From: Ulva prolifera
Taxonomy: Eukaryota > Chlorophyta > Ulvophyceae > Ulvales > Ulvaceae
Assembly: GCA_023078555.1 (NCBI GenBank)
Contig: CM041203.1
Location: 1,569,481-1,633,480, forward strand
Direction of reading: 5' to 3'
Length of the DNA: 64,000 nt
This document shows positions 1 through 64,000 of the stretch, one piece after another. The notes under the pieces were generated by a model, which was not told where the DNA came from, searched no databases, and saw nothing but the letters and a program-made list of their open reading frames with translations. Position numbers and translations under genes: made by a program. Position 1 is the stretch's first letter, and every line of letters begins with the position of its first letter.

Positions 1-2322
1 TCAGTAATGTGCCGATTTTTAAGGACGTGAACACGCCACGCGAGGAATGTACACGACGAGCGCATCTTGCCGGTCCACTTGCACTGCATGATGCAGGCCG
101 AAGTACTTGCACGTGCACATCATCCAGGTGAACATTTCACAGGATTGAATGGGCAGCTCGCGCACTCGTCGCACAGAAGTGTACATTGTCCACAGTCGCA
201 GCGCGTCGACCGTGCAACACCACCGTTCACATCCCTGTCAAACAGCACGTTAGCTGTACAGCACTCGGCCACTCCTGCGTCGATCGCCATACAGTTCATA
301 CACATCTGGACACTGTTTGCCTACTGTTCAGCCGGCAATGGGTCACTGATAATGTACAGCATCACCTGCCTACCATCCTTGTAGTGTGGCCACCGGTGCA
401 CGAGCGCTGGCGCGTCACGCAACATGAGACCAACAGCTGTCTGTACAGCCGTACACCGCAGGCCCCCCGGCCACCACCTTGCCTTGGCTCAGTTTACCAA
501 AGCATGCCCAGCATGCGGCGGAGCGGGCACAGCACCTTGCACATGACCCTGCAATGTGAGGGCCCGGGCCTTGCAAGCACATGTGCAACGTGGCTGCGGC
601 TGCTGATCCCAAACAGCTGATCGTCCAGTGCGCGTGCACCCACACGCCACCACTCCGATCCGCTCTCATCACATCAAAGGCCTGTTCTTTGTTTGGGCTC
701 CGAGTGTGAAGTACACCAGTCCGACACATGCATACCATGTGTCCATGCATTGTGATACGTATGCTTGTGTACCGTGTTAGGTGCTGCATGCGGCGCTGTG
801 TGCTGCGATGACCTGCGCCTTGCGCTGCGCAGTGCAGCGCTCTGTGATGCCATGTGCTGCGCTCTAGTGCTACGCTTGGGTTTACTCTACGTAAAGTACT
901 TTACTTTGCCAAGCCGTGTGATTAAACCGCACCCCGCACCCCACGACCAACTCCGGACCTCGTTCCGGACCTTCATCCTGACCTCCCCCTCCCCCCCTAA
1001 CACCGTGGCAGTGCTGCATGCCGGCCTCACCGCCTTTCTCCTTATGACACGCGCACACACCCCCGCGCATGCATGTTTGTAAACCCCCCACCCACAAAAA
1101 CATGCACCCATACCAGCCCACCAGCGCGCCCCCCCCCCCCCACGCAGCCGCGCTCGAGCGGGGCGGCGGCTCCGAGTCCCGCCCGGGTCCCTCAAGCGCC
1201 GGGGGCCCCGCCCCAATTGGTTCACCCCCGCCGTACACCGCCTGCAGAAGCTCCGGATCCCCACAGACCCACAGCATACCCGGCCGGCCTGGCGCACCGC
1301 GGCGCAGGCGCAGCCCGTCCAGCCTGAACCTCATCTCATATGACTGGTGCACCAGTGACGACTTGAATTCAATCCTTAAGGCGATGTGACTCACCACCTC
1401 ATATGACTAGTGCATGGGCTGCATGTGTCCATGCGGTGCTGCTGGGATTCGATTCCTGCGGTGCCACAGCTGGGACTGAAGTTAACGTGTGCGAGGGTGT
1501 GGGCACGGGAGGGCGCATGGCAGTGCGGTGGAGCTCAGGCGCAAGTGGGAGTGTGCTGGAAGGCTGCGCCAGATCTCGAGTGGCTGGAGCGCAGCCGCCG
1601 CGGATGCGTAGCAGCTGTGTATAGGACCGCAGGAATCGCAGAGGAACAAAGCACAATTGTGTCCACCACCGCCACACCACACCACATGTGGAGCACGTGG
1701 TGCTGAGCGGCTACACAAGGCGGAACATCTCCAAGGAATCACGTGTGTAGCGTGGTGGCCTCGCATTTAAATTCGACCTCGTCCGCTCATGCCGCGGCCC
1801 TGAAGCTGCCGGGAATATTGACCGTCGTCGATGGAGCGTGTGACGCTCATGCATGGCCGCCGCCGTGGTCGTCGTTGCCTCTCACATACTACATGGCAAC
1901 CGCATCCTCGCACCACTGAAATGTCGGCTGGTGGAAGTCTGCTGCAGCATGTCGAAGGTACGTGATGTGGGAGCCGTGTGTTACGTTCCAGCATGTTTTC
2001 CAGGCAGCAGGTTGACGAGTGTTTGCGTGATGTACACAAACTGGATGTGTGGCATGCCGCTGCTCGGCCACAGCTCGTAGCTATAGATGCAGGTACGAAG
2101 CGGAAGCATTCCTGTCAGCCAATGGACTAGTCGGCAGCACTGCCATAGTCTGCAGCAGCAGACCACGCCGTTGCGTCGTTCCTCGAGGTGGTCTCCGTAG
2201 TGTACGAGAGTGTTCATTCTCGAATTGAACGTCTGTGGCAGTTGGACCTTCGGAGATAGATGCCTCTGGATGCAGTGCCATGTTGTCTGCTTCGGTGCGG
2301 CGCCCCGAGCCTGTGTAGTTTG

Positions 2323-2402
2323 TTCCGGCTATTGCTGCTCAACAAGGGTTCCGGCCATTGTTGCTCAGCAAGGATTCCGGCTATTGCTGCTCAGCAAGGA
2401 TG
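2323..2402. repeat. 26-bp tandem repeat, three copies
   Basis: Three imperfect copies start at 2323, 2349 and 2375, each containing TTCCGGCYATTGYTGCTCA followed by RCAAGG. The copies differ at a few positions. Confidence 0.85.
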
Positions 2403-2548
2403 TGGTCCACAACGTTGCCCCTCACTGCCCTCAGCCAAGTGCATGAAGCTCTGATCAAGCTACATCACTGGTCTCACTGCGTCACTGGTGGTGCTGCGAC
2501 ACAGGCAGAAGCAAGAAGCGTTGACTGCACCTGGCACTCCTGCCTCTG

Positions 2549-2558
2549 TCTCTCTCTG

Positions 2559-2589
<31 letters not shown>

Positions 2590-2590
2590 T
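2549..2590. repeat. CT microsatellite
   Basis: An almost pure CT dinucleotide run, interrupted once or twice near its left end. Confidence 0.9.
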
Positions 2591-2623
2591 GTCTCCCACA
2601 TCTGCATGGCACGCCGTGACTGA

Positions 2624-2715
2624 AGTAGCAGTTCATTTGGAGTAGCAGTTCATTTGAAGTAGCGGTTCATTTGGAGTAGCAGTTCATTTGGAGTAGCAGT
2701 TCATTTGGAGTAGCT
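2624..2715. repeat. 17-bp tandem repeat, about 5.5 copies
   Basis: The unit is AGTAGCAGTTCATTTGG, repeated head to tail with single-base variants (one GGTT for AGTT, one GA for GG). The last copy is broken off at AGTAGCTGACG. It lies just after the CT microsatellite and outside any gene I can support. Confidence 0.92.
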
Positions 2716-3234
2716 GACGCAGGTCTGCTCAGTGCTGCATGCTCATGCTTTACCTACACAGTTCCTAGCAAGGGATGCGGTGCTACTCTGGATCCGTCCA
2801 TGTACCAGCATTACTGGGATGAGATGGGCCCGTGACGCTTCGCCTGATCAAATGCATCCCTGGCCACAAGCCCGCGTACCGACTGGCCTGCACAAGGGGA
2901 GGATAGGCCTGGGAGGATCAACCAGCGGATCTCTCTCCTGAGAGCGACACCTTTCCCATGCTCGCTGGGGGCGAGCAATTACAACAGCTCGGGTCGGGCC
3001 ATGCAGAGCACCAAAGTAGTGATGTACTCTACAGCGCATCGCCCAAAAGCACCGGTCCTCAGATCTACATGACACACTCTCCCGTTCACTGTTTTGTAAC
3101 ACATGACACACTCAAGGGCAGGTACTACATACACCATCGAGGGGCACCTTTATCCTTGTATCGCCACCTTTATCTCTGTGAGACCATCCAGGGGCATCTG
3201 CTCGCTGTGAGCATCGGCGCAGCATGCCTCGGAG

Positions 3235-3266
<32 letters not shown>
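3235..3266. repeat. Poly-C tract, 32 bases
   Basis: Thirty-two consecutive C residues. Similar C or G runs occur at 27464, 28016, 41403, 55978 and 56114. Confidence 0.97.
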
Positions 3267-3268
<2 letters not shown>

Positions 3269-3667
3269 CGCACAGCCACCAGCAGGCGCCCAACGCGACA
3301 GATGGTCCACATGCAAGCCACCAGCAGACGATACGGCAATGGGGCTGGTGTCATGGCTGCGGGGATTGATGGAAATGTGGATTGATCATGACGTCATAAT
3401 CGTCCGGATACAGGCCTGGACTCCAGGTACTTGACGCAGGGTGGAGTGGATGCGTAAATGGCCACAGGGGACGATGCATGCGAGTTGGTCGTTACAAAGC
3501 TACCCTTCAGTATTGGACGATGTGCAGAGTTCGCAGAGCATTGCATATACAGCATGGTCGGTTTCTGGTCTGACTTTGGGTTAAAAGTTGTCGGATTGCA
3601 TCGTGGACGGTGACGAGTGCCGCTGCACAAACAGGCACGCCCTCTGGCACAACAGTTTCCCAAAAGG

Positions 3668-6600
3668 ATGGGTGACCTGTCAGCACTTGTGCGCTTCGCA
3701 TCAGACCATGCAGTCGAATGCTGTTTAGCTGCGTTAGTCGCATTCCTGTTTGTGCGTGCGCTTCCCTGGATTCTGTCACCACGAGTGCCCGCGGTCGAGC
3801 TGGTCATCCCCGCAGGTATGTTTGCATCGTCTTCCCAAGCCGATCGCCGCATTTGCCATGCATTCGTTGGCTCACATACCGTTAGCTGATTCGTTGGGGC
3901 TGCGAGTAGATGCGTTCTCGTCCCAAGGAGCTTACGACCAAGCCAAGCATGACAAGCCTGGAGCACTGTCTTGCAAGAACCCGGCCACGGGCGCCTTTCT
4001 CGGCAACATGCCATGCGCAACACCTGAAGAGGTGTGTGTGCTGATGTGCTGTTCGTGAGCGCTACGGCCGGACATTGATATCTACCGTACTCCCTGCCTG
4101 AGCTGACTCTGGTGTCTTTCGATCAGCAATGCTGCACGGCAACGCACGCTGCCACTGACGCATCCGTATGGAGCATAATCATCACTGCTATGCTACCCGG
4201 TGCAGATCGCAGACGCTATTGGGCGGGCTAGGTCAGCGCATGAAGCCTGGAAGCAGTCAACATGGTCACAGCGGCAGCTGCTGATGCTGACATTCAACAG
4301 GGCCATGCTGGACCATGCTGAACTCCTGTGCAAGTACGCTTCCACCGCTTGCCTATGCCTGCATTCGATCTGCGAGCTGAGGCCTGCAGCGAGGCAAGCT
4401 CACCAAGCAGGCTCGCTTGACCTCAGCCCAGCTCATATGCCACCCATGCAGGCTGGCAGTACAAGACTCCGGGAAACCGATGGTCGACGCAGCCTTCGGG
4501 GAGCTCATGGTGACGTGTGAGAAGGCTCTCTGGCTGGCACACAACGGCAAGGCTGCTCTGGCACCTGAGAAGCGCCAACCGGGCATCATGGCACGCCCCG
4601 TCTCCCCAACTGTGCAAACCACTGACCCACCCTTCCAACTCACACCTCTCGCCGGCTGCTCTCCACAACCACGGTCACTCTGCTGAGTCTTCGTAACGCA
4701 CGTATCTACAGTTCTCATGTCCTCCGAAGCAGCAAACTCCTCATTCCGACCCACGCGCTGCACTGCAGATGTTTTACAAGCAGTGCAGAGTTGAGCATGT
4801 GCCGCTGGGGGTGGTCGGCACGATCGTGCCATGGAACTACCCCTTTCACAACATCCTCAACCCGCTGCTGGCCGCCCTCTTCGCAGGGAACGGCCTCATC
4901 GTGAAGGTCTCCGAACACGCAAGCTGGTCCAGCCGCGCGTACCAGCAGTTCATCGACTCGGTGCTGGCTGCGGCTGGAGCGCCCGCGGGCCTCGTCACGA
5001 TCGTGACGGGTGCGTTCCTCACTACATGGTCACCGTGCGCGTATTGCTGCTCAGCCTCATGCCCCCTCCCACGGGGCTCGTGAGGCAAAGATCCAGCGGA
5101 GCACTCACGGCCAGAATCGCCTGCGTTGTGTGCCCGCCACACGGGTCTGTGCGCTCTTAACCATCACCTTTTGTGAAGGTGGTGTGCGTGGAGAGCCGAG
5201 AGGGTCGGTGGTAAGTCGTCCGATGCTCCACCATGCATGCAGCGCATGCATCAAATATCCATTCAGTGTGCGCGCCACACGCACCGCAAGCATCTGTTCT
5301 AGCTCCCCCAGGCGCAAGAGGTGATGCGTCATGCATGACGCCCATGCGTGGTGCAGGAGGCGCGGACACCGGCCGCGCGCTCGTGCGCGGGGGTGTCCAG
5401 AAGGTCATCTTCATCGGCAGCACCGGCGTCGGCCGCGCCGTCATGCGCGACGCGGCCGACACGCTCACGCCGGTGACGCTGGAGCTGGGCGGGAAGGACC
5501 CGTTTGTGGTGTGTGGAGACGCCCGGGTCGCGGAGGTCGTGCCGACCGCGCTGCGTGCTGCGTTCCAGTCGTGCGGCCAGAACTGCGTCGCGGCGGAGCG
5601 CTTCATCGTGCATGAGGCGGTGTACGATGAGTTCCTGGAGCGCTGCACGGCGATTACGAAGGATCTTAGGCAAGGGGACCCGCTCGGTGCGTTCGCCGTC
5701 CCTGGGCAGTGACCACCAGCGTGCTGCCATGCATGGCGTCCAGCCGCCCCGGGGTCACAGCCTGCCAGCGTAGGGACACAGACATCGGCGCAGCTGCAGC
5801 AATGACACGGCGTCGATGAACATTCGTCGACACACCTCCTGGAATCAATGGCATGTAATAGATCAATGGTCGACGAATGGGGCATGATGGCGGTCCGGCA
5901 TGCATGGCAGCACGCTGGTGGCGATGCAGCCGCACGCATCCCGCCGTGGCACTGCTGCGTCCCCTCATCCCCACTCCAGAGCGGCCCTTGCATGCTCCGG
6001 TGAACCGAACAATCGTGGACGGCGACCGCGCATAGGCATTTCAACACCGAATCGATCAAAGCTGCCTGGGCCACCACACCGCGGCCCGACCAGCACAGCG
6101 GTGCTTTACACAGTGAGACTCGTCCAGCAGCGTAGGCTATCCACCGGCGCGCCGCGGCGCTCTCGGCCATGCTGAGCCTGCAGGGGTGGCTGCAGGTGCA
6201 GAGACCGTCGACTGCGGCGCGGTGTGCTTGCCCGGCCTAGTGGAGCAGGTGCACAGCCTCGTGGAGGACGCGCGCGGCCGCGGCGCGCGGGTGCTGGCCG
6301 GCGGCAGCCTGCCGGCCGGGCCGGGGCAGTTCTACCCGCCGACGATCGTCGCCGACGTGACGCCGGAGATGCGCGTGTGGAGGGAGGAGACGTTCGGGCC
6401 GCTGATGACGGTGGCGAGGTGCCGCAGCGATGAACACGCGGTGTGGCTCCGCCTCCTGTGTGCTGGCCCCCCGTGCTGTGACTAGGAGCACCGGCGTGCT
6501 GGTGGTTCTGTGCTTTCGAGGTCAAAACGGCACTGTCATAAACGAAATTGCCTTGCTTGAGTGTGTCACCATGCATCGGCTCATGCCCGTGCATGCCGTG

Positions 6601-7477
6601 CTTCATCTCGGACACTGTTTCAAGTTGTTTTCAGGTAGGGCCGGATGGAGTTTGATAGCAACCTACTTCTGCTCTTGTGGCCGCGTGGTGTTGAGCGTGC
6701 ATGTGATCAAGGATCTGAGGGGCGGTGGGCTGCAGGTGGAGCTGGCGAATGACTGCGCCTTTGGCCTCGGGTCAGCGTGCTTCGCGGGCAGCCAGGCCCG
6801 AGCGCAAAAAGTAGGCCAGGAGATCCAGGCAGGCATGTTTGTCGCAAATGACTTCTCATCGAACGCGATGTGCCAGAGCCTGCCCTTTGGCGGAATCAAG
6901 GAGAGTGGCTTTGACAGGTGAGTGCCCTACGTGCTGCTTGCATTCTGTGACCCTGCTCATGCTGCTGCAACCCACAGGCGCCGCGGTTCGCTGATGGCGG
7001 CAAATCCTTGTGCCACGGCTGCGTCTGTGCATACATTTTTTGCACACCAAGCTAGCCATCGAGACGACAGGGGGCCCCTCATGTGCCACGTCACTGGGCA
7101 TGACTATGCAACCATGGTTCACCCACGTTCATCGCATGCGGCAGTGCATCACCACAGTTCCATCACCTGTGCCTACTGCATGCCTTGATGTTGCGGTCGC
7201 TGCTGGAGTCAGCAAGCTCTGATGCAGGTTTGGTGGCATCGAGGGGCTGCGGGGGATGTGCTATCCGAAGGTGGTGGTGCTGGACCGAATGCCAGCAGTG
7301 CTGCGCACAAACATCCCGCCACCGCTACAGTATCCGGTAGCAGGCTATGGCTTCGACTTTGTGCATGGACTGTGCAAGATGTTCTTTGGCAGCAGCATAT
7401 CTATGCAGCTGGCTGGACTGATGGCTGTGATCAAGCTGACGGTGATGCCTCCGAAGGATAAGCCAAAGGCTGCGTAG
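3668..7477 (+). CDS. Aldehyde dehydrogenase, ALDH22-like, membrane-anchored
   Basis: NAD(P)-dependent oxidation of aldehydes to acids is the family role; the natural substrate of ALDH22 is not settled. Model: join(3668..3815,3886..4031,4206..4333,4452..4590,4769..5009,5357..5686,6196..6440,6736..6917,7228..7477), about 602 residues, close to plant ALDH22A1 length. Residues 10-35 form one hydrophobic segment, a likely ER or membrane anchor. Seen motifs: [12 protein letters not shown] (cofactor site), [20 protein letters not shown] (general-base Glu), [11 protein letters not shown] (catalytic Cys) and [11 protein letters not shown]. Codon phases match at every junction. Intron 4 seems to use a GC donor at 4591; a GT donor at 4600 would add three residues. 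The acceptor of exon 7 (6184, 6196 or 6202) is ambiguous. An in-frame upstream Met at 3617 exists, but 3668 fits better because the hydrophobic anchor then starts near the N-terminus. Confidence 0.9.
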
Positions 7478-7794
7478 ACATAGATGTCATTAAGAAGCGG
7501 GCACATGTAACTCCATCATGTCAGCGATTGTGCCATCAAATGATATGCCATCCTGCTTCAACATCTCGAGCCCGGTTATTTCTTTTATCAAGGGTGACCT
7601 CGCCAACTTTCATATTCAAATGTTTTCTGCGCACTGGGACACGTCCTGCGCAAAACCTATGCTCTTACAGTGAAATTCGGTAAGAGTCCTGGCAAACGCC
7701 AGACCACTTCCAGGAATCTTCAGAAAGCATCCCAGACGAGGCCACATCCAGTCCATTCATCACCACTGGGGTTGCAAATTTGACCGGGTCTACC
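7478..7794. other. Convergent 3' intergenic region
   Basis: Lies between the stop of the aldehyde dehydrogenase on the plus strand and the probable stop of the dynein light intermediate chain on the minus strand. TGTAA occurs about 30 bases after the ALDH stop and could be an algal-type polyadenylation signal. On the minus strand one frame at about 7700-7790 reads VDPVKFATPVV, which might be an extra C-terminal exon of the dynein gene. Confidence 0.4.
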
Positions 7795-9748
7795 TCAAGC
7801 ACTCGGCTTCTTTTTCGCTTGCTGTGCAGCTTGCTGGCGCAGCCGCTCCACTTGTGCTTTCTCCTTCGCAGCCATGACCTTGACTTGCTCACGCAGGTGA
7901 GTTATCACAGCATCAACTTCTGCACTCACACTGAATCCCCTGAGCACTGCCGCATCAGGTACCAAATTGTCAGCGGTCTGCTTGAGCTGGAGGCGCACTC
8001 TCATCAGGCTCCAAGGCTTCCAGTTGGAGCGGTTCCGGGCCACTGCCCTGCTTCGGGAAGTGTCTGCTAACCTGAGCCTTCCAAGCTGCCACCGCACTGT
8101 TGCAATCCATGACTCGGGAACCGTCGGGCATCCCAACCGCCTCGAACGAGTCGGTGCCGTGAAGTATGCACAGTGGCATGTCTGCCAGGACCTCTGGGTG
8201 CTCCTTGGTGGCACTCATGCCCTTGAAGGCTGCCACGGGCCTGCACTGGTGCACTGGGCTGATAGGGACCGCCCATATATTGCCTACACTGGCTGTTCTA
8301 CGGCTATGGTAAAGCACTGGCTATTCAATCGCACATCCCTACATACACATCTAGAGCAAGAACGCCGATGCGACCTATGCACAAGAATGATGGCAGAGGC
8401 AACCGGAGATTGTTGTGTTTGGTGACCAAAGGTGCTTCAGGCAGCCAAGCAACAGGATGCTGTGCACTGGCAGATGATGGAAACACGACGGGGCATGCGG
8501 CCATCGATCTGCATGCCCGAGAGCATGCAGCCGTCGTTGTCCATGCAAATATCTCCCGAGGCCTTGTTGCAGTCGCACTGTACCGACGTATAGATCCAAA
8601 TTCGACATGCAGGGTCCGCCTCCAATGGTGAAGGTTTCCAACAGTGGCACTGCGGTGCAGCAAAACGGCACCAGAGGGACTCACAGCTTCTTTTCAAGGC
8701 CGATGAACATCATGTGTGTCAGCAGGTGCCTCAGCTTCTTCGAGCAGGCCTGCTCAGAGACGGCCCGGCCTGCTTGGCCCAGCCCTGTTCCCGCAGAGGC
8801 CCCGTGGTACAGGAGATGGCAGCCGTACGCATGCGCAACACAGCGCAGAGCTCTCGCGAGGATCTCCTTGGACGTGCCATCCATTGCCTCGATGGCATCC
8901 CACTTGGTGCCACAGATCAATATTTGTATCCCTGAGAATTGAATGCCTTGACCGTCGATGCGCCCCTTGGCGGTAGCGGCTGCTGCGACTCGAGAGCTCC
9001 GAGCCTTCAGAGCAGAGGTCCATTGGCAAACGAGGGGAGAGTTGGCCGGTTTCAAGCGAGTTCAGGTCTCGAGAGAAGCACTGATCTGATGTATGCGAGA
9101 AGGTACCTTCAGTTGGGTAGGCAATGGGCTGCCCCGCTTCTCCAGGGCCTGGTACTGCTCGTTTAGAGCATGTGTGATGCGCTTTATCCATGTGAGGGCG
9201 CTTTCCACCACGGTCCAAGGCTTTGACAGATCCACGGTGACGACCACTGCTGCAGTGCTGATCGCCTTGGCCGGCAGGAAGAACGCCGGCAGCGGCATGG
9301 ATGTTGGTGCCTGCACTGTCCATAGATTGCCAGAAGATAATCCAGGGTGCTGTCTGGATCACGGGAGCGTTCAGTTGCACCTTGTCCTTGGTCGCGAGTG
9401 CTTCTGCCAGTACATCATCTCCTGGCAGCTCCCAAATACATGCAGTGTCGTGTTTGCCTGTAGCATTAGCTTTACGCACACACCAGAAGTCAACCACGTC
9501 GGAGCCCGCCTTGTAGGGGCCAGTAGGCCGAACAATAGCATTGACAGTGGATGTCTTCCCGCTGCGATGTTGTCCGACCACATACAGATAGGAGCTCCGC
9601 TCTATGAGCACACAGATTCTTTAAGCCTAGGTGGAGATTTTGACGTTGACTGGGTGGCCATGGACAGTGAAGCACCTGTGGGCGCTGCAGCTGTGTTGGC
9701 AGCTGCGCTGGCCCACAGGCCTGGCAAATTTATCGCAACGTCGGCCAT
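7795..9748 (-). CDS. Cytoplasmic dynein 2 light intermediate chain (D1bLIC/DYNC2LI1-like)
   Basis: Subunit of the retrograde intraflagellar transport motor in cilia or flagella. Exons on the minus strand: 9676..9748, 9363..9601, 9107..9310, 8685..9004, then 8240 downwards, with a last exon ending at 7795; the first four junctions keep phase exactly. The start MADVAINLPGLW is followed by the P-loop GQHRSGKTS, then WELPGDD, VTVDLSKPW, ILICGTKWDAIE, LRCVAHAYGCHLLY, and MPLCILHGTDSFEAVG, in the same order as in human and Chlamydomonas homologues. The tail is lysine- and glutamine-rich (QQAAQQAKKKPSA). The junction between the exon starting at 8240 and the final exon is uncertain: a donor near 8050 with an acceptor near 7905 would keep phase. 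The estimated length, about 370 residues, is normal for the family. Confidence 0.85.
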
Positions 9749-10507
9749 CTCTCGAAATTATAGAGCCGTTAGCCGTCGTTTATCTGGTTTACATGCACAA
9801 GCTTCCTCCGTTTCAGTACTCACGCCGATCGCCGAAACGACTCGACACACAGTGTACAGCTTATGGCTGAAACACAGCAAACGCGGTCGTCGCATGCTAC
9901 ACCTTTGACATCCGCAATTTCATCCGCAAAGCTCGGCCCTGACATGTTTGCGCGTAGCTGCTGCGCGTACCTACGTGCTGACCGCCGGGAACACTGCGTT
10001 GCAGTGGTGTGCAGCACGTAGCACCGGTAGTCACGACACATGTACGCCCTCCAACGTGACGCTGCAAACGATACGGGCCAGCGTTGTGAAGAGTAAGGCA
10101 ATCCAGTGCTTTCATTCAGTTTTTGTAGATCTTCTGTAGGTGTGCCCTGGCAATAGCTGCTGTCCCTGGGATATGCCACAGCCCGTCTGCCACTGGCGTG
10201 AGTGTGAGCAATCCCACAAACATGTGCCACATTCAGGAAGCCTGCGTTAGGCGCGTATCGGAACCAGTATGACCCCCCTCATCAACATTCTCCATGACGA
10301 CTCTTTGGCTATAGTACATTCCCCTTTGAGCACATGCAAGTAAGCCCACGTTACCACTGAAGGTTGTCGACAGTGCCAGGATCCTGGCACCTGCCATCGC
10401 AAACCTAGAGAGGCTGCAGTTCGACAGACAGTAGGTGCACGTCACGGGGAGCCTGACTACACGCCACACTCCCGCAGTCGTGCTTCACGGACATGCCATG
10501 CGGCAGC
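9749..10507. other. Intergenic, upstream of the dynein gene
   Basis: Holds the presumed promoter of the minus-strand dynein light intermediate chain gene and the 3' flank of the ankyrin gene. No supported coding region, TATA-like element or repeat was recognised. Confidence 0.4.
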
Positions 10508-12058
10508 TCACTCCTCCGCCTCGACCAAAGCCTCTTGCCCACCTTCAGCTGCCTCGCCGCCCGCTACCTCTGCACCGCTCACCTCTTCGCCCCCACCCCC
10601 ATCCTCCACAGCCACCTCAGCATCCCCTGCCACGTCATCCCCTACATCTTCTGCTTCCTCTGGCTCTCCTTCCGTACCCTCTGCCACCTGTTGCTCCACA
10701 ACCGCCTCCGCGTCACCTCCACCGACCCCGCCCGCCTCCTCGCCCGCCTCGTCCGCCGCCTCCGCATCGGCACCAGCACCTGTCTCACCACCACACTCCT
10801 CCTCCCCCTCACCCTTGCAGCCGCTCACACCCTCCCCACTCACATCTCCCACCTCCCCCGCCGTCTCTTCATCACCTGCAGCCTCGGCGACGCCCTCCAC
10901 CACCTCACCCGCTCCCGGCCCGTCCACTTCGCCGTCACCCGCCCCTCCAGCGCCGTCCACGTCCGCCTCACCGACAGCGTCCCTGCCCTCGTCCCCGCCC
11001 TCCGTCTCATCCAAGCAGCAGCCCTGCAGCTCCGCCGCCCCCGCCCGCACCGCCACCGCCGTCTCCAGCGCCGCCCGCGTCCCCTCATCCCCCGCGGCCC
11101 CCGCCGCCTCCCCGGCCGCGTTGCAGACCCCCGGGTCCGCGCCGTGGCCGAGCAGCACCACCAGCACGCCCGCGAGCCGCACGTACACCTCCGGCGCCGC
11201 CGTGGCCACCGGGTGCGCCGCGCTGACGCCGTGCAGCAGCAGGTGCATCGGCGTCTGGCCCCAGAAGTCCTGCCCGTTCACCGCCGGCCCCGTCTTCAGG
11301 AAGAGCTCCACGAGCTTGCGCATCGCGTTGTGGCCGCGCGTGAGCAGCAGTGCGGGCTGCAGGGCGAGGTAGTGCAGCGCGTTCATGCCGGCGCCGCAGC
11401 GGGCGTCGGCCTGGAGGAGGTTCGCGCACACGAGGTCGCTCGCGGCCTTGACCATCGCCTCGGGCTGCGCCCGGCTGCTGGCGAGGGCCATGGGGAGGAC
11501 GGCCCTTGCCACCTGCATGTGGAGTACGGTGCGGACACAAGCTGTCTGATCAGCTGACCTCGGGGAAGACCCCGCAGAGTCGATCCACTCCACACCACCC
11601 CAGCGCCATGGCTGGGCGTATCTATTTGCTATGCATATGCATGTGGTGGGCTGGCGCAGAGAGCTCTAGCACTCTGGACCAACGAGATTGGCGCAACGGT
11701 CCTTGACGAGCGCCACTAGCTTGGGAGTTGTCAGCACACCAACAAAGCTGCAGTGGACCCCGGGTGCCCGACACAAACATGCAAAGTACCGTACAGCTGG
11801 GATTCTCTTCAGACTCATGCGTGCATGGAGGCCCGGGGATTCACATGCACATGGCCGGCGGGGCCATGAGCTGCATGTGTGCGCGGGTTGGGGTGCAGGT
11901 GCAGGGGGCAGACCTGATTGTCGACCGTGGCGCCTGCAGACATCAGCGCCTGGGCCTGCGCCACGAGCCCCTCTCGGATGGCCTTCGCCAGGAGCAGCTG
12001 CTGGCAGTCTGCTCGGGCGGCGCGGGCCAGAGCGTCGGTGGCCACCGTGCTGCGCACC
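10508..12058 (-). CDS. Ankyrin-repeat protein with acidic C-terminal tail (3' exons)
   Basis: Two exons are well supported on the minus strand: 11914..12058 and the terminal exon 10508..11512. The upstream exon is helical (LLLAKAIREGLVAQAQALM, then SAGATVDNQ), like a first ankyrin unit. The last exon has NALHYLALQPALLLTRG, KLVELFLKTGPAVNGQD and FWGQTPMHLLLHG, which are ankyrin repeats, then VLVVLLGHGADPGVCNAAG. After this come about 200 residues of Glu/Gly/Ala-rich low complexity with several EE and GGGE runs, ending at 10508. A small exon near 11684-11750 (reading TTPKLVALVKDRCANL) probably lies between them, but I could not make its phase agree. The 5' end is unknown; the gene may continue into the exons at 12.4-15.3 kb. 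Ankyrin repeats bind proteins; no specific role can be inferred. Confidence 0.65.
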
Positions 12059-12371
12059 CTGCACTTGCACCCCAAGCCACCTTGCGCAACGGATCAGGAG
12101 GTGATCTCTTCAAGGGCTCGGGCAAGAGCATGGTACATCATCGAAACAGGATACACTTATCGCAACCGAACAGCATGGGTTCAAAGAGTTAAGTAACATG
12201 CACACCCACTCAATCAGTACACAACAGACGCCAACTCCAGGCGTAAAAGGGCCCCCGTCGGTAAGAAGTCCTGTCCGACCACTCGGCGCTGATTGAGCGC
12301 CAGCACGGGGGGCTGTCAACGTGCACAACTGGGCAGACACATGCATCGCCAATGTCCCACAAGGACAGCTG

Positions 12372-12420
12372 TAGGTGCACATGATCGGGTCCACAAATCA
12401 GGATCGGGACCACAAATCAG
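12372..12420. repeat. Short direct repeat
   Basis: Two adjacent copies of a roughly 19-base unit, ATCGGGWCCACAAATCAGG, in the gap between the ankyrin exons and the next supported minus-strand exons. Confidence 0.8.
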
Positions 12421-12430
12421 GATAGCAAGA

Positions 12431-13330
12431 TGAATCGAATGCTTCCAGGCACATGTGTATGCCGTTTGACAGGGCTCCTGAGAAGGCCGTCTCGCCATCT
12501 GACTGGCATGGATGGACATGAAATGTGGTGGCTGCTGAGGTGTGGCCGAGGCGCACTGTGCGGTCCGAAGCTGCCCAAGCACCCACTTCAGGTCTTGCGG
12601 TTTCGAGGGCTCCAGCTCCATGATGGGTGGGATCTTGTCGACTGCACGGCAGAGCAGATACCTCCAGCCTGCGTACTCCTGCTGGCTCGCTGGGCTGGCA
12701 GCGACGGCCTCTACTCCGTCCTCGTCAGCAACTGCAAGCAACGAAGCGTACTTGTGGGCGGTGATGAGCAAGCACGCTGTGACTGTGCCTGCACTGCATG
12801 TCTTGAGGCAGGCAGCCCGGGCATGTTGGCAGCTTCCAGCTGGGCTGACGGGGATGCACCTGGTGTTGAGGCATGGGCGAGGGCGCCTGCCAGCCCAGGC
12901 TTTGCCTCTGCAGGAATGGTCAGGAGAGCTGACTCGCCCAGTGCAGCCTGCATGAAGCACATTGTCAGACGTCAGCCACCAGGGCATTCCCATACGTAAG
13001 GAATGCCACAATGGAATGGCACCCTTGCTCTGTGCTGGGTGACAATTGTAGGACATGGCTCATTATCCTCCTGTATCATTCGCCTTGCTCTCGGGCTGTA
13101 GGTCCAGGAGAGCACGGTGCATGGTTCTGGAGGCATGCCTGCTTGATGACGCTGTCTTCATAGAAGAGCGTACGCTCACAGTACAGCGGCCGGATGATTT
13201 CGAAGCTCTTCAGCCACCGGTCACTCTGCCAAGCATACCACTGAGCCCACGGGTCGCTCTGCCATGTGGGCGCAGCGAGCCCATCACTGTGCAGCAGCGT
13301 GCCATGGGTGGCATTGCGGACCACCTGCAT
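12431..13330 (-). CDS. Candidate exons of an unrecognised minus-strand gene
   Basis: Two blocks look coding but their splice sites are unresolved. The block at about 13085-13330 contains WQSDPWAQWYAWQSDRWLK and EIIRPLYCERTLFYEDSV. The block at about 12431-12800 contains HKYASLLAVADEDGVEAV, AGWRYLLCRAVDKIPPIM and PQDLKWVLGQLRTAQ. Composition is not low-complexity and is unlike the Cys/His/Pro-rich shadow frames. They lie between the phase-consistent exons at 13.7-14.8 kb and the ankyrin exons on the same strand, so all three groups could be one gene. I recognise no domain. Confidence 0.4.
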
Positions 13331-13690
13331 CGGAGGAGCCGCCATCTCTGTCGCACTGGGAACTGCCACACACGCAAGCAGAGTTTGGGTGAAACATCCA
13401 CTCCAACGTGTTGTTGATGGGCTCAAGGCCGTGCCACACACAACACTCCAAACGAAGGTCACAAAGAACGGCTGAAGCTTGTTGTTTTTGCAGCCTCGAC
13501 TGAAGTAAGACCAGTGTTCGCCGCCATCTGGTTTGCTTCCATGCAATCAGGTAAGCAATCGTTGCGGGATCGCTCATACAGAAGCTCTGTTGCCAACCAA
13601 TCGGATACATGGAGGCGTCCAGGCCGATTCAATCCAAGGTGTGCTCAGTCCAATAAGCTCAGTCCAGTGCAGCTGCGTGTGGGGCAGCAC

Positions 13691-14840
13691 CTGCTGCAGC
13701 TGTTCTCCAGAGGCACACAGCGGCTTGGCCAGATCATCAGGTGACATCGCGAGGATGTCGATCCAGTAGAAGACACTGTCAGCATCCAGATCTGGCTGGG
13801 CGTGCAGCAGCCACATCCAGTGCGCCCACACGGCCTCGCAGACCTCGTAGAAGCTTGCACTGCTTGAGTCATACGCCACGACAAACGTGGTCGGGCCATA
13901 CAGCGCAAATGAGCCCTTCTCGTCACTCGTGAGCTCTTGCAAGGACGGCTGCATACAGGCACACGAATCGTTGCCGGTGCTGTGACTGTCTAGTCAGTCG
14001 TGCATGCAGCGAGTGTTGTCGACCACTCTGTGACAAGCAACAACGAATTTAGAGCGATGCAACACGGACGAAAACAGCGGCTACACAAGGTGAATGCAGT
14101 AAGCTCATCTGGCAGTCAAGTAGGCAGTGTTTGATGTCTCATCCAGGAACGGTAGGTAAGTCACCCTGTGTGGGTTTAGAGTGCTCTGTGGAGGGAAATG
14201 GAGGCGTGAGGGATCCTCATGAACAGCCTCGACGAAAGACATCCTGCTGCCTGCTGCCTTACATGCTGGGCGGATGAGGTGCTGCTCCCACTCCAGGCCT
14301 GTTCGGTACTTGGGTGCCATGTCAGGATACTCCCTGCAGCAGCAACTGCGTTTGCTCTCTCAGAGCTGGCAATACAAACCTGGGGTGCAGATACTGTCTG
14401 CCGGTGGATGTGGTGGACGCGGTGAGAGGTGAGGGCAAATTTGAGCTGGGACGGCGTACTTGAATCTGTCAGACACATACAGCTCTCCTTGGTACGGTGA
14501 GCGAAGCACGTTGGTGCGGTAGTGCAGAGTCGGGATGGCGTGGTCAACTGTGAGGTCTGAAGCAGTGTAGAGCTTGCACAGTCGCCTGAGGAAGCGGGGA
14601 GAGACAGCCTGATGCCATACAGGAGGAGAGAACACATCAGTGTCAATTCCGATGCGAGTAATGTCGTAGATGCAGCGCCTTATGTTTTGTGGCCCACCGG
14701 GTGTGTGCAACTGAAACGAGAGCCTGTTGACCAGGCTTTGGAGCTCTGTGTTGATCTCCTGGGTGACAGCAAGCCTCTTGCGGGCTACTTCGATGGCTCC
14801 AGGGGGCCGTTTCTTACACACCTTGCATAAGCATAGGTAC
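13691..14840 (-). CDS. Unrecognised multi-exon protein, possible TIR-like/'SHAW'-type domain
   Basis: Three consecutive exons keep codon phase perfectly with GT-AG junctions: about 14840 down to 14460, 14165..14333 and 13691..13948. They read RPPGAIEVARKRLAVTQEIN, a helical stretch, then RRCIYDITRIGIDTDVFSPP, GELYVSDRFK|EYPDMAPKYR joined across a junction, LEWEQHLIRPACK, FALYGPTTFVVAYDSSSASF and VFYWIDILAMSPDDLAKPL. The last two blocks resemble, weakly, the FVSHAW...FWIDIFAVNQH pattern of a TIR-like family common in algae and oomycetes, but the canonical SHAW and NQH residues are absent. Function unknown. The gene continues both ways: a coiled-coil exon lies upstream near 15.0-15.2 kb and candidate exons lie downstream. 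Confidence 0.55.
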
Positions 14841-15009
14841 AGCAGAGATGACTTGTTTTGCGCCGGTGCAGGGAAGCTGCTGCTGCGCAGGGTCTTCACA
14901 AGGGAGACCGGTAGATCTTCCAATGAGGCCTGATATGGGTGCTCCTGCAGTGCTCAGATGCTGCAGACTGGAAAGGCATCGCTCTGTTCCAAAAGTCGAC
15001 GGCACATGG

Positions 15010-15240
15010 TTGCTTTACCTTTCCTACGTGCCTGGGCATTTGCAGCAGCTTGGACAGCTGGCTGTGCACATGTTCAACCTGGTTACGTGGGAGTGCTGGC
15101 CCGGCCTCGACGAGCAGAGAGCGAGCTCGCTGCTCGAGTTTGATCAAGGTCTCCTGCAGGAAGTTATTTGATCGCCGAAGCCGTGCGTTGTTCGAGCTCA
15201 GCAACATACATTCGGGCCGTAGACCTGTGGCCGATGTTCG
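15010..15240 (-). CDS. Candidate coiled-coil exon upstream of the unrecognised gene
   Basis: The minus strand reads NNARLRRSNNFLQETLIKLE, continuing QRARSLLVEAGPALPRNQVE and HVHSQLSKLLQMPRHVGK, a heptad-like amphipathic helix. A donor (AAG|GTAAAG) follows near 15016. It is on the same strand and just 5' of the phase-consistent exons, so it is probably part of the same gene. The start codon was not found; a short frame at 15604-15807 could be a first exon but has no supporting motif. Confidence 0.4.
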
Positions 15241-16059
15241 GCCTCCAGGGCTTGCCGGATGACATAGTTCCAGGGATATGTGTATAGAAGCAGGGGCAGA
15301 CCGTCTCAGATTGGAGGGCTTCCTGCACAACTGTCCGTTTGGTTGCGTAGCTCCTGCAGTCGATGCAATGTGGTACCTGCACCCCCATCGTGCACAGTGG
15401 CCACGTAAGAGCTCGAAAAAAGCTCAAAAAGAGCTACTCAGCCTCAGTCGTAACCAGTACGGACGCGAAGGGCTGTGTGGATTGGATGCACCGGCTCCAC
15501 GTTCACGCAACGTGGGGCGCCTGGGCCTCTCCAATCACTGGACCTGGAGACTACGTGACGTGAATCGCAATCCCACGCCTGATAGCATTGCTGTGCTGCC
15601 GGATCATCTGTGAACTCGTCGTATCCTGATTACTTCAAAGAGGAGCATGCATGCGACAACGATGCGCTTGAGATGTGCTCTCTGCAGGAGCGGTGTGCGA
15701 ACAAATAGCTTGGAGAGCCAGTGAGCCCCAGATAAAGTACCCCAGTGATCTAGCGACACACGTGCTGCCGGAGGTGCGATGACGAGCGGCTCAGGAGACC
15801 AACCCACAACAGAGCACAGCGCAAATCTGCTCAGTTACACAGACTCGAGAGACCAGACTCAATCCCACTCTCGACCAACTTGCGTGCTCCATTCCACCGT
15901 TCCGCACGCATCTTCCGCCGTGAGTCACCCCGACGCCGCGCTCCAAGAGCTGGCCTTGACCATCCTCCCAGAGCAGCTGGCTCAATGATTCCTCCCCCCA
16001 ACACCCACTCACAGCTCCCCCGCCACAACGGCACAGCCTACTGTACACCACCCGGCAGC

Positions 16060-19000
16060 CTACTTCACATCAATCAGCTTGATCACCGACGCGTTCCCGA
16101 TGCGGTGCAGCGCCACCACGGTGTCCGCGGCCGCGAGGTAGTTCTGCATCTTGGCGTATTCGATCGCGGACGCGAGGATGTCGTCCGTCGTGTCGGTGTC
16201 CGACGCGCGGCCGGAGCCCTCCGCGAGCAGCGGCACGAGGCCGCGCATCACGAGGCACTGCCGCGCCGGCGTCTCGCCGGAGCACTTCCACTCGAGGTTG
16301 TCGATCGTGAGCACGGGGACCGCGACTGTGAGGACGGGGATGCTCGGGCGGTACTTCGCGACGAGCCGCGCGGTGGAGCCGCCCCGGGTGAGCACGATGA
16401 TGAGCTTCGCGTGCACCTGCACACACCGCGCATGCGTCGGCATCCGGGCTCTGCAAGGCGGCCTCTGTGTCCTGGGCCACCATGTGCTTGTTCAAAGAAC
16501 GAGTGGTTTAGGGGTGTGGCGCATGCACAGGCAAGGAATGCCTCATTCGTGCCAGCGCCTCCGGGAACACAGCCTACCCCGGCTGCGATGGAGGGTTGCC
16601 CAGAATTGATGAATGTGTGATGTACGTACGACGGGGTCCGGTCGGGTGTTGAGCCCAGGGCGGCAAGGCCGCGGTGGCTATGGGAAGAATCATGCCGCGC
16701 AACGCGAGCGCCCCCACCACCACCAACCCTACGCAACGCCGGGCCCCTCTCCGGCAGCCGCAGCGGCCCCTCTGCTCCACCCATACACCGCAACGGCCGC
16801 CCAGCACAGCACAGCACACACCGCGCTGGCGGCTGACCACCCGTGCACACCGGTCAATACACCTCCAACAATTACACATCAAGGGGGGCAGCGGCGGACC
16901 TTGTGCGCCGTGCGCACGGCCGACGACGCGAGCGACTCGAGCGGCGACATCGGCACCGGCGCCTCCTTCAGGATGCTCTTGAAGAGCGCGTAGTAGTCCA
17001 GCGAGCTCTCGGCCTCGCGGCAGATCTTCGTCATGACCTTGACCGCCTCGACCGGGAAGCTCCCGGCGGCCGTCTCCCCGGAGAGCATGACGCAGTCCGT
17101 GCCGTCGAGGACGGCGTTGGCGACGTCGGTGGCCTCGGCGCGGGTCGGGCGGGGGTTCTTGCACATCGACTCGAGCATCTGGGTGGCGGTGATGACCGGC
17201 TTGCCGGCCTGGTTGCACTGCTGGATCATCATCTTCTGTGCGAGGAAGATCTTCTCGGTGGGGATCTCCATGCCGAGGTCGCCGCGGGCAACCTGCACGG
17301 TGGCGGGGCTCCAGGCATGTGCTTTGCGGAGGGCGCAGGGGGGCTGTGGGGGGGCGGGTCTGCACTAGTGGCGGCAATCGCGCACGATCAGATAGTGCCA
17401 GTACATCCTTGGAGCGTCACGGTCTATCTCCCCCCATGCGTGACGTGCCCTGCAGCCGCCTGACCCTGGCTGCCGGCAGGCGCAGCACGTGTGTGGCTCA
17501 TGGGCCCTCGAGATTTGGACACAAGCATACACACAAGCATACGCGCCGTTGAGCATGCATGCGGGGCCGGCAGCCACACACGCGCGCTGTGCATCAGAGC
17601 ACCTCCCGCGCGCCACCCGCACCGCCACCCCCTCAGCACACAGCACAAGCCACCCCATTCCTCCTGCACTCCCACGCCGCCTGTGGGTGGTGGCTGTGCG
17701 TGCAGCGCGGCACAGCTCCGCACAGCTGCTACAGCTCCGCACGACCTCACAGCAGCGCCAAGACCCCACACCCCACCCCCCAGAGCACACAGCACGCACC
17801 ATGACGCCGTCGGACTTCTCGAGGATGACCTCGAAGTTCTGGATGCCCTCCTGGTTCTCGATCTTTGAGATGATGTGGATGTCGGCGCCGGCTTCGCCGA
17901 GGACGTCGCGGATGTTGTCGAGGTCCATGCCCTTGCGCACGAACGAGGCGGCGATGAAGTCGACCTTGTTCTTCACGCCCCACTGCACGAGGTCCTCTTT
18001 GTCCTTGTCTGTCAGCGTCGGCAGGTCGACGACGACGCCGGGGAGGTTCATGTTCTTGCGCTCCCTGCACGGCCGCCTGTGTGATGGACACCCATCCCCG
18101 GGTCATCGACATGTGCACACACAATACAATATATACCGTACTAAATGAAGTCCATCGACATCGAGGCCAGCGGTACATGGGGTATAAGCCAAAAAAATAG
18201 ATCGTCTATTTTCAGGGTCAGCCACCCCGAAAAATCATGATTAACTATACCTAGCTGCGTACCTAGAAACCCAGCGTCACGCGTTACATGTCGATGCACT
18301 TAATTTAGTGCGGTACTGTGATATCATGCGCTGCCATGATCGAGCGGATGCATCATATCCGCCTCATGCACCGCGGGTACTGTGTACCGGCTGAGCATCG
18401 ATGCGGATTGTGCCGTATAGACGCACGGCGTGTCGGCGTCAAGTCAGTGCGAGTACGCCGCGCTCATCGCAGGGGAGGCCCCGACGGACGCAGGGGAGGC
18501 CCCAACTCATCGCAGGGGAGGCCCCGACGGACGCAGGGGAGGCCCCAACGCGGCCGCCGCTCTGGTGCATGGCATCCGTGTGCTTCCGTGTGGTACGACA
18601 GCACAGATGCGGGAGTGCGTTTCCGAAAAACGATCCGCTCAGGGTACGATCTGCGAGCACGCGCGCGCGAGATCGACGCTGCTCGCAGAGTGTGCTCTGA
18701 GGGCAGTGGCTCGGGCTGGGATAGGGTGGCGCTGGACGTGAGGACTGATGCTGTGTGTAGATGTGGCTGTAGAATCAGCTGCAGGCCGTGAAGTGTGGCT
18801 GAGACTGTGCCAGTGCGCCGGCGGCTGCGGACACCCAGGACGGTATACCGGACCGGGAGTGCCGGTGTGGAATTCCGCACCCAGCCGCCACGATGGTGTG
18901 CACATGCTGCGCAGCGGCACGTTTGGTGCGTTTGTGTGCGCGATGTGATGGCTGCAAACGTGGGGTCGCTGGCGACCGCGAAGACATGCAGGCTGGGGGT

Positions 19001-20157
19001 TGAGACGATGCTCTTCGGTGCATTGCCCAGGCTGCCGCTGCGGCCGAACAGGGGCGAGGTGCCCGCCTGTTGCGTGATGCAGTTGCGAGGGCGGTGGGGG
19101 GCCCAGCGAGCTGGGCGGGGGGGGAGAGCAAGCGCACCCGATCGCGGCGGTGTTGACGCAGCGGCACTTGACATACTTCTCCTTAGGGAAGCACTCTTCG
19201 ACGGTGAGCACGAGGGAGCCATCGGCGCAGAGGATTTGTACGCCTGGTCGCACGTCCTCTGCGAGCTTTTGGTATGAGCATGCGATGAGGTTGGCGTTGC
19301 CCTTCTTCTCATACTCGCTTGTGACAATCACCTCCTGCACATGGAGGGAAGGTGAGAGGCATGCAATGCTAGGCACGAGAGCCTGTAGCAGCTTGTGTTC
19401 ACTGTGACGATTTTTGTGCGGTTTAGGCTGGGTGTCGCACCGAGCCAGCGACATAGGTCACTTTATCCTCGTTCTCAAGCAAGCCAGATCGGATCTCCGG
19501 GCCCTGCATGCACCACAGGACTGAGTGTGCCCCACAGCGCCAGCGGGCACATTCTGACGATGGATCGGGGCCAGCGAGGCCGAGAAATTGACCGACGACT
19601 CGGATGTGGTCAGTGGCCATCGTCGCCGACAGAGCGCCACACCTTGGTATCCAGCAGCACAGCGCACATGATGCGCGTCTTGATCATCGCCTGCTTCAGG
19701 TTGTCAAGAGTTTCCTGCAGCAAGCGCATGCATCTGAATTGACGGCCTGCGCGGTGGGCATCGGGCGCGCTGAGCCCATGTTGCTACCGCGGGCTCATCG
19801 GGCCGACACAAGGGACCTGGCTGGCGTATGCACGGGCACACCTGGTGATAGTCGTGAGTCCCATGCGAGAAGTTAAAGCGCGCAACAGACATGCCTGCTT
19901 TGAGCAGCTCGCATAGCGTCTCCACGCTGCGTGACACAGGCCCGAGCGTGCAGACAACCTGCAGTCAAATCGTGGTGGATCACGAGCCCCATTCGCGTAG
20001 ATGCACCATTTACAACATCCTACGCCAGAGCTTATTTTCACAGCGAGCACTGTAGTTATAATTGACATGCGGCGCATGTGCACTGTACCTTAGTCTTGCA
20101 CACATTGGACGGCGTCCCCGCAAGAAGCGCGTCCAGATCCAAAGGTGCGGTAGCCAT
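16060..20157 (-). CDS. Pyruvate kinase, plant-type cytosolic form
   Basis: Converts phosphoenolpyruvate and ADP to pyruvate and ATP, the last glycolytic step. Complete model: complement(join(16060..16416,16900..17292,17800..18064,19138..19334,19441..19503,19643..19714,19842..19958,20089..20157)), 1533 bases, 510 residues, exactly the usual plant cytosolic length. Every intron is GT-AG and every phase matches. The protein starts [14 protein letters not shown] with no transit peptide, so it is probably cytosolic. Motifs: [27 protein letters not shown] (ligand-binding Arg), [36 protein letters not shown] (catalytic Lys region), [21 protein letters not shown] and [10 protein letters not shown]. 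The C-terminal domain ends VIKLIDVK. Intron 5, about 1.07 kb, carries an inserted MITE-like element and a minisatellite. Confidence 0.96.
18132..18317. mobile_element. MITE-like element in pyruvate kinase intron 5
   Basis: Terminal inverted repeats of 28 bases (18134..18161 and 18288..18315) match at 25 positions; the left arm begins TACCGTACTAAATGAAG and the right arm ends TTAATTTAGTGCGGTA. Taking the outer TA on each side as target duplication leaves CCG...CGG termini, as in Stowaway/mariner-type elements. The element is about 180 bases, clearly more AT-rich than its surroundings, and has no coding capacity. It lies wholly inside an intron. Confidence 0.75.
18464..18555. repeat. GC-rich minisatellite in intron
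   Basis: Four copies of GCAGGGGAGGCCCC, alternately followed by GACGGAC and AACTCATC or AACGCGG, giving a higher-order unit of about 43 bases repeated twice. Confidence 0.88.
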
Positions 20158-21497
20158 TGCGATATTCACACAAAATTACTCTGTGAGACACCTTGTGGCG
20201 CTTCCGCGTTGCCGTGCGCGATCAAAGGGGAGCGCCTGTACCTCAAGGCGACCAAGGAAAGATCGCGGAATCCGGCAACAAAATAGGTCCTGATTGCAGC
20301 TCAAGAACGTCAACAGGTGATGCCCTGTCGTCTGCCGTCTTACTCTGTTAAAGAAGCGCAAGGCAGGGCGCGCTTGAACACACTGTGCCTTGTGTAGCTC
20401 CATGTAACGCGGGTTGGCTCGACTCAGCATATCTGAGCGACACACCATTTGACGCAGATGCTGCATGGTGAGGACGGTACATTGATCACTGGGCATCCAA
20501 TGTTCTGCTCATCTGTTTGGCTGTGAACCATGTGTACGCCTGTACATGTCGGCAACGCTCGTCGGATTGCCAGATTTGTGTTCATGCTCACGATGCCACC
20601 GCGGCCACCAGTTTCGTGCCGCCCAAATGCCACTCGAGGCAAGACGGCCGGTAACAGTGCTCAATCATGGACGCATACAGACGATCACACATTAATTTAC
20701 TCCACATGACCACTTCTTATTCAGCATCAATGGCCCCCTCTCTGCAGGTGGCTATCTACAGATCTCACCAGTGTGATCGCACCTGAAGCCACGCAATCCA
20801 AAGCAAGCAGCTACATGTGGCCATGCCATGTCAAGACTGCTCCGCAACGCGCCACGACACCCCACAGTGCATGCTTGTAAAGTGTAGCAGATGCACAGCT
20901 AGCGTAAACGCTGTGTGTGTTTTCGAATTCGCGGTTGACCTGGATCAACCTTCGCAGAGCGGAAGCCGCGTTGACGTACTGAGATCCTCGAAGCCGTGCA
21001 ACGTCAGTCGGCGCAGACAGTGTATCCGAAACATAACTTGATTTCTGCTTCTCGTGAATCTTTTGTCGCGTGCGGGCTGTGTCCATTGCATCTTCGTGGC
21101 ACCCTGCAATCCGCCTCGTGTCGAGTCATCAAGGCCTGAGTTCACCCTCCCTAAAAAACAGCACCATCTGCACTTGGCGATCAGGAATTCGATCTACAAT
21201 ACGTGCGGACCTCTTGTGCTGATCATTGGCATACTGGCGTGTTGGAGCATGTGTTTGCCGAGCAGTGCAACGCATGATCGAACGCGACACGGCCACTGCA
21301 AGTCTCCGTGGCTGGGAGAAGCTCCAGCCGCCATACGAACGGCAATTGACCGATGCTGCCACTGCAGGGCTCAAATGTCAGCCTGCATGTGGCCGAGATT
21401 GCCGCGTTTGTCGGGCTCGTCCCAGGTGCAACCACCACCTGTTCTGACCGAGCGCAGGCCGCAGCGCCATACAGCGTGCAATGCAACGAAAGTCAAC
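20158..21497. other. Intergenic between pyruvate kinase and YciO-like gene
   Basis: Divergent promoter region. No supported gene. A minus-strand frame at 20176-20496 and plus-strand frames at 21054-21500 are open but have no recognisable motif. The last of these is continuous with the YciO-like first exon and could hold an N-terminal extension or targeting peptide. Confidence 0.4.
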
Positions 21498-23731
21498 ATG
21501 AGACGCATGCAAAAGTACAAAGGAAACGGCTCGAAAGGGCAGGACGAGCTGTGCAAGCACATCGAAGTGCAGGCAGATGGCTCGGATGCATGGCGCCTCG
21601 ACCCGCTTGCCGAGATGCTCGAGAATGGAGCTGTGCGACCTTCACATCCTGCTTCCACATTACGATGTGCATATGTGCCGTGTGGCTTGCACCATGCTCT
21701 CGGCTCGTGGTGCACATGCTTCTGACAGGTTCCACCCACTGATTCCACATACTACAAGCACTGTGCTGTACTCACATGCTCGATTCCACCCACTGAGAGC
21801 CACCGTGCAGTCCCATATGCACAGAATTCTACGCTCACCCTGTGTTATCCACATCCATTATCGCCCTATCCTTCTGTGATCTTCCGTGCTCCTTCCATCC
21901 GCACACACCACCATCACGCTTACCTATCTTGTGCCCACAGCCAAGCTCGACGCCCCAACCCGCCAACCATCGAATCAGCCCCTCTGTCAGTCCTTTCGCA
22001 CAAAGGGATGCAGTTCTGGCACCCCAAGCACGCTGCCCCTGCCCCACCAGTGGCCACACGACCAGTCCAATCTGCACAGACCGCACTCACCTCTGTGCCC
22101 CATATCACCTCCCCAACGTCCACGGTGCAACACAGGTCGGAATCATCCCGACAGACTCGTTCCCAGCCCTCGTCTGCGACCTGGAGCGACCAGAGGCCGT
22201 CAAGGCCTTGGCAGCAATCAAGGACGTCAGCCCGAAGAAGCCGATGAGCATCCTCGTCCGCAACTTCTCCGATGTCGACACCTACACCCTCGGCTGGCCC
22301 TGCTCCTCCACCCCAGGTGCGCCTCCGCTCCTCTCACATCCAGCGCTCCGCTGGAGGTGAACCTGCGTGGCTGTCCTGCGTTATCCTCGTGCCGGGCGCG
22401 GGTTTTCTCGGCGCGCTTGCGGTCACGTGCTCTGCCGGGAGGGCTGGCCGTGTCTTGGGTGGGCTGCTTTGTTGGCCCTATTCTTGCGCCGCTCGCTGTT
22501 CATGCGGTACGACCTGCCTCCTTGCGGTTGTGCTGGCAACACACAACGCACCGTCCGCCGCCACAGTTGCGGTCGACATGCATTGTTGTAGTACCGAGGT
22601 GCGTCCGACGCCACGGACTCTGTGCCCCCGCCGCCACCTCGGACGCCGGAAGGCATGCGAGTCAAAGCCCTCGTATCCACGCGCCGCGTGGCAAGGCGCG
22701 GCTGCCCCATACTCAGCCGCAGCCGGCGTCGTCACCGTGCGCTGACTGTGCGCCGGCAGCGCAGGTATGCCGGACTGGTTCAGCATCGTGCGGAGGGTGC
22801 TGCCGGGCAGCTACACCTTCATCCTGCCGGCGAGCAAGCAGATGCCGAAGGTCGTCGTGAACAGCTCGAAGCACCGGCAGAAGCAGCGGCAGACCGTCGG
22901 CGTGCGCATGCCAGCCCACCCTGTCACCCTCGCCCTCCTCTCGACCCTCTCACGGTGCCTCCCCACCCGCAACCTCGCCCCCCGCCCCTCCTCAGGGGGG
23001 GATCCTTCATCTCTGGTGTTGTGTGCTGTGTTCAGATCACTCGATGCAGCTCCGGCTCGCTCCAGAGCTGCGCGGGAGTGTTTGTTGCGGCTGACGCGCC
23101 CCCGGGGCACGTTCTCCCGGCCATCACAAGCCGAGGCCGTCCGAGTCGGCACATGTTGCCACATGCGTGCGCCACGTCGGCACGAGGGCCTGCACACCAT
23201 GCGCTTCACGTGCAGCAAAGCCCTGATTGAGTCGTTGAGTTGTCGGCACCAACGCGACGGCCTCTGTGTGTGGCCGCCGTTGGGTGCCTGCGCCTTGCTC
23301 TCCCTTTGTACGCACCTGGACACTCTTGCAGCCGCCACGCTGTCCCCGATGACTTGTGCGCATGGCTTCCCTGCCACTCGGAGCACTGAATCCACGTGCC
23401 ATTGCTTAGTCACCTCCCCTCCCCCCCATGCTCCTGTTGCACCGCACGGGCGGAAAGCTACAGTGAAAAAAACCAAGCTGCGAGCGCCTCATGCATGCTG
23501 CGCTGCAGGCCGCTGCTGTGCACAAGCGCGCACGTCGCGGAGGACGCCGGCGTCGAGATCCCGGACGCCGCGACGATGATGGACATGTACCCCGGCATCG
23601 ACTTCATCGTCGACTGCGGGCCCCTCGTCGCCGAGCCGAGCACCGTCGTCGACATGACAGGCGCCGCGCCGGAGGTCCTCCGGGTAGGCCGTGGCGAAGC
23701 CTCCATCTTCGACTCCACGGACACCATCTAG
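21498..23731 (+). CDS. YciO/YrdC/Sua5-family protein (threonylcarbamoyl-AMP synthase-like)
   Basis: Members of this fold bind ATP and L-threonine; Sua5/YrdC makes threonylcarbamoyl-AMP for the t6A base of tRNAs, while the role of the YciO subfamily is less clear. Model: join(21498..21632,22136..22316,22765..22954,23509..23731), 242 residues, with all phases consistent. Motifs: LDPLAEMLENGA, GIIPTDSFPALVCDLERPEA, IKDVSPKKPMSILVRNFSD, LPGSYTFILPASKQMPK, QTVGVRMPAHPV, RPLLCTSAHV, DFIVDCGPLVAEPSTVVDM and LRVGRGEASIF. The order is that of YciO-type proteins, which lack the long Sua5 C-terminal domain, and the length agrees. The start at 21498 is the first Met of the block; the frame stays open upstream, so a transit peptide is possible. 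Confidence 0.87.
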
Positions 23732-26334
23732 CAGCCCACTCGGCTACGAGGGGGGCCTGAACAGCGCGAGGGAGGCCACCAGAGGTGCCCGGGGGGCGCC
23801 GGCATGAGCTACCATATATCATCGGCTGTACGGCACCGCTATAGCTGTGGCGTTGGTTTGATGGTCGCACCCTGTGGCGTGCGATTACTGCAGTCAAGCC
23901 GAGGGGTTTCGCGTATCGGAAGTGCCGTGCACCTCCTTCATGCGATGTGGTATATTGCAATGGCAAGCGGCTGACTGGCGCGCAGTAGGTAGCCAACAGC
24001 AGGCGAGGAGGTTCGGCCGTTTGATGGGCGCGCGCTGTGGCGCACGGACGTTGTAGTTATATGAGGGGTATGGTGCGTGGCCGGTGCCATGCACCGCCCT
24101 GCTGCACTGTAGTATGCTGCAGTAGCTAGCACCTCACTGGAGTGCAGCAGGGAGCCGGTGGTGAGGAGGTGTCGGCGTGCGGGTGAGAGCTCCTGCGGCG
24201 CCGCCTGTGGCGAGGCTGACAGGCGGCCCCGGCTGGAGATCGCATGCACGGCGGAGAATAAACAGGTGGCTGCACTGGGTCATGGTCACGAGGTTGTGGT
24301 CGAGCCGCAGGTGCTGCGTGCGGGTGGAGGGGGGGCAGATGCATGCGGTCTGTGTTGGCTGGAAGCAGAGCGTTGCCGAGAAGTGGGACGTGGTCGGTGT
24401 CGTGTCGTGCTTGACGTGCTGTTGTCTGCTTCGTGACCTGACCATCCAATGGACTGGTGGCAGCCAGCTGATGCTACACAGTGCAGATCAACGCTGTGGC
24501 GTGCTTGGCGTGGGGTCATCTGCTCTGCGGCTTCACCGTCCTCTGGACAAGTTTTTTTGACACAGGCCGACGAATGCGCCTTAAGGCAGGCTGTACGGTG
24601 TTCCGTCGACGCAAGGCTGATCTGCTGGCAGCCGGCCGGCGCCACACAGTGTGCGCTTCAGCCGCGTGGCGTGAGGGTGTGACGGGCGCAGACATGCCGG
24701 GATCGGAGCGCGTTTCATCGGTGTACTTGCAGACAATGCGGTGGTGTGTGCACAGCAGCTTTGTCGGCTGCCGTGTAAAGTATGGTCGTGCTACCCCTGC
24801 GGCGTGAGCCTTCACCCCATGCACGTGATGCCCATTGAAATCCAGACCGTGGGCTGCCGGCTATTCGTACCTCACTGAGGATCAAACGTTGGTCCTGCCG
24901 ACATGTCCAGTGCGATGAGCTTGGAACTCGAAGGTGGTTCGCACCTAGGTACACTTCAGCATCGACGATCAGCATTGACTACCGAGCTACACTTCAGCAT
25001 CGACTACCCAGAGCCTGTGAACAGCGCATTGGCCCTCAAAGGCAGCCAACGGCGTCAGGAAAGTAGACCGAGGCACCAGTTGCAGCGGTGCCGGAGAGGG
25101 TTCCCGTACCCTCGTTCGCACGATCCCTTGAGGTCCCCCACATCCTCTCGGCCGATGACTGTGCATCTCAGAGGAGGGCCGCCACCTGTGTGGCTTCCAT
25201 CGAGCTCCACATCAGCCGCCGCAGACCACAGGTCGCCAGGAGGTCCAGCGCACATGCATGGGGTGCATGTGTGCATGAGAACGTACGGAGTCCCAGGCCA
25301 CCGCTGTGCGTGCCTGCTGACGTGGTGGCTGTGGCATTTTCTGCAGTGCTCCTGCCAGCAGCAGCTGGTTTTCAGCCCGCTCCGCTCAAAGCACGTCCAC
25401 AGGGTCACACGAATTTCAAGGATTCGGGCTACAGGAGAGCCAGCTCTGCAGCAGGGTGGCTTCAGGCGGCATGTGTGTTGCGCCCACGTCTGCACGGCGC
25501 ACAATGCGGTTGTGCAGCCCCCTCATCAAGACCAACCAGCCCGAGCTCCGGACGCCCATTGACAGAGCGGCAGCAGCAAGCCAAGAAACAGCCTCATCCA
25601 CAAATCCGTTGCATGCGATCAGACGTGGCTTCCGCAGCCCTCCGGGTTCCGCACTTTCACCCTGACCCCCCAGGGACGGCTGAGGCAGTCCCAGCCACCA
25701 GAACTGTATGCATCTGCACAGTGCCAGGGCGTTGAGGGCCTTGAATTTGCACATGCAGCTTCAGACTAGACTTTAAAATAATAATTTAAAAAAACCTCCG
25801 AAATCAAGTACCTCGTTCGGCATGCGCGACCGCTGCGCATAGCGCCTCGCATAGCTAGGCCTAGGGCAGCACAGTCGGGCAGCTGTGGAGGTAGGGTTCA
25901 AGTTGAAATCTCTCTATCTTGATCTGATCAGCATCCGCTTCGGATATTTACCGCCACTGGTCTGCTGCCGGACTGGTGTCCGACAGATGTGTCATAAATA
26001 ATAATCAAGTATAAGCTGCCCAAAACATCTACACCACCGCCTTGATCACTGACTCGCGTGGACGGTAGTCGCACCGACACGCTTCACATGCCACACCCTA
26101 CGGCCTCCTATTTGTCCTACAATTTGAGGTTCCAGCCTCTAACAATGTCCACTACCTGGACCAAACAGCACTACACATGGCCATCTTTTCTCTCAGCCAC
26201 CACACCACACCACACCAAGATGTCCTCTACAGCCCCAGAGCCCCAGATCAAGTACCATTCTATAGGCCCCCCAACCACAAGCCCTCCCCCCCCCCTCCCC
26301 GACTTGGCTGTGGCACCGCCGCACTGACCTGTGC
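23732..26334. other. Intergenic region with an AT-rich patch
   Basis: No gene that I can support. The two strands carry long overlapping open frames around 24.9-25.75 kb; a minus-strand frame at 25416-25754 contains WLAAAALSMGVRSSGW but no known motif. Around 25766-25800 and 25990-26015 there are AT-rich stretches (AATAATAATTTAAAAAAA and ATAAATAATAATCAAG) that stand out from the GC-rich background. A CACTTCAGCATCGAC unit occurs twice near 24953-25005. Confidence 0.4.
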
Positions 26335-29300
26335 CTACCATGCCGGGTTCACAATCTCGAGGTACAGCACAGCACCCTGCACCACGAAGATCGCGGACCC
26401 CGCCAGCCACGTCGCCGCCGCGGCGGCCATCTCCTCCTGTGGGCTCAGCCCCTTCAGGAACCACCCCGTAGCCCCCCCGAGCATGAACAGCACGGACCCC
26501 AACCAGTTGAGGAACTCCAGCCAGTAGTTCACCGACCGCAGCTCTTCCAGGCGCAGCGGCGGCAGCAGGCCGCGCCACCACGAGTGCGAGCCCTCCGCCG
26601 CGAGCAGAAACGCGCCGGCCGCGAAGCACGTGCCGCCGACGAGGTACGGGAAGTCGAGCAGCCACGTCACAATCGGAGCGGCGAGGCCGGGTTGCGCGGT
26701 GTGAACGACCTCGGTAGCGCAGCCGACGAGGAATATGACGGAGCCGACGTACTGCAGGAAGATGCCGTAGAACGACAGGAAGTGGGAGTCGAGGGTGGAG
26801 GGGGCGGCGGCGTAGGTGACGGCTGGCGGGGGGCCCTTGCGGCCCCCCTCGTCCCACTCGTCCCACGCCTCCGAGACGTCCACATTGGTGACTTCGACGA
26901 AGCTGGCATAGCAGCCAAGGAAGAACGCGATTGCGCCGATCTGCATGCATGCGTGCTTGCGGGGGGAGGAAGAAGCAGCGTGCGGTTTGGCTTCAGGGGC
27001 AGTTAGCACTGTGTTAGTTGCATATATACATCCATCGACCCATGCCGGTGCTAGCAGGAGAGGCCCGGGGCGGCGCCCTTGCAAAGCGGAGACGCGAGTA
27101 GAACGCGACCTGCCTCAAGCGCAGTGTAACTGTCTGACAACCTGAACAACAGCTGTGGTTCTGCTGCCGGCAGTCCTCCATGCACCGCTGTGGCTGCCGC
27201 CCGTACACATCCCAATGAGGCGACGATGGCATGAGATTGCGTCCGCCGCACACGTGGGCAGCTGTGCCCTTGTCCAGCACAAAGCCGCAAGCGCCGGATT
27301 GGTTGATCTCAATACACAGCTCCTGATAAGACCTTCCCTGCTCGTCAAGGACGGAGCATACCGCCATGAACCGGCATGCATGCAGGGCAAGCCGCCGATC
27401 CACTCTGATGTGACTCTGTTGGCTGATAGTGCACATGAACTGATACAGCAGCAAAGCAGGCATGGAGGGGGGGGGGGGGTCGCACGAAGAAAGGGACGTC
27501 GACACAGGCCAGCCTCATGCGTGGCGACCACTCGCCCTCCCAGTACCCAGGATGCAGCTCCGACGCAACTCCCACCACGAAGAGCAGCGAGCCGAGGAAG
27601 AAGAGGGGACCGACCCAGAAGGAGACGCGCTTCACGGGGTTACTCAGGGCCGCCTGGATGCGGGCCTTGCTGAAGACCGCAAACGGCAGCAGCTCCAGCT
27701 GCTGCTCAACCTCCTGCCTCTGCGCGCGGTTGCGCCGGTGCTGCCGTGCCTCCCACGTGTAGCTCCTGCAGGCCGTGCGCAGGTGCCGTCATTCCGCGGC
27801 CGTGCCGAGAAGGGCCTGCCATGCATGGCGCGGCTGAGGACGCCGTGGGCACTCATTCCGCTGCCGTGCCGAGAAGGGCCTGCCATGCATGGCGCGAATG
27901 AGGACGCGGTGGTTGTGCAGTTCGCCTCGGGTGGTTGCGGTGTGGCGGGCGTCGGGAGCGACATGGTGCTCGATGTCACTGCGCAGGTGCAAGATCACTA
28001 CGAGGATGCAGGCTGGGGGGGGGGGGGGGGGACGGGGACGTAGGCGATGTGTGACCGCATCTCATGTGCAGATGCATGTGGAGGGTGTCCAGTGGTGTTG
28101 GTGCCTGGCGATGTATGTATGTCCTCTTGCAAAGGACAGAGGCCGGGCATGCAACCGGTTCTCAGAGTTCTTCACTCTCGAATTCCGAAACGAATTCACT
28201 CATTCATGGCACTAGGCCGGGCACGAGCGCGTACCACAGCCCTGCTGTGATATATGTATGACTGCATGAGTACATGTCCATGTGTATAGGAACCCTGACA
28301 GGTGCACAGCCGGGACTGATCAAGGCAGCTGAGCCAAGCTCTGCTGCAAACTCAAATTCAAAACTCGAACCTCATGCCATGGGGCTAGTGCCTGCATTGT
28401 GCATGCAAATGTAGTTACTAGAGAGGGCCATGCATGTGGCCGTGTGCCTCTCGGCGACCAAACCTGCAAGCTTATGACTGTAGACGATGGTGCGGGGTTG
28501 TTTTCGTATCTGTCTTTTCTGGAGGCCGCCCATGCAACTTGTTGAACAGTCGTGCCCATGTACGTCGGATCATCAATGGTAAAAGGAATAGTGCGGGAGG
28601 GGCACAGTCTGCTCAGAGGACTGCATGATGTTTGATAGATGACAGGTACAACAATGGCTGCATGGCAGTAAGTGCATGCTTGGGCTGCTGGACGGAGGGG
28701 TGAGTGCTCGCAGCGTGACTCACTTATGCATTCACACAAAATAGTGACTTTCCCATTGTACCAACGTTGATGGTGGTGGGAACTCTTTAAAGTTGTGCTG
28801 TTGGGCCAGCACGAAGGTCAGGCACGGTTCGTTAACAAATTTGGGCAGGCTGTGTGGGAATATGTGGGCCTGAGTGGTGAGCCTGCAGCAAAACTTTCGG
28901 GGACAGGTGGTGACGCACTGTTCACCGATGACAGTGGTAATCTTGGTCACGAACTTCTTCGACAGTCCTCCCAGATGCTGTGGAAACTGATCGGTGACGT
29001 CCAGGCCATGTTCTCGCTCAAGAGCATCTGCAGCCCTTCTCCACCCGCGTAGCCCCAGGGGAGCTGCAACCGGAAGGCATTTAGCACAAAAAGAGACTTT
29101 GGCGGTCGAGATGGGATCATGGCCGATTGGCCGCACCTGCAGGTGGATGCTGTGCAGGCAACAAAGCCTCTGCATCTGGGGGCCGAGTGAGCAGGATGTC
29201 ACTGACTGATGCTTCACCTGCATCAAGCAAACTCTAGGCGTGAGACCGAGCTGCGAGCACTCTTAGAGCACATAATGGAAGCTACGCTGCATCATCCGGG

Positions 29301-29548
29301 TGTCGAATGTTTGGGCACAGACATACGGACTGCCGATGCCTTGACATTACCAGCACTGCAGCTGTTTGGCGCTTGAGGAGGAGCGAAGCGACATACGGCA
29401 AGCGGCATGAAACAATTATATTTACATCTACATGGTTACTCAAACGCAAGCAGCACATTGCGACGGTGGCGCTCCTGAGAGGCCCGCTGTTGTTGGCAAC
29501 AGGTGGCATGCATGATGTAGACGTTCTCGTACCTAGAGGGTCGGACAT
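26335..29548 (-). CDS. Six-helix membrane protein with three YrhK-like units (paralogue A)
   Basis: Model: complement(join(26335..26940,27486..27765,28919..29063,29533..29548)), 348 residues. The same exon phases (1, 2, 0) and nearly the same sizes occur in the neighbouring paralogue, which supports the model. The N-terminal 60 residues are soluble (GLRGWRRAADALEREHGLD, QFPQHLGGLSKKFVTK). Next come three pairs of hydrophobic helices, each with a W/Y...LGS-LF type first helix: FWVGPLFFLGSLLFVVGVAS with IGAIAFFLGCYASFVEV; FYGIFLQYVGSVIFLVGCAT with YLVGGTCFAAGAFLLAAEGS; and WLEFLNWLGSVLFMLGGAT with SAIFVVQGAVLYLE. This pattern resembles YrhK-domain proteins of bacteria and algae, whose function is unknown. 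Exon 1 is only 16 bases (MSDPL plus one base); the GGTAC donor context is conserved in both copies. Confidence 0.8.
27791..27907. repeat. 64-bp tandem duplication in intron
   Basis: Two copies starting at 27791 and 27855, sharing CCGTGCCGAGAAGGGCCTGC followed by CATGCATGGCGCG, lie in intron 2 of membrane-protein paralogue A and are absent from the equivalent intron of paralogue B. Confidence 0.9.
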
Positions 29549-30485
29549 GATTCAAGGCAGAGCCCGACAAGGCTTCCAGCAGGGCAGTTGGCCGCCGCAG
29601 GTCCCAGCGAACGTCTCGAGACAGATATGCTGTGTTGCCTTAGGACGTTCGCATGCCACGTACAGCACTGGCCGCTTAAGGCGTATCTTTCCCAGTCTGT
29701 GCAGAGAGCCGCAGATTGAGTGTGCGAGGGTTTACCATAGTGACCATGTTTGCTTGTTCGTGCTCCGCAAGGTGTAAACGCAGGCCAGGCATCACGCGCA
29801 CACACGCGCAAACGACTAAGCGCACCTCGAGCAAGGCGCATCCAAAGCTTTGTGGAACCTTCCCCATGTCAGGCATTCAGCCATGGCCTTATCAGCTTGG
29901 GCAGATCGATACTCCACCGCAGCAGCCCATCGGCATTGCTGTGTAGCGTGCACCGCGCAGGCCAACGGTGTCGATAGCAGCCATCAGCGCGTAAAGTGTA
30001 CATCGCAATCCACATACATCAGGAAACAACATATTTAATCCCGGTCATGGCTGGTCCTGCGAACTTTGAAAGCACGAGCAGGCCAAGATACCTGCACTAA
30101 GGATGGACGAGTCCACCACTTGAATCTGCCGTTGGATGCCTACCAGGCGCTCAACAAGCTGCCGCTCGAGAAAATGAAAGTGTCGACAGGGAAAAATTGA
30201 CACAACGCAGACCTGCATTTGCCTCTGGCAGCATGTATGGCGCAACATTTTATTACGGTCTCCAACCCCACACATGTAAGCCCACAGGATGCTGACTATG
30301 ACCTGGGTTTGCTGGGTTGATCTTCCCGCTTGTGCGGTGCACGGTGTTCCTGCAGCGCTATCTGCTCGCCTTTGCCCTCGTAACACGCCTCATGCCACGA
30401 TGGAAGCCATGTCACCCCACAAGCATCTCCCCTCTGCCCCCCACCCCTCCGCCGTGCGTCGGCGGCGCTTCGCATTCACCCGTGG
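29549..30485. other. Spacer between tandem paralogues
   Basis: Upstream region of paralogue A and 3' flank of paralogue B. No supported coding sequence. A minus-strand frame ending at 29533 reads into the ATG of paralogue A in another frame and ends at the TAG next to the splice donor, so it is not the gene. Confidence 0.45.
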
Positions 30486-32707
30486 CTACCACGCCGGATT
30501 CACAATCTCAAGGTACAGCAGCCCACCCTGCACCACGAAGATCGCAGACCCCGTCAGCCACGTCGTGGCCGCCGCCGCGATCTCCTCGCGCACACTCAGC
30601 CCCTCCAGGAATCCCGCGACCCCGGCGAGCATGAACAGCGCCGACCCCCACCAGTTCATGACCCCCACCCAGTGGTTCGCTGACCGCAGGCCCTCCCGCC
30701 GCAGCGGCGGCAGCAGGCCGCGCCACCACGAGTGCGAGCCCTCCGCCGCAAGCAGAAACGCGCCGAGCGTGAAGCACGTGCCGCCGACGAGGTTGGGGAA
30801 GTGGAGCAGCCACGTCACGGCGGCTTCAGGGAGGTCAGGGTGCGTGGTGTGGACCACCTCGGTCGCGCAGCCGACGAGGAAGATGACAGAGCCGGCGTAC
30901 TGCAGTAGAACGCCATAGAAGGAGAGCATGTGGTGGTTCAGGGTGGAGGGGACGGCGGCGTACGTGACGGCCGGCGGGGGGCCCTTGCGGCCCCCCTCGT
31001 CCCACTCGTCCCAGTCCTCGGAGACACCCACGTTGTTCACCTCGACGAAGCTGGCATAGCAGCCGAGGAAGAACGCGATTGCGCCAGCCTGCATGCATGC
31101 GTACATGTGTACGGGGGGCTGGACTGCCCATCTTGGACAGCGGCGCATGCCAGACTCAACACCAGCTGCCTCAGCCACTGGCGCACATCGCCACGGATTT
31201 GCCACTCCTCTGCCCCCTGGAACTACAGACAGCAGTGACATCATACGGGCTGGCCTGCAGCTTCCTGGCAACCTTTTGCATGGGTCTATGGTCCGCATTG
31301 TGTCCAGCACACAAAAACGCCAGCGCCATTCACACTGCACAGCTTAATTAGGATACAAGGCACCTTAATTAGGATACAAGGCACCCAACAGACTCCCCTT
31401 GATGAAGCCCGGGCACCCGCCACAGGCCCAGCCGCCCCGCTCAGTTCCCCCGCAGCGCACACCGCTTCATTCAGCAGCAAGGCAGCCGGCGCGGGGGTGG
31501 GGGGCGAGAACGCACCAAGAAGGGGCCGTCCACGTACGCCAGCTCCATCAACCGCGACCACTCGCCCTCCCAGTACCCGGCGTCGAGCTCCGACGCAGTC
31601 CCCCCGACGAAGAGCAGCGAGCCGAGGAAGAAGAGGGGCCCGACCCAGAAGGAGACGCGCTTCACGGGGTTACTCAGGGCCGCCTGGATGCGGGCCCTGC
31701 TGAAGACCGCAAACGGCAGCAGGTCCGGCTGCGCGTCGACCTCGTGCCGCTGCGCGCGGTTGCGGCGGTGATGCCGCGCCTCCCACGTGTAGCTCCTGCA
31801 GGAGGCCACGGTAGCCGTTGCTGGACAATGGGATTCCGAACCATGCAAGGGCTGTGGTGTTGGGCGCGAACACGCACAGGCTATGCAGAGCTTTGTGACC
31901 TACACTTGTCTGTGGGGGGTTTCCAGGTGGTGTACCCCTTCGGTATATGTGGCCCCATTAAATCGGAGTTGTCAATATCCAATAGGATACGGCTCAGTAA
32001 ATTCAGATTTACTTGACTCGTGTATGGCCTGCACTGGAGTATCTCACAGGCTTATTTGTGGGATCTTCTTCTGGAGGTGGAGGTCGATGGTCGTGGAATT
32101 GGCTAGGTGTCTGCGTTTTCGACAACCTGAAGGCCGGGCACAGGCGCGGGGGCAAGCTGTTTGGCAACATGGGAGCATGGGTGTGGCTGTGAGTCTGCAG
32201 CAAGTGTTCGGGGACAACTGGTGCCGCACTGTTCGCCTATAACAGTGACGACCTTGGTCAAGAACTTCTTCGATGTGCCCGCCAGATGCTGTGGGAAATC
32301 CTGGCGGGTGGTCAAGTCCAGACCACGCTCTCGCTCCAGAGCATCTGCAGCCCTCCTCCAGCCCCGTAGCCCCGGGTGATCTGCAATCGGAAGGCACATT
32401 CAAGGGCAGCAAAGCAAAGCAAAGCATTATTGGATGAATTTGCAGTCGTGATGGGCTCATGTCCTACAAACATGCGGTCAGGCTCACACTGCCTCAGCCG
32501 TGGGAGTACTGTCTGGAACCTGACGCATGGCCATGCGCGGCGAAACGCCACATGAGAAGCTAATACCACACGCTTGAAGCCGTGTAGTTCCGATTCGCCA
32601 ATCGTCAACAGTTTTTCGCGATCTTGCGGAAGTCCGACTGCTGTTGGTACCACAGGTGGCATGCATGTCGTAAGCTCAGCGTTTTCAGTACCTGGAGGTT
32701 CGGGCAT
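30486..32707 (-). CDS. Six-helix membrane protein with three YrhK-like units (paralogue B)
   Basis: Model: complement(join(30486..31088,31516..31795,32230..32380,32692..32707)), 349 residues, in the same orientation as paralogue A and immediately upstream of it. Exon 3 encodes 93 residues in both copies, and the last exon differs by one codon. The soluble N-terminal segment has GLRGWRRAADALERERGLD, then DFPQHLAGTSKKFLTK and VVTVIGEQ, two residues longer than in A. Helix pairs: FWVGPLFFLGSLLFVGGTAS with AGAIAFFLGCYASFVEV; FYGVLLQYAGSVIFLVGCAT with NLVGGTCFTLGAFLLAAEGS; WVGVMNWWGSALFMLAGVAG with GSAIFVVQGGLLYLEIV. A loop between pairs one and two holds the acidic DEWDEGGRKGPPP. Coding sequence is far better conserved than the introns, so both copies appear to be under selection. 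Confidence 0.8.
31965..32017 (+). repeat. Dispersed short repeat, copy 1
   Basis: Contains GAGTTGTCAATATCC then AGGATACGGCTCAGTAAATT and CAGATTTACTTGAC. Located in intron 2 of paralogue B. Related copies lie near 39103 (minus), 45255 and 52271. Confidence 0.7.
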
Positions 32708-33669
32708 GATCCAGATGGCAGGCCGACCAGGCTCAGATTTGAAGAGACAGCGTCGGCATCATCCAGCGTAAGCTGCAGCAGAAGTGATTCTTTGTCTCTG
32801 GCACACGCGCACGCCCGTGCTGCACTGAGCGCTCAAGCTATATCTGTTTTAGTGCAGGGCGCTGGAGAACTAGCACGAGGAGTCGTAGCTCGGTAGCCCG
32901 TACTTATGTATTTGTTCGCGAGATCTGGGCCTGTCTCGGTTCTCACCGTTTTGGACCATGGCTGGACCGATCGCGTCCACGAGTCACGGCAGTGGCGTCG
33001 TGGTGACCAGTGAACTCTTAAGACAATTGTGCAATTCCCTGCTGAACAGTTTCCACGCAAACGGCCCTCCAATCGCCATGGTGTGGATGTTCAGAGATGG
33101 CGTGCGGAGTCCCTGGGCCACGCGGACGGTGTAAAGAGAGAGCAAGTCGGGCCAACTCAGCTCCATTGAATCCCCCGGATCCACTCGGGGTCCTGGCCCC
33201 GAAGACACAGGATTCAAGCGTAACAAATTTCACAAGTGACGGAGAATTTTGTGACCTGGGTGTCCCATGGTGCAGCTGCAAGAATACAACTGACGGTGGT
33301 TGCCGTGTTAAGACACACCCATTGTGTCAATGAAACGGCACCAGCGCCGCTGGGGCTCTGCTGTTCAATGCGTAAACCACCACCCCGGTTGCGGCGAGGC
33401 CAGAGGAGGGGCGCCTCGGAGGTGCTACTGAAGCGGTGCTGTGCGGCCAGAGGGGCCACAGCAGCTGTGCCTTCTCCCTGCACCTGCAACCCTCCGCCGA
33501 CTTTCACAACAACATACTGGGGGAATGGGCGAAGGGTCAGCGGCTACGGATCGCCCACGACTTCATGCATGAGACTGCAGGTAGCTGGCATATAGGTTGT
33601 AAGTCCACGACTGCAAGGTCCCGGTGAAGCACATGTATATACTCTTTGAAGATCAGCAGGCTGTAGCTA

Positions 33670-33718
33670 CTGGGGCCAGGCTGTAGGCTGGCCCCAGTCA
33701 GTCTGTCCCTTGACTGAC
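33670..33718. repeat. Two adjacent hairpins
   Basis: CTGGGGCCAG and CTGGCCCCAG (33670..33679 and 33688..33697) form a 10-bp perfect stem with an 8-base loop. GTCAGTC and GACTGAC (33697..33703 and 33712..33718) form a 7-bp stem directly after it. Confidence 0.8.
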
Positions 33719-34026
33719 TAGGGTGCATGTCTACCCTGTGGGCTGAGGGCCGCGCCCGAGAGGATTCACACAGGCTGCGCATGTGGCGCGGTGTCCACTG
33801 GTGATTCCGGCGCGGGTGCGTGGGGAGCCGGAGGACCCTGCCGATTGACACTGAAGATTCACTTGCACTGCCGCTGGAGCGTGAGGCGTGACCCCGTCAC
33901 GGCGCCTGCGGCAGGGCGCCGTTGCGGCAGGGCGCGCAATGGTCGGTGGCGAGGGTGTTGGTTGGTCCGTCTGCCTGCCTCAACGCTGCGGCCGCACGCT
34001 GGCCGCAGTAGAGACACACCACACAC

Positions 34027-34119
34027 AGGCCACTCTCCATGTAGCTCAGGCCGATTCAGCCTACAGGCGCATAGCCTGTAGGATAGCCGGGGCAGCCTGA
34101 GCTACATGGAGACTGGCCT
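34027..34119. repeat. Nested inverted repeat (large hairpin)
   Basis: Outer arms 34027..34050 and 34096..34119 pair at 23 of 24 positions (AGGCCACTCTCCATGTAGC... against its complement). Inside lies a second perfect 9-bp stem, CCTACAGGC at 34060..34068 with GCCTGTAGG at 34074..34082. It could be a foldback element, a regulatory RNA or the remnant of a mobile element. Confidence 0.88.
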
Positions 34120-36058
34120 CTGCGGTGGGATGTCCAGGACCTGTGATCGCCATGTAACTGAGCATCAACCAGTGAGCTTTCTGCCTCAAGCGGTACAGCA
34201 CCTGGCGGGCGGGTGCTGTAGAGCCGAGATCCAGATGAGCAGGGGGTTCGTGTACACGGCGAGGTGGCAGTGTCTGCAGCAGACCTGGTCTCGTCCGATA
34301 GACCCGCGAGCTTGCATGCAGTCAGCCCCTGGGAGTGCTGGCTCAACTGAGCTAGCTCGCTCGAGGCCATTGATGGACATGGTGCGGATATACGGGCCGT
34401 GCGTATGCTGTGAAGTCCCTTTCGGATTTCCTTCGGTGTTGGAGGCAGGGACGGCGGAAAACCACCTGGGAACGTTCTTTCGTTAGGTAAGGGCTGGCAC
34501 CGCTGGGTCACTGAGCCACTCCCGACCATGTGATCATGGTCATGCAGGGATAGGCCTGCAGCGTCCTCGCGAGCCATGCAGCACACCAACTGTCTCGACG
34601 CAGACTCTATCAACAGCTCTTCGCTACAGTGTCTGCAAATGCGATGTAGCTGTAGGCGACGCAGATCGAATGGTTGCTTCCACGCTGACATTCACGTCGA
34701 ATTGGCGACACGTCGGACAGCTGTTTTGAAAACACTTGCGCACCGGCAAGCACGGTAAGCGTCCTCGGCACCGTGGTTACGCGACAACATCACGTTTGTA
34801 GCAATGTTGACTGGTTCTGGGTATCGCTGGCCCACGCCACGCACCGATTGTCCTGTCTACCGTGCTGCAGGTACCACATGTACTTTGACCGGCGTGCAAG
34901 GGACCCGACAGGTGAAGCTGCAATATTAAGAGGACACGGATAGTAGATATGACTAGAAGCTCAAATACTCAGTGCAGGCGCGGATGTATATCGGATGACG
35001 AAGATAGCGACCTCAGCACTAGCGGGCGAGACGCAGTTGTGCAACAAGCGCAGCCTCGCAGCTGCAGCCCCGCTGCTGCGCACATCCTGGGTATCAGCGA
35101 TTGGCCGAAGGTTGCATTAGCCCTGCGAGACATGCGAATTCATAAGCTGCAGGATGGTGTGGCCCCGCGAACGCCTTGCAACAAGGACCTTGTTATCGAG
35201 CACGCATGATCATCCAGCAGCGCTCATTGAACACCACCTCCCGGTGTGCGGCAGAAACCGGATCACATCAGAAGCGATGCCAGCACCTGCTTCCTCGTGG
35301 CGTTTTCACTGTCCAGGCTAGAACCAAACCGGTCGCGCATTGATGTGCATGCACACCCGCCTGGAAATCGCTGGAACTGCACCCGCCCAAGCCCCAAGTC
35401 TATCACATTCACCAGTAAAAGGATACATATGATGGTCCATGATCTTTCATCCTGCAGCATGCGATGTTAGCTGCCTACGGTGCTGCTCGAACGAGACAGG
35501 GGGGTGGGCACTCGGTCTGCATGCACGTCCACCGGGAGCGCGGGAGACCAGAACGCTCTGGAACACGCTTTAAAGAGTCATAGCCTGAGTAGAACAAACT
35601 GGATCGGTCTCAAGCATACTGGGCGAAACGGTGCTGCTCTAACTACGGTGCTGCTCTAACGAGACCAGCGCACAGACTGAGGCCTTGGTGGCCCGAATAA
35701 TCGACTGCCCATACCTGACTCCTGATACACAGAGATTTACGTCGATACTGGTGGTCATATGTGTATCGCGCGGTTCTTGCACATGGGACGGTCATCCCAA
35801 GCGCCGCGTTGACTGTTGAAACACACGGTCTGCAACACTGCAGCTGGAAAACATAGATACGCAGCTTGGCGCATGAACAGATTATGCGCAGCACAACATA
35901 AAAAAATGAACGTGCACTCCAGGTCGCCGTCTGCCGATTGCAACAGCGCATGTGTCGACAGGTGCCCCGCACGTCGCCCCGCGGGGCTGCAGTCGCCTTC
36001 CTCCAGGCGGCAACATCGACCAAACACAGGCGTGCATCGTGCAGGAGGTGTGGAGTGC

Positions 36059-38801
36059 ATGGGTCAGTTTGCGCGGGACATCATCACCAATCTCGGCATG
36101 GACGACAGCTTCTTTGTGGTGGACCTCGGCCGTCTGTGCCGCCTCCACCAGGCACGCCTCCACGCACTCTCCTCTCAGAGCCTCACGAAGGGAAGCATCC
36201 CCTTCAGTTGCACTGCCATGCTCGTGGGCCTGCATGCCGCTTCAGCTACTCGTGATCAGGCCGCTTCTCGGCAGCTGTTGACCGCCTCGTGCAGCGCAAC
36301 ATGTACTACATAGTATGCAGCTATAGCTCGGCGCCTATCTGAGCAGATAACGCTAGCTCTGCGGAGGTGTATGTATGCTGCACATGTGTATTTGCCTGAT
36401 TGCATAGCCGTGTTCATTGGGACATTGACCACTCCGAAATCCGGGACCACATGTGCTGGGAAGCTTGCACGGGCCTCTGGAGGCGGCAACCTTTGCTTCG
36501 CTTGAAGGAATTGTCCCAACCGTGGTGCACTCGACCTGATTTTCACCGCTCCTGCGCTTATCCCCCGTCCCAGTCACACACCTGCACGCCGCCCATCAGC
36601 TGTGTCATCTCGGCCGCCATGTCACGCACAGGAATGGATCCCGCAAGCACAACCATATGACTTCCCATGCAACAAACACGTGCGTCCGCGAAGCTGCGCG
36701 ACCATGCATGTGCGGACCACATGCCACCATGCATCCAGGCGTTTGTTTCGGCAATGCCCCGCGTGCGGCCACACTACGCCGTCAAGTGCAACCCTGACCC
36801 CGTCATGCTGCGCGTGCTGGCCGCGCTGGGCGCCGGGTTTGACTGCGCGTCGGCAGGGGAGGTGCAGGCGGCGCTCCAGGCCGGGGCGGGCCCAGAGGAC
36901 ATCATTCTCGCGCAGGCCTGCAAGCGGCCGGTGGATCTGCGCGTGGCCGCGGCGTCCAACGTCCGGGTGTGGCTCCCCCGCCCCTCTGTTGTGGCCCAGA
37001 TGAGATCGACCCCGGTCAATTTTGCGGCATATTCGCAGTGACTCCGATCGTGTTGTGCTGAATCGTGTGCCCAGACGTGCGGGGCCGCCATCGCGGCAGG
37101 TAGCTGTACCCATGTAGCAGAACCCTGATGCGCCGCGGGGTGCATATGCATGCATGTATGCATGCATGCGCCACTTCATGGGTAGCCTCTGCTCGCCGTC
37201 TACACCGAGACAGCTCATGCCCCCACCTTCCCTGCACCTGCCTCAACCAAATCCGCCAAGATGCCAACTAGTTCAAGTCGTCAGATAAGCCGCAACTCTG
37301 GTGGTGCACTGAAGCAAGGGCTGCGCATGCAGCTGACGACGTTTGATTGCGAGAGTGAGCTGGACAAGATCGCAGAGGCCTGGCCCGCCGCACATGTCGT
37401 GCTGCGCATCCGCGCCGACGACCCGACCGCGGACATCCCGCTCAGCAGCAAGTTCGGCGCCGACCCTGCCGACGACGCCCCGGCGCTGCTCGCCGCCGCG
37501 GCGCTCCGCGGCCTCTCCGTTGCTGGTGTGGCCTTCCATGTCGGCAGCGGCAGCCACGACGCGTCCGCGTACGCGCGCGCGATCCACCTCGCGCGGGCGG
37601 TGTTTGATCGCGCCGCGGCGCTCGGCATGTGCCCATGGGTCGTGGACATCGGCGGCGGGTTCTTCGGGCGGTTCGGCAGCGACGGCCGGGTGGACATGAA
37701 GGAGGTGGGGGCGGCGGTGAGTGCGGCACTGGAGGCGGCGTTCCCTGTGGCGGAGTGGCCGGGCCTGAGAGTGATCGCGGAGCCGGGGCGCTACTTCGCA
37801 GAGGCCTGCGGCACGGAGTTTGCGTTTGTGCACACCGTGAAGGAGTCCGCGAATGGGAGGCAGTACTATCTCACTGACGGTGCGGCGCCGCTGCCTCGAA
37901 GCTTGTTCTTCTTTCGTATCTGTGAACGAGAATCAGGGACAGCGGTTTCATGTGCCTGAGGGCGGCGGATCTGGGGGGTGGAAGCGACGGGCATCGCCGC
38001 ATGCATGCCACCTCTGGGAAAGAAAGTGCAGGAGGCATCGCGGCTGCGGCCAGGGGGGAGAGGGCTGCAGGTCCTCATGTGCCAGCAGATATGTGTCTGT
38101 TTGAGACATCTCGTATGCACCACGCCACCCAGTGGACGCTCAGCACTGGAGGTTGTATGTGACTGGTTCTGATACAGCGATTTGCCGGAAAAGAGACTCA
38201 GAAAACTGCACTTACTTTGAGCATTCACTCGAGCACACCGCCCAGGTTAATAAAATTGAGGCTGGGAGATGACGGTCTGCATGATCTGGACGCTATTGTG
38301 CACCGCACCACTGCAACCACTGCACCCACCACAATCGCCATCACCGCCGCATGCATGCATGCAGGCCTGCATGGATCGTTTGCCGTCCTCGGCACCGGCC
38401 GCCTCCGCGCCAAGGCCCACATCCTCCGCGGCCCCCACCTCCCGCGCCCCGCGCCGGAGCAGACGGCCGCCCGCGTGCCCAGCACCGTGTTTGGGCCGAC
38501 ATGCGACAGCTGGGACCGCATCATGCATGAGGTGCCGATGCCGCTGCTGCGGCGCGGCGACTGGCTGCAGTTCCCGGACCGCGGCGCTTACAGCCTCGCC
38601 CTCGCGTCGGCTTTCAACGGCATCAGCGCCGCGGAGGCGCCGCTGTTCTATGTGTGGAGTGACTTCCCGGTGGCGGGGAGCGCAGAGGGGGCGGTGGTGT
38701 TGAGAAGGGGCTGTGTGGCCAGAGGGGGCGCGGCAGGGGTGCCGGAGCGGCAGCTGTGCCTGCTCTCCACACCTGCAGACCTCGGCTTACTTCCACAATG
38801 A
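36059..38801 (+). CDS. Ornithine decarboxylase
   Basis: PLP-dependent decarboxylase producing putrescine, the first step of polyamine synthesis. Model: join(36059..36151,36739..36966,37333..37879,38365..38801), 434 residues, all phases consistent. Motifs: MDDSFFVVDLG; RPHYAVKCNPDPVMLRVLAA with the PLP lysine; GFDCASAGEVQ; SVAGVAFHVGSGSHD; WVVDIGGGF; RVIAEPGRYFAEACGTEF; VFGPTCDSWDRI with the active-site Cys; WLQFPDRGAYS. This is the eukaryotic group IV type rather than bacterial lysA. Intron 1 appears to use a GC donor (CAG|GCACGC at 36152); with it the spacing to the YAVKCN motif equals that of animal enzymes. The C-terminal 50 residues after FYVWSDFPVAG are atypical, and the last exon might be spliced again. 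The frame is open upstream of 36059, so a longer N-terminus is possible. Confidence 0.93.
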
Positions 38802-39102
38802 GAACATGGGGGTTCAGCAGCACGATCAGAAGCTAGATCTGAGACTTGAGGGGTGAGACTGCAGGTATGCCACATGTACCTGCTGTATCGGTCGCTGATG
38901 AGGTGACTCTGCTGGAGGCGGCCAGCTGGGCCCAGTTCTGTGGGAATCTGTGGACCGGTCCTCACACAGATTCAAGCAGACCTGTTGGTCTGTCATGTTG
39001 CTGGCCTTCATGGAAGGATGCACTGGAGCCGGCTGATTTGAATGCTACACCTGGGGCGCTGAGTCCCGAACACGGGACAGACGCATTGGAGCATATTCAT
39101 TG

Positions 39103-39153
39103 TAAAGTGAATCTGGATTTACCGAGCCGTATCCTGAAGAGGAAATTGACATC
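39103..39153 (-). repeat. Dispersed short repeat, copy 2 (inverted)
   Basis: The complement reads TTCAGGATACGGCTCGGTAA then ATCCAGATTCACTT, matching copy 1 at 31965 in order and spacing. It lies just downstream of the ornithine decarboxylase stop. Confidence 0.7.
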
Positions 39154-41402
39154 TTGTGATTGTAAGATGGATTCGCTGTTCATTGTGACTTCTGTTTTGC
39201 GAGTCAGTGTTCGTCTAGATGCATGAGCTGCTGTCGCTTGGCTGGCTTCTGCTGACTTGATGTCCATGGATCTCGTGAAGCGTGTTAAAAATAACGTGAG
39301 ACGTTACACCAGGCCAGGTGACTGAGGCCGGAAGTCAGCGACGCCTGAGCCACTGCTGGCAACAGCACTTTGCCCCTCAACTGTGTGTGCAGCGCCAGTA
39401 GGTATCTGTCCCTCCTACAGTGTTGCAATGGTCCCCAGCCGCATGGAGAGCAGGCATGCCATCAATCAGAGGTCTCATGGCTGGTCGTGGGAGAGGCGCA
39501 GGCTTTGACATGCGAATTTGAGAGCAGGCCCTGGCAGAAGGAGCACAATGCAGCTAGCAATGCAGAGCCTGGATCCAGCGCTGATTGCTCAAGGTCTGTG
39601 GAGATCAGTTTTCAGGGACGTGTGAAATTCGAGGCAAGTAGACCCTCTCAGGTAACAAGCATGGCAGTGAACAGCTGCGCAGTAAATCGTGATGAAGCGG
39701 GAACGGCTGGGCCATCGCATCGGAAAGGCTTTGCCATCTTTCGGAGTCCTGCTGAGGTTCCGTAGCCACAGGATCTGTTTGGCGCGTATTCCGTGCAGAT
39801 TGACGAAGAGGCTGCATACTGAACTGGTTTCGATGCATATTTACAGATGCAGCGACGTCCATGCTGCTTCATTCGGCGTTTCAGTGCGTGGTCTGCAGAG
39901 ATCGCAGGTGTTAATTGCGGAAGCTCTAAGTAGCTAGAAAGTTCGGCGCAAGGCCTAGCATTGACGCCTTTGAAAGAAACTTAGATGTCCGTTTCTGATT
40001 TCGGTAAGTAGCGGGATGGCAGCCGGCCCTCTCGAGAGGAGAGGAATCATGCAAGCATCGCTGTCGGGTCAAGGTTACGCACTATCCCACCAGTGAGTAC
40101 GCGATCGATGCGACCAAACTCCCCGACGCTTTGCAATTTGCTCCAAGCAGCCCGTTCAGCGCGATGCTCGAGGTATGCACAATTCATGGACGTGGCAAGG
40201 CGAGGGACACTGCGGGCAGCCTGCTTGATTTGAACCGCACTGCCACCAAGCAAAGGCTGAGTGTCGCGATTGTGTATATTGCTGTAATTTTTTGATCATT
40301 GTACATCGTTCGCTGAAAAGAAGAAGGGGCTTGACGTTCAGGAAAAGCGTAGCGAAAACGAGCATTCACGTACCAATCTTTGTCCACAGGCCCTGCTCCT
40401 CACATGTGAATACGATGTATAGTAGCCGCATCGGAACTTTGCACAATTGAGATTGCATGTCATGATTTCAACTGTCGCATGTTGTTTGCAGCCCGCGCAG
40501 TTTTTGAATAACATAAGGGGCCAAGAGTGGACACCATCGACATTTTCAGTGTACATAGCTTCCAAATCCAAATCATCGAATGTGATACGGTCATACCACC
40601 AGGAAAACAGGCGATCCCATCAGAACTCGCAACTTAAGCCTGGTTGGGCAGGATTAGTACTGGGCTGAGTGATCTCCTGGGAATCCCCTGTGCTGTATCG
40701 CTTTTGCAGCACAGCACAGTTTTGCTCCCTGATGATCCTCTTAGCTTTCATTCTTGCCAGCATAGCAAAGCACAATAATTTCGCTTGTAGCCGAACACCA
40801 ACCTGCATACCTTGCACAAATGGCACAAATGGCCATGTGGCACCACGCCACAAGGCTGGTGATACAGGCTCGTGTGGTATTGACAACTCCTCTCGACCAC
40901 GTCCCAATACAACCAACGACCCAATCACTCCCAAAACTCGACTGCCACAGCCATCTGTGTCACACCCACCGACCACGTCTACAAAGCAGTCAGGAATCAT
41001 GACGTTTCACGCTTGAAGCTCGTTGCATCCTCCCACATAGTGACCCCTCAATACGGCGTGTTGAACTGTTCTGATACTGTGATACGATATTGGTGACTTG
41101 AGGTGTTGAGATGGCATGTAGTCTTGACCCTGATGCTTTGGTGTCAGCAGCCGTGTTCTGCCGAGCCATGCGTGCAGGGCGGTCATGAGGGGTCGTCGCA
41201 ACTCCGGGGACCATCTGCCAGTGTCCACCACTTTTTAATTGCCTGTCCACCGTATGGCCTCTACACCACAAACAAACATCAGGACTCCGGCCTCATACTA
41301 CAGATCTAATGCAGAAGCAGCTACGTGGCTTGGACCCGACAGCCTCATGTAGCAGCCGCAGCTGGCACAGCCGCATCGAGCGCTTGCACCTCCAACCGGC
41401 AG

Positions 41403-41433
<31 letters not shown>
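41403..41433. repeat. Poly-C tract, 31 bases
   Basis: Thirty-one consecutive C residues in a region with no gene. Confidence 0.97.
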
Positions 41434-41434
<1 letters not shown>

Positions 41435-43746
41435 CAGTATGCCTGAATGCGTAGCCACCAAGCCGAGCGCTGCCCAGCGCCACCAAGCTCATCGCTGCCT
41501 TCGAGCAAGAGGTGTGTTCATTGACACAGCGCACTCACGCATGTCTAGCACATTTGAACGAGGTCTACGAGCCCTATCGCACGCAGGGCCTGGACAACCC
41601 GGATGAACAGCGCCCGTTTGGCAGTTCCAGTGCCCAGCACGGTCCCGCGCACACATCTGCACACATACGCTTGTTGCCTGCAGCGCACTGCAGCCGACGC
41701 ACGGAGGCTGTGGCTGCAGCCTGAAGCGGGTGCGAATGTCGATGCAGCCACGGCGACCGTTCGACTGGTGGCCGCGGCGCGCCATGGCTTCGGCGCCTGC
41801 AGAGGGGGTCTCAGGGTTTTGACACTCCACAGAATCCCCACCCCCACCACCTGCTGGTGCGATATATCTGAACGTGGTACAAGGACAAAGTTGTGGGGGG
41901 GAGGTAATACCGCCGGGATGACGTACAAGAACACCAACACCACCGCCATCAGCGGATGCAGGCACAGCTGGCGTTTGTATGTGTGGTGAGCCAGCATGAG
42001 TTGGTGATGGCTGTGGAGGAACGGGAGGTCTGGCCGGTGGGGCTGTGCCTGGCGGGGGTTGACATGAAGCGGGTCATACGCGGTGACCGACTCGAACGGT
42101 ATCGGCAGCGCAGGTTCACAGCCATGTAAACACAGCAATTCTCGCGCTTGCGTCGCAGCTGCTTTTGTGCGGCATGCAGTGGGCGGTGATATGGAAGCCT
42201 CATACAGATTCCATGAGCTCAGGCTGTTACATGACAGACCACCAGGTAGACTGCTGTCACAAAGAGTGCACTCAAAAACCCACTTCACACAGGGTCGGAA
42301 AACACCAGCTCAGGCTAGATCACCCTGGATCACTGTCTTTGGTATGAAGTGTAGCAACGCTCCTCGATTATAGCACTGACAACTCGTCCACCGGCCCATC
42401 GAAGCCATGAGTGAGATGACTTCCGCATGATGGTGCCTGTTGTTCAGGGGCCAGAGATGTGTATCGTGCCTGGGATGTCCAAGCTGAGAATGTCAGAGTG
42501 CGCACAAGCGGACTGGGAATGTATAGAGAAAGCGGCATGGAATTCAATCATATGGGCGTCCTGCGTGCGTGCCATCTGCGGCATGCTTCATCGGGCACAT
42601 TGTGGACGATACAAGATATGACGGGGGGCTAGAGTGTATGCAATCGAAGGATCTATCTCGGAGATATGTTCCGAGGAGGTAGCTGTCGTGGTAGCACTCT
42701 CGGGCGGGTCTGGCCAGGACAGGTCCTTGTGGGTGATGGTCGCTAGCACTTCAACCTTCCGACGGACTCTGCGGGAGCGAGTCACGTTGCCATAGACATC
42801 CGTTACGGAACTGACTGCATGTATGCATGCCACGAACGCCCAACCCTCGATGAGCAAGGTGCAGCAATGAAGTTGATGAATCTGGCATCGAGCAAGCGGG
42901 GCCCACGCATGACCCGTCATTAGGCAGGAAGGCCTCAAAGCCCAGAGTTGCTCAGCACTCCTGCGTATCAGCCTATTGGACTGAAAGATCCTGGCCGGTA
43001 CGTCGCGCATGTGCTACGAGCTGCGGTTCTGAAGGCAGTTGGCCTTGCATACATTACGTCGTGGGGATGGTGTGAACTGAAAGGTTCCTGTTATCGGACC
43101 TTACAAATCCTCGAGACGCTGAATCTGGTAGTATCTGTAGCCATACACTGAAGCTGCCGCTTATGGCAGGTCTCCGCTGACGACGACTTTTGCGCCAGAG
43201 GCGAATCTAGCTGCTCGGGAGTAAATTGGCTAGGGACGCGTGCACTTCTTGCAATCAGACACACCAGGGCCCCGTCACATCAAAGAGGCGCTCGTAAGGT
43301 GCTGTCGCCTGTTCGCTGATCCGTTCATCACAACGACGATTGCCGATAAGTACACCAGCAGGCAGTGAATAGAAGCCAATCCCGGGAGAACCGTCCAACC
43401 CGAATGACCTCAGAGTTGTGCAGAAATGGCTGAGATCGGAGCCGTACTTCAGGATCCCACGCAGGCTGTACGCTGCTCCCTGTGCCACTGCATTGGACCT
43501 GGTCTGTACTCCGCTGTACAGTGCCACAGCCTGAGTACTCACCCCCGTCCAGTGCACCCGAACTTGAATATAGGGAATTTTGCCCTGTGTGGTGTGGCAG
43601 GTGCAAGCACATCCACTGCCGTGTGCACCTGAGCTGGATCAATTACCTGTGCATGCATATGCACTGCCACAGTTCTTTCAACGCTAGACATTCCCTCACG
43701 GCATGAACGGCGAAGCCTTGGCCTGACACGGGTCTCTTCGATGTAG

Positions 43747-46700
43747 GTGAACATTGCCTTTGGCCCACCATTCCCAGAGCTGGTTCCACAAGACCCCAAC
43801 ACTGGACTGCGCCTGGGAGGACAGTACGACAAGGAGCCCAGGCGCTTCGTGTTCAAAAAAGCACACCTGTCGCGCGAGGACTTCCGCATCTTCGACCAGC
43901 GTTCAGGGCAACTCGTATGCGTCTCCCATCACTATGGGAAGAACCCGTATGAGAGCCTCGACCCGATGGGTCTCGTGCACAACCCACAAACACACCATGG
44001 CATGCTCGGGGAAATGGAGTCACTCTGCCATGTCACCGGTGCGCCACGTACTGTGCAGCATTCCTGCCTGCTAAAGCATAGTCTTGTGCACATCGCACGA
44101 TCCGACCTGTGCGGGTCGATCTGTTTGCTGCTCCTGCATGCACAGCGGACACACTGCTGTCATGTGGTAGCGTGGAGCCAGGCTCAAGCGTGTTCTTGCA
44201 CCCACACCATCACCGACTACTCCGCCTCATATTATTCTAATTATTCTAAGTCAAACTGGCCGTTCAGCAGCGTTGGTTGAGGCTGTGGCTTGAATCGACC
44301 AGTGGCCATTATCGAACTGCCAGCATGTGTGGCTCAATGCCTTGGTGATCTGCCATGCAACGGCCTGAGGTCATGGCATTCGGCCTTGTACGTGGCGCGT
44401 ATCCCCCTGTTCACCTGGTGGAAGGCCTCGGTCACATGCCGTGCTGCATGAGCAGACCCCGCAGCAACACAAACCCCCGTAGAGCATACCTAACCTACGC
44501 CACGTTTGGTCGGGCGAGGTGTCCAACCACCACATTTCCATGATGTATCTATCCTGCGCATCTACAAACGGCAACATCCAGCAGCCGACTTGGGTGTGCA
44601 GGTTACATGGGGATGCCAAGCTTCAAGGTCCGACCGAAGAAAGTCAGCATGCACGGCCGCCAGCAGGCCATCTACCCCCGCACAGGTGAGACGATGTTCA
44701 CCATGGCCAAGGTCTCCCGCATCAAGACCCTCAGCCTGCGCCACAACCTCGAGGTCTGCATCGGCGACAAGGACGACGAGGTGCCGCCCCCCCCGCGCTG
44801 TGCCTCCGTAATCACCTGTCACAGAAAGCAGTGCACATTGACGGACCATACCTCCCTGACAGATCGTCGAATCCTGTCTATGTGACCCAGTCTAGATATA
44901 AGTACGCTTACGTTGTGGTGGGCACCCCCAGCTGCGCCGCCATCGCAGACTGTGGTGCATCACCTGTCCAGCATAGCATGGGTCACAAGGATCTGATGAA
45001 GCCGACGAAGGTGGAGGGCACCGCGGGACCCACCTGTGCAGCCTGGCTCGTGAGGCCTGGTGCAGGGTCAGTCTGCTTGCTGTTCCTGATCCCTGTGAGA
45101 GCAATCTGCAGCCACAGCCGCATTCGCGGTGGCGCTCGCGCACACGTTGTTCTACGCCCGTGCTGCTGCAGTGCAGGAGCGGAGTTGTGGGCATGTTCGT
45201 GTGTGAACTGTTTCATGACAACGCCCCGCTCCGCATCTGTCGTCCCGTTGATTCGGAGTTGTCAGTGTCCTTTCAGGATACGGTTCCGTAAATTTGAGGT
45301 TGCTTTACACGCTCACCGGCGCGATTGTCCATGCGTGGGCATGATGCTGCGTCAGCGCGGCTAGTTGCACCCTGTGGTGGGTGCGCACCGCAATGTGTGG
45401 CCATACCTACTGCAGCTCTGGAGGGCCGCGCATGAACCGCGCAGGGATCAGTAGCGCTCGCCCTGGACTGCCCACCTCCTCCCTTCTGCCTGCTTCCCTG
45501 CAGCATCACAGCGCTCAAGACAGCGCGCCCGGCTGCTGCAGCCCAGAGCTCGCGCCACTGCCTCTGCAGCGGCTGAGGCACACATCGGGCAGTGATGATG
45601 AAGGCACAAGGACACGGGCCATAGCACGGCAGAGCAGCACATCACACGCTTCAGCGTTGTATTGAAAATCAAGCTTAAGCAGCACTCCGACGATCCATCC
45701 AGATTCACTCATTCAGCCCATAGCTGGGTGATGGTGCGGTGCAGCTGTGGCCGTGGGTGTGCGGTGATGGTGGTGGTGGTGGTGCAGGAGTACATCGTGG
45801 AGGCTGACATGATGGGCCGCACGCTGAACGTGCGCAACAGCAAGGGCGAGACCGTCGCCTTTGCCGCCAAGTCGACCAAGGCGCTCATCAAGACGCAGGT
45901 ATGGCGCGACGAGAGGAGGACCACCCCTCTGACCTCATGCTTGTTTGCAGGGTGTGTCTAATTACGTAATCTGCGAAATCAACGGTCTGAGATCTGCCGC
46001 GCCGGTGTCGATTCGCTCCTGATTGTTGAGTCGGTGCGTAGGCCGCGCCCGACCTGCTCAGGCAGACTCCTATACGCCCCGATGGTCATGCGGGAATGGT
46101 CATGCGGGCAGCGTCACGGAGAGCAACAGTAGACCCTGCGCCATGGCTCAGTGTCTACATGCCATGTCTTTATCGTTCCTGAAAGTAAGTGTTACATGTT
46201 GACCCTTCAGCCGTTGAGCTTGAACCGTCCAAATTTGGCATACCTGAACCTGCCAAGACACAGTCTCACGATCCGCCTAAGACCGCGAGCCAAAGGGCAC
46301 ATTCCTGAGGTTGTGTTGGCCCTCGCGGACACGGTGCTGGCGGCAGTGGTGAGCTTGCGGTGGCCTACTGCCAGGCATCACGAAGCGTGAGGGTCCCGGC
46401 GGGCGACAGGACAGCCTCATCGGACGTGTGCCAGAAGCAGTGTATACGATGCAGTTGCACTTGTGTGCAGATACTGGGATCAGGCAGCGAGATGATTCTC
46501 GATGTTGCGCCGGGCATGGACTGGACGGCGGCGTGCGGCATCATGATGGTCACCGAGCAGGCGAGCCCCCTCCACCACCCCCCCACAGCCCCCTGCACCC
46601 TGAGCCCCCTGCACCCTGAGCCCCCTGCACCACCCCCCCACATATGCAGGCTCTGGGCCTCGCCTTTGCATGCGCCTTGCTTGGAACGCTGTGCAGGAGC

Positions 46701-47397
46701 ATCGTTGCGCGTAATGTGGCTGTTTGGAGAAGCCTCTCGGACAGTGTGGTCTTGGCCTGGCAGTGGCTGTGAGGGCACCTGCGCATGCACTGGGCTGGCC
46801 TGCGAGCCTGAGAGCTGCAGCAGATGGTCATGTTTGAGTGGGTCGTGGATTTTGTGTATGAGACATCTCTGCGCTGATTCGGGCTTGTCTAGAAGGCTGG
46901 GCTGCGGTGGCCGCAGGATGCTCTGGCGGCTTTGTGCTGACATGTGCATGGCTGCAGGTTGGAGCGCACTACCTGAAGGATCTCTTTGAGATGTTCGTGG
47001 CAGAGCCCTTCAAGGTGCGTGGCCTGCCTCTGTAGCTCGTGCATATTAGTGCCGAACACTACAGAGACCTCGGTCCGCAGCAGAAGCAGCTGCGATTTTC
47101 TGTGTGGGCGTGCCCAGTGCATCACAAGCCTATAGCAGCAAGCGCGCTGCAACAACATCGTCGTGAGGTTTTCGTGAGGCTGTCAGTCGCTGTGGCTGGA
47201 GCCTTGCAGATTACAACGGGGTAGTGAGTTCTGGGGCTGTGTGTGTGCAGGACTATGTGGTGGACCAGGCGGTCGAGGCGACAGGCACGGAGGGTCTGGT
47301 CCAGTCGGCGACGCACGTGACTCACACGGTCCAGAACTACGCCTACCACGGCCAGAACATGCACAACCAGTTCAATTATCAGAACCATCACTACTGA
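43747..47397 (+). CDS. LURP-one-related (LOR/tubby-like barrel) protein, 5' end incomplete
   Basis: LOR proteins share the beta-barrel fold of Tubby and phospholipid scramblases; their biochemical role is poorly known. Exons: 43747..44038, 44602..44780, 45788..45898, 46471..46560, 46958..47014, 47251..47397; 876 bases in phase, at least 291 residues. Motifs: RRFVFKKAHLSREDFRIFDQ, FKVRPKKVSMHGRQQAIYP, IKTLSLRHNLEVCIGDKD, YIVEADMMGRTLNVRNSKG, LGSGSEMILDVAPGMDWTAA and AHYLKDLFEMFVAEPFKDYV. The tail is Asn/Gln/His/Tyr-rich (QNMHNQFNYQNHHY). The first exon begins right after TAG with a stop just upstream in frame, so a first exon with the start codon is missing from the model. The donor after exon 4 is either GC at 46561 (preferred) or GT at 46549; both keep frame. 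Confidence 0.82.
45255..45309 (+). repeat. Dispersed short repeat, copy 3
   Basis: GGAGTTGTCAGTGTCC then TTTCAGGATACGGTTCCGTA and AATTTGAGGTTGCTTTACAC, in the intron between exons 2 and 3 of the LURP-one-related gene. It aligns with copy 1 over its whole length. Confidence 0.7.
46580..46640. repeat. CCCTGCACCCTGAG tandem repeat
   Basis: About three copies of the unit CCCTGCACCCTGAGCCC in the intron after exon 4 of the LURP-one-related gene. Confidence 0.85.
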
Positions 47398-48331
47398 GGG
47401 CTGGGGTGGTGAGTCAATGGAGAGATGTGCTTGATGAATGGTCTGTGTTGCGTTGCACACACGGCCGTGAACCTTTCCTTTGCTGAATGGACCTTTGGAG
47501 TTCAGATTACCCGTGTTTGCCAGGGTGTGTAGTTGTGAAAGCGTGGGCAGTCCGTCACCAGGAGCGACAAAGCCCAGCCTGTGATATGTGCCGCTCGCAC
47601 TATGTCGAGTGACAGTAAGTAAAAAAAAAAAAAAAAAAAAAACAGTCGAGTGACAAAGTCCCAGCCTGTAACAAATTCCAACATCGAGCGGCAGCACATC
47701 TGATGAGATGTCAGAATGCTGCCCAGAATGGAGCACCAGTCCATCACAAGCACGTACGAGCAGTTTTGCAGCTCCTGCGTTGACACAACGCCGTTCTTGG
47801 TTGTGGCGAATGCAATGCCTTCCTTGGAATGGTCGCATGCAAAACCGTTTGCCAGGTGTGAACTATCTCAACTCGCATAATCATATTGAAGCAGCCACAT
47901 GCACAATCATGTCACCATACGAAACCATCATGGGATGTTTGTAAAGGAGATCCTGTACACCCAATGGGCCGTCTGCTGAACACGTATTTGCGGCGGGCAC
48001 CCCACGCTGTGGGATACAACGACAAATCACCTTCGTCAAAGACACAGATTGTGACAAGACCTGAGCTACAGCCAGTGACTTTGGTATCGGTCATTCAAAC
48101 GCGGCTGTAACCCATGGGGAGGTCGCTGTGGTGTGTGCTGAGCACTTGTACTGCTTGCAGCCTGTGTCATTTGCAACGTCGATGAGTTTTACACGACGCT
48201 GCGTTGTCATTTACACAGGCTTCCGGCATGCACTCAACGCCGACTTCCTTCTGATGACCATGTGTACCGAATGGCACAGGGCATCACTCATGACTGAAGT
48301 TAGGAGCAAGGATTCACCTATGTGCAATCGG
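47398..48331. other. Convergent intergenic region
   Basis: Between the LURP-one-related stop on the plus strand and the small membrane-protein stop on the minus strand. Contains a 21-base A tract flanked by direct repeats and no supported gene. Confidence 0.45.
47605..47655. repeat. Poly-A tract flanked by 11-bp direct repeats
   Basis: Twenty-one A residues (47622..47642) sit between two copies of GTCGAGTGACA (47605..47615 and 47645..47655). A wider similarity, GACAAAG(T)CCCAGCCTGT, occurs near 47564 and 47652, so the block may be a small tandem duplication. Confidence 0.8.
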
Positions 48332-48859
48332 CTAGTGATCATGGCTCTCCTTTGTTTCGCGAGTGCTCCACGGGGCAACCCACTCATATCCATGAAGCGT
48401 GCCATGTAAGTACCTGCAGGAAACAATTGTGTTGGGATTCGAGCGAAGCACCGCGAGAGTTGGACACCAAGGCACATGCGCACAGACCGGGAGAGCGGAG
48501 ACATACGCATGCATGCCAGCGTTAAATGTGAACATGACTCCAACAAAGTCAGCGAATGGTCGCAGAGAGCCTGCGCGCATCAGCTCGACGTAGCTCATTC
48601 TGATTTGGATCGCAACTTGACAAAACGAACCAAGAGATGAAGTCCACTGCAGCTGTAATCCACTGTGCTGATGTTTCAAGCAGTTACTGCATCCTCGGTG
48701 CCGGAAAATGCACGTTCAAGATCGCGTGTAGAACATAGTGGTGTAGGGGCAAACCAGAGAGAAGACCACTGAAGCCACGACGTGCGGCATGGGCTCAGGG
48801 GAACACATGAAAAGACCGATCGTGACTGCATGCATGAGTGAGAACGCAACAATTTCCAT
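48332..48859 (-). CDS. Small unrecognised membrane protein
   Basis: Three exons keep phase with GT-AG junctions: complement(join(48332..48413,48507..48646,48755..48859)), 108 residues if the Met at 48859 is the start. The product has hydrophobic stretches MEIVAFSLMHAVTIGLFM, PHVVASVVFSL and PFADFVGVMFTFNAGMHAY, a middle segment FCQVAIQIRMSYVELMRAG, and ends HGYEWVAPWSTRETKESHDH. The coding frame stays open upstream to about 49000, reading ANLANLRGFNFLNCTF, so the true start could be earlier and this may be only the C-terminal part of a larger transmembrane protein. I recognise no family. The start lies about 180 bases from the BOP1-like start on the opposite strand. Confidence 0.5.
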
Positions 48860-49039
48860 GGGCGGATGTGCTGCAAGGAGCGCAGCAATTGCATGATGAC
48901 CAGTCACTTCAGGCGTGAACGTGCAGTTTAGGAAATTGAAGCCTCTCAAATTCGCGAGATTGGCGCAACTAAGGGCACATAATTGCCATGCAATGATACC
49001 GGGTGCATTGTGTTGATTCCTAGTGTCCGCATTGTCTGG
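48860..49039. promoter_or_regulatory. Possible shared divergent promoter
   Basis: About 180 bases separate the proposed start of the small membrane protein (minus) from the start of the BOP1-like gene (plus). No specific element was recognised; the inference rests on the divergent arrangement and on the small membrane-protein start being right. Confidence 0.3.
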
Positions 49040-52000
49040 ATGCCGAAGCGTACTGCGCACGAGCGCGTCCAGCCGGCTGTCGCAAGCAGCGATGCCGCAA
49101 GAGCGGATGAGGACTTCCCTGAGAACCTCATCGTCGACGGTAGCAGTGATACTGGAGAAGAGATCGATTCCGGGTCTGATTCCGAGGGAGATGATCTGGG
49201 CACTGGATTGACAGGTACGCTTGCTGGAGCGTAGCGCACACACAGAGCGGCTGCGTGTCCTCACGACTCAATCTCGCACTGCCGGCGCATCACAATGTCT
49301 CAATATAACATTCATGTATCATTGGTGCCCCGGAATGTGCAGGACTGGATGCGATCATCGCAGCAGCCCGTGCTCGCCATCAGTCCCCGGCGGTGCCTGC
49401 AACAGAGGGGCCAGAAACCGACGCCAGCACACCCAGCGGGCACGCTGAACCAGACAGTAATGGCTCAGCTGGTGGCAGTGGTAAGGGCCGGTCTAGCAGT
49501 GCAGCCGAACCAGCGCAACCGGAGGAACGCGACGGTGAGGACGCAGGAAACACCGAGGTCGAGCCCCCAGACAGCCCACGGATACCACGTCGTGTCCCAA
49601 AGTCCTCTCTTCTAAGGGATCCAGCGTTCTTAGCGGATGCCGGCAGCGACTCCTCCGAGGACGAGCGCCCTTCCCGCAACACTGTGGGGAACGTGCCTCT
49701 GGAATGGTATAAACACGAGGAACACATCGGCTACGACAGGTGCGCCTCCCTGCACAGGGGGTTTCACCAACACAGGTGGTGTGCCTCGTGTTCACATCAC
49801 TGAAGCCCAGGTCCTGGCTGAACTCACACCCACCATCGCACCCGTGCAAGTCAGTCGATCTGTGCGCCCACTGATGCATCCTCTTTCCACCTCACCTCGC
49901 AATGCGCCACCAACAGCCGCTTGGAGGGCATCATTCCGCATCGGGCAGCTCAGCGTCATCGGCCTGGGCTGCCTCAGTCACCCTCACCTATCAGGGCCAC
50001 CATGCCAATGCCTCCAACAGCAAACTGCTGTGTACTCCCACACGGGCCAAGGGCCAGCTGACCCCGTTTCCCCCTGCACCACTGCCTGCACAAGCACGCC
50101 CATGCGCAACCCGTCCAGCAGCCACACAACCCGGTCGAACCAGCGTACAGTGCATCACCCACATGGGTGGGTTCCGCTTGCGCTGGTTGTGGCTGTGGCA
50201 TTGGTGCGTCGGGCTGATGCGGTGTGGCTGTGTCCTTGCGATGCTCGCTGTTTCCGCGGTGCTTCGGCGCCTTTGTCCTTGCAACACGTCCGCCATGTCC
50301 ACACTGGCGCCCGCGCCGCTGCAGAGACGGCGCGGCCATCCAGCGCAAGGGCAAGGCCGGGGACATGCTCGACACGCTGCTCGCGCGCAACGACACCCCC
50401 GGCGCCGCGCTGCGCACCCTGTACGACCCCTACAACGACGAGGAGCTCACGCTCTCGCGCTCCGAGCTCCGCATGCTGCTCAACATCCACCAGGGCAAGA
50501 CGCCCCACCTCGAGGTCGACCCGTACGCGGACCACGTCGACTGGTACAGCAACACCGTCGACCCCTTCCCCGCGACCAACGCGCCGATCCCGAAGCGCCG
50601 CTTCCGGCCGTCGGTGTGGGAAGAGCAGAAGATCGTCAAACTGGTGCCCCCCCTCCTCTACTCCACGGCCGTACCTGTGCAGCACCTGCATGCAGCTCCC
50701 AGCGCGTCCATTGCATGGCGTGAAGTTGTCTGCATGGCGATATGAGGTGTACAATGCATGGTGGCCATGCATGTGCGTTGACCGCAATGCCGCAGAGCTC
50801 ACCCCCGCGCTGACGCACACATCAACAGCGGTGTTGGCGTGCAGGTGCGCGCCATGCGGCGCGGCTGGATCAAGCCCCGCGCGGAGCGCGAGGCCGCGGA
50901 GGAGCCGCAGGTGTACCTCCTCTGGGGGGACGACGGCGTCGCGGGCGCCGGCAAAACGGGCTCCGGCCTCACCCGCATCCCCGCGCCGAAACCCGACCTC
51001 CCCACGAACGAGGAGAGCTACAACCCCCCGGCGGAGTACCTGCCGACGGCGGAGGAGCGTGCTGCGCATGCTGCGCTGCCGGAGGAGGAGCGCGGCGGGC
51101 CGCTGCCGCGCGCGTTCGGCAGCCTCCGCGCGGTGCCGCAGTACGAGCGCATCGTGCATGAGCGCTTCGAGCGGTGCCTGGACCTGTACCTGTGCCCGCG
51201 CGTGCGGAGCAAGCGGCGGGAGTTCAAGGCGGACGACCTCGTGCCGAAGGCGCTGCCGCGGCCGTCGGAGCTGCGGCCGTTCCCGACGAAGCGGTGCATC
51301 ACTTACAGCGGACACACCGGGAAGGTCCGCCTCTGGTTCTGGTTCGGACGCTGGGGTGCTTCTTCCCAGCATGCACGATCTTGAGACTCGGTGGCCGCGC
51401 ACTGCGCCGCCTGAGCAACGGCTGCGGGTGGAGGCGGCATGCGTGTGGCCATACCCCGCTTTGTGTATTTGGTGCATTTGTCTGGCCAGTGGGGCGGCCT
51501 GTGCTTGCTGTCGAGCCGACACCGCACACCCGTCGTGGCGGTATCTGTTGCGCCTGCTTCGTGGGTGTGCGATGTACTGGTGCCGCCTGTGGCCGCTTGT
51601 GCTGCGTGCTGCGCTCACAGCACGTGTGCTGCGCAGGTGCGCTGCGTCAGCCCGGACCCGACGGGGCAGTGGCTGCTGACGGGCAGCGACGACGGCAGCA
51701 TGCGGATGTGGGAGGTCCTCACCGGCCGCTGCTGCCGTCAGTGGGACTTTGGCGGCAAGGTGTCGTCAGTCGCGTGGTGCCCGGACCCGGCGCTGCGGCT
51801 CGCGTCCGCCGCGGTCGGCAACCGGCTGGTGCTGGTGGACTCCGGCGTCGCGCCGGCGGCGGCTGCGGAGGCGGTGGCGGCGGCGTTGACGCCGCCAGAG
51901 GTGGACGCGGAGGCGGCCGGGGTGGTCGCGCGGTGGGTCGCCGGCGAGCAAGGGGGCCTCGATGTGTGCCACAACCACCCGCTACGGGGGGTACACTGGC

Positions 52001-53432
52001 ACAGCAAGTGCGGCACCTCCCTTTGCCTTGTGTTCCGCAGCCCACGTGCTGTGAGCGCTCCGAACCCTCCACACTGCGCACATGCATCTACAGCCCCCGC
52101 CGCGGCGCACATGCATGCCCATGCCAGCTCCGAGCGGGGCTGCACACATCCCCTGGCAGCGGCACAGCCGCCGATCCCAGGAGAGACCACGCAGCTCGAT
52201 GTGCCGTCCGTGCGCCAGGTCAGCACATGCCGCGTCGCACAGCACGCAGCGCGCAGGGTCATCAACGTCCTCTTACAGACACGGCCAAGTAACTCCAGAT
52301 TTACTTCACCTCACCTTCACAGATTCACGCCGCGCAATGCGCAGGGGGGACTACTTCGTCGCGGCGTGTCCCGGCGGCGCGTCGCAGAGCGTCGTTGTTC
52401 ACCAGCTCAGCAAGCGGTCGAGCCAGAGCCCGTTCCGCAAGAGCCGCGGCAAGGTCGCCGCGTGCCAGTTCCACCCGAGCAAGCCGCTGCTGCTCGTGGC
52501 CGGCGAGACGAACGTCCGCATCTACAACCTGGTGAAGCAGGCGCTCACGAAGACGCTGCTGGCGGGCGGCGGCGTGATCGCGGCCATGCATGTGCACCCT
52601 GGCGGCGACCACGTGCTGGTCGGCACGGAGGACAACCGCTGCCTCTGGTGCGGCCCCTCCACCCGTGCTCCTGTGTTCATACAGATGAGGTACTGATTGC
52701 TCATGACCGCACTGACAGCGCATTATCATGGCGTTTTCGTATCATCATGGGCCGGTTGCTGAGTGCATGCGGCTCTGGTGATACTGCCACGCAACACCGG
52801 CTACGTACGGGCCAGCAGATCTGTCTCCAGGCTGCCGCGAAGCTGTCCCACCATTGAACCGCGTTGCTCGAGTGGGCAGAGTCAATGCGGACGCGAAGGG
52901 CTTACGCACAGACTCCACTCAACACAGGCTCCACTCAACCGCACTCCTGCCTCTGCGCCGCATGTTCGCAGTCGATGTTGGCATCCTCCCGGCCTGCCGT
53001 CTGCAAAGGCTGTGCCGCACCTGCACTGTGATTGCTGCAGCATGCATGCATCTGTGCACACATCCACGTCTGGGGGGTCGTGTAGTGTGGCCACGGCCCG
53101 AGGCTGGGGGGGTGTGGTGCAGGTTCGACCTGGACCTGTCGTCGAAGCCGTACAAGGTGATGAAGTACCATAGCGCGGTTGTGCGCGGCGTGAACTTCCA
53201 CGCGCGATACCCGCTCTTCGCGTCCGGCGCCGACGACGGCACCGTGCAGGTCTTCCACGGCATGGTCTACTCTGACCTGCTGACGAACCCCCTCATCGTG
53301 CCTGTCAAGGCGCTGCAGCTGCACGCGGTCACGGACTTCCACGGTGTCATGTCGATTGCGTTCCACCCGAGCCAGCCGTGGATCTTCAGCAGCGGCGGCG
53401 ACGGCCTCGCGTGCCTCAGCATGGACGTGTGA
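49040..53432 (+). CDS. Ribosome biogenesis protein BOP1/ERB1
   Basis: Nucleolar WD-repeat protein of the PeBoW complex (with Pescadillo and WDR12) needed for 27S pre-rRNA processing and 60S subunit maturation. Model: join(49040..49214,49343..49739,50325..50643,50845..51324,51637..52007,52345..52647,53123..53432), 784 residues; human BOP1 is about 746. Start MPKRTAHE is followed by an acidic, Ser/Asp-rich stretch. The BOP1 N-terminal domain shows NTVGNVPLEWYKHEEHIGYD, LRTLYDPYNDEELTLSRSEL, VDWYSNTVDPFPATNAPIPK, ESYNPPAEYLPTAEE, LRAVPQYERIVHERFERCLD and LYLCPRVRSKRREF. WD repeats follow: WLLTGSDDGSMRMWEV, CQFHPSKPLLLVAGE, HVHPGGDHVLVGTEDNRCLW, HARYPLFASGADDGTVQVFH and HPSQPWIFSSGGDGLA. All phases agree. 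The insert between 51830 and 51960 is Ala-rich. Confidence 0.95.
52271..52310 (+). repeat. Dispersed short repeat, copy 4 (partial)
   Basis: ACAGACACGGCCAAGTAACT then CCAGATTTACTTCAC, similar to the 3' half of copy 1. Lies in intron 5 of the BOP1-like gene. Confidence 0.55.
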
Positions 53433-54582
53433 GCTCGTGGCGCACTTGAGGTGCACGCGGCCGAAGTGCATGGAGGGCAGCTTGAGTAAATGATGCTTTG
53501 GCTTGAGCATGTGTGTTGGGACGGGTTCAGTCCGGTCTCGGGTTGCCGTGTGAGGTGTCGGCCAGCGGGGGTGTGCGCGAAGTTTGTTTCATGACGTTCT
53601 GGTGGGGTGCATGGACCGTGTAAGGATGCATGACTGTTCCTGTATTCGAGAGGAGCTGGTGAAGTGTCAGCTTTAAGTCAATGAATGCTGAATGAAAATT
53701 TCCGGCAAGGGCTGCGGATCATGACACAGCGGCCCTAGATTGGTATGCATCAAAGTGAGTTCGGGCCATCTATCGATCAAGTTGCGCAATTTGCAGCCAT
53801 AGTCAGACGGGGCAGTGCCTCAAAGATGGCCCTCAGTGCCGAGGAGGCCGAGCGCATGCCTAGCTCCACTGCACAAACGTGCGTCCACTACTGCCTGAGT
53901 GACGGCTGGCCATGATCTGTAAGATGCTGCGACTGGAACTGATAGCTGCGCTGCCGGGCCGATAAGTGTCGTACAGCTGGCTCATGCTGCAGCAGGCTGT
54001 CGTTGGGCGACGGTCTCCTGGGATGCAGACCTATAGCTAGCTACTCAGCCTGTCAAACTGCATCGCACGTCAGATCGTCAGCCATGCAGCGATATGCAGA
54101 TTGTCGTCTGACTGGCGCACTGTGAAACACACTCGAGGTTTTGCACAGCTCGGCGAGTGCGGAGCGTGCGTCCAGGGCCTGCCACTGGCACGCTTCGGCT
54201 GCCTGCGTACATGCACAACTGCTGATAATGCGCGCGTGGCTCAAGGGAGAGTCTGATGAAGCTCACCGGCTGCTTCCGTGCATTGCAAGCGCTTATGTGT
54301 GATCGTCCAATACGTACAGTCGCGGTATGTCCGAGGAGTTACTACGCAGGACGGCAACAACGATGAATGACCACGGTACCGAGCCTCATTCAGACAGACA
54401 GTGATTTTACATGCGCTCCCGAGGACATGCTGCTGTGACCTCCAATCCGTGTGCACCATCGCCTAGATCCCTCTACGTTTTGCATCGCACCTGCCATCTC
54501 CATGCGGAGCTGACAGCACCACTGGACAGTGGCCATCGCGAATCCTAGAATTGCAACCTTCTTGAACTGAGCTAGCTACAGT
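53433..54582. other. Intergenic between BOP1-like and sterol methyltransferase genes
   Basis: Both flanking genes run on the plus strand. No supported coding region or repeat. TGTAA at about 53620 could be a polyadenylation signal for BOP1. Confidence 0.4.
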
Positions 54583-57234
54583 ATGTCAGCCGCGAAGCTT
54601 AGCCAGTTTGCCGCAACAGGCGGCAAGGGAGAAAACTCTGCAAATGTCCAGGACGCAGTCCGGAAGGTTGGCTTCGTGGCACTGCAATGAACAGCAAATG
54701 CATTCAATGCACGGTTTAGAAGTCTATTGTGTGCCTTGTTGACCTATCGTGCAAATGCCGTCCGCGCGTCTGGCGTCAATATATGCGCGCGACTCTGCCG
54801 CTGTGCGCAGTATGAGGACTATCACAAAGGTGGATGGAAGGAGGACAATCAAATGAGCTACATGGATATGGTCAATAAGTACTATGATCTCGCAACAAGT
54901 TTCTACGAAATCGGTGCGGGCCCAGGCATCGTTGAGAGTGTATGGTTCCCTGCAAGAAGCGCATGCGCTTCTGCGCTGTTTGAATTTTCAACGGCTCAGT
55001 GGCACTCCATCTGAGTGTAGGATGGTGTGAGTCATTTCATTTTGGGCATCGATTGAAAACAGAGTCTTTAATGGAGTCACTCAAGCGGCACGAGCACTAC
55101 CTCGCCAATTGCGGTGGGTTCAAGGAGGGCGACAAGGTACTCTCGCAGCCGAGAACGATCGAAAGTTCTATTTTCGCGTCTCATTTGCCGCCTGCATCAC
55201 ATGTCTGCATCTGTGGTAGCAGGCGGGCCTGCACAGTGCTCGCGCAAGCTTGCGTGACGTGAAAACCCCCCGCAGGGCTGTCTTGCCGCTGCCCGCAGCA
55301 ACAGCGCCTTCGTCCGGAGTGTATCGTCTGGTCGCGGTGCTAGCCCGCTCAAATCTCGCATGGTGGTATCAAATGATTGACCGAGTCGACCACTGCAGTG
55401 CACCAGTGGCCACCAGCATGTGCAGGTTCACGTGCCGTTTGGGCGCCAGGCCTCACTCGTGTGGGGCTCTGTATGTGGTGCAGCGCCGTTTCGGATGAGG
55501 CATGGTCTATGCTCGAACACCTCGCCTTGCCGCCTGCATCTTTGTGGCAAATTCACGCCCCTGCTCTATTGATATCACGCTCCCGACATCCTGACATCGC
55601 TGCAACACTGGCACGCTGGACTCGGCGCCACCCGACACCACCGCGCTGCAGGTCCTCGACCTCGGCTGCGGAGTCGGCGGCCCGGCCCGCGAGATCTGCC
55701 GCTTCAGCCGCGCCACCATCGTCGGCGTGAACAACAACGCCTTCCAGATCTCCCGCGCCAAGAAGCTCACGGCGGACAGCGGCGCCTTTGTCGCCGCGCG
55801 GTGCTCCTTCGTGAAGAGCGACTTCATGACGCTGCCGTTCGAGGACGCGAGCTACGACCACGCGTACGCGATCGAGGCCACCTGCCACGCGCCGGACCCT
55901 GCGGCCTGCTACCGCGAGATCGCGCGCTGCATCAAGCCGGGGGGCATGTTTGTCTGCTACGAGTGGGTGTGCATCCGTCCCCCCCCCCCCCCCCCCCCCA
56001 CTTCCGGTTTTCCCTTATCTGCGGCCCATTGCTCAGAGTAGAGCAAGCTTTTCACGCTGACATGGCAGCCGTCTGAGCGTTGCGCAGCACACCCGACCGT
56101 TGACCGATTCAGCCCCCCCCCCCCCCCCCCAGCGCTATGCGCGATCTGAAAGGCACTGATACACAGTGGCAGGGGTGACCATGTTTGGTACGAAGACTCC
56201 GCTGTGCCCCTGCGCCCTCTCGCTGCTTGTGTCGGCCCATATGCCGTGGCCGCGCACAAAAGCACAAAAACAACCCATGCGTGCGCATGCGGCACACCCT
56301 GACAGCGGCCTGAGGGTGCAGTGCCTGACGGATGCGTTTGATAAGAGCAACCCGGAGCACGTCAAGGCGAAGGAGGACGTGGAGCTCGGCAACGGCTTGC
56401 CGGGCACGCGCACCACGCATGAGGTTGACGCGGCCATCCGGGAGGCCGGCCTTGAGGTGCAGACCCCCCTGCCCCACTCGCCCCCTGCTTCTCCGCGGCC
56501 AAACATGTAGCGTGGGCAGGGATGTGCTCTATTTGCTCGAGCCGTTGCGTGTTATGACATGAACAGCTCTGGGCGGAACCGTATGTCTCGAGGGGGTGAT
56601 GTATGGGTGATGCTGGCGACTGCAGACATGTCTGAGTGCTGCATGTGTGAAGGGGCCACCGACTCTGTGACTCTGTGACTGTCGGCAGCAATGCGGTGCC
56701 GATGCTGCCATGCGCTTCCTCCCTCGACGCATCACGGGACCATGCGCCGCCACTCTATTCGCTCCACGTTGCCACACCGATGTGCCCACATGCTGTCTAC
56801 TTGCACACGCGTTTCTCCTGTTTGGTGTCGGCACACCAACGCGAACCAACTACTGCGCGCGCTGCGTGTGCTGTGCCGCGACGCCCCCGGCTCAAACACA
56901 CCGCTCCATGCAGCTCATTCGCACGGAGGATATGTGCCCGCTATCAGAGATCCCGTGGCACTTCCCGATCGACCCCGACGCGTGGCGGCTCGAGATGTTC
57001 CAGACGACGCGGTTCGGGCGCGCGGTGTCGCGCAACATCGCGTGGGCGCTCGAGAAGGTCGGCGTCGCGCCCGCCGGCACCTCCTCCGTCAGCGGCTTCC
57101 TCGAGAAGGGCCAGGACGGCCTCTGCAAGGCGGGCAAGCTCGAGATCTTCACGCCGATGTACCTCGTCGTCGCGCGCAAGCCCGCCGCCGCCGCCGCCGC
57201 CTCCGCGCCGTCATACAGGGACGTGGTTGTGTAA
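54583..57234 (+). CDS. Sterol C-24 methyltransferase
   Basis: Transfers a methyl group from S-adenosylmethionine to C-24 of the sterol side chain, as in plant, algal and fungal ergosterol-type pathways. Model: join(54583..54666,54811..54913,55021..55136,55652..55966,56322..56456,56914..57234), 357 residues, like plant SMTs, with every phase consistent. Motifs: MVNKYYDLATSFYEIGWCES (sterol-binding region I); SFHFGHRL; KVLDLGCGVGGPAREICRFS (SAM motif I); YDHAYAIEATCHAPD; IKPGGMFVCYEW; NGLPGTRTT; IFTPMYLVVARKP. An alanine run and SYRDVVV close the protein. Unlike some plant SMTs there is no N-terminal membrane helix; the first exon encodes MSAAKLSQFAATGGKG. It is membrane-associated in other species. 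Confidence 0.95.
55978..56130. repeat. Two poly-C tracts in one intron
   Basis: C runs of about 22 bases from 55978 and about 17 bases from 56114 lie in intron 4 of the sterol methyltransferase gene. Confidence 0.9.
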
Positions 57235-58457
57235 GAGAACGCATCACAGGCGCCGGGGCAGCCGCACGGCAGAACACCAACAGACATTGCATGGCATCGG
57301 GACCACAAACGCTTGATGTCAAGACCCAAGGACGTGGTTGTGTGAGTGCCGGGATATACACCCACGGGGGCAGCATGTTGCCGGTGCATGCCGAACAGCA
57401 GAGCGAAGGCCACGGCTCAGTGTGTCGGCAGCTCCAGCGTCTCCCCTGGGGGACGCGGCGGGCGGCAGGTCTGGCGTGCTGCTGTGGCACATGGTGTTGG
57501 CGGCCGGGTGTGGCTGTGGTGCACGCGCTGGGTCACAGCAGCATGGGGCAGAGCACAGGGTGCACGGTGGTCAGGGTTGCCTGCGCGAGATCGAGTCAGG
57601 GAGCGGCGTGGGCGCTGGTGCGAGGCGTGCCAGCCCAAAGGATATGGCTATGCATGGGTGCATGATGGCTATGCATGGGTGCATGCGGACAGACATGCAA
57701 TGCGCGGCGGGTTCCGGTGAGCCGTGGGGCGGGATGCGGCGCATGGACGGATTCACAGCGTTTGCGCATCCAGGAATAGCGCGAGAGGCTGTGCGAGTGT
57801 GGCGAGTGTGGTGGTGGATGGACAGAATGCACGTGCCGTGAACGTTTGGCTCACCTTTTGCTGTGGTTCCTGAGTGTGACGTGTGATGCCATGGGCAGCA
57901 CTCGTCGCGGCCCGTGAAACCCCTCCATCGCACTCAAGCCCGCTTTACACATTTCCTGAGCACCAGCGTTGCTCAACGTTAGCAGAAATGTCAGCAGCAT
58001 CCCTGGGCTGCAGCAGCTTCGATCGAATTGCCAAGCCTGCCCACGTGAAGCAGTGCATTGACATGCCTAGTACTGCGGTTTCGCTGTTTCATCGATGTGG
58101 CACATGCATGCTTGATGCTTGCTAGGCATGCTGCACCAACCAAAGATAACCTGGGAGCAGCGGTCTGCAGGCTGCAACCGCCATCAGGTCTGAATGCACC
58201 TGTCGTAACGTCTGCCTCCTTCATACGATATTTGTTTGCTGATTTCGCTCAGACCTGTTCACGATTTCGTACACTGCAACACCCGATGGTGCGGAACTCT
58301 TTGCACCCCACACGCGTGGCCTGTACCAGGCACGCCACGGTGCATCAGCCTCAACGTTGTGGACCGCACATGTTGCGCTGTGTCCCTGTGCGCAGCCCGC
58401 GGTACTACCTGACTACCCGATGCCGCCCTTGTAACCCGCAGGCCGGCCTTTACACCG
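57235..58457. other. Convergent intergenic region
   Basis: Between the sterol methyltransferase and WDR6-like genes, which converge. Contains a short direct repeat GGCTATGCATGGGTGCATG (twice near 57645-57690). No gene supported. Confidence 0.45.
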
Positions 58458-61400
58458 CTACCTGTTGGGGCTCAGATCACAACCCACTACCGGCACCTCG
58501 AGTGCCAGCATCTGCGAGCCCCTCCCAGACACAAACACCTGCCACCTCCCGCAGTCCGCAGTGCACCCGGCCACACACGCCGGCTCGCTCACGTCCACAG
58601 CGTGCCGCAGCACCTCCCGCACCCCGATCCCCCTCCCCTCCACCCGCGCCAGCCCCTCCCCACATGCATGCGCCTCCGCCCCCGCCGCGCCGTCCACCGC
58701 GCGTTGCCGCACGCGGACCTGCCACACACGCACGTACTGATCCCACCCGATCGAGCAGCACTGCACCACCGGCACCCCAGCACGCGCAGCACGCACAGCA
58801 CGCACAGCACGCAGGCAGAGCCCCTTGACTGCCGAGGCGTGTGCGCACGGCACGGTGACAGAGTCGGTGGCAGCCCAGGAGCCGCAGGCGCCGCGGCGCA
58901 GAAGGGTCGCGCGCAGCAGCTGGTCGTCGCCCCCGCTCACAGCACACAGCGTGTCGTCGAGGGCGAGCAGCTGCACCGTGTTGACTCCTGACTGGTGTTG
59001 TCGGTCGAGCACCAGCACCGGCCGCAGCGTGCGCTCCTCCTCGGCTGGTGCGCCGCCGCGCACGCGCTCCGCGACGTCGGTCAGGGTTTGCGTGACGTCC
59101 CACAGCGCGATGCAGCCGTCGCTGCCGCCGCTGGCGGCCATGACGCGGCCGCCGACGGCCGCCGTGGCGAGGGAGAGGACGACGAAGCGGTGGTGCTGCA
59201 GTGTGGCGGCTGGTGTCCACGTGCGGGTGGAGGTGTCGAAGCAGCTGAGCAGCACGGTGCCGCCGGAGGTGGCCTCCAGCACGCCGCAGAACCCTGGAGG
59301 GCCCGGGGCGGAGGCGGTCGCGAGGGCGAGGGTGCGCAGCTGCGCGGTTACGGAGCTGAACTGGGAGTTACGTTTGGGGCGGAGGCCGGCGGCCGGCGCG
59401 CGCGTGGCGAGCCACCGCGTTGCTGCTACAGGGGGCCCGGCGCCGGGCGGGGGGGCCGGGGGTGGCGAGAGGGTCCACGCGGCTTGGACCTCGCGTGCGC
59501 CTCCGGACATGAGAAGCCACTGCGGCGGACCAGGGGAGGGGAGGGGCAGCGCAGACAGGCAGCGCACGGCGGCCCCAGTGATGTGCTTGCCGAGGAGCAT
59601 CGTTTCGGACAGCTGCAGCCCGGACGCGGAGGTTGGACATCGCCTGCACACGTGCGCGTGCATGGGAGTCTGGCTGTGACGATATGGATGCCGACCTGAG
59701 GCGGACCCGGCCGCATGGCCACGGGGGTGCCACCTCCAGGTGTTGCTGGGCCGCACGTGTGGGTGGCCTTGAGTGGTGGCATCTTCAAAAAGTCAGCATT
59801 TGTCACGGCGGATGCATGCGTCCGTGATGAAACACATGGATGAGGTGCGCTTGCGTCACCCACTGTGGGAGCTTCAGTGATCCGCAGCACGGCACATGAG
59901 GAAGGATCACCTGAACACCAGCGCTCTCACGGTGCCATCTTCTGACACCGACACCGCGGCCACGAAGTCGCTGCCGAGGCGTATGCATGCACACGCCAGC
60001 ACGATCCTGCCGTGGTGAGCGCGCAGCAGGCACGCCGCCTCGGGTGGTGGTCCGGCACTGGCGCCGTCCGCGGCACCTCCCAGTGTGTCCATCGGTCCCT
60101 CGGGCGTCCCCTGTCTAATAATGAGCCGGATGGCCTGTTCTTTGAGTAAGGCGATGGTGAAGGTGCGGCTGGAGGTTGTGCGCAGCGCGAACGGCCGCCG
60201 CCAGCCGCCGCTCGGCACCGCGAGGTGCTCCACGTCTCGCTCAGAGTCCCACAGCCGGAACTCGGACGACTGCACACTTCCATGTGGTCACATGTAGCCG
60301 CTCATGCATAGCGCACTGGCAGCCCTCACGCGGCAAGCAGCGCGCCTCCACTCACCAGCAAAACCGCAAGGCAGGTGCCCCTATCAAGCCCAGGTTTGGA
60401 GAATTCGACACGGCACAGGGTAATTGCTACGTAGCCCTCATCCACCCCTTGCAAGCGCTGGCATATACATGAGGATATCGGGAGGATATTGAACGTGGGA
60501 GGTCGGGGCGCACTCTGAAGCCTGCGAGCAGGGTTTCGCGGCCGAGCGGGCCGGGCCCCTCCGTCTGCGTGACGCCAACCACCCCGGAGAGGCCCGGCAC
60601 GCGCACCTCGGCGATGCACTGCATGCTGGGCGTGCTGTGCTGTGCTGTGCCTGCGGCGCGGGTCGGGCCGTCCGGGATGCCCCACTTGCGCACCACCCCT
60701 GCACGCGCTCTTGGCTCACGCTGGCTGACGGCACCCTAGGTGACGGGACCTCACGCCTACGGTCTGCGCTGGGCAGAGGCTCCGCTGCGCGTTGTAGGTG
60801 CACCTTATAGGGTTGATCGTTCATTCAACTCCCTGAGGGGGGTCACAAGCCATTGGTCATAGGATGATGGGGATACTGCTACGCCCCTATGCATGCATGC
60901 AGGGCGTATGCGATCCTGGCGCCAGCGCGTCTCGGCGGCACATTCTTCTCATCGCAACGGCGCACAAGCATGTGGCTTGCACAAGTGCACTGAGTCAGTG
61001 CCACTGAGTCAGTGCCCCTCACGGAATTTAGCGACCAAAAAAGTCATTAAGAACGGGTGCGAGTGGGCTTCTTCATCGCAAGTCCCGCACAGCACCTGCA
61101 CCACGGTGTGTCATGCTGTGCCGTGCTGTGCCATGCTGTGCCATGCTGTGCTGGCAGCATTCGAGTGGTCAAGCACGCGGAGCCGCACCGTTTCGGCCGC
61201 CAGTGTACACACAGCCCTCGACGGCGGCGACCATCGTCACCGGGTGCGTGCCATGGCTCCTGGCGAAGCGGCACACCGCCGCAAACTCCCGCCCCACCGC
61301 CGCAAACTCCCGCCCCACCCGTGCCCCTTCCGCTCCACTGTCCGACGCGGTCTGTTGATCCCCTGCCAGAGCCGCTGCGTCCTGCAGCGCCGCATCCACG

Positions 61401-64000
61401 TCCGCCGTCGAACGCGCACGCATGAGCGCCCCCGGCACCGCAAACCCCGTGAGGCCCCCAACAGAGTCACCGACGACCACGAGCCCTGCCGCAGGCACAA
61501 CGCCCGCCGCCGCGATGCGCTGTTTCTGGTTTATAACACACCAGCCAGCCACAACGACTTCCCCAGCAGGCGCAGCATCGCCGCCGCGACGGGCCTCTGC
61601 CTCCGGAGCTGCTGTGGAGGGCGTGCTGTGTGCTGTGTGGCCTGCGGGCGTGAGGGCGGGGACAAACAGCCACCACAGGCGGCCGCCTGCGCTTGCACAC
61701 AGCACGTGGCCCGGGGGCAGTGCATCGAGAAGATACACCGAGGTGACCCCCCCGGCAGGTGCCGCCCACCGCGTGATCACGTCCGCATCGGCAGGGTTTG
61801 CCGCTGGAACCCTAACGATCGTCACGGAACCCTGGCGTGAGCCGACCACCGCCACATCTGCAGCGGATGCGCAGCTATCCCGGCACGCGGCCGTCGGTGA
61901 CGGCTCTCTGCCGGCGGCTCCGTCGTCGCCCGACGGGTGCATGCATGGCATGCATGCGTGTAGCGGCCGTGCGGCGCAGCAGGACAGGTGCATGCCGCCG
62001 GCGGACACGTCACACACCCCCCCCCAGTCCGCGCGGCAGGACGCCTGAGATACCGAGACATCGACGCGCATCACGCGTCCGAGGGACGTCGCGACGTACA
62101 GCCGCGTCGCGCTGGCGAGCGCGAGAGCGCAGATGCACTCCGAGGAGCCGGCATGCGCTGTGAGCGCATCCGGCATGCGTGTCGTGCACTGCAGCGTTCC
62201 CGAGGCGACCTGCGGCGGCGGCGCGTCCGCCGCGGCGGCCGCGGCGGCCTCCGCCGCGGCCGCGGGTGCTGGCGGCGGCGGCGGCGTGATGGTGTCGGGG
62301 TCGACTGGCTGGAGCAGCATCGCCGCGGCGGGGGGTGGGAGGCAGGTGGGCAGGTGCCAGAGTTTGAGGGCGCAGTCGCCGCCGCCGGTGGCGATGGTGG
62401 TGGGGGAAAGCGGGCTCATGCACCACGCGCCGCGGCCCTGGTGTGCGCGCACGGACGCCAGCGGGGACCCGGAGCGGCCGTCCCAGGCGCGCACGTCGCC
62501 ATCCTCGGCTGCTGTGAGAATGAGCCTGCATGCATGTGTGGTCATGCATGCCTGGGGTGGGTTCATAGTGGCCCTCTCTGCCTAGATCATACTCAGACGG
62601 CGGCCTTTCACCAAATGACGGGGTGGATCGGCGCCATGCATGATTGTGGTAATCATACATGCTTGCTGATGTCAAGGCAGACAATGGACGTGGGGCGCAT
62701 GCATGGACTGAATGCATGCGGACGTTTGAAACCGCTTTGAGCTAGGGGGCGCACGCCCCGAGGTAGTCAACATCCCAGACCCTGGCAGCGTGCCCCCACA
62801 GGGTTAGGGTGGGGATCATGCTGGACGCTGGGGCTGGGGAGCTGACAGAATGTGGCCACAGGTTCGGCATGCGCCAGACGCGAGCGGTGCGGTCGTCGGC
62901 CGCAGACAGGAGCAGCCGGCCTCCGCACGCCCAGCGCAGCCGCAAGATGGACCCCGAGTGGCCCTGCAGAGTGTGCGCGGGGGGCGCGCTGCGCGCTGGG
63001 GCTGTGCTGTGTGCTGTGCGGGTGCTCGCATCGTCAGCGCGACGAGGGGCTGGGTCTGGAGCCAGTTCGGCTGTCCAGACCAGGATGTCATGGAAGATGG
63101 TGCCTGCAGCAGCAGCTGAGATCTAATGCAGCTTCTCATGGCGTGTGATTGCCCTGCGTTTTGGGGGCCCACGCAATGCTGTGGTGGCTGTGCGGCACAT
63201 GCATTGCCGGCCGATGCTGAGAGACTGACTCGTGACAGGCTGCAGTGACAGGTAGCTAGATGCTGGAAGAGCGAGTGGGCAGCTAGAGTTCAAGTTGCAT
63301 ATCAGCGCTGCACCTACATATTTGCAGCTGTACATGCCGATATTGTCTGTGTGACTTCTGGGAATTTGCAGGCGCAGGTACAAGTTGAGCTGCTGGACGG
63401 AGTGTCTACAGGTGCACGGCCATGTCGCAAGGACCGTTCGGACACCACGCTGGGAAGGCTGGCGTCGCCAGGAGATAGGGCCTCACCTGACGCTACGACG
63501 ACTTTGATCGCTTGCCGATTGATCGAGGCGGCATTGGTTGGGAGCGTGACTTCGAGCCGCAAACTGTACAGCAACAGCCGGCTTTCGCACTCGACTCGGG
63601 CCACACGCGTGCCCTGCCACAGCCTACGCTGGACATCATTTCTAAAAGAGGCGCATCGTGTCGTTGACGAAGGGGCTTGTGCTGGTGTGAACGTCCACAG
63701 CTCGACAGAATTGTCCATGAGCCCAAGCACAACATCGCAGCTCTCCCGCTGAAAACCCCCTGCTACCTCCACCGCCTCATCGGTGTCTTCTGACACAGGT
63801 CCGTCATGGCTTGCTGTGATCTCGGCCTGCAGGACCCAGTGAGGCAGCTGAGTGACATGAGCCAGCTTGAGGATCGAAAAACGTGACTGTGCTTGCTGCC
63901 AGGACAGCTGCAGCAGTGCCAGCTGCCGAGTTCCCCACACAGCGAGGCAAGGCCTATCGCTGTCCGAGCCGTGGTGTACAGCGATTCCATGGATTCTGCA
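58458..64000 (-). CDS. WDR6-like WD-repeat protein (5' partial)
   Basis: WDR6 (yeast Rtt10/Trm734) partners the FTSJ1/Trm7 methyltransferase for 2'-O-methylation of tRNA position 34. Exons on the minus strand: 58458..59643, 59911..60269, 60514..60698, 61189..62525, 62755..63103 and 63487 to beyond 64000; 1309 residues visible, all phases matching, typical of this giant WD protein. Near the visible N-terminus it reads IHGIAVHH and LAVWGTRQLALLQLS; then VECESRLLLYSLRL; SGTIFHDILVWTAE; GHSGSILRLRW; LLLSAADDRTARVWRM; WGHAARVWDVDYLGA; LILTAAEDGDVRAWDG; VYTGGRNGVVRKWGI; LAGFRSSEFRLWDSE; LLMSGGAREVQAAW; GGSDGCIALWDVTQTL; DRQHQSGVNTVQLLA; CSIGWDQYVRVWQV. An Ala/Pro-rich insert lies around 62210-62300. 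The start codon is outside the window. Confidence 0.92.
61103..61155. repeat. TGTGCYRTGC short tandem repeat
   Basis: Five or so copies of TGTGCCATGC-like decamers lie just downstream of an exon of the WDR6-like gene, within an intron. A similar GCTGTGCTGTGCTGTGCC run is at about 60635. Confidence 0.85.
61274..61318 (-). repeat. 21-bp duplication inside WDR6 coding sequence
   Basis: CACCGCCGCAAACTCCCGCC occurs twice in tandem and translates on the minus strand as VGREFAAVGREFAAV, an in-frame seven-residue duplication. Confidence 0.9.

Follow-up and report, generated by a model that had tools for sequence, protein, structure and literature searches.

The window analysed here, a stretch of 64,000 nucleotides of Ulva prolifera (contig CM041203.1, positions 1,569,481 to 1,633,480), contains two neighbouring genes for membrane proteins built of three helix pairs, which raises the question of where such proteins come from and what they might do. 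The genes, named A and B, lie in tandem on the minus strand, comprise four exons each and encode products of 348 aa (A) and 349 aa (B). Their structure is as follows (positions within the window):

29533..29548, minus strand: A exon 1, 16 bases with the ATG; donor GTACGAGA
28919..29063, minus strand: A exon 2, soluble N-terminal segment with GLRGWRRAADALERE, FPQHL and SKKFVTK; donor GTGCGTCA
27486..27765, minus strand: A exon 3, last part of the N-terminal motif (YTWEARQHRR), then the linker and the first helix of pair 1
26335..26940, minus strand: A exon 4, coding for the second helix of pair 1 and for pairs 2 and 3, with the stop
32692..32707, minus strand: B exon 1, 16 bases with the ATG
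32230..32380, minus strand: B exon 2, soluble N-terminal segment; donor GTGCGGCA
31516..31795, minus strand: B exon 3, last part of the N-terminal motif (YTWEARHHRR), then the linker and the first helix of pair 1
30486..31088, minus strand: B exon 4, coding for the second helix of pair 1 and for pairs 2 and 3, with the stop

All six introns are of the GT-AG type with matching phases between A and B, and exon 1 comprises 16 bases in each gene, which confirms the common four-exon plan in the same orientation described in an earlier, sequence-only reading of this DNA. The two proteins are identical in 272 of 350 aligned columns. Among the seven direct-repeat families determined between 25000 and 34000, five pair A with B on the exons and flanks of up to approximately 25 bases, and the remaining two fall inside introns of A. 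A six-frame protein search of the algal genome, with the best candidates scored, revealed no third copy; the six exon matches all belong to A or B.

The comparison of A with B yielded a dN/dS of 0.36 (NG86; bootstrap 95% 0.26-0.51), and the differences amounted to 39, 40 and 89 at the three codon positions, an excess at the third. The purifying selection proposed before is thereby borne out, and the same holds true for the N-terminal segment, for which a dN/dS of 0.39 (0.15-0.92; 1.5% of bootstraps reach 1) was calculated over 54 residues. The extremely short exon 1 could point to misassembled, contaminating or dying genes. Such an explanation is hardly credible, since both copies carry their introns at identical places and contain no stops, the dN/dS and the third-position excess speak against decay, and eukaryotic genes of ordinary kind flank the pair on either side.

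Helix pairs and their repeated pattern

Six hydrophobic segments were found in A and six in B, forming three homologous pairs. That these are internal repeats was supported by profile-profile scores of 54-60 compared to at most 15.5 for column shuffles (60 per pair), as the sequence-only reading had suggested; these scores refer to alignments combining algal and bacterial rows, and the two algal rows alone gave just 24-28. The signature described for each pair, W/Y-x-x-x-N/Q/F-x-GS-x-x-F, is present in kind, its spacing having to be corrected to [W/Y]-x4-[F/Q/N]-x2-G-S-x2-F. Furthermore, a G-x3-F occurs in all six helices of A and of B (in A: G112/F116, G149/F153, G213/F217, G249/F253, G295/F299 and G328/F332), and these columns are invariant in all 23 bacterial sequences described below, except for G249 (21/23). 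N292 is conserved in 22 of the 23, and most of the other helix columns conserved across the bacteria and the alga are G or F, a conserved charge being absent. An AlphaFold model of the exon 4 product from two sequences (pLDDT 49.6, pTM 0.40) showed helices only and is not usable as a structure; the topology of A and B is a predicted one.

Kinship with YrhK and with bacterial three-unit proteins

YrhK (PF14145) was the top-scoring Pfam family for A, B and every unit of A. Compared to the curated cut-off of 26.1 bits, the whole proteins reached 13.6 (A) and 9.3 bits (B), and the best single unit of A reached 16.7 bits. The proposed kinship thus stands by way of bacterial intermediates, of which L137 (37.3 bits) and L139 (33.4 bits) pass the cut-off and whose group profile matches A and B, and not by a direct match of any algal unit or protein. 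With the family of Bacillus subtilis YrhK, A and B share the helix-pair unit with its GS-x2-F signature, whereas many YrhK proteins found here comprise a single pair and the algal ones three. Pair 2 showed the weakest tie to single-pair YrhK (23.5 compared to 31.6 for pair 1 and 27.0 for pair 3). A six-frame search of the whole algal genome with Pfam YrhK gave no match, which is not read as absence, since the divergence of the algal units is too great and an intron interrupts one of them. Likewise, no relative was found for A and B among bacterial genome contigs and viral contigs, or for A among plasmids, because the relatives are too distant for such searches. NCBIfam gave no match to A, and a PDB sequence search with B gave two weak ones (E 0.13 and 0.71).

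A profile built from 16 bacterial proteins only scored 75.1 bits with A and 68.0 bits with B, the best of 2000 shuffles reaching 11.1, and covered positions 19-272 (A) and 11-273 (B) of 277 in one continuous alignment comprising the N-terminal motif and the three pairs. With 23 bacterial sequences the scores were 90.1 and 84.0 bits, and the profile-profile comparison of the alga with this group gave a probability of 98% over 237 columns at approximately 22% identity. The same design was determined in 15 of 246 genomes of Actinomycetota, five of which (G691, G698, G757, G761, G766) supplied profile rows and match by construction, and in 5 of 194 genomes of Cyanobacteriota. Duplicate loci of one gene, a weak match in G431 and L213 (see below) were left out of counts, profiles or trees, as were L192/L197 (reading frame split in G707), of which only the N-terminal stretch entered the motif profiles.

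The N-terminal motif, F-x-T...W-x-[S/A]-R-x-x-R, is present in A and B and common, not universal, in the bacterial group; its W is found in all 18 bacterial sequences in which this column is present, its R in 20 of 20, and it is unrecognisable in several members, e.g. L135, L136 and L188. When the N-terminal part alone was shuffled, the scores of A and B fell in 1000 of 1000 trials each with both profiles. Tested alone, the motif outscored each of 4000 shuffles under one profile and was weaker with the wider one, where the best shuffle equalled B and two shuffles surpassed A. This short basic segment probably lies in the cytosol. For the N-terminal 81 residues of A, Pfam listed a single entry, a tubulin domain below its threshold (score 13.3 compared to a cut-off of 30; E 0.067), which was taken as chance.

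To judge from these alignments, the three-unit design is not an algal invention, because the profile of the group from Actinomycetota and Cyanobacteriota covers A and B from the motif to the last helix. The idea of a new architecture, founded on YrhK proteins usually comprising one or two units, accordingly fails; three-unit YrhK proteins also occur in Cyanobacteriota and Pseudomonadota, with three Pfam stretches in L124 (101 bits) and three matches within one 301-aa frame in G1250. The classical proteins of these two phyla with an MPH start (L123, L124, L179-L181) resemble A and B in their three pairs and similar size, but differ in their N-terminus, form a separate clade and, by profile, match the algal pair only partially and out of register (63%). 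The design may still be undescribed in print, as the accessible parts of the literature mentioning YrhK contain no description of it.

Compared to the bacterial group, for which no name was found and with which they share the three pairs, the six G-x3-F and, for many members, W-x-[S/A]-R-x-x-R, the algal genes differ in their introns, the tandem duplication and a long branch (2.66), and no glutamate decarboxylase (GAD) gene was found beside them. An independent origin of the three-pair form, the likeness being that of any helical hairpins, could draw on the low scores of the algal units with single YrhK domains (15.1-21.3, compared to up to 15.0-19.4 for column shuffles of three of the profiles), and on algal pair 2 being slightly closer to bacterial pair 3 (32.3) than to pair 2 (28.0). 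Already disfavoured, it is very improbable in view of the continuous match of 68-90 bits compared to 11 for shuffles, the N-terminal motif in register and the best matches of algal pairs 1 and 3 to bacterial pairs 1 and 3. The alga grouped with Cyanobacteriota with a support of 81/67 on a long branch, and no cyanobacterial origin is claimed; in the tree without cyanobacterial rows of the three-unit kind the alga was placed outside the actinobacterial rows.

Glutamate decarboxylase and the possible function

At 12 of the 23 bacterial loci a GAD gene lies within approximately 6 kb (TIGR01788, above the cut-off at all 12). At nine of them, from two phyla, it is located directly upstream on the same strand (L199, L202, L203, L209, L214, L218, L220, L221, L223), at some loci with a gap of a few bases; at L204 it is convergent, and at L208 and L215 approximately 1.6 kb away. 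The other 11 loci include L213, whose gene was overlooked by the automatic pick and which was scored as having no nearby GAD since the GAD of that genome lies 3.3 Mb away. The linkage is spread over several tree branches, and among the predicted genes GAD is the sole other family recurring at more than three of the 17 actinobacterial regions. In Actinomycetota, GAD is present in 13 of the 15 genomes that contain the family (E up to 1e-60; exceptions G666 and G817) compared to 27 of the 231 that do not, with a Fisher p of 7e-10 that overstates independence, as the genomes are mutually related. For this comparison, the family and GAD genome sets, which are equal in number, stem from the same group and agree in the listed handles, were taken as one draw. 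Altogether, the partnership of the membrane protein with GAD in bacteria is well supported.

Some loci showed further peculiarities. At L209 GAD and the family gene are each split into two frames, L220 carries MscS and MarC beside GAD, and in G614 (L203) a class-II glutamine amidotransferase and the membrane part share one open frame beside GAD. A ClC gene was seen once beside the family (L216); a check of the 17 actinobacterial regions revealed no ClC relative in their predicted genes, and the single case was not used as evidence. In Ulva, a Pfam scan of 20 frames of the window showed no GAD, and the genome search gave a single weak GAD-like exon, located on a different contig (38.9 bits compared to a cut-off of 380.4); a further search led to the same place.

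The best joint explanation, to which we assign a probability of roughly 40%, places A and B as divergent eukaryotic members in a bacterial six-helix family with a basic N-terminal segment followed by three YrhK-like pairs, whose gene in bacteria is a frequent downstream partner of GAD. The protein would serve amino-acid decarboxylation at the membrane, in the favoured form by exchanging or releasing its substrate and the amine product (glutamate/GABA), and the algal pair would probably keep a related task, in the transport of amino acids or amines or in pH balance. Of these points, the gene models, the homology, the repeats and the bacterial linkage to GAD are demonstrated, and the topology, the transport and any function in the alga are inferred. 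In E. coli, GadC, a protein of 12 helices from the APC superfamily, serves GadB as glutamate/GABA exchanger. The bacterial group resembles such antiporters in being often encoded beside glutamate decarboxylase, whereas no APC-superfamily match to A or B was reported in Pfam (limit E 10). A plan of three two-helix repeats is also known from the mitochondrial carriers (SLC25), to which A and B are similar in this respect; a Pfam match to that family was likewise not reported at the same limit.

The same neighbourhood could be explained by a general envelope or acid-stress protein that is co-transcribed with GAD owing to a shared stress and alters membrane packing or ion leak rather than glutamate/GABA flux. 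The mostly G and F helix columns besides N292, and neighbours such as MscS and MarC or the single ClC, would agree with this, as would B. subtilis yrhK, which according to PMC8287880 belongs to the sigV operon of the lysozyme response rather than to a GAD neighbourhood and has a function called unknown. This account is nevertheless rather unlikely, as GAD alone recurs strongly as a partner, in places only a few bases away, which is more specific than a general stress response would lead one to expect. That the protein anchors the decarboxylase at the membrane or regulates it, instead of being a transporter, with the basic segment docking GAD or another enzyme, appears doubtful: the sole conserved soluble part does precede helix 1 with its invariant W and R, and the G614 frame would fit, but that fusion is a single case that could be an assembly effect, and the motif is unrecognisable in L135, L136 and L188, of which the first two do have a nearby GAD. 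The most far-reaching proposal, that the three-unit proteins are an unrecognised class of amino-acid/amine exchanger with threefold pseudo-symmetry (three repeats of two helices, each helix with its G-x3-F), the counterpart of GadC in Actinomycetota and Cyanobacteriota, which the alga obtained from bacteria, perhaps cyanobacterial ones, and uses as a duplicated pair in amine metabolism, is improbable as a whole.

This last proposal draws on the divergent neighbour of the algal pair, an ornithine-decarboxylase-like gene; a functional tie is only a lead, because it concerns one genome and was noticed after the GAD result.

The recurrent pairing with GAD in two phyla gives an 'unknown membrane protein' a specific and cheaply testable clue to its role. 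If the exchanger were true, it would be a second answer, besides GadC, to the movement of GABA in GAD-bearing bacteria, and A and B add a eukaryotic branch to the three-unit YrhK-like family.

Genes A and B and their products

A protein search of the U. prolifera genome (88.9 Mb, 44 contigs), in which the best candidates were scored, matched only the tandem genes A and B (26335-29548 and 30486-32707 of the window), and no third copy was found. Both lie on the minus strand and share a common exon plan with six GT-AG introns (6/6) of matching phases, including the 16-base first exon predicted by the sequence-only reading. The proteins of 348 aa (A) and 349 aa (B) are identical in 272 of 350 aligned columns. 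Of the seven direct-repeat families, five link A to B and coincide with exons plus flanks up to ~25 bases. In intron 2 of A (27789-27912), a 60-base segment occurs in tandem repeat (93%). The overall dN/dS between A and B is 0.36 (NG86; 95% 0.26-0.51), which is not near 1 and agrees with the purifying selection proposed before. For the N-terminal part a value of 0.39 (0.15-0.92) was determined, and for helix pairs 1, 2 and 3 values of 0.27, 0.40 and 0.46 (pair 3: 0.23-1.00), respectively.

The soluble N-terminal part of both proteins terminates with a basic stretch (in A, YTWEARQHRRNR), followed by a linker and six hydrophobic segments, with G-x3-F present in every helix. Since the basic stretch precedes helix 1 and the number of helices is even, the sequences suggest a cytosolic location of both protein ends. 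Profile-profile comparison of the pairs, based on algal and bacterial rows, yielded scores of 54.1, 60.3 and 57.0 compared to at most 15.5 for column shuffles (60 each), while the two algal rows alone gave 24.4, 27.5 and 27.0. As judged from these profiles, all three helix pairs represent one repeated unit, as had been claimed.

Two kinds of three-unit protein

In Pfam, YrhK ranked first or stood alone among the families matched by A, by B and by the individual units of A, in every case with a score under the cut-off. A family search with E up to 0.001 detected YrhK in 33 of 398 genomes of Pseudomonadota (32 above cut-off), 13 of 296 of Actinomycetota (6 above), 4 of 292 of Cyanobacteriota (2 above) and 2 of 299 of the Neobacillus phylum (1 above); with E up to 0.01, none of 12 assorted genomes matched. 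One weak match (E 3.4e-4, under cut-off; genome G1090, contig C37, 241237-241386) lies within an open frame of 4173 aa.

The three-unit YrhK-type proteins detected fall into two kinds. The classical kind starts with MPH and is represented by L124, which scores 101 bits in Pfam. Its members L123, L124, L179-L181 and L217, from Cyanobacteriota, Pseudomonadota and one viral-collection contig, show MPH(L/H/M) followed by T/V-x-R-x-R and are separate and well conserved. The second kind appeared initially as weak matches in Actinomycetota, where both tested proteins pass the cut-off as a whole (37.3 and 33.4 bits). A six-member profile of this kind matched 15 of 246 actinobacterial genomes, five of them by construction as suppliers of profile rows, and 6 of 194 cyanobacterial genomes. 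Five of these six matches were strong (102-219 bits); the sixth, in genome G431, was weak and was rejected, being the classical protein of that genome.

A and B are to be placed in the second kind. When 16 of its bacterial members were combined in a profile, A scored 75.1 and B 68.0 bits, each in a single alignment that starts at the N-terminal motif and extends through the last helix; shuffled sequences (2000) reached 11.1 bits at best. With 23 members, the scores were 90.1 and 84.0 bits. The algal alignment matched that of the second kind at 98% probability, whereas it matched the classical kind at 63% only and out of register. Pairs 1 and 3 of the alga found their bacterial counterparts as best match, which was not the case for pair 2. 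In the tree, the alga groups with two cyanobacterial members on a long branch with weak support (81/67), and without the cyanobacterial second-kind rows it lies outside the actinobacterial ones. Taken jointly, the gene models and the membership in the second kind can hardly be doubted.

The N-terminal motif contributes to this likeness: when shuffling was confined to the residues preceding pair 1, none of 1000 versions each of A and B reached the real score with either profile. Searched alone, this short motif scores marginally. It exceeded 4000 of 4000 shuffles with one profile, but with a wider profile B equalled the best shuffle and A was passed by two.

Glutamate decarboxylase and neighbouring genes

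Among predicted genes in 17 regions (~7.5-12.5 kb) around actinobacterial members, the family gene itself being picked up in 16, glutamate decarboxylase (GAD) recurred as neighbour in eight, while no other family recurred in more than three. The neighbour matched TIGR01788 (GAD) above cut-off, and one neighbour had solved glutamate decarboxylases as best PDB matches. In Cyanobacteriota (six regions of ~8 kb from five genomes, L219 and L222 sharing one), GAD lies directly upstream on the same strand in four. Of these, L220 and L221 each have a 6-base gap, and the predicted starts overlap in L218 as well as in L223. Altogether, GAD was found in 12 of 23 regions, in nine directly upstream on the same strand. 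Of the actinobacterial genomes, 13 of 15 with the family carry GAD compared to 27 of 231 without it (E up to 1e-60; 38 of 40 GAD genomes exceed the cut-off), with a Fisher p of 7e-10 that is inflated by genome kinship; the GAD-linked family genes are spread over several tree branches. No mention of a YrhK-GAD link was found in the accessible portions of the literature on YrhK/PF14145 and on bacterial GAD. A partnership of the family with GAD in bacteria is considered very probable.

Three loci showed further arrangements. In L203 (5042-6586, +), from genome G614, one open frame directly downstream of GAD encodes both a class-II glutamine amidotransferase and a three-unit membrane protein; this fusion may be genuine or may stem from the assembly. 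L220 (1-6572, +) carries, in same-strand order, a relative of the sulfatase of a neighbouring locus, MarC, GAD, the three-unit YrhK-like gene and MscS. In L216 (500-2657, +), located terminally on a contig from a viral collection, a family member adjoins a gene for a ClC chloride channel, a type tied to acid resistance in bacteria.

In the alga, the genome search found no clear GAD and one weak GAD-like exon, located elsewhere. The window contains the following neighbours of A and B:

4697-6918, + strand: aldehyde dehydrogenase exons (Pfam, NCBIfam, PDB)
16063-19457, - strand: pyruvate kinase exons, ordinary neighbour
36661-38798, + strand: ornithine/arginine/diaminopimelate-type decarboxylase exons (PF02784/PF00278)
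50218-53429, + strand: BOP1-like exons with WD repeats, ordinary neighbour
55595-57231, + strand: methyltransferase/sterol methyltransferase exons, ordinary neighbour

The decarboxylase gene lies ~4 kb beyond the start of B and divergent from it. It is ornithine-decarboxylase-like by Pfam, and one exon has ornithine decarboxylases as its best PDB matches. In NCBIfam, its exons score best against diaminopimelate decarboxylase, though far under cut-off. This neighbourhood is a single case, seen after the fact. Three of the four dehydrogenase frames had succinic semialdehyde dehydrogenase as their best NCBIfam entry, with scores far under the cut-offs throughout, and one frame matched a betaine-aldehyde dehydrogenase best in the PDB, so that either aldehyde would be only a candidate substrate.

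Possible role of the family

GadC, AdiC, CadB and PotE are membrane partners of decarboxylases that take an amino acid in and release an amine, an exchange that lets decarboxylation consume protons. Because decarboxylase-associated membrane proteins are exchangers in these well-known cases, the likeliest role of the bacterial proteins would, by analogy, be that of an exchanger. Two serious rivals are a membrane anchor for the enzyme and a general stress protein. In B. subtilis, YrhK is encoded in the lysozyme-response operon of sigV, and its overexpression is described as changing sigV activation only slightly (PMC8287880). These data do not clearly favour any of the three, be it exchanger, anchor or stress protein.

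A role of this type for A and B in the alga is less well supported and rather less likely than not. For bacteria, the best explanation is that the family protein would import an amino acid and export the amine for its partner decarboxylase; we assign this mechanism as a whole a probability of roughly 0.4, and exchange as such is proposed tentatively.
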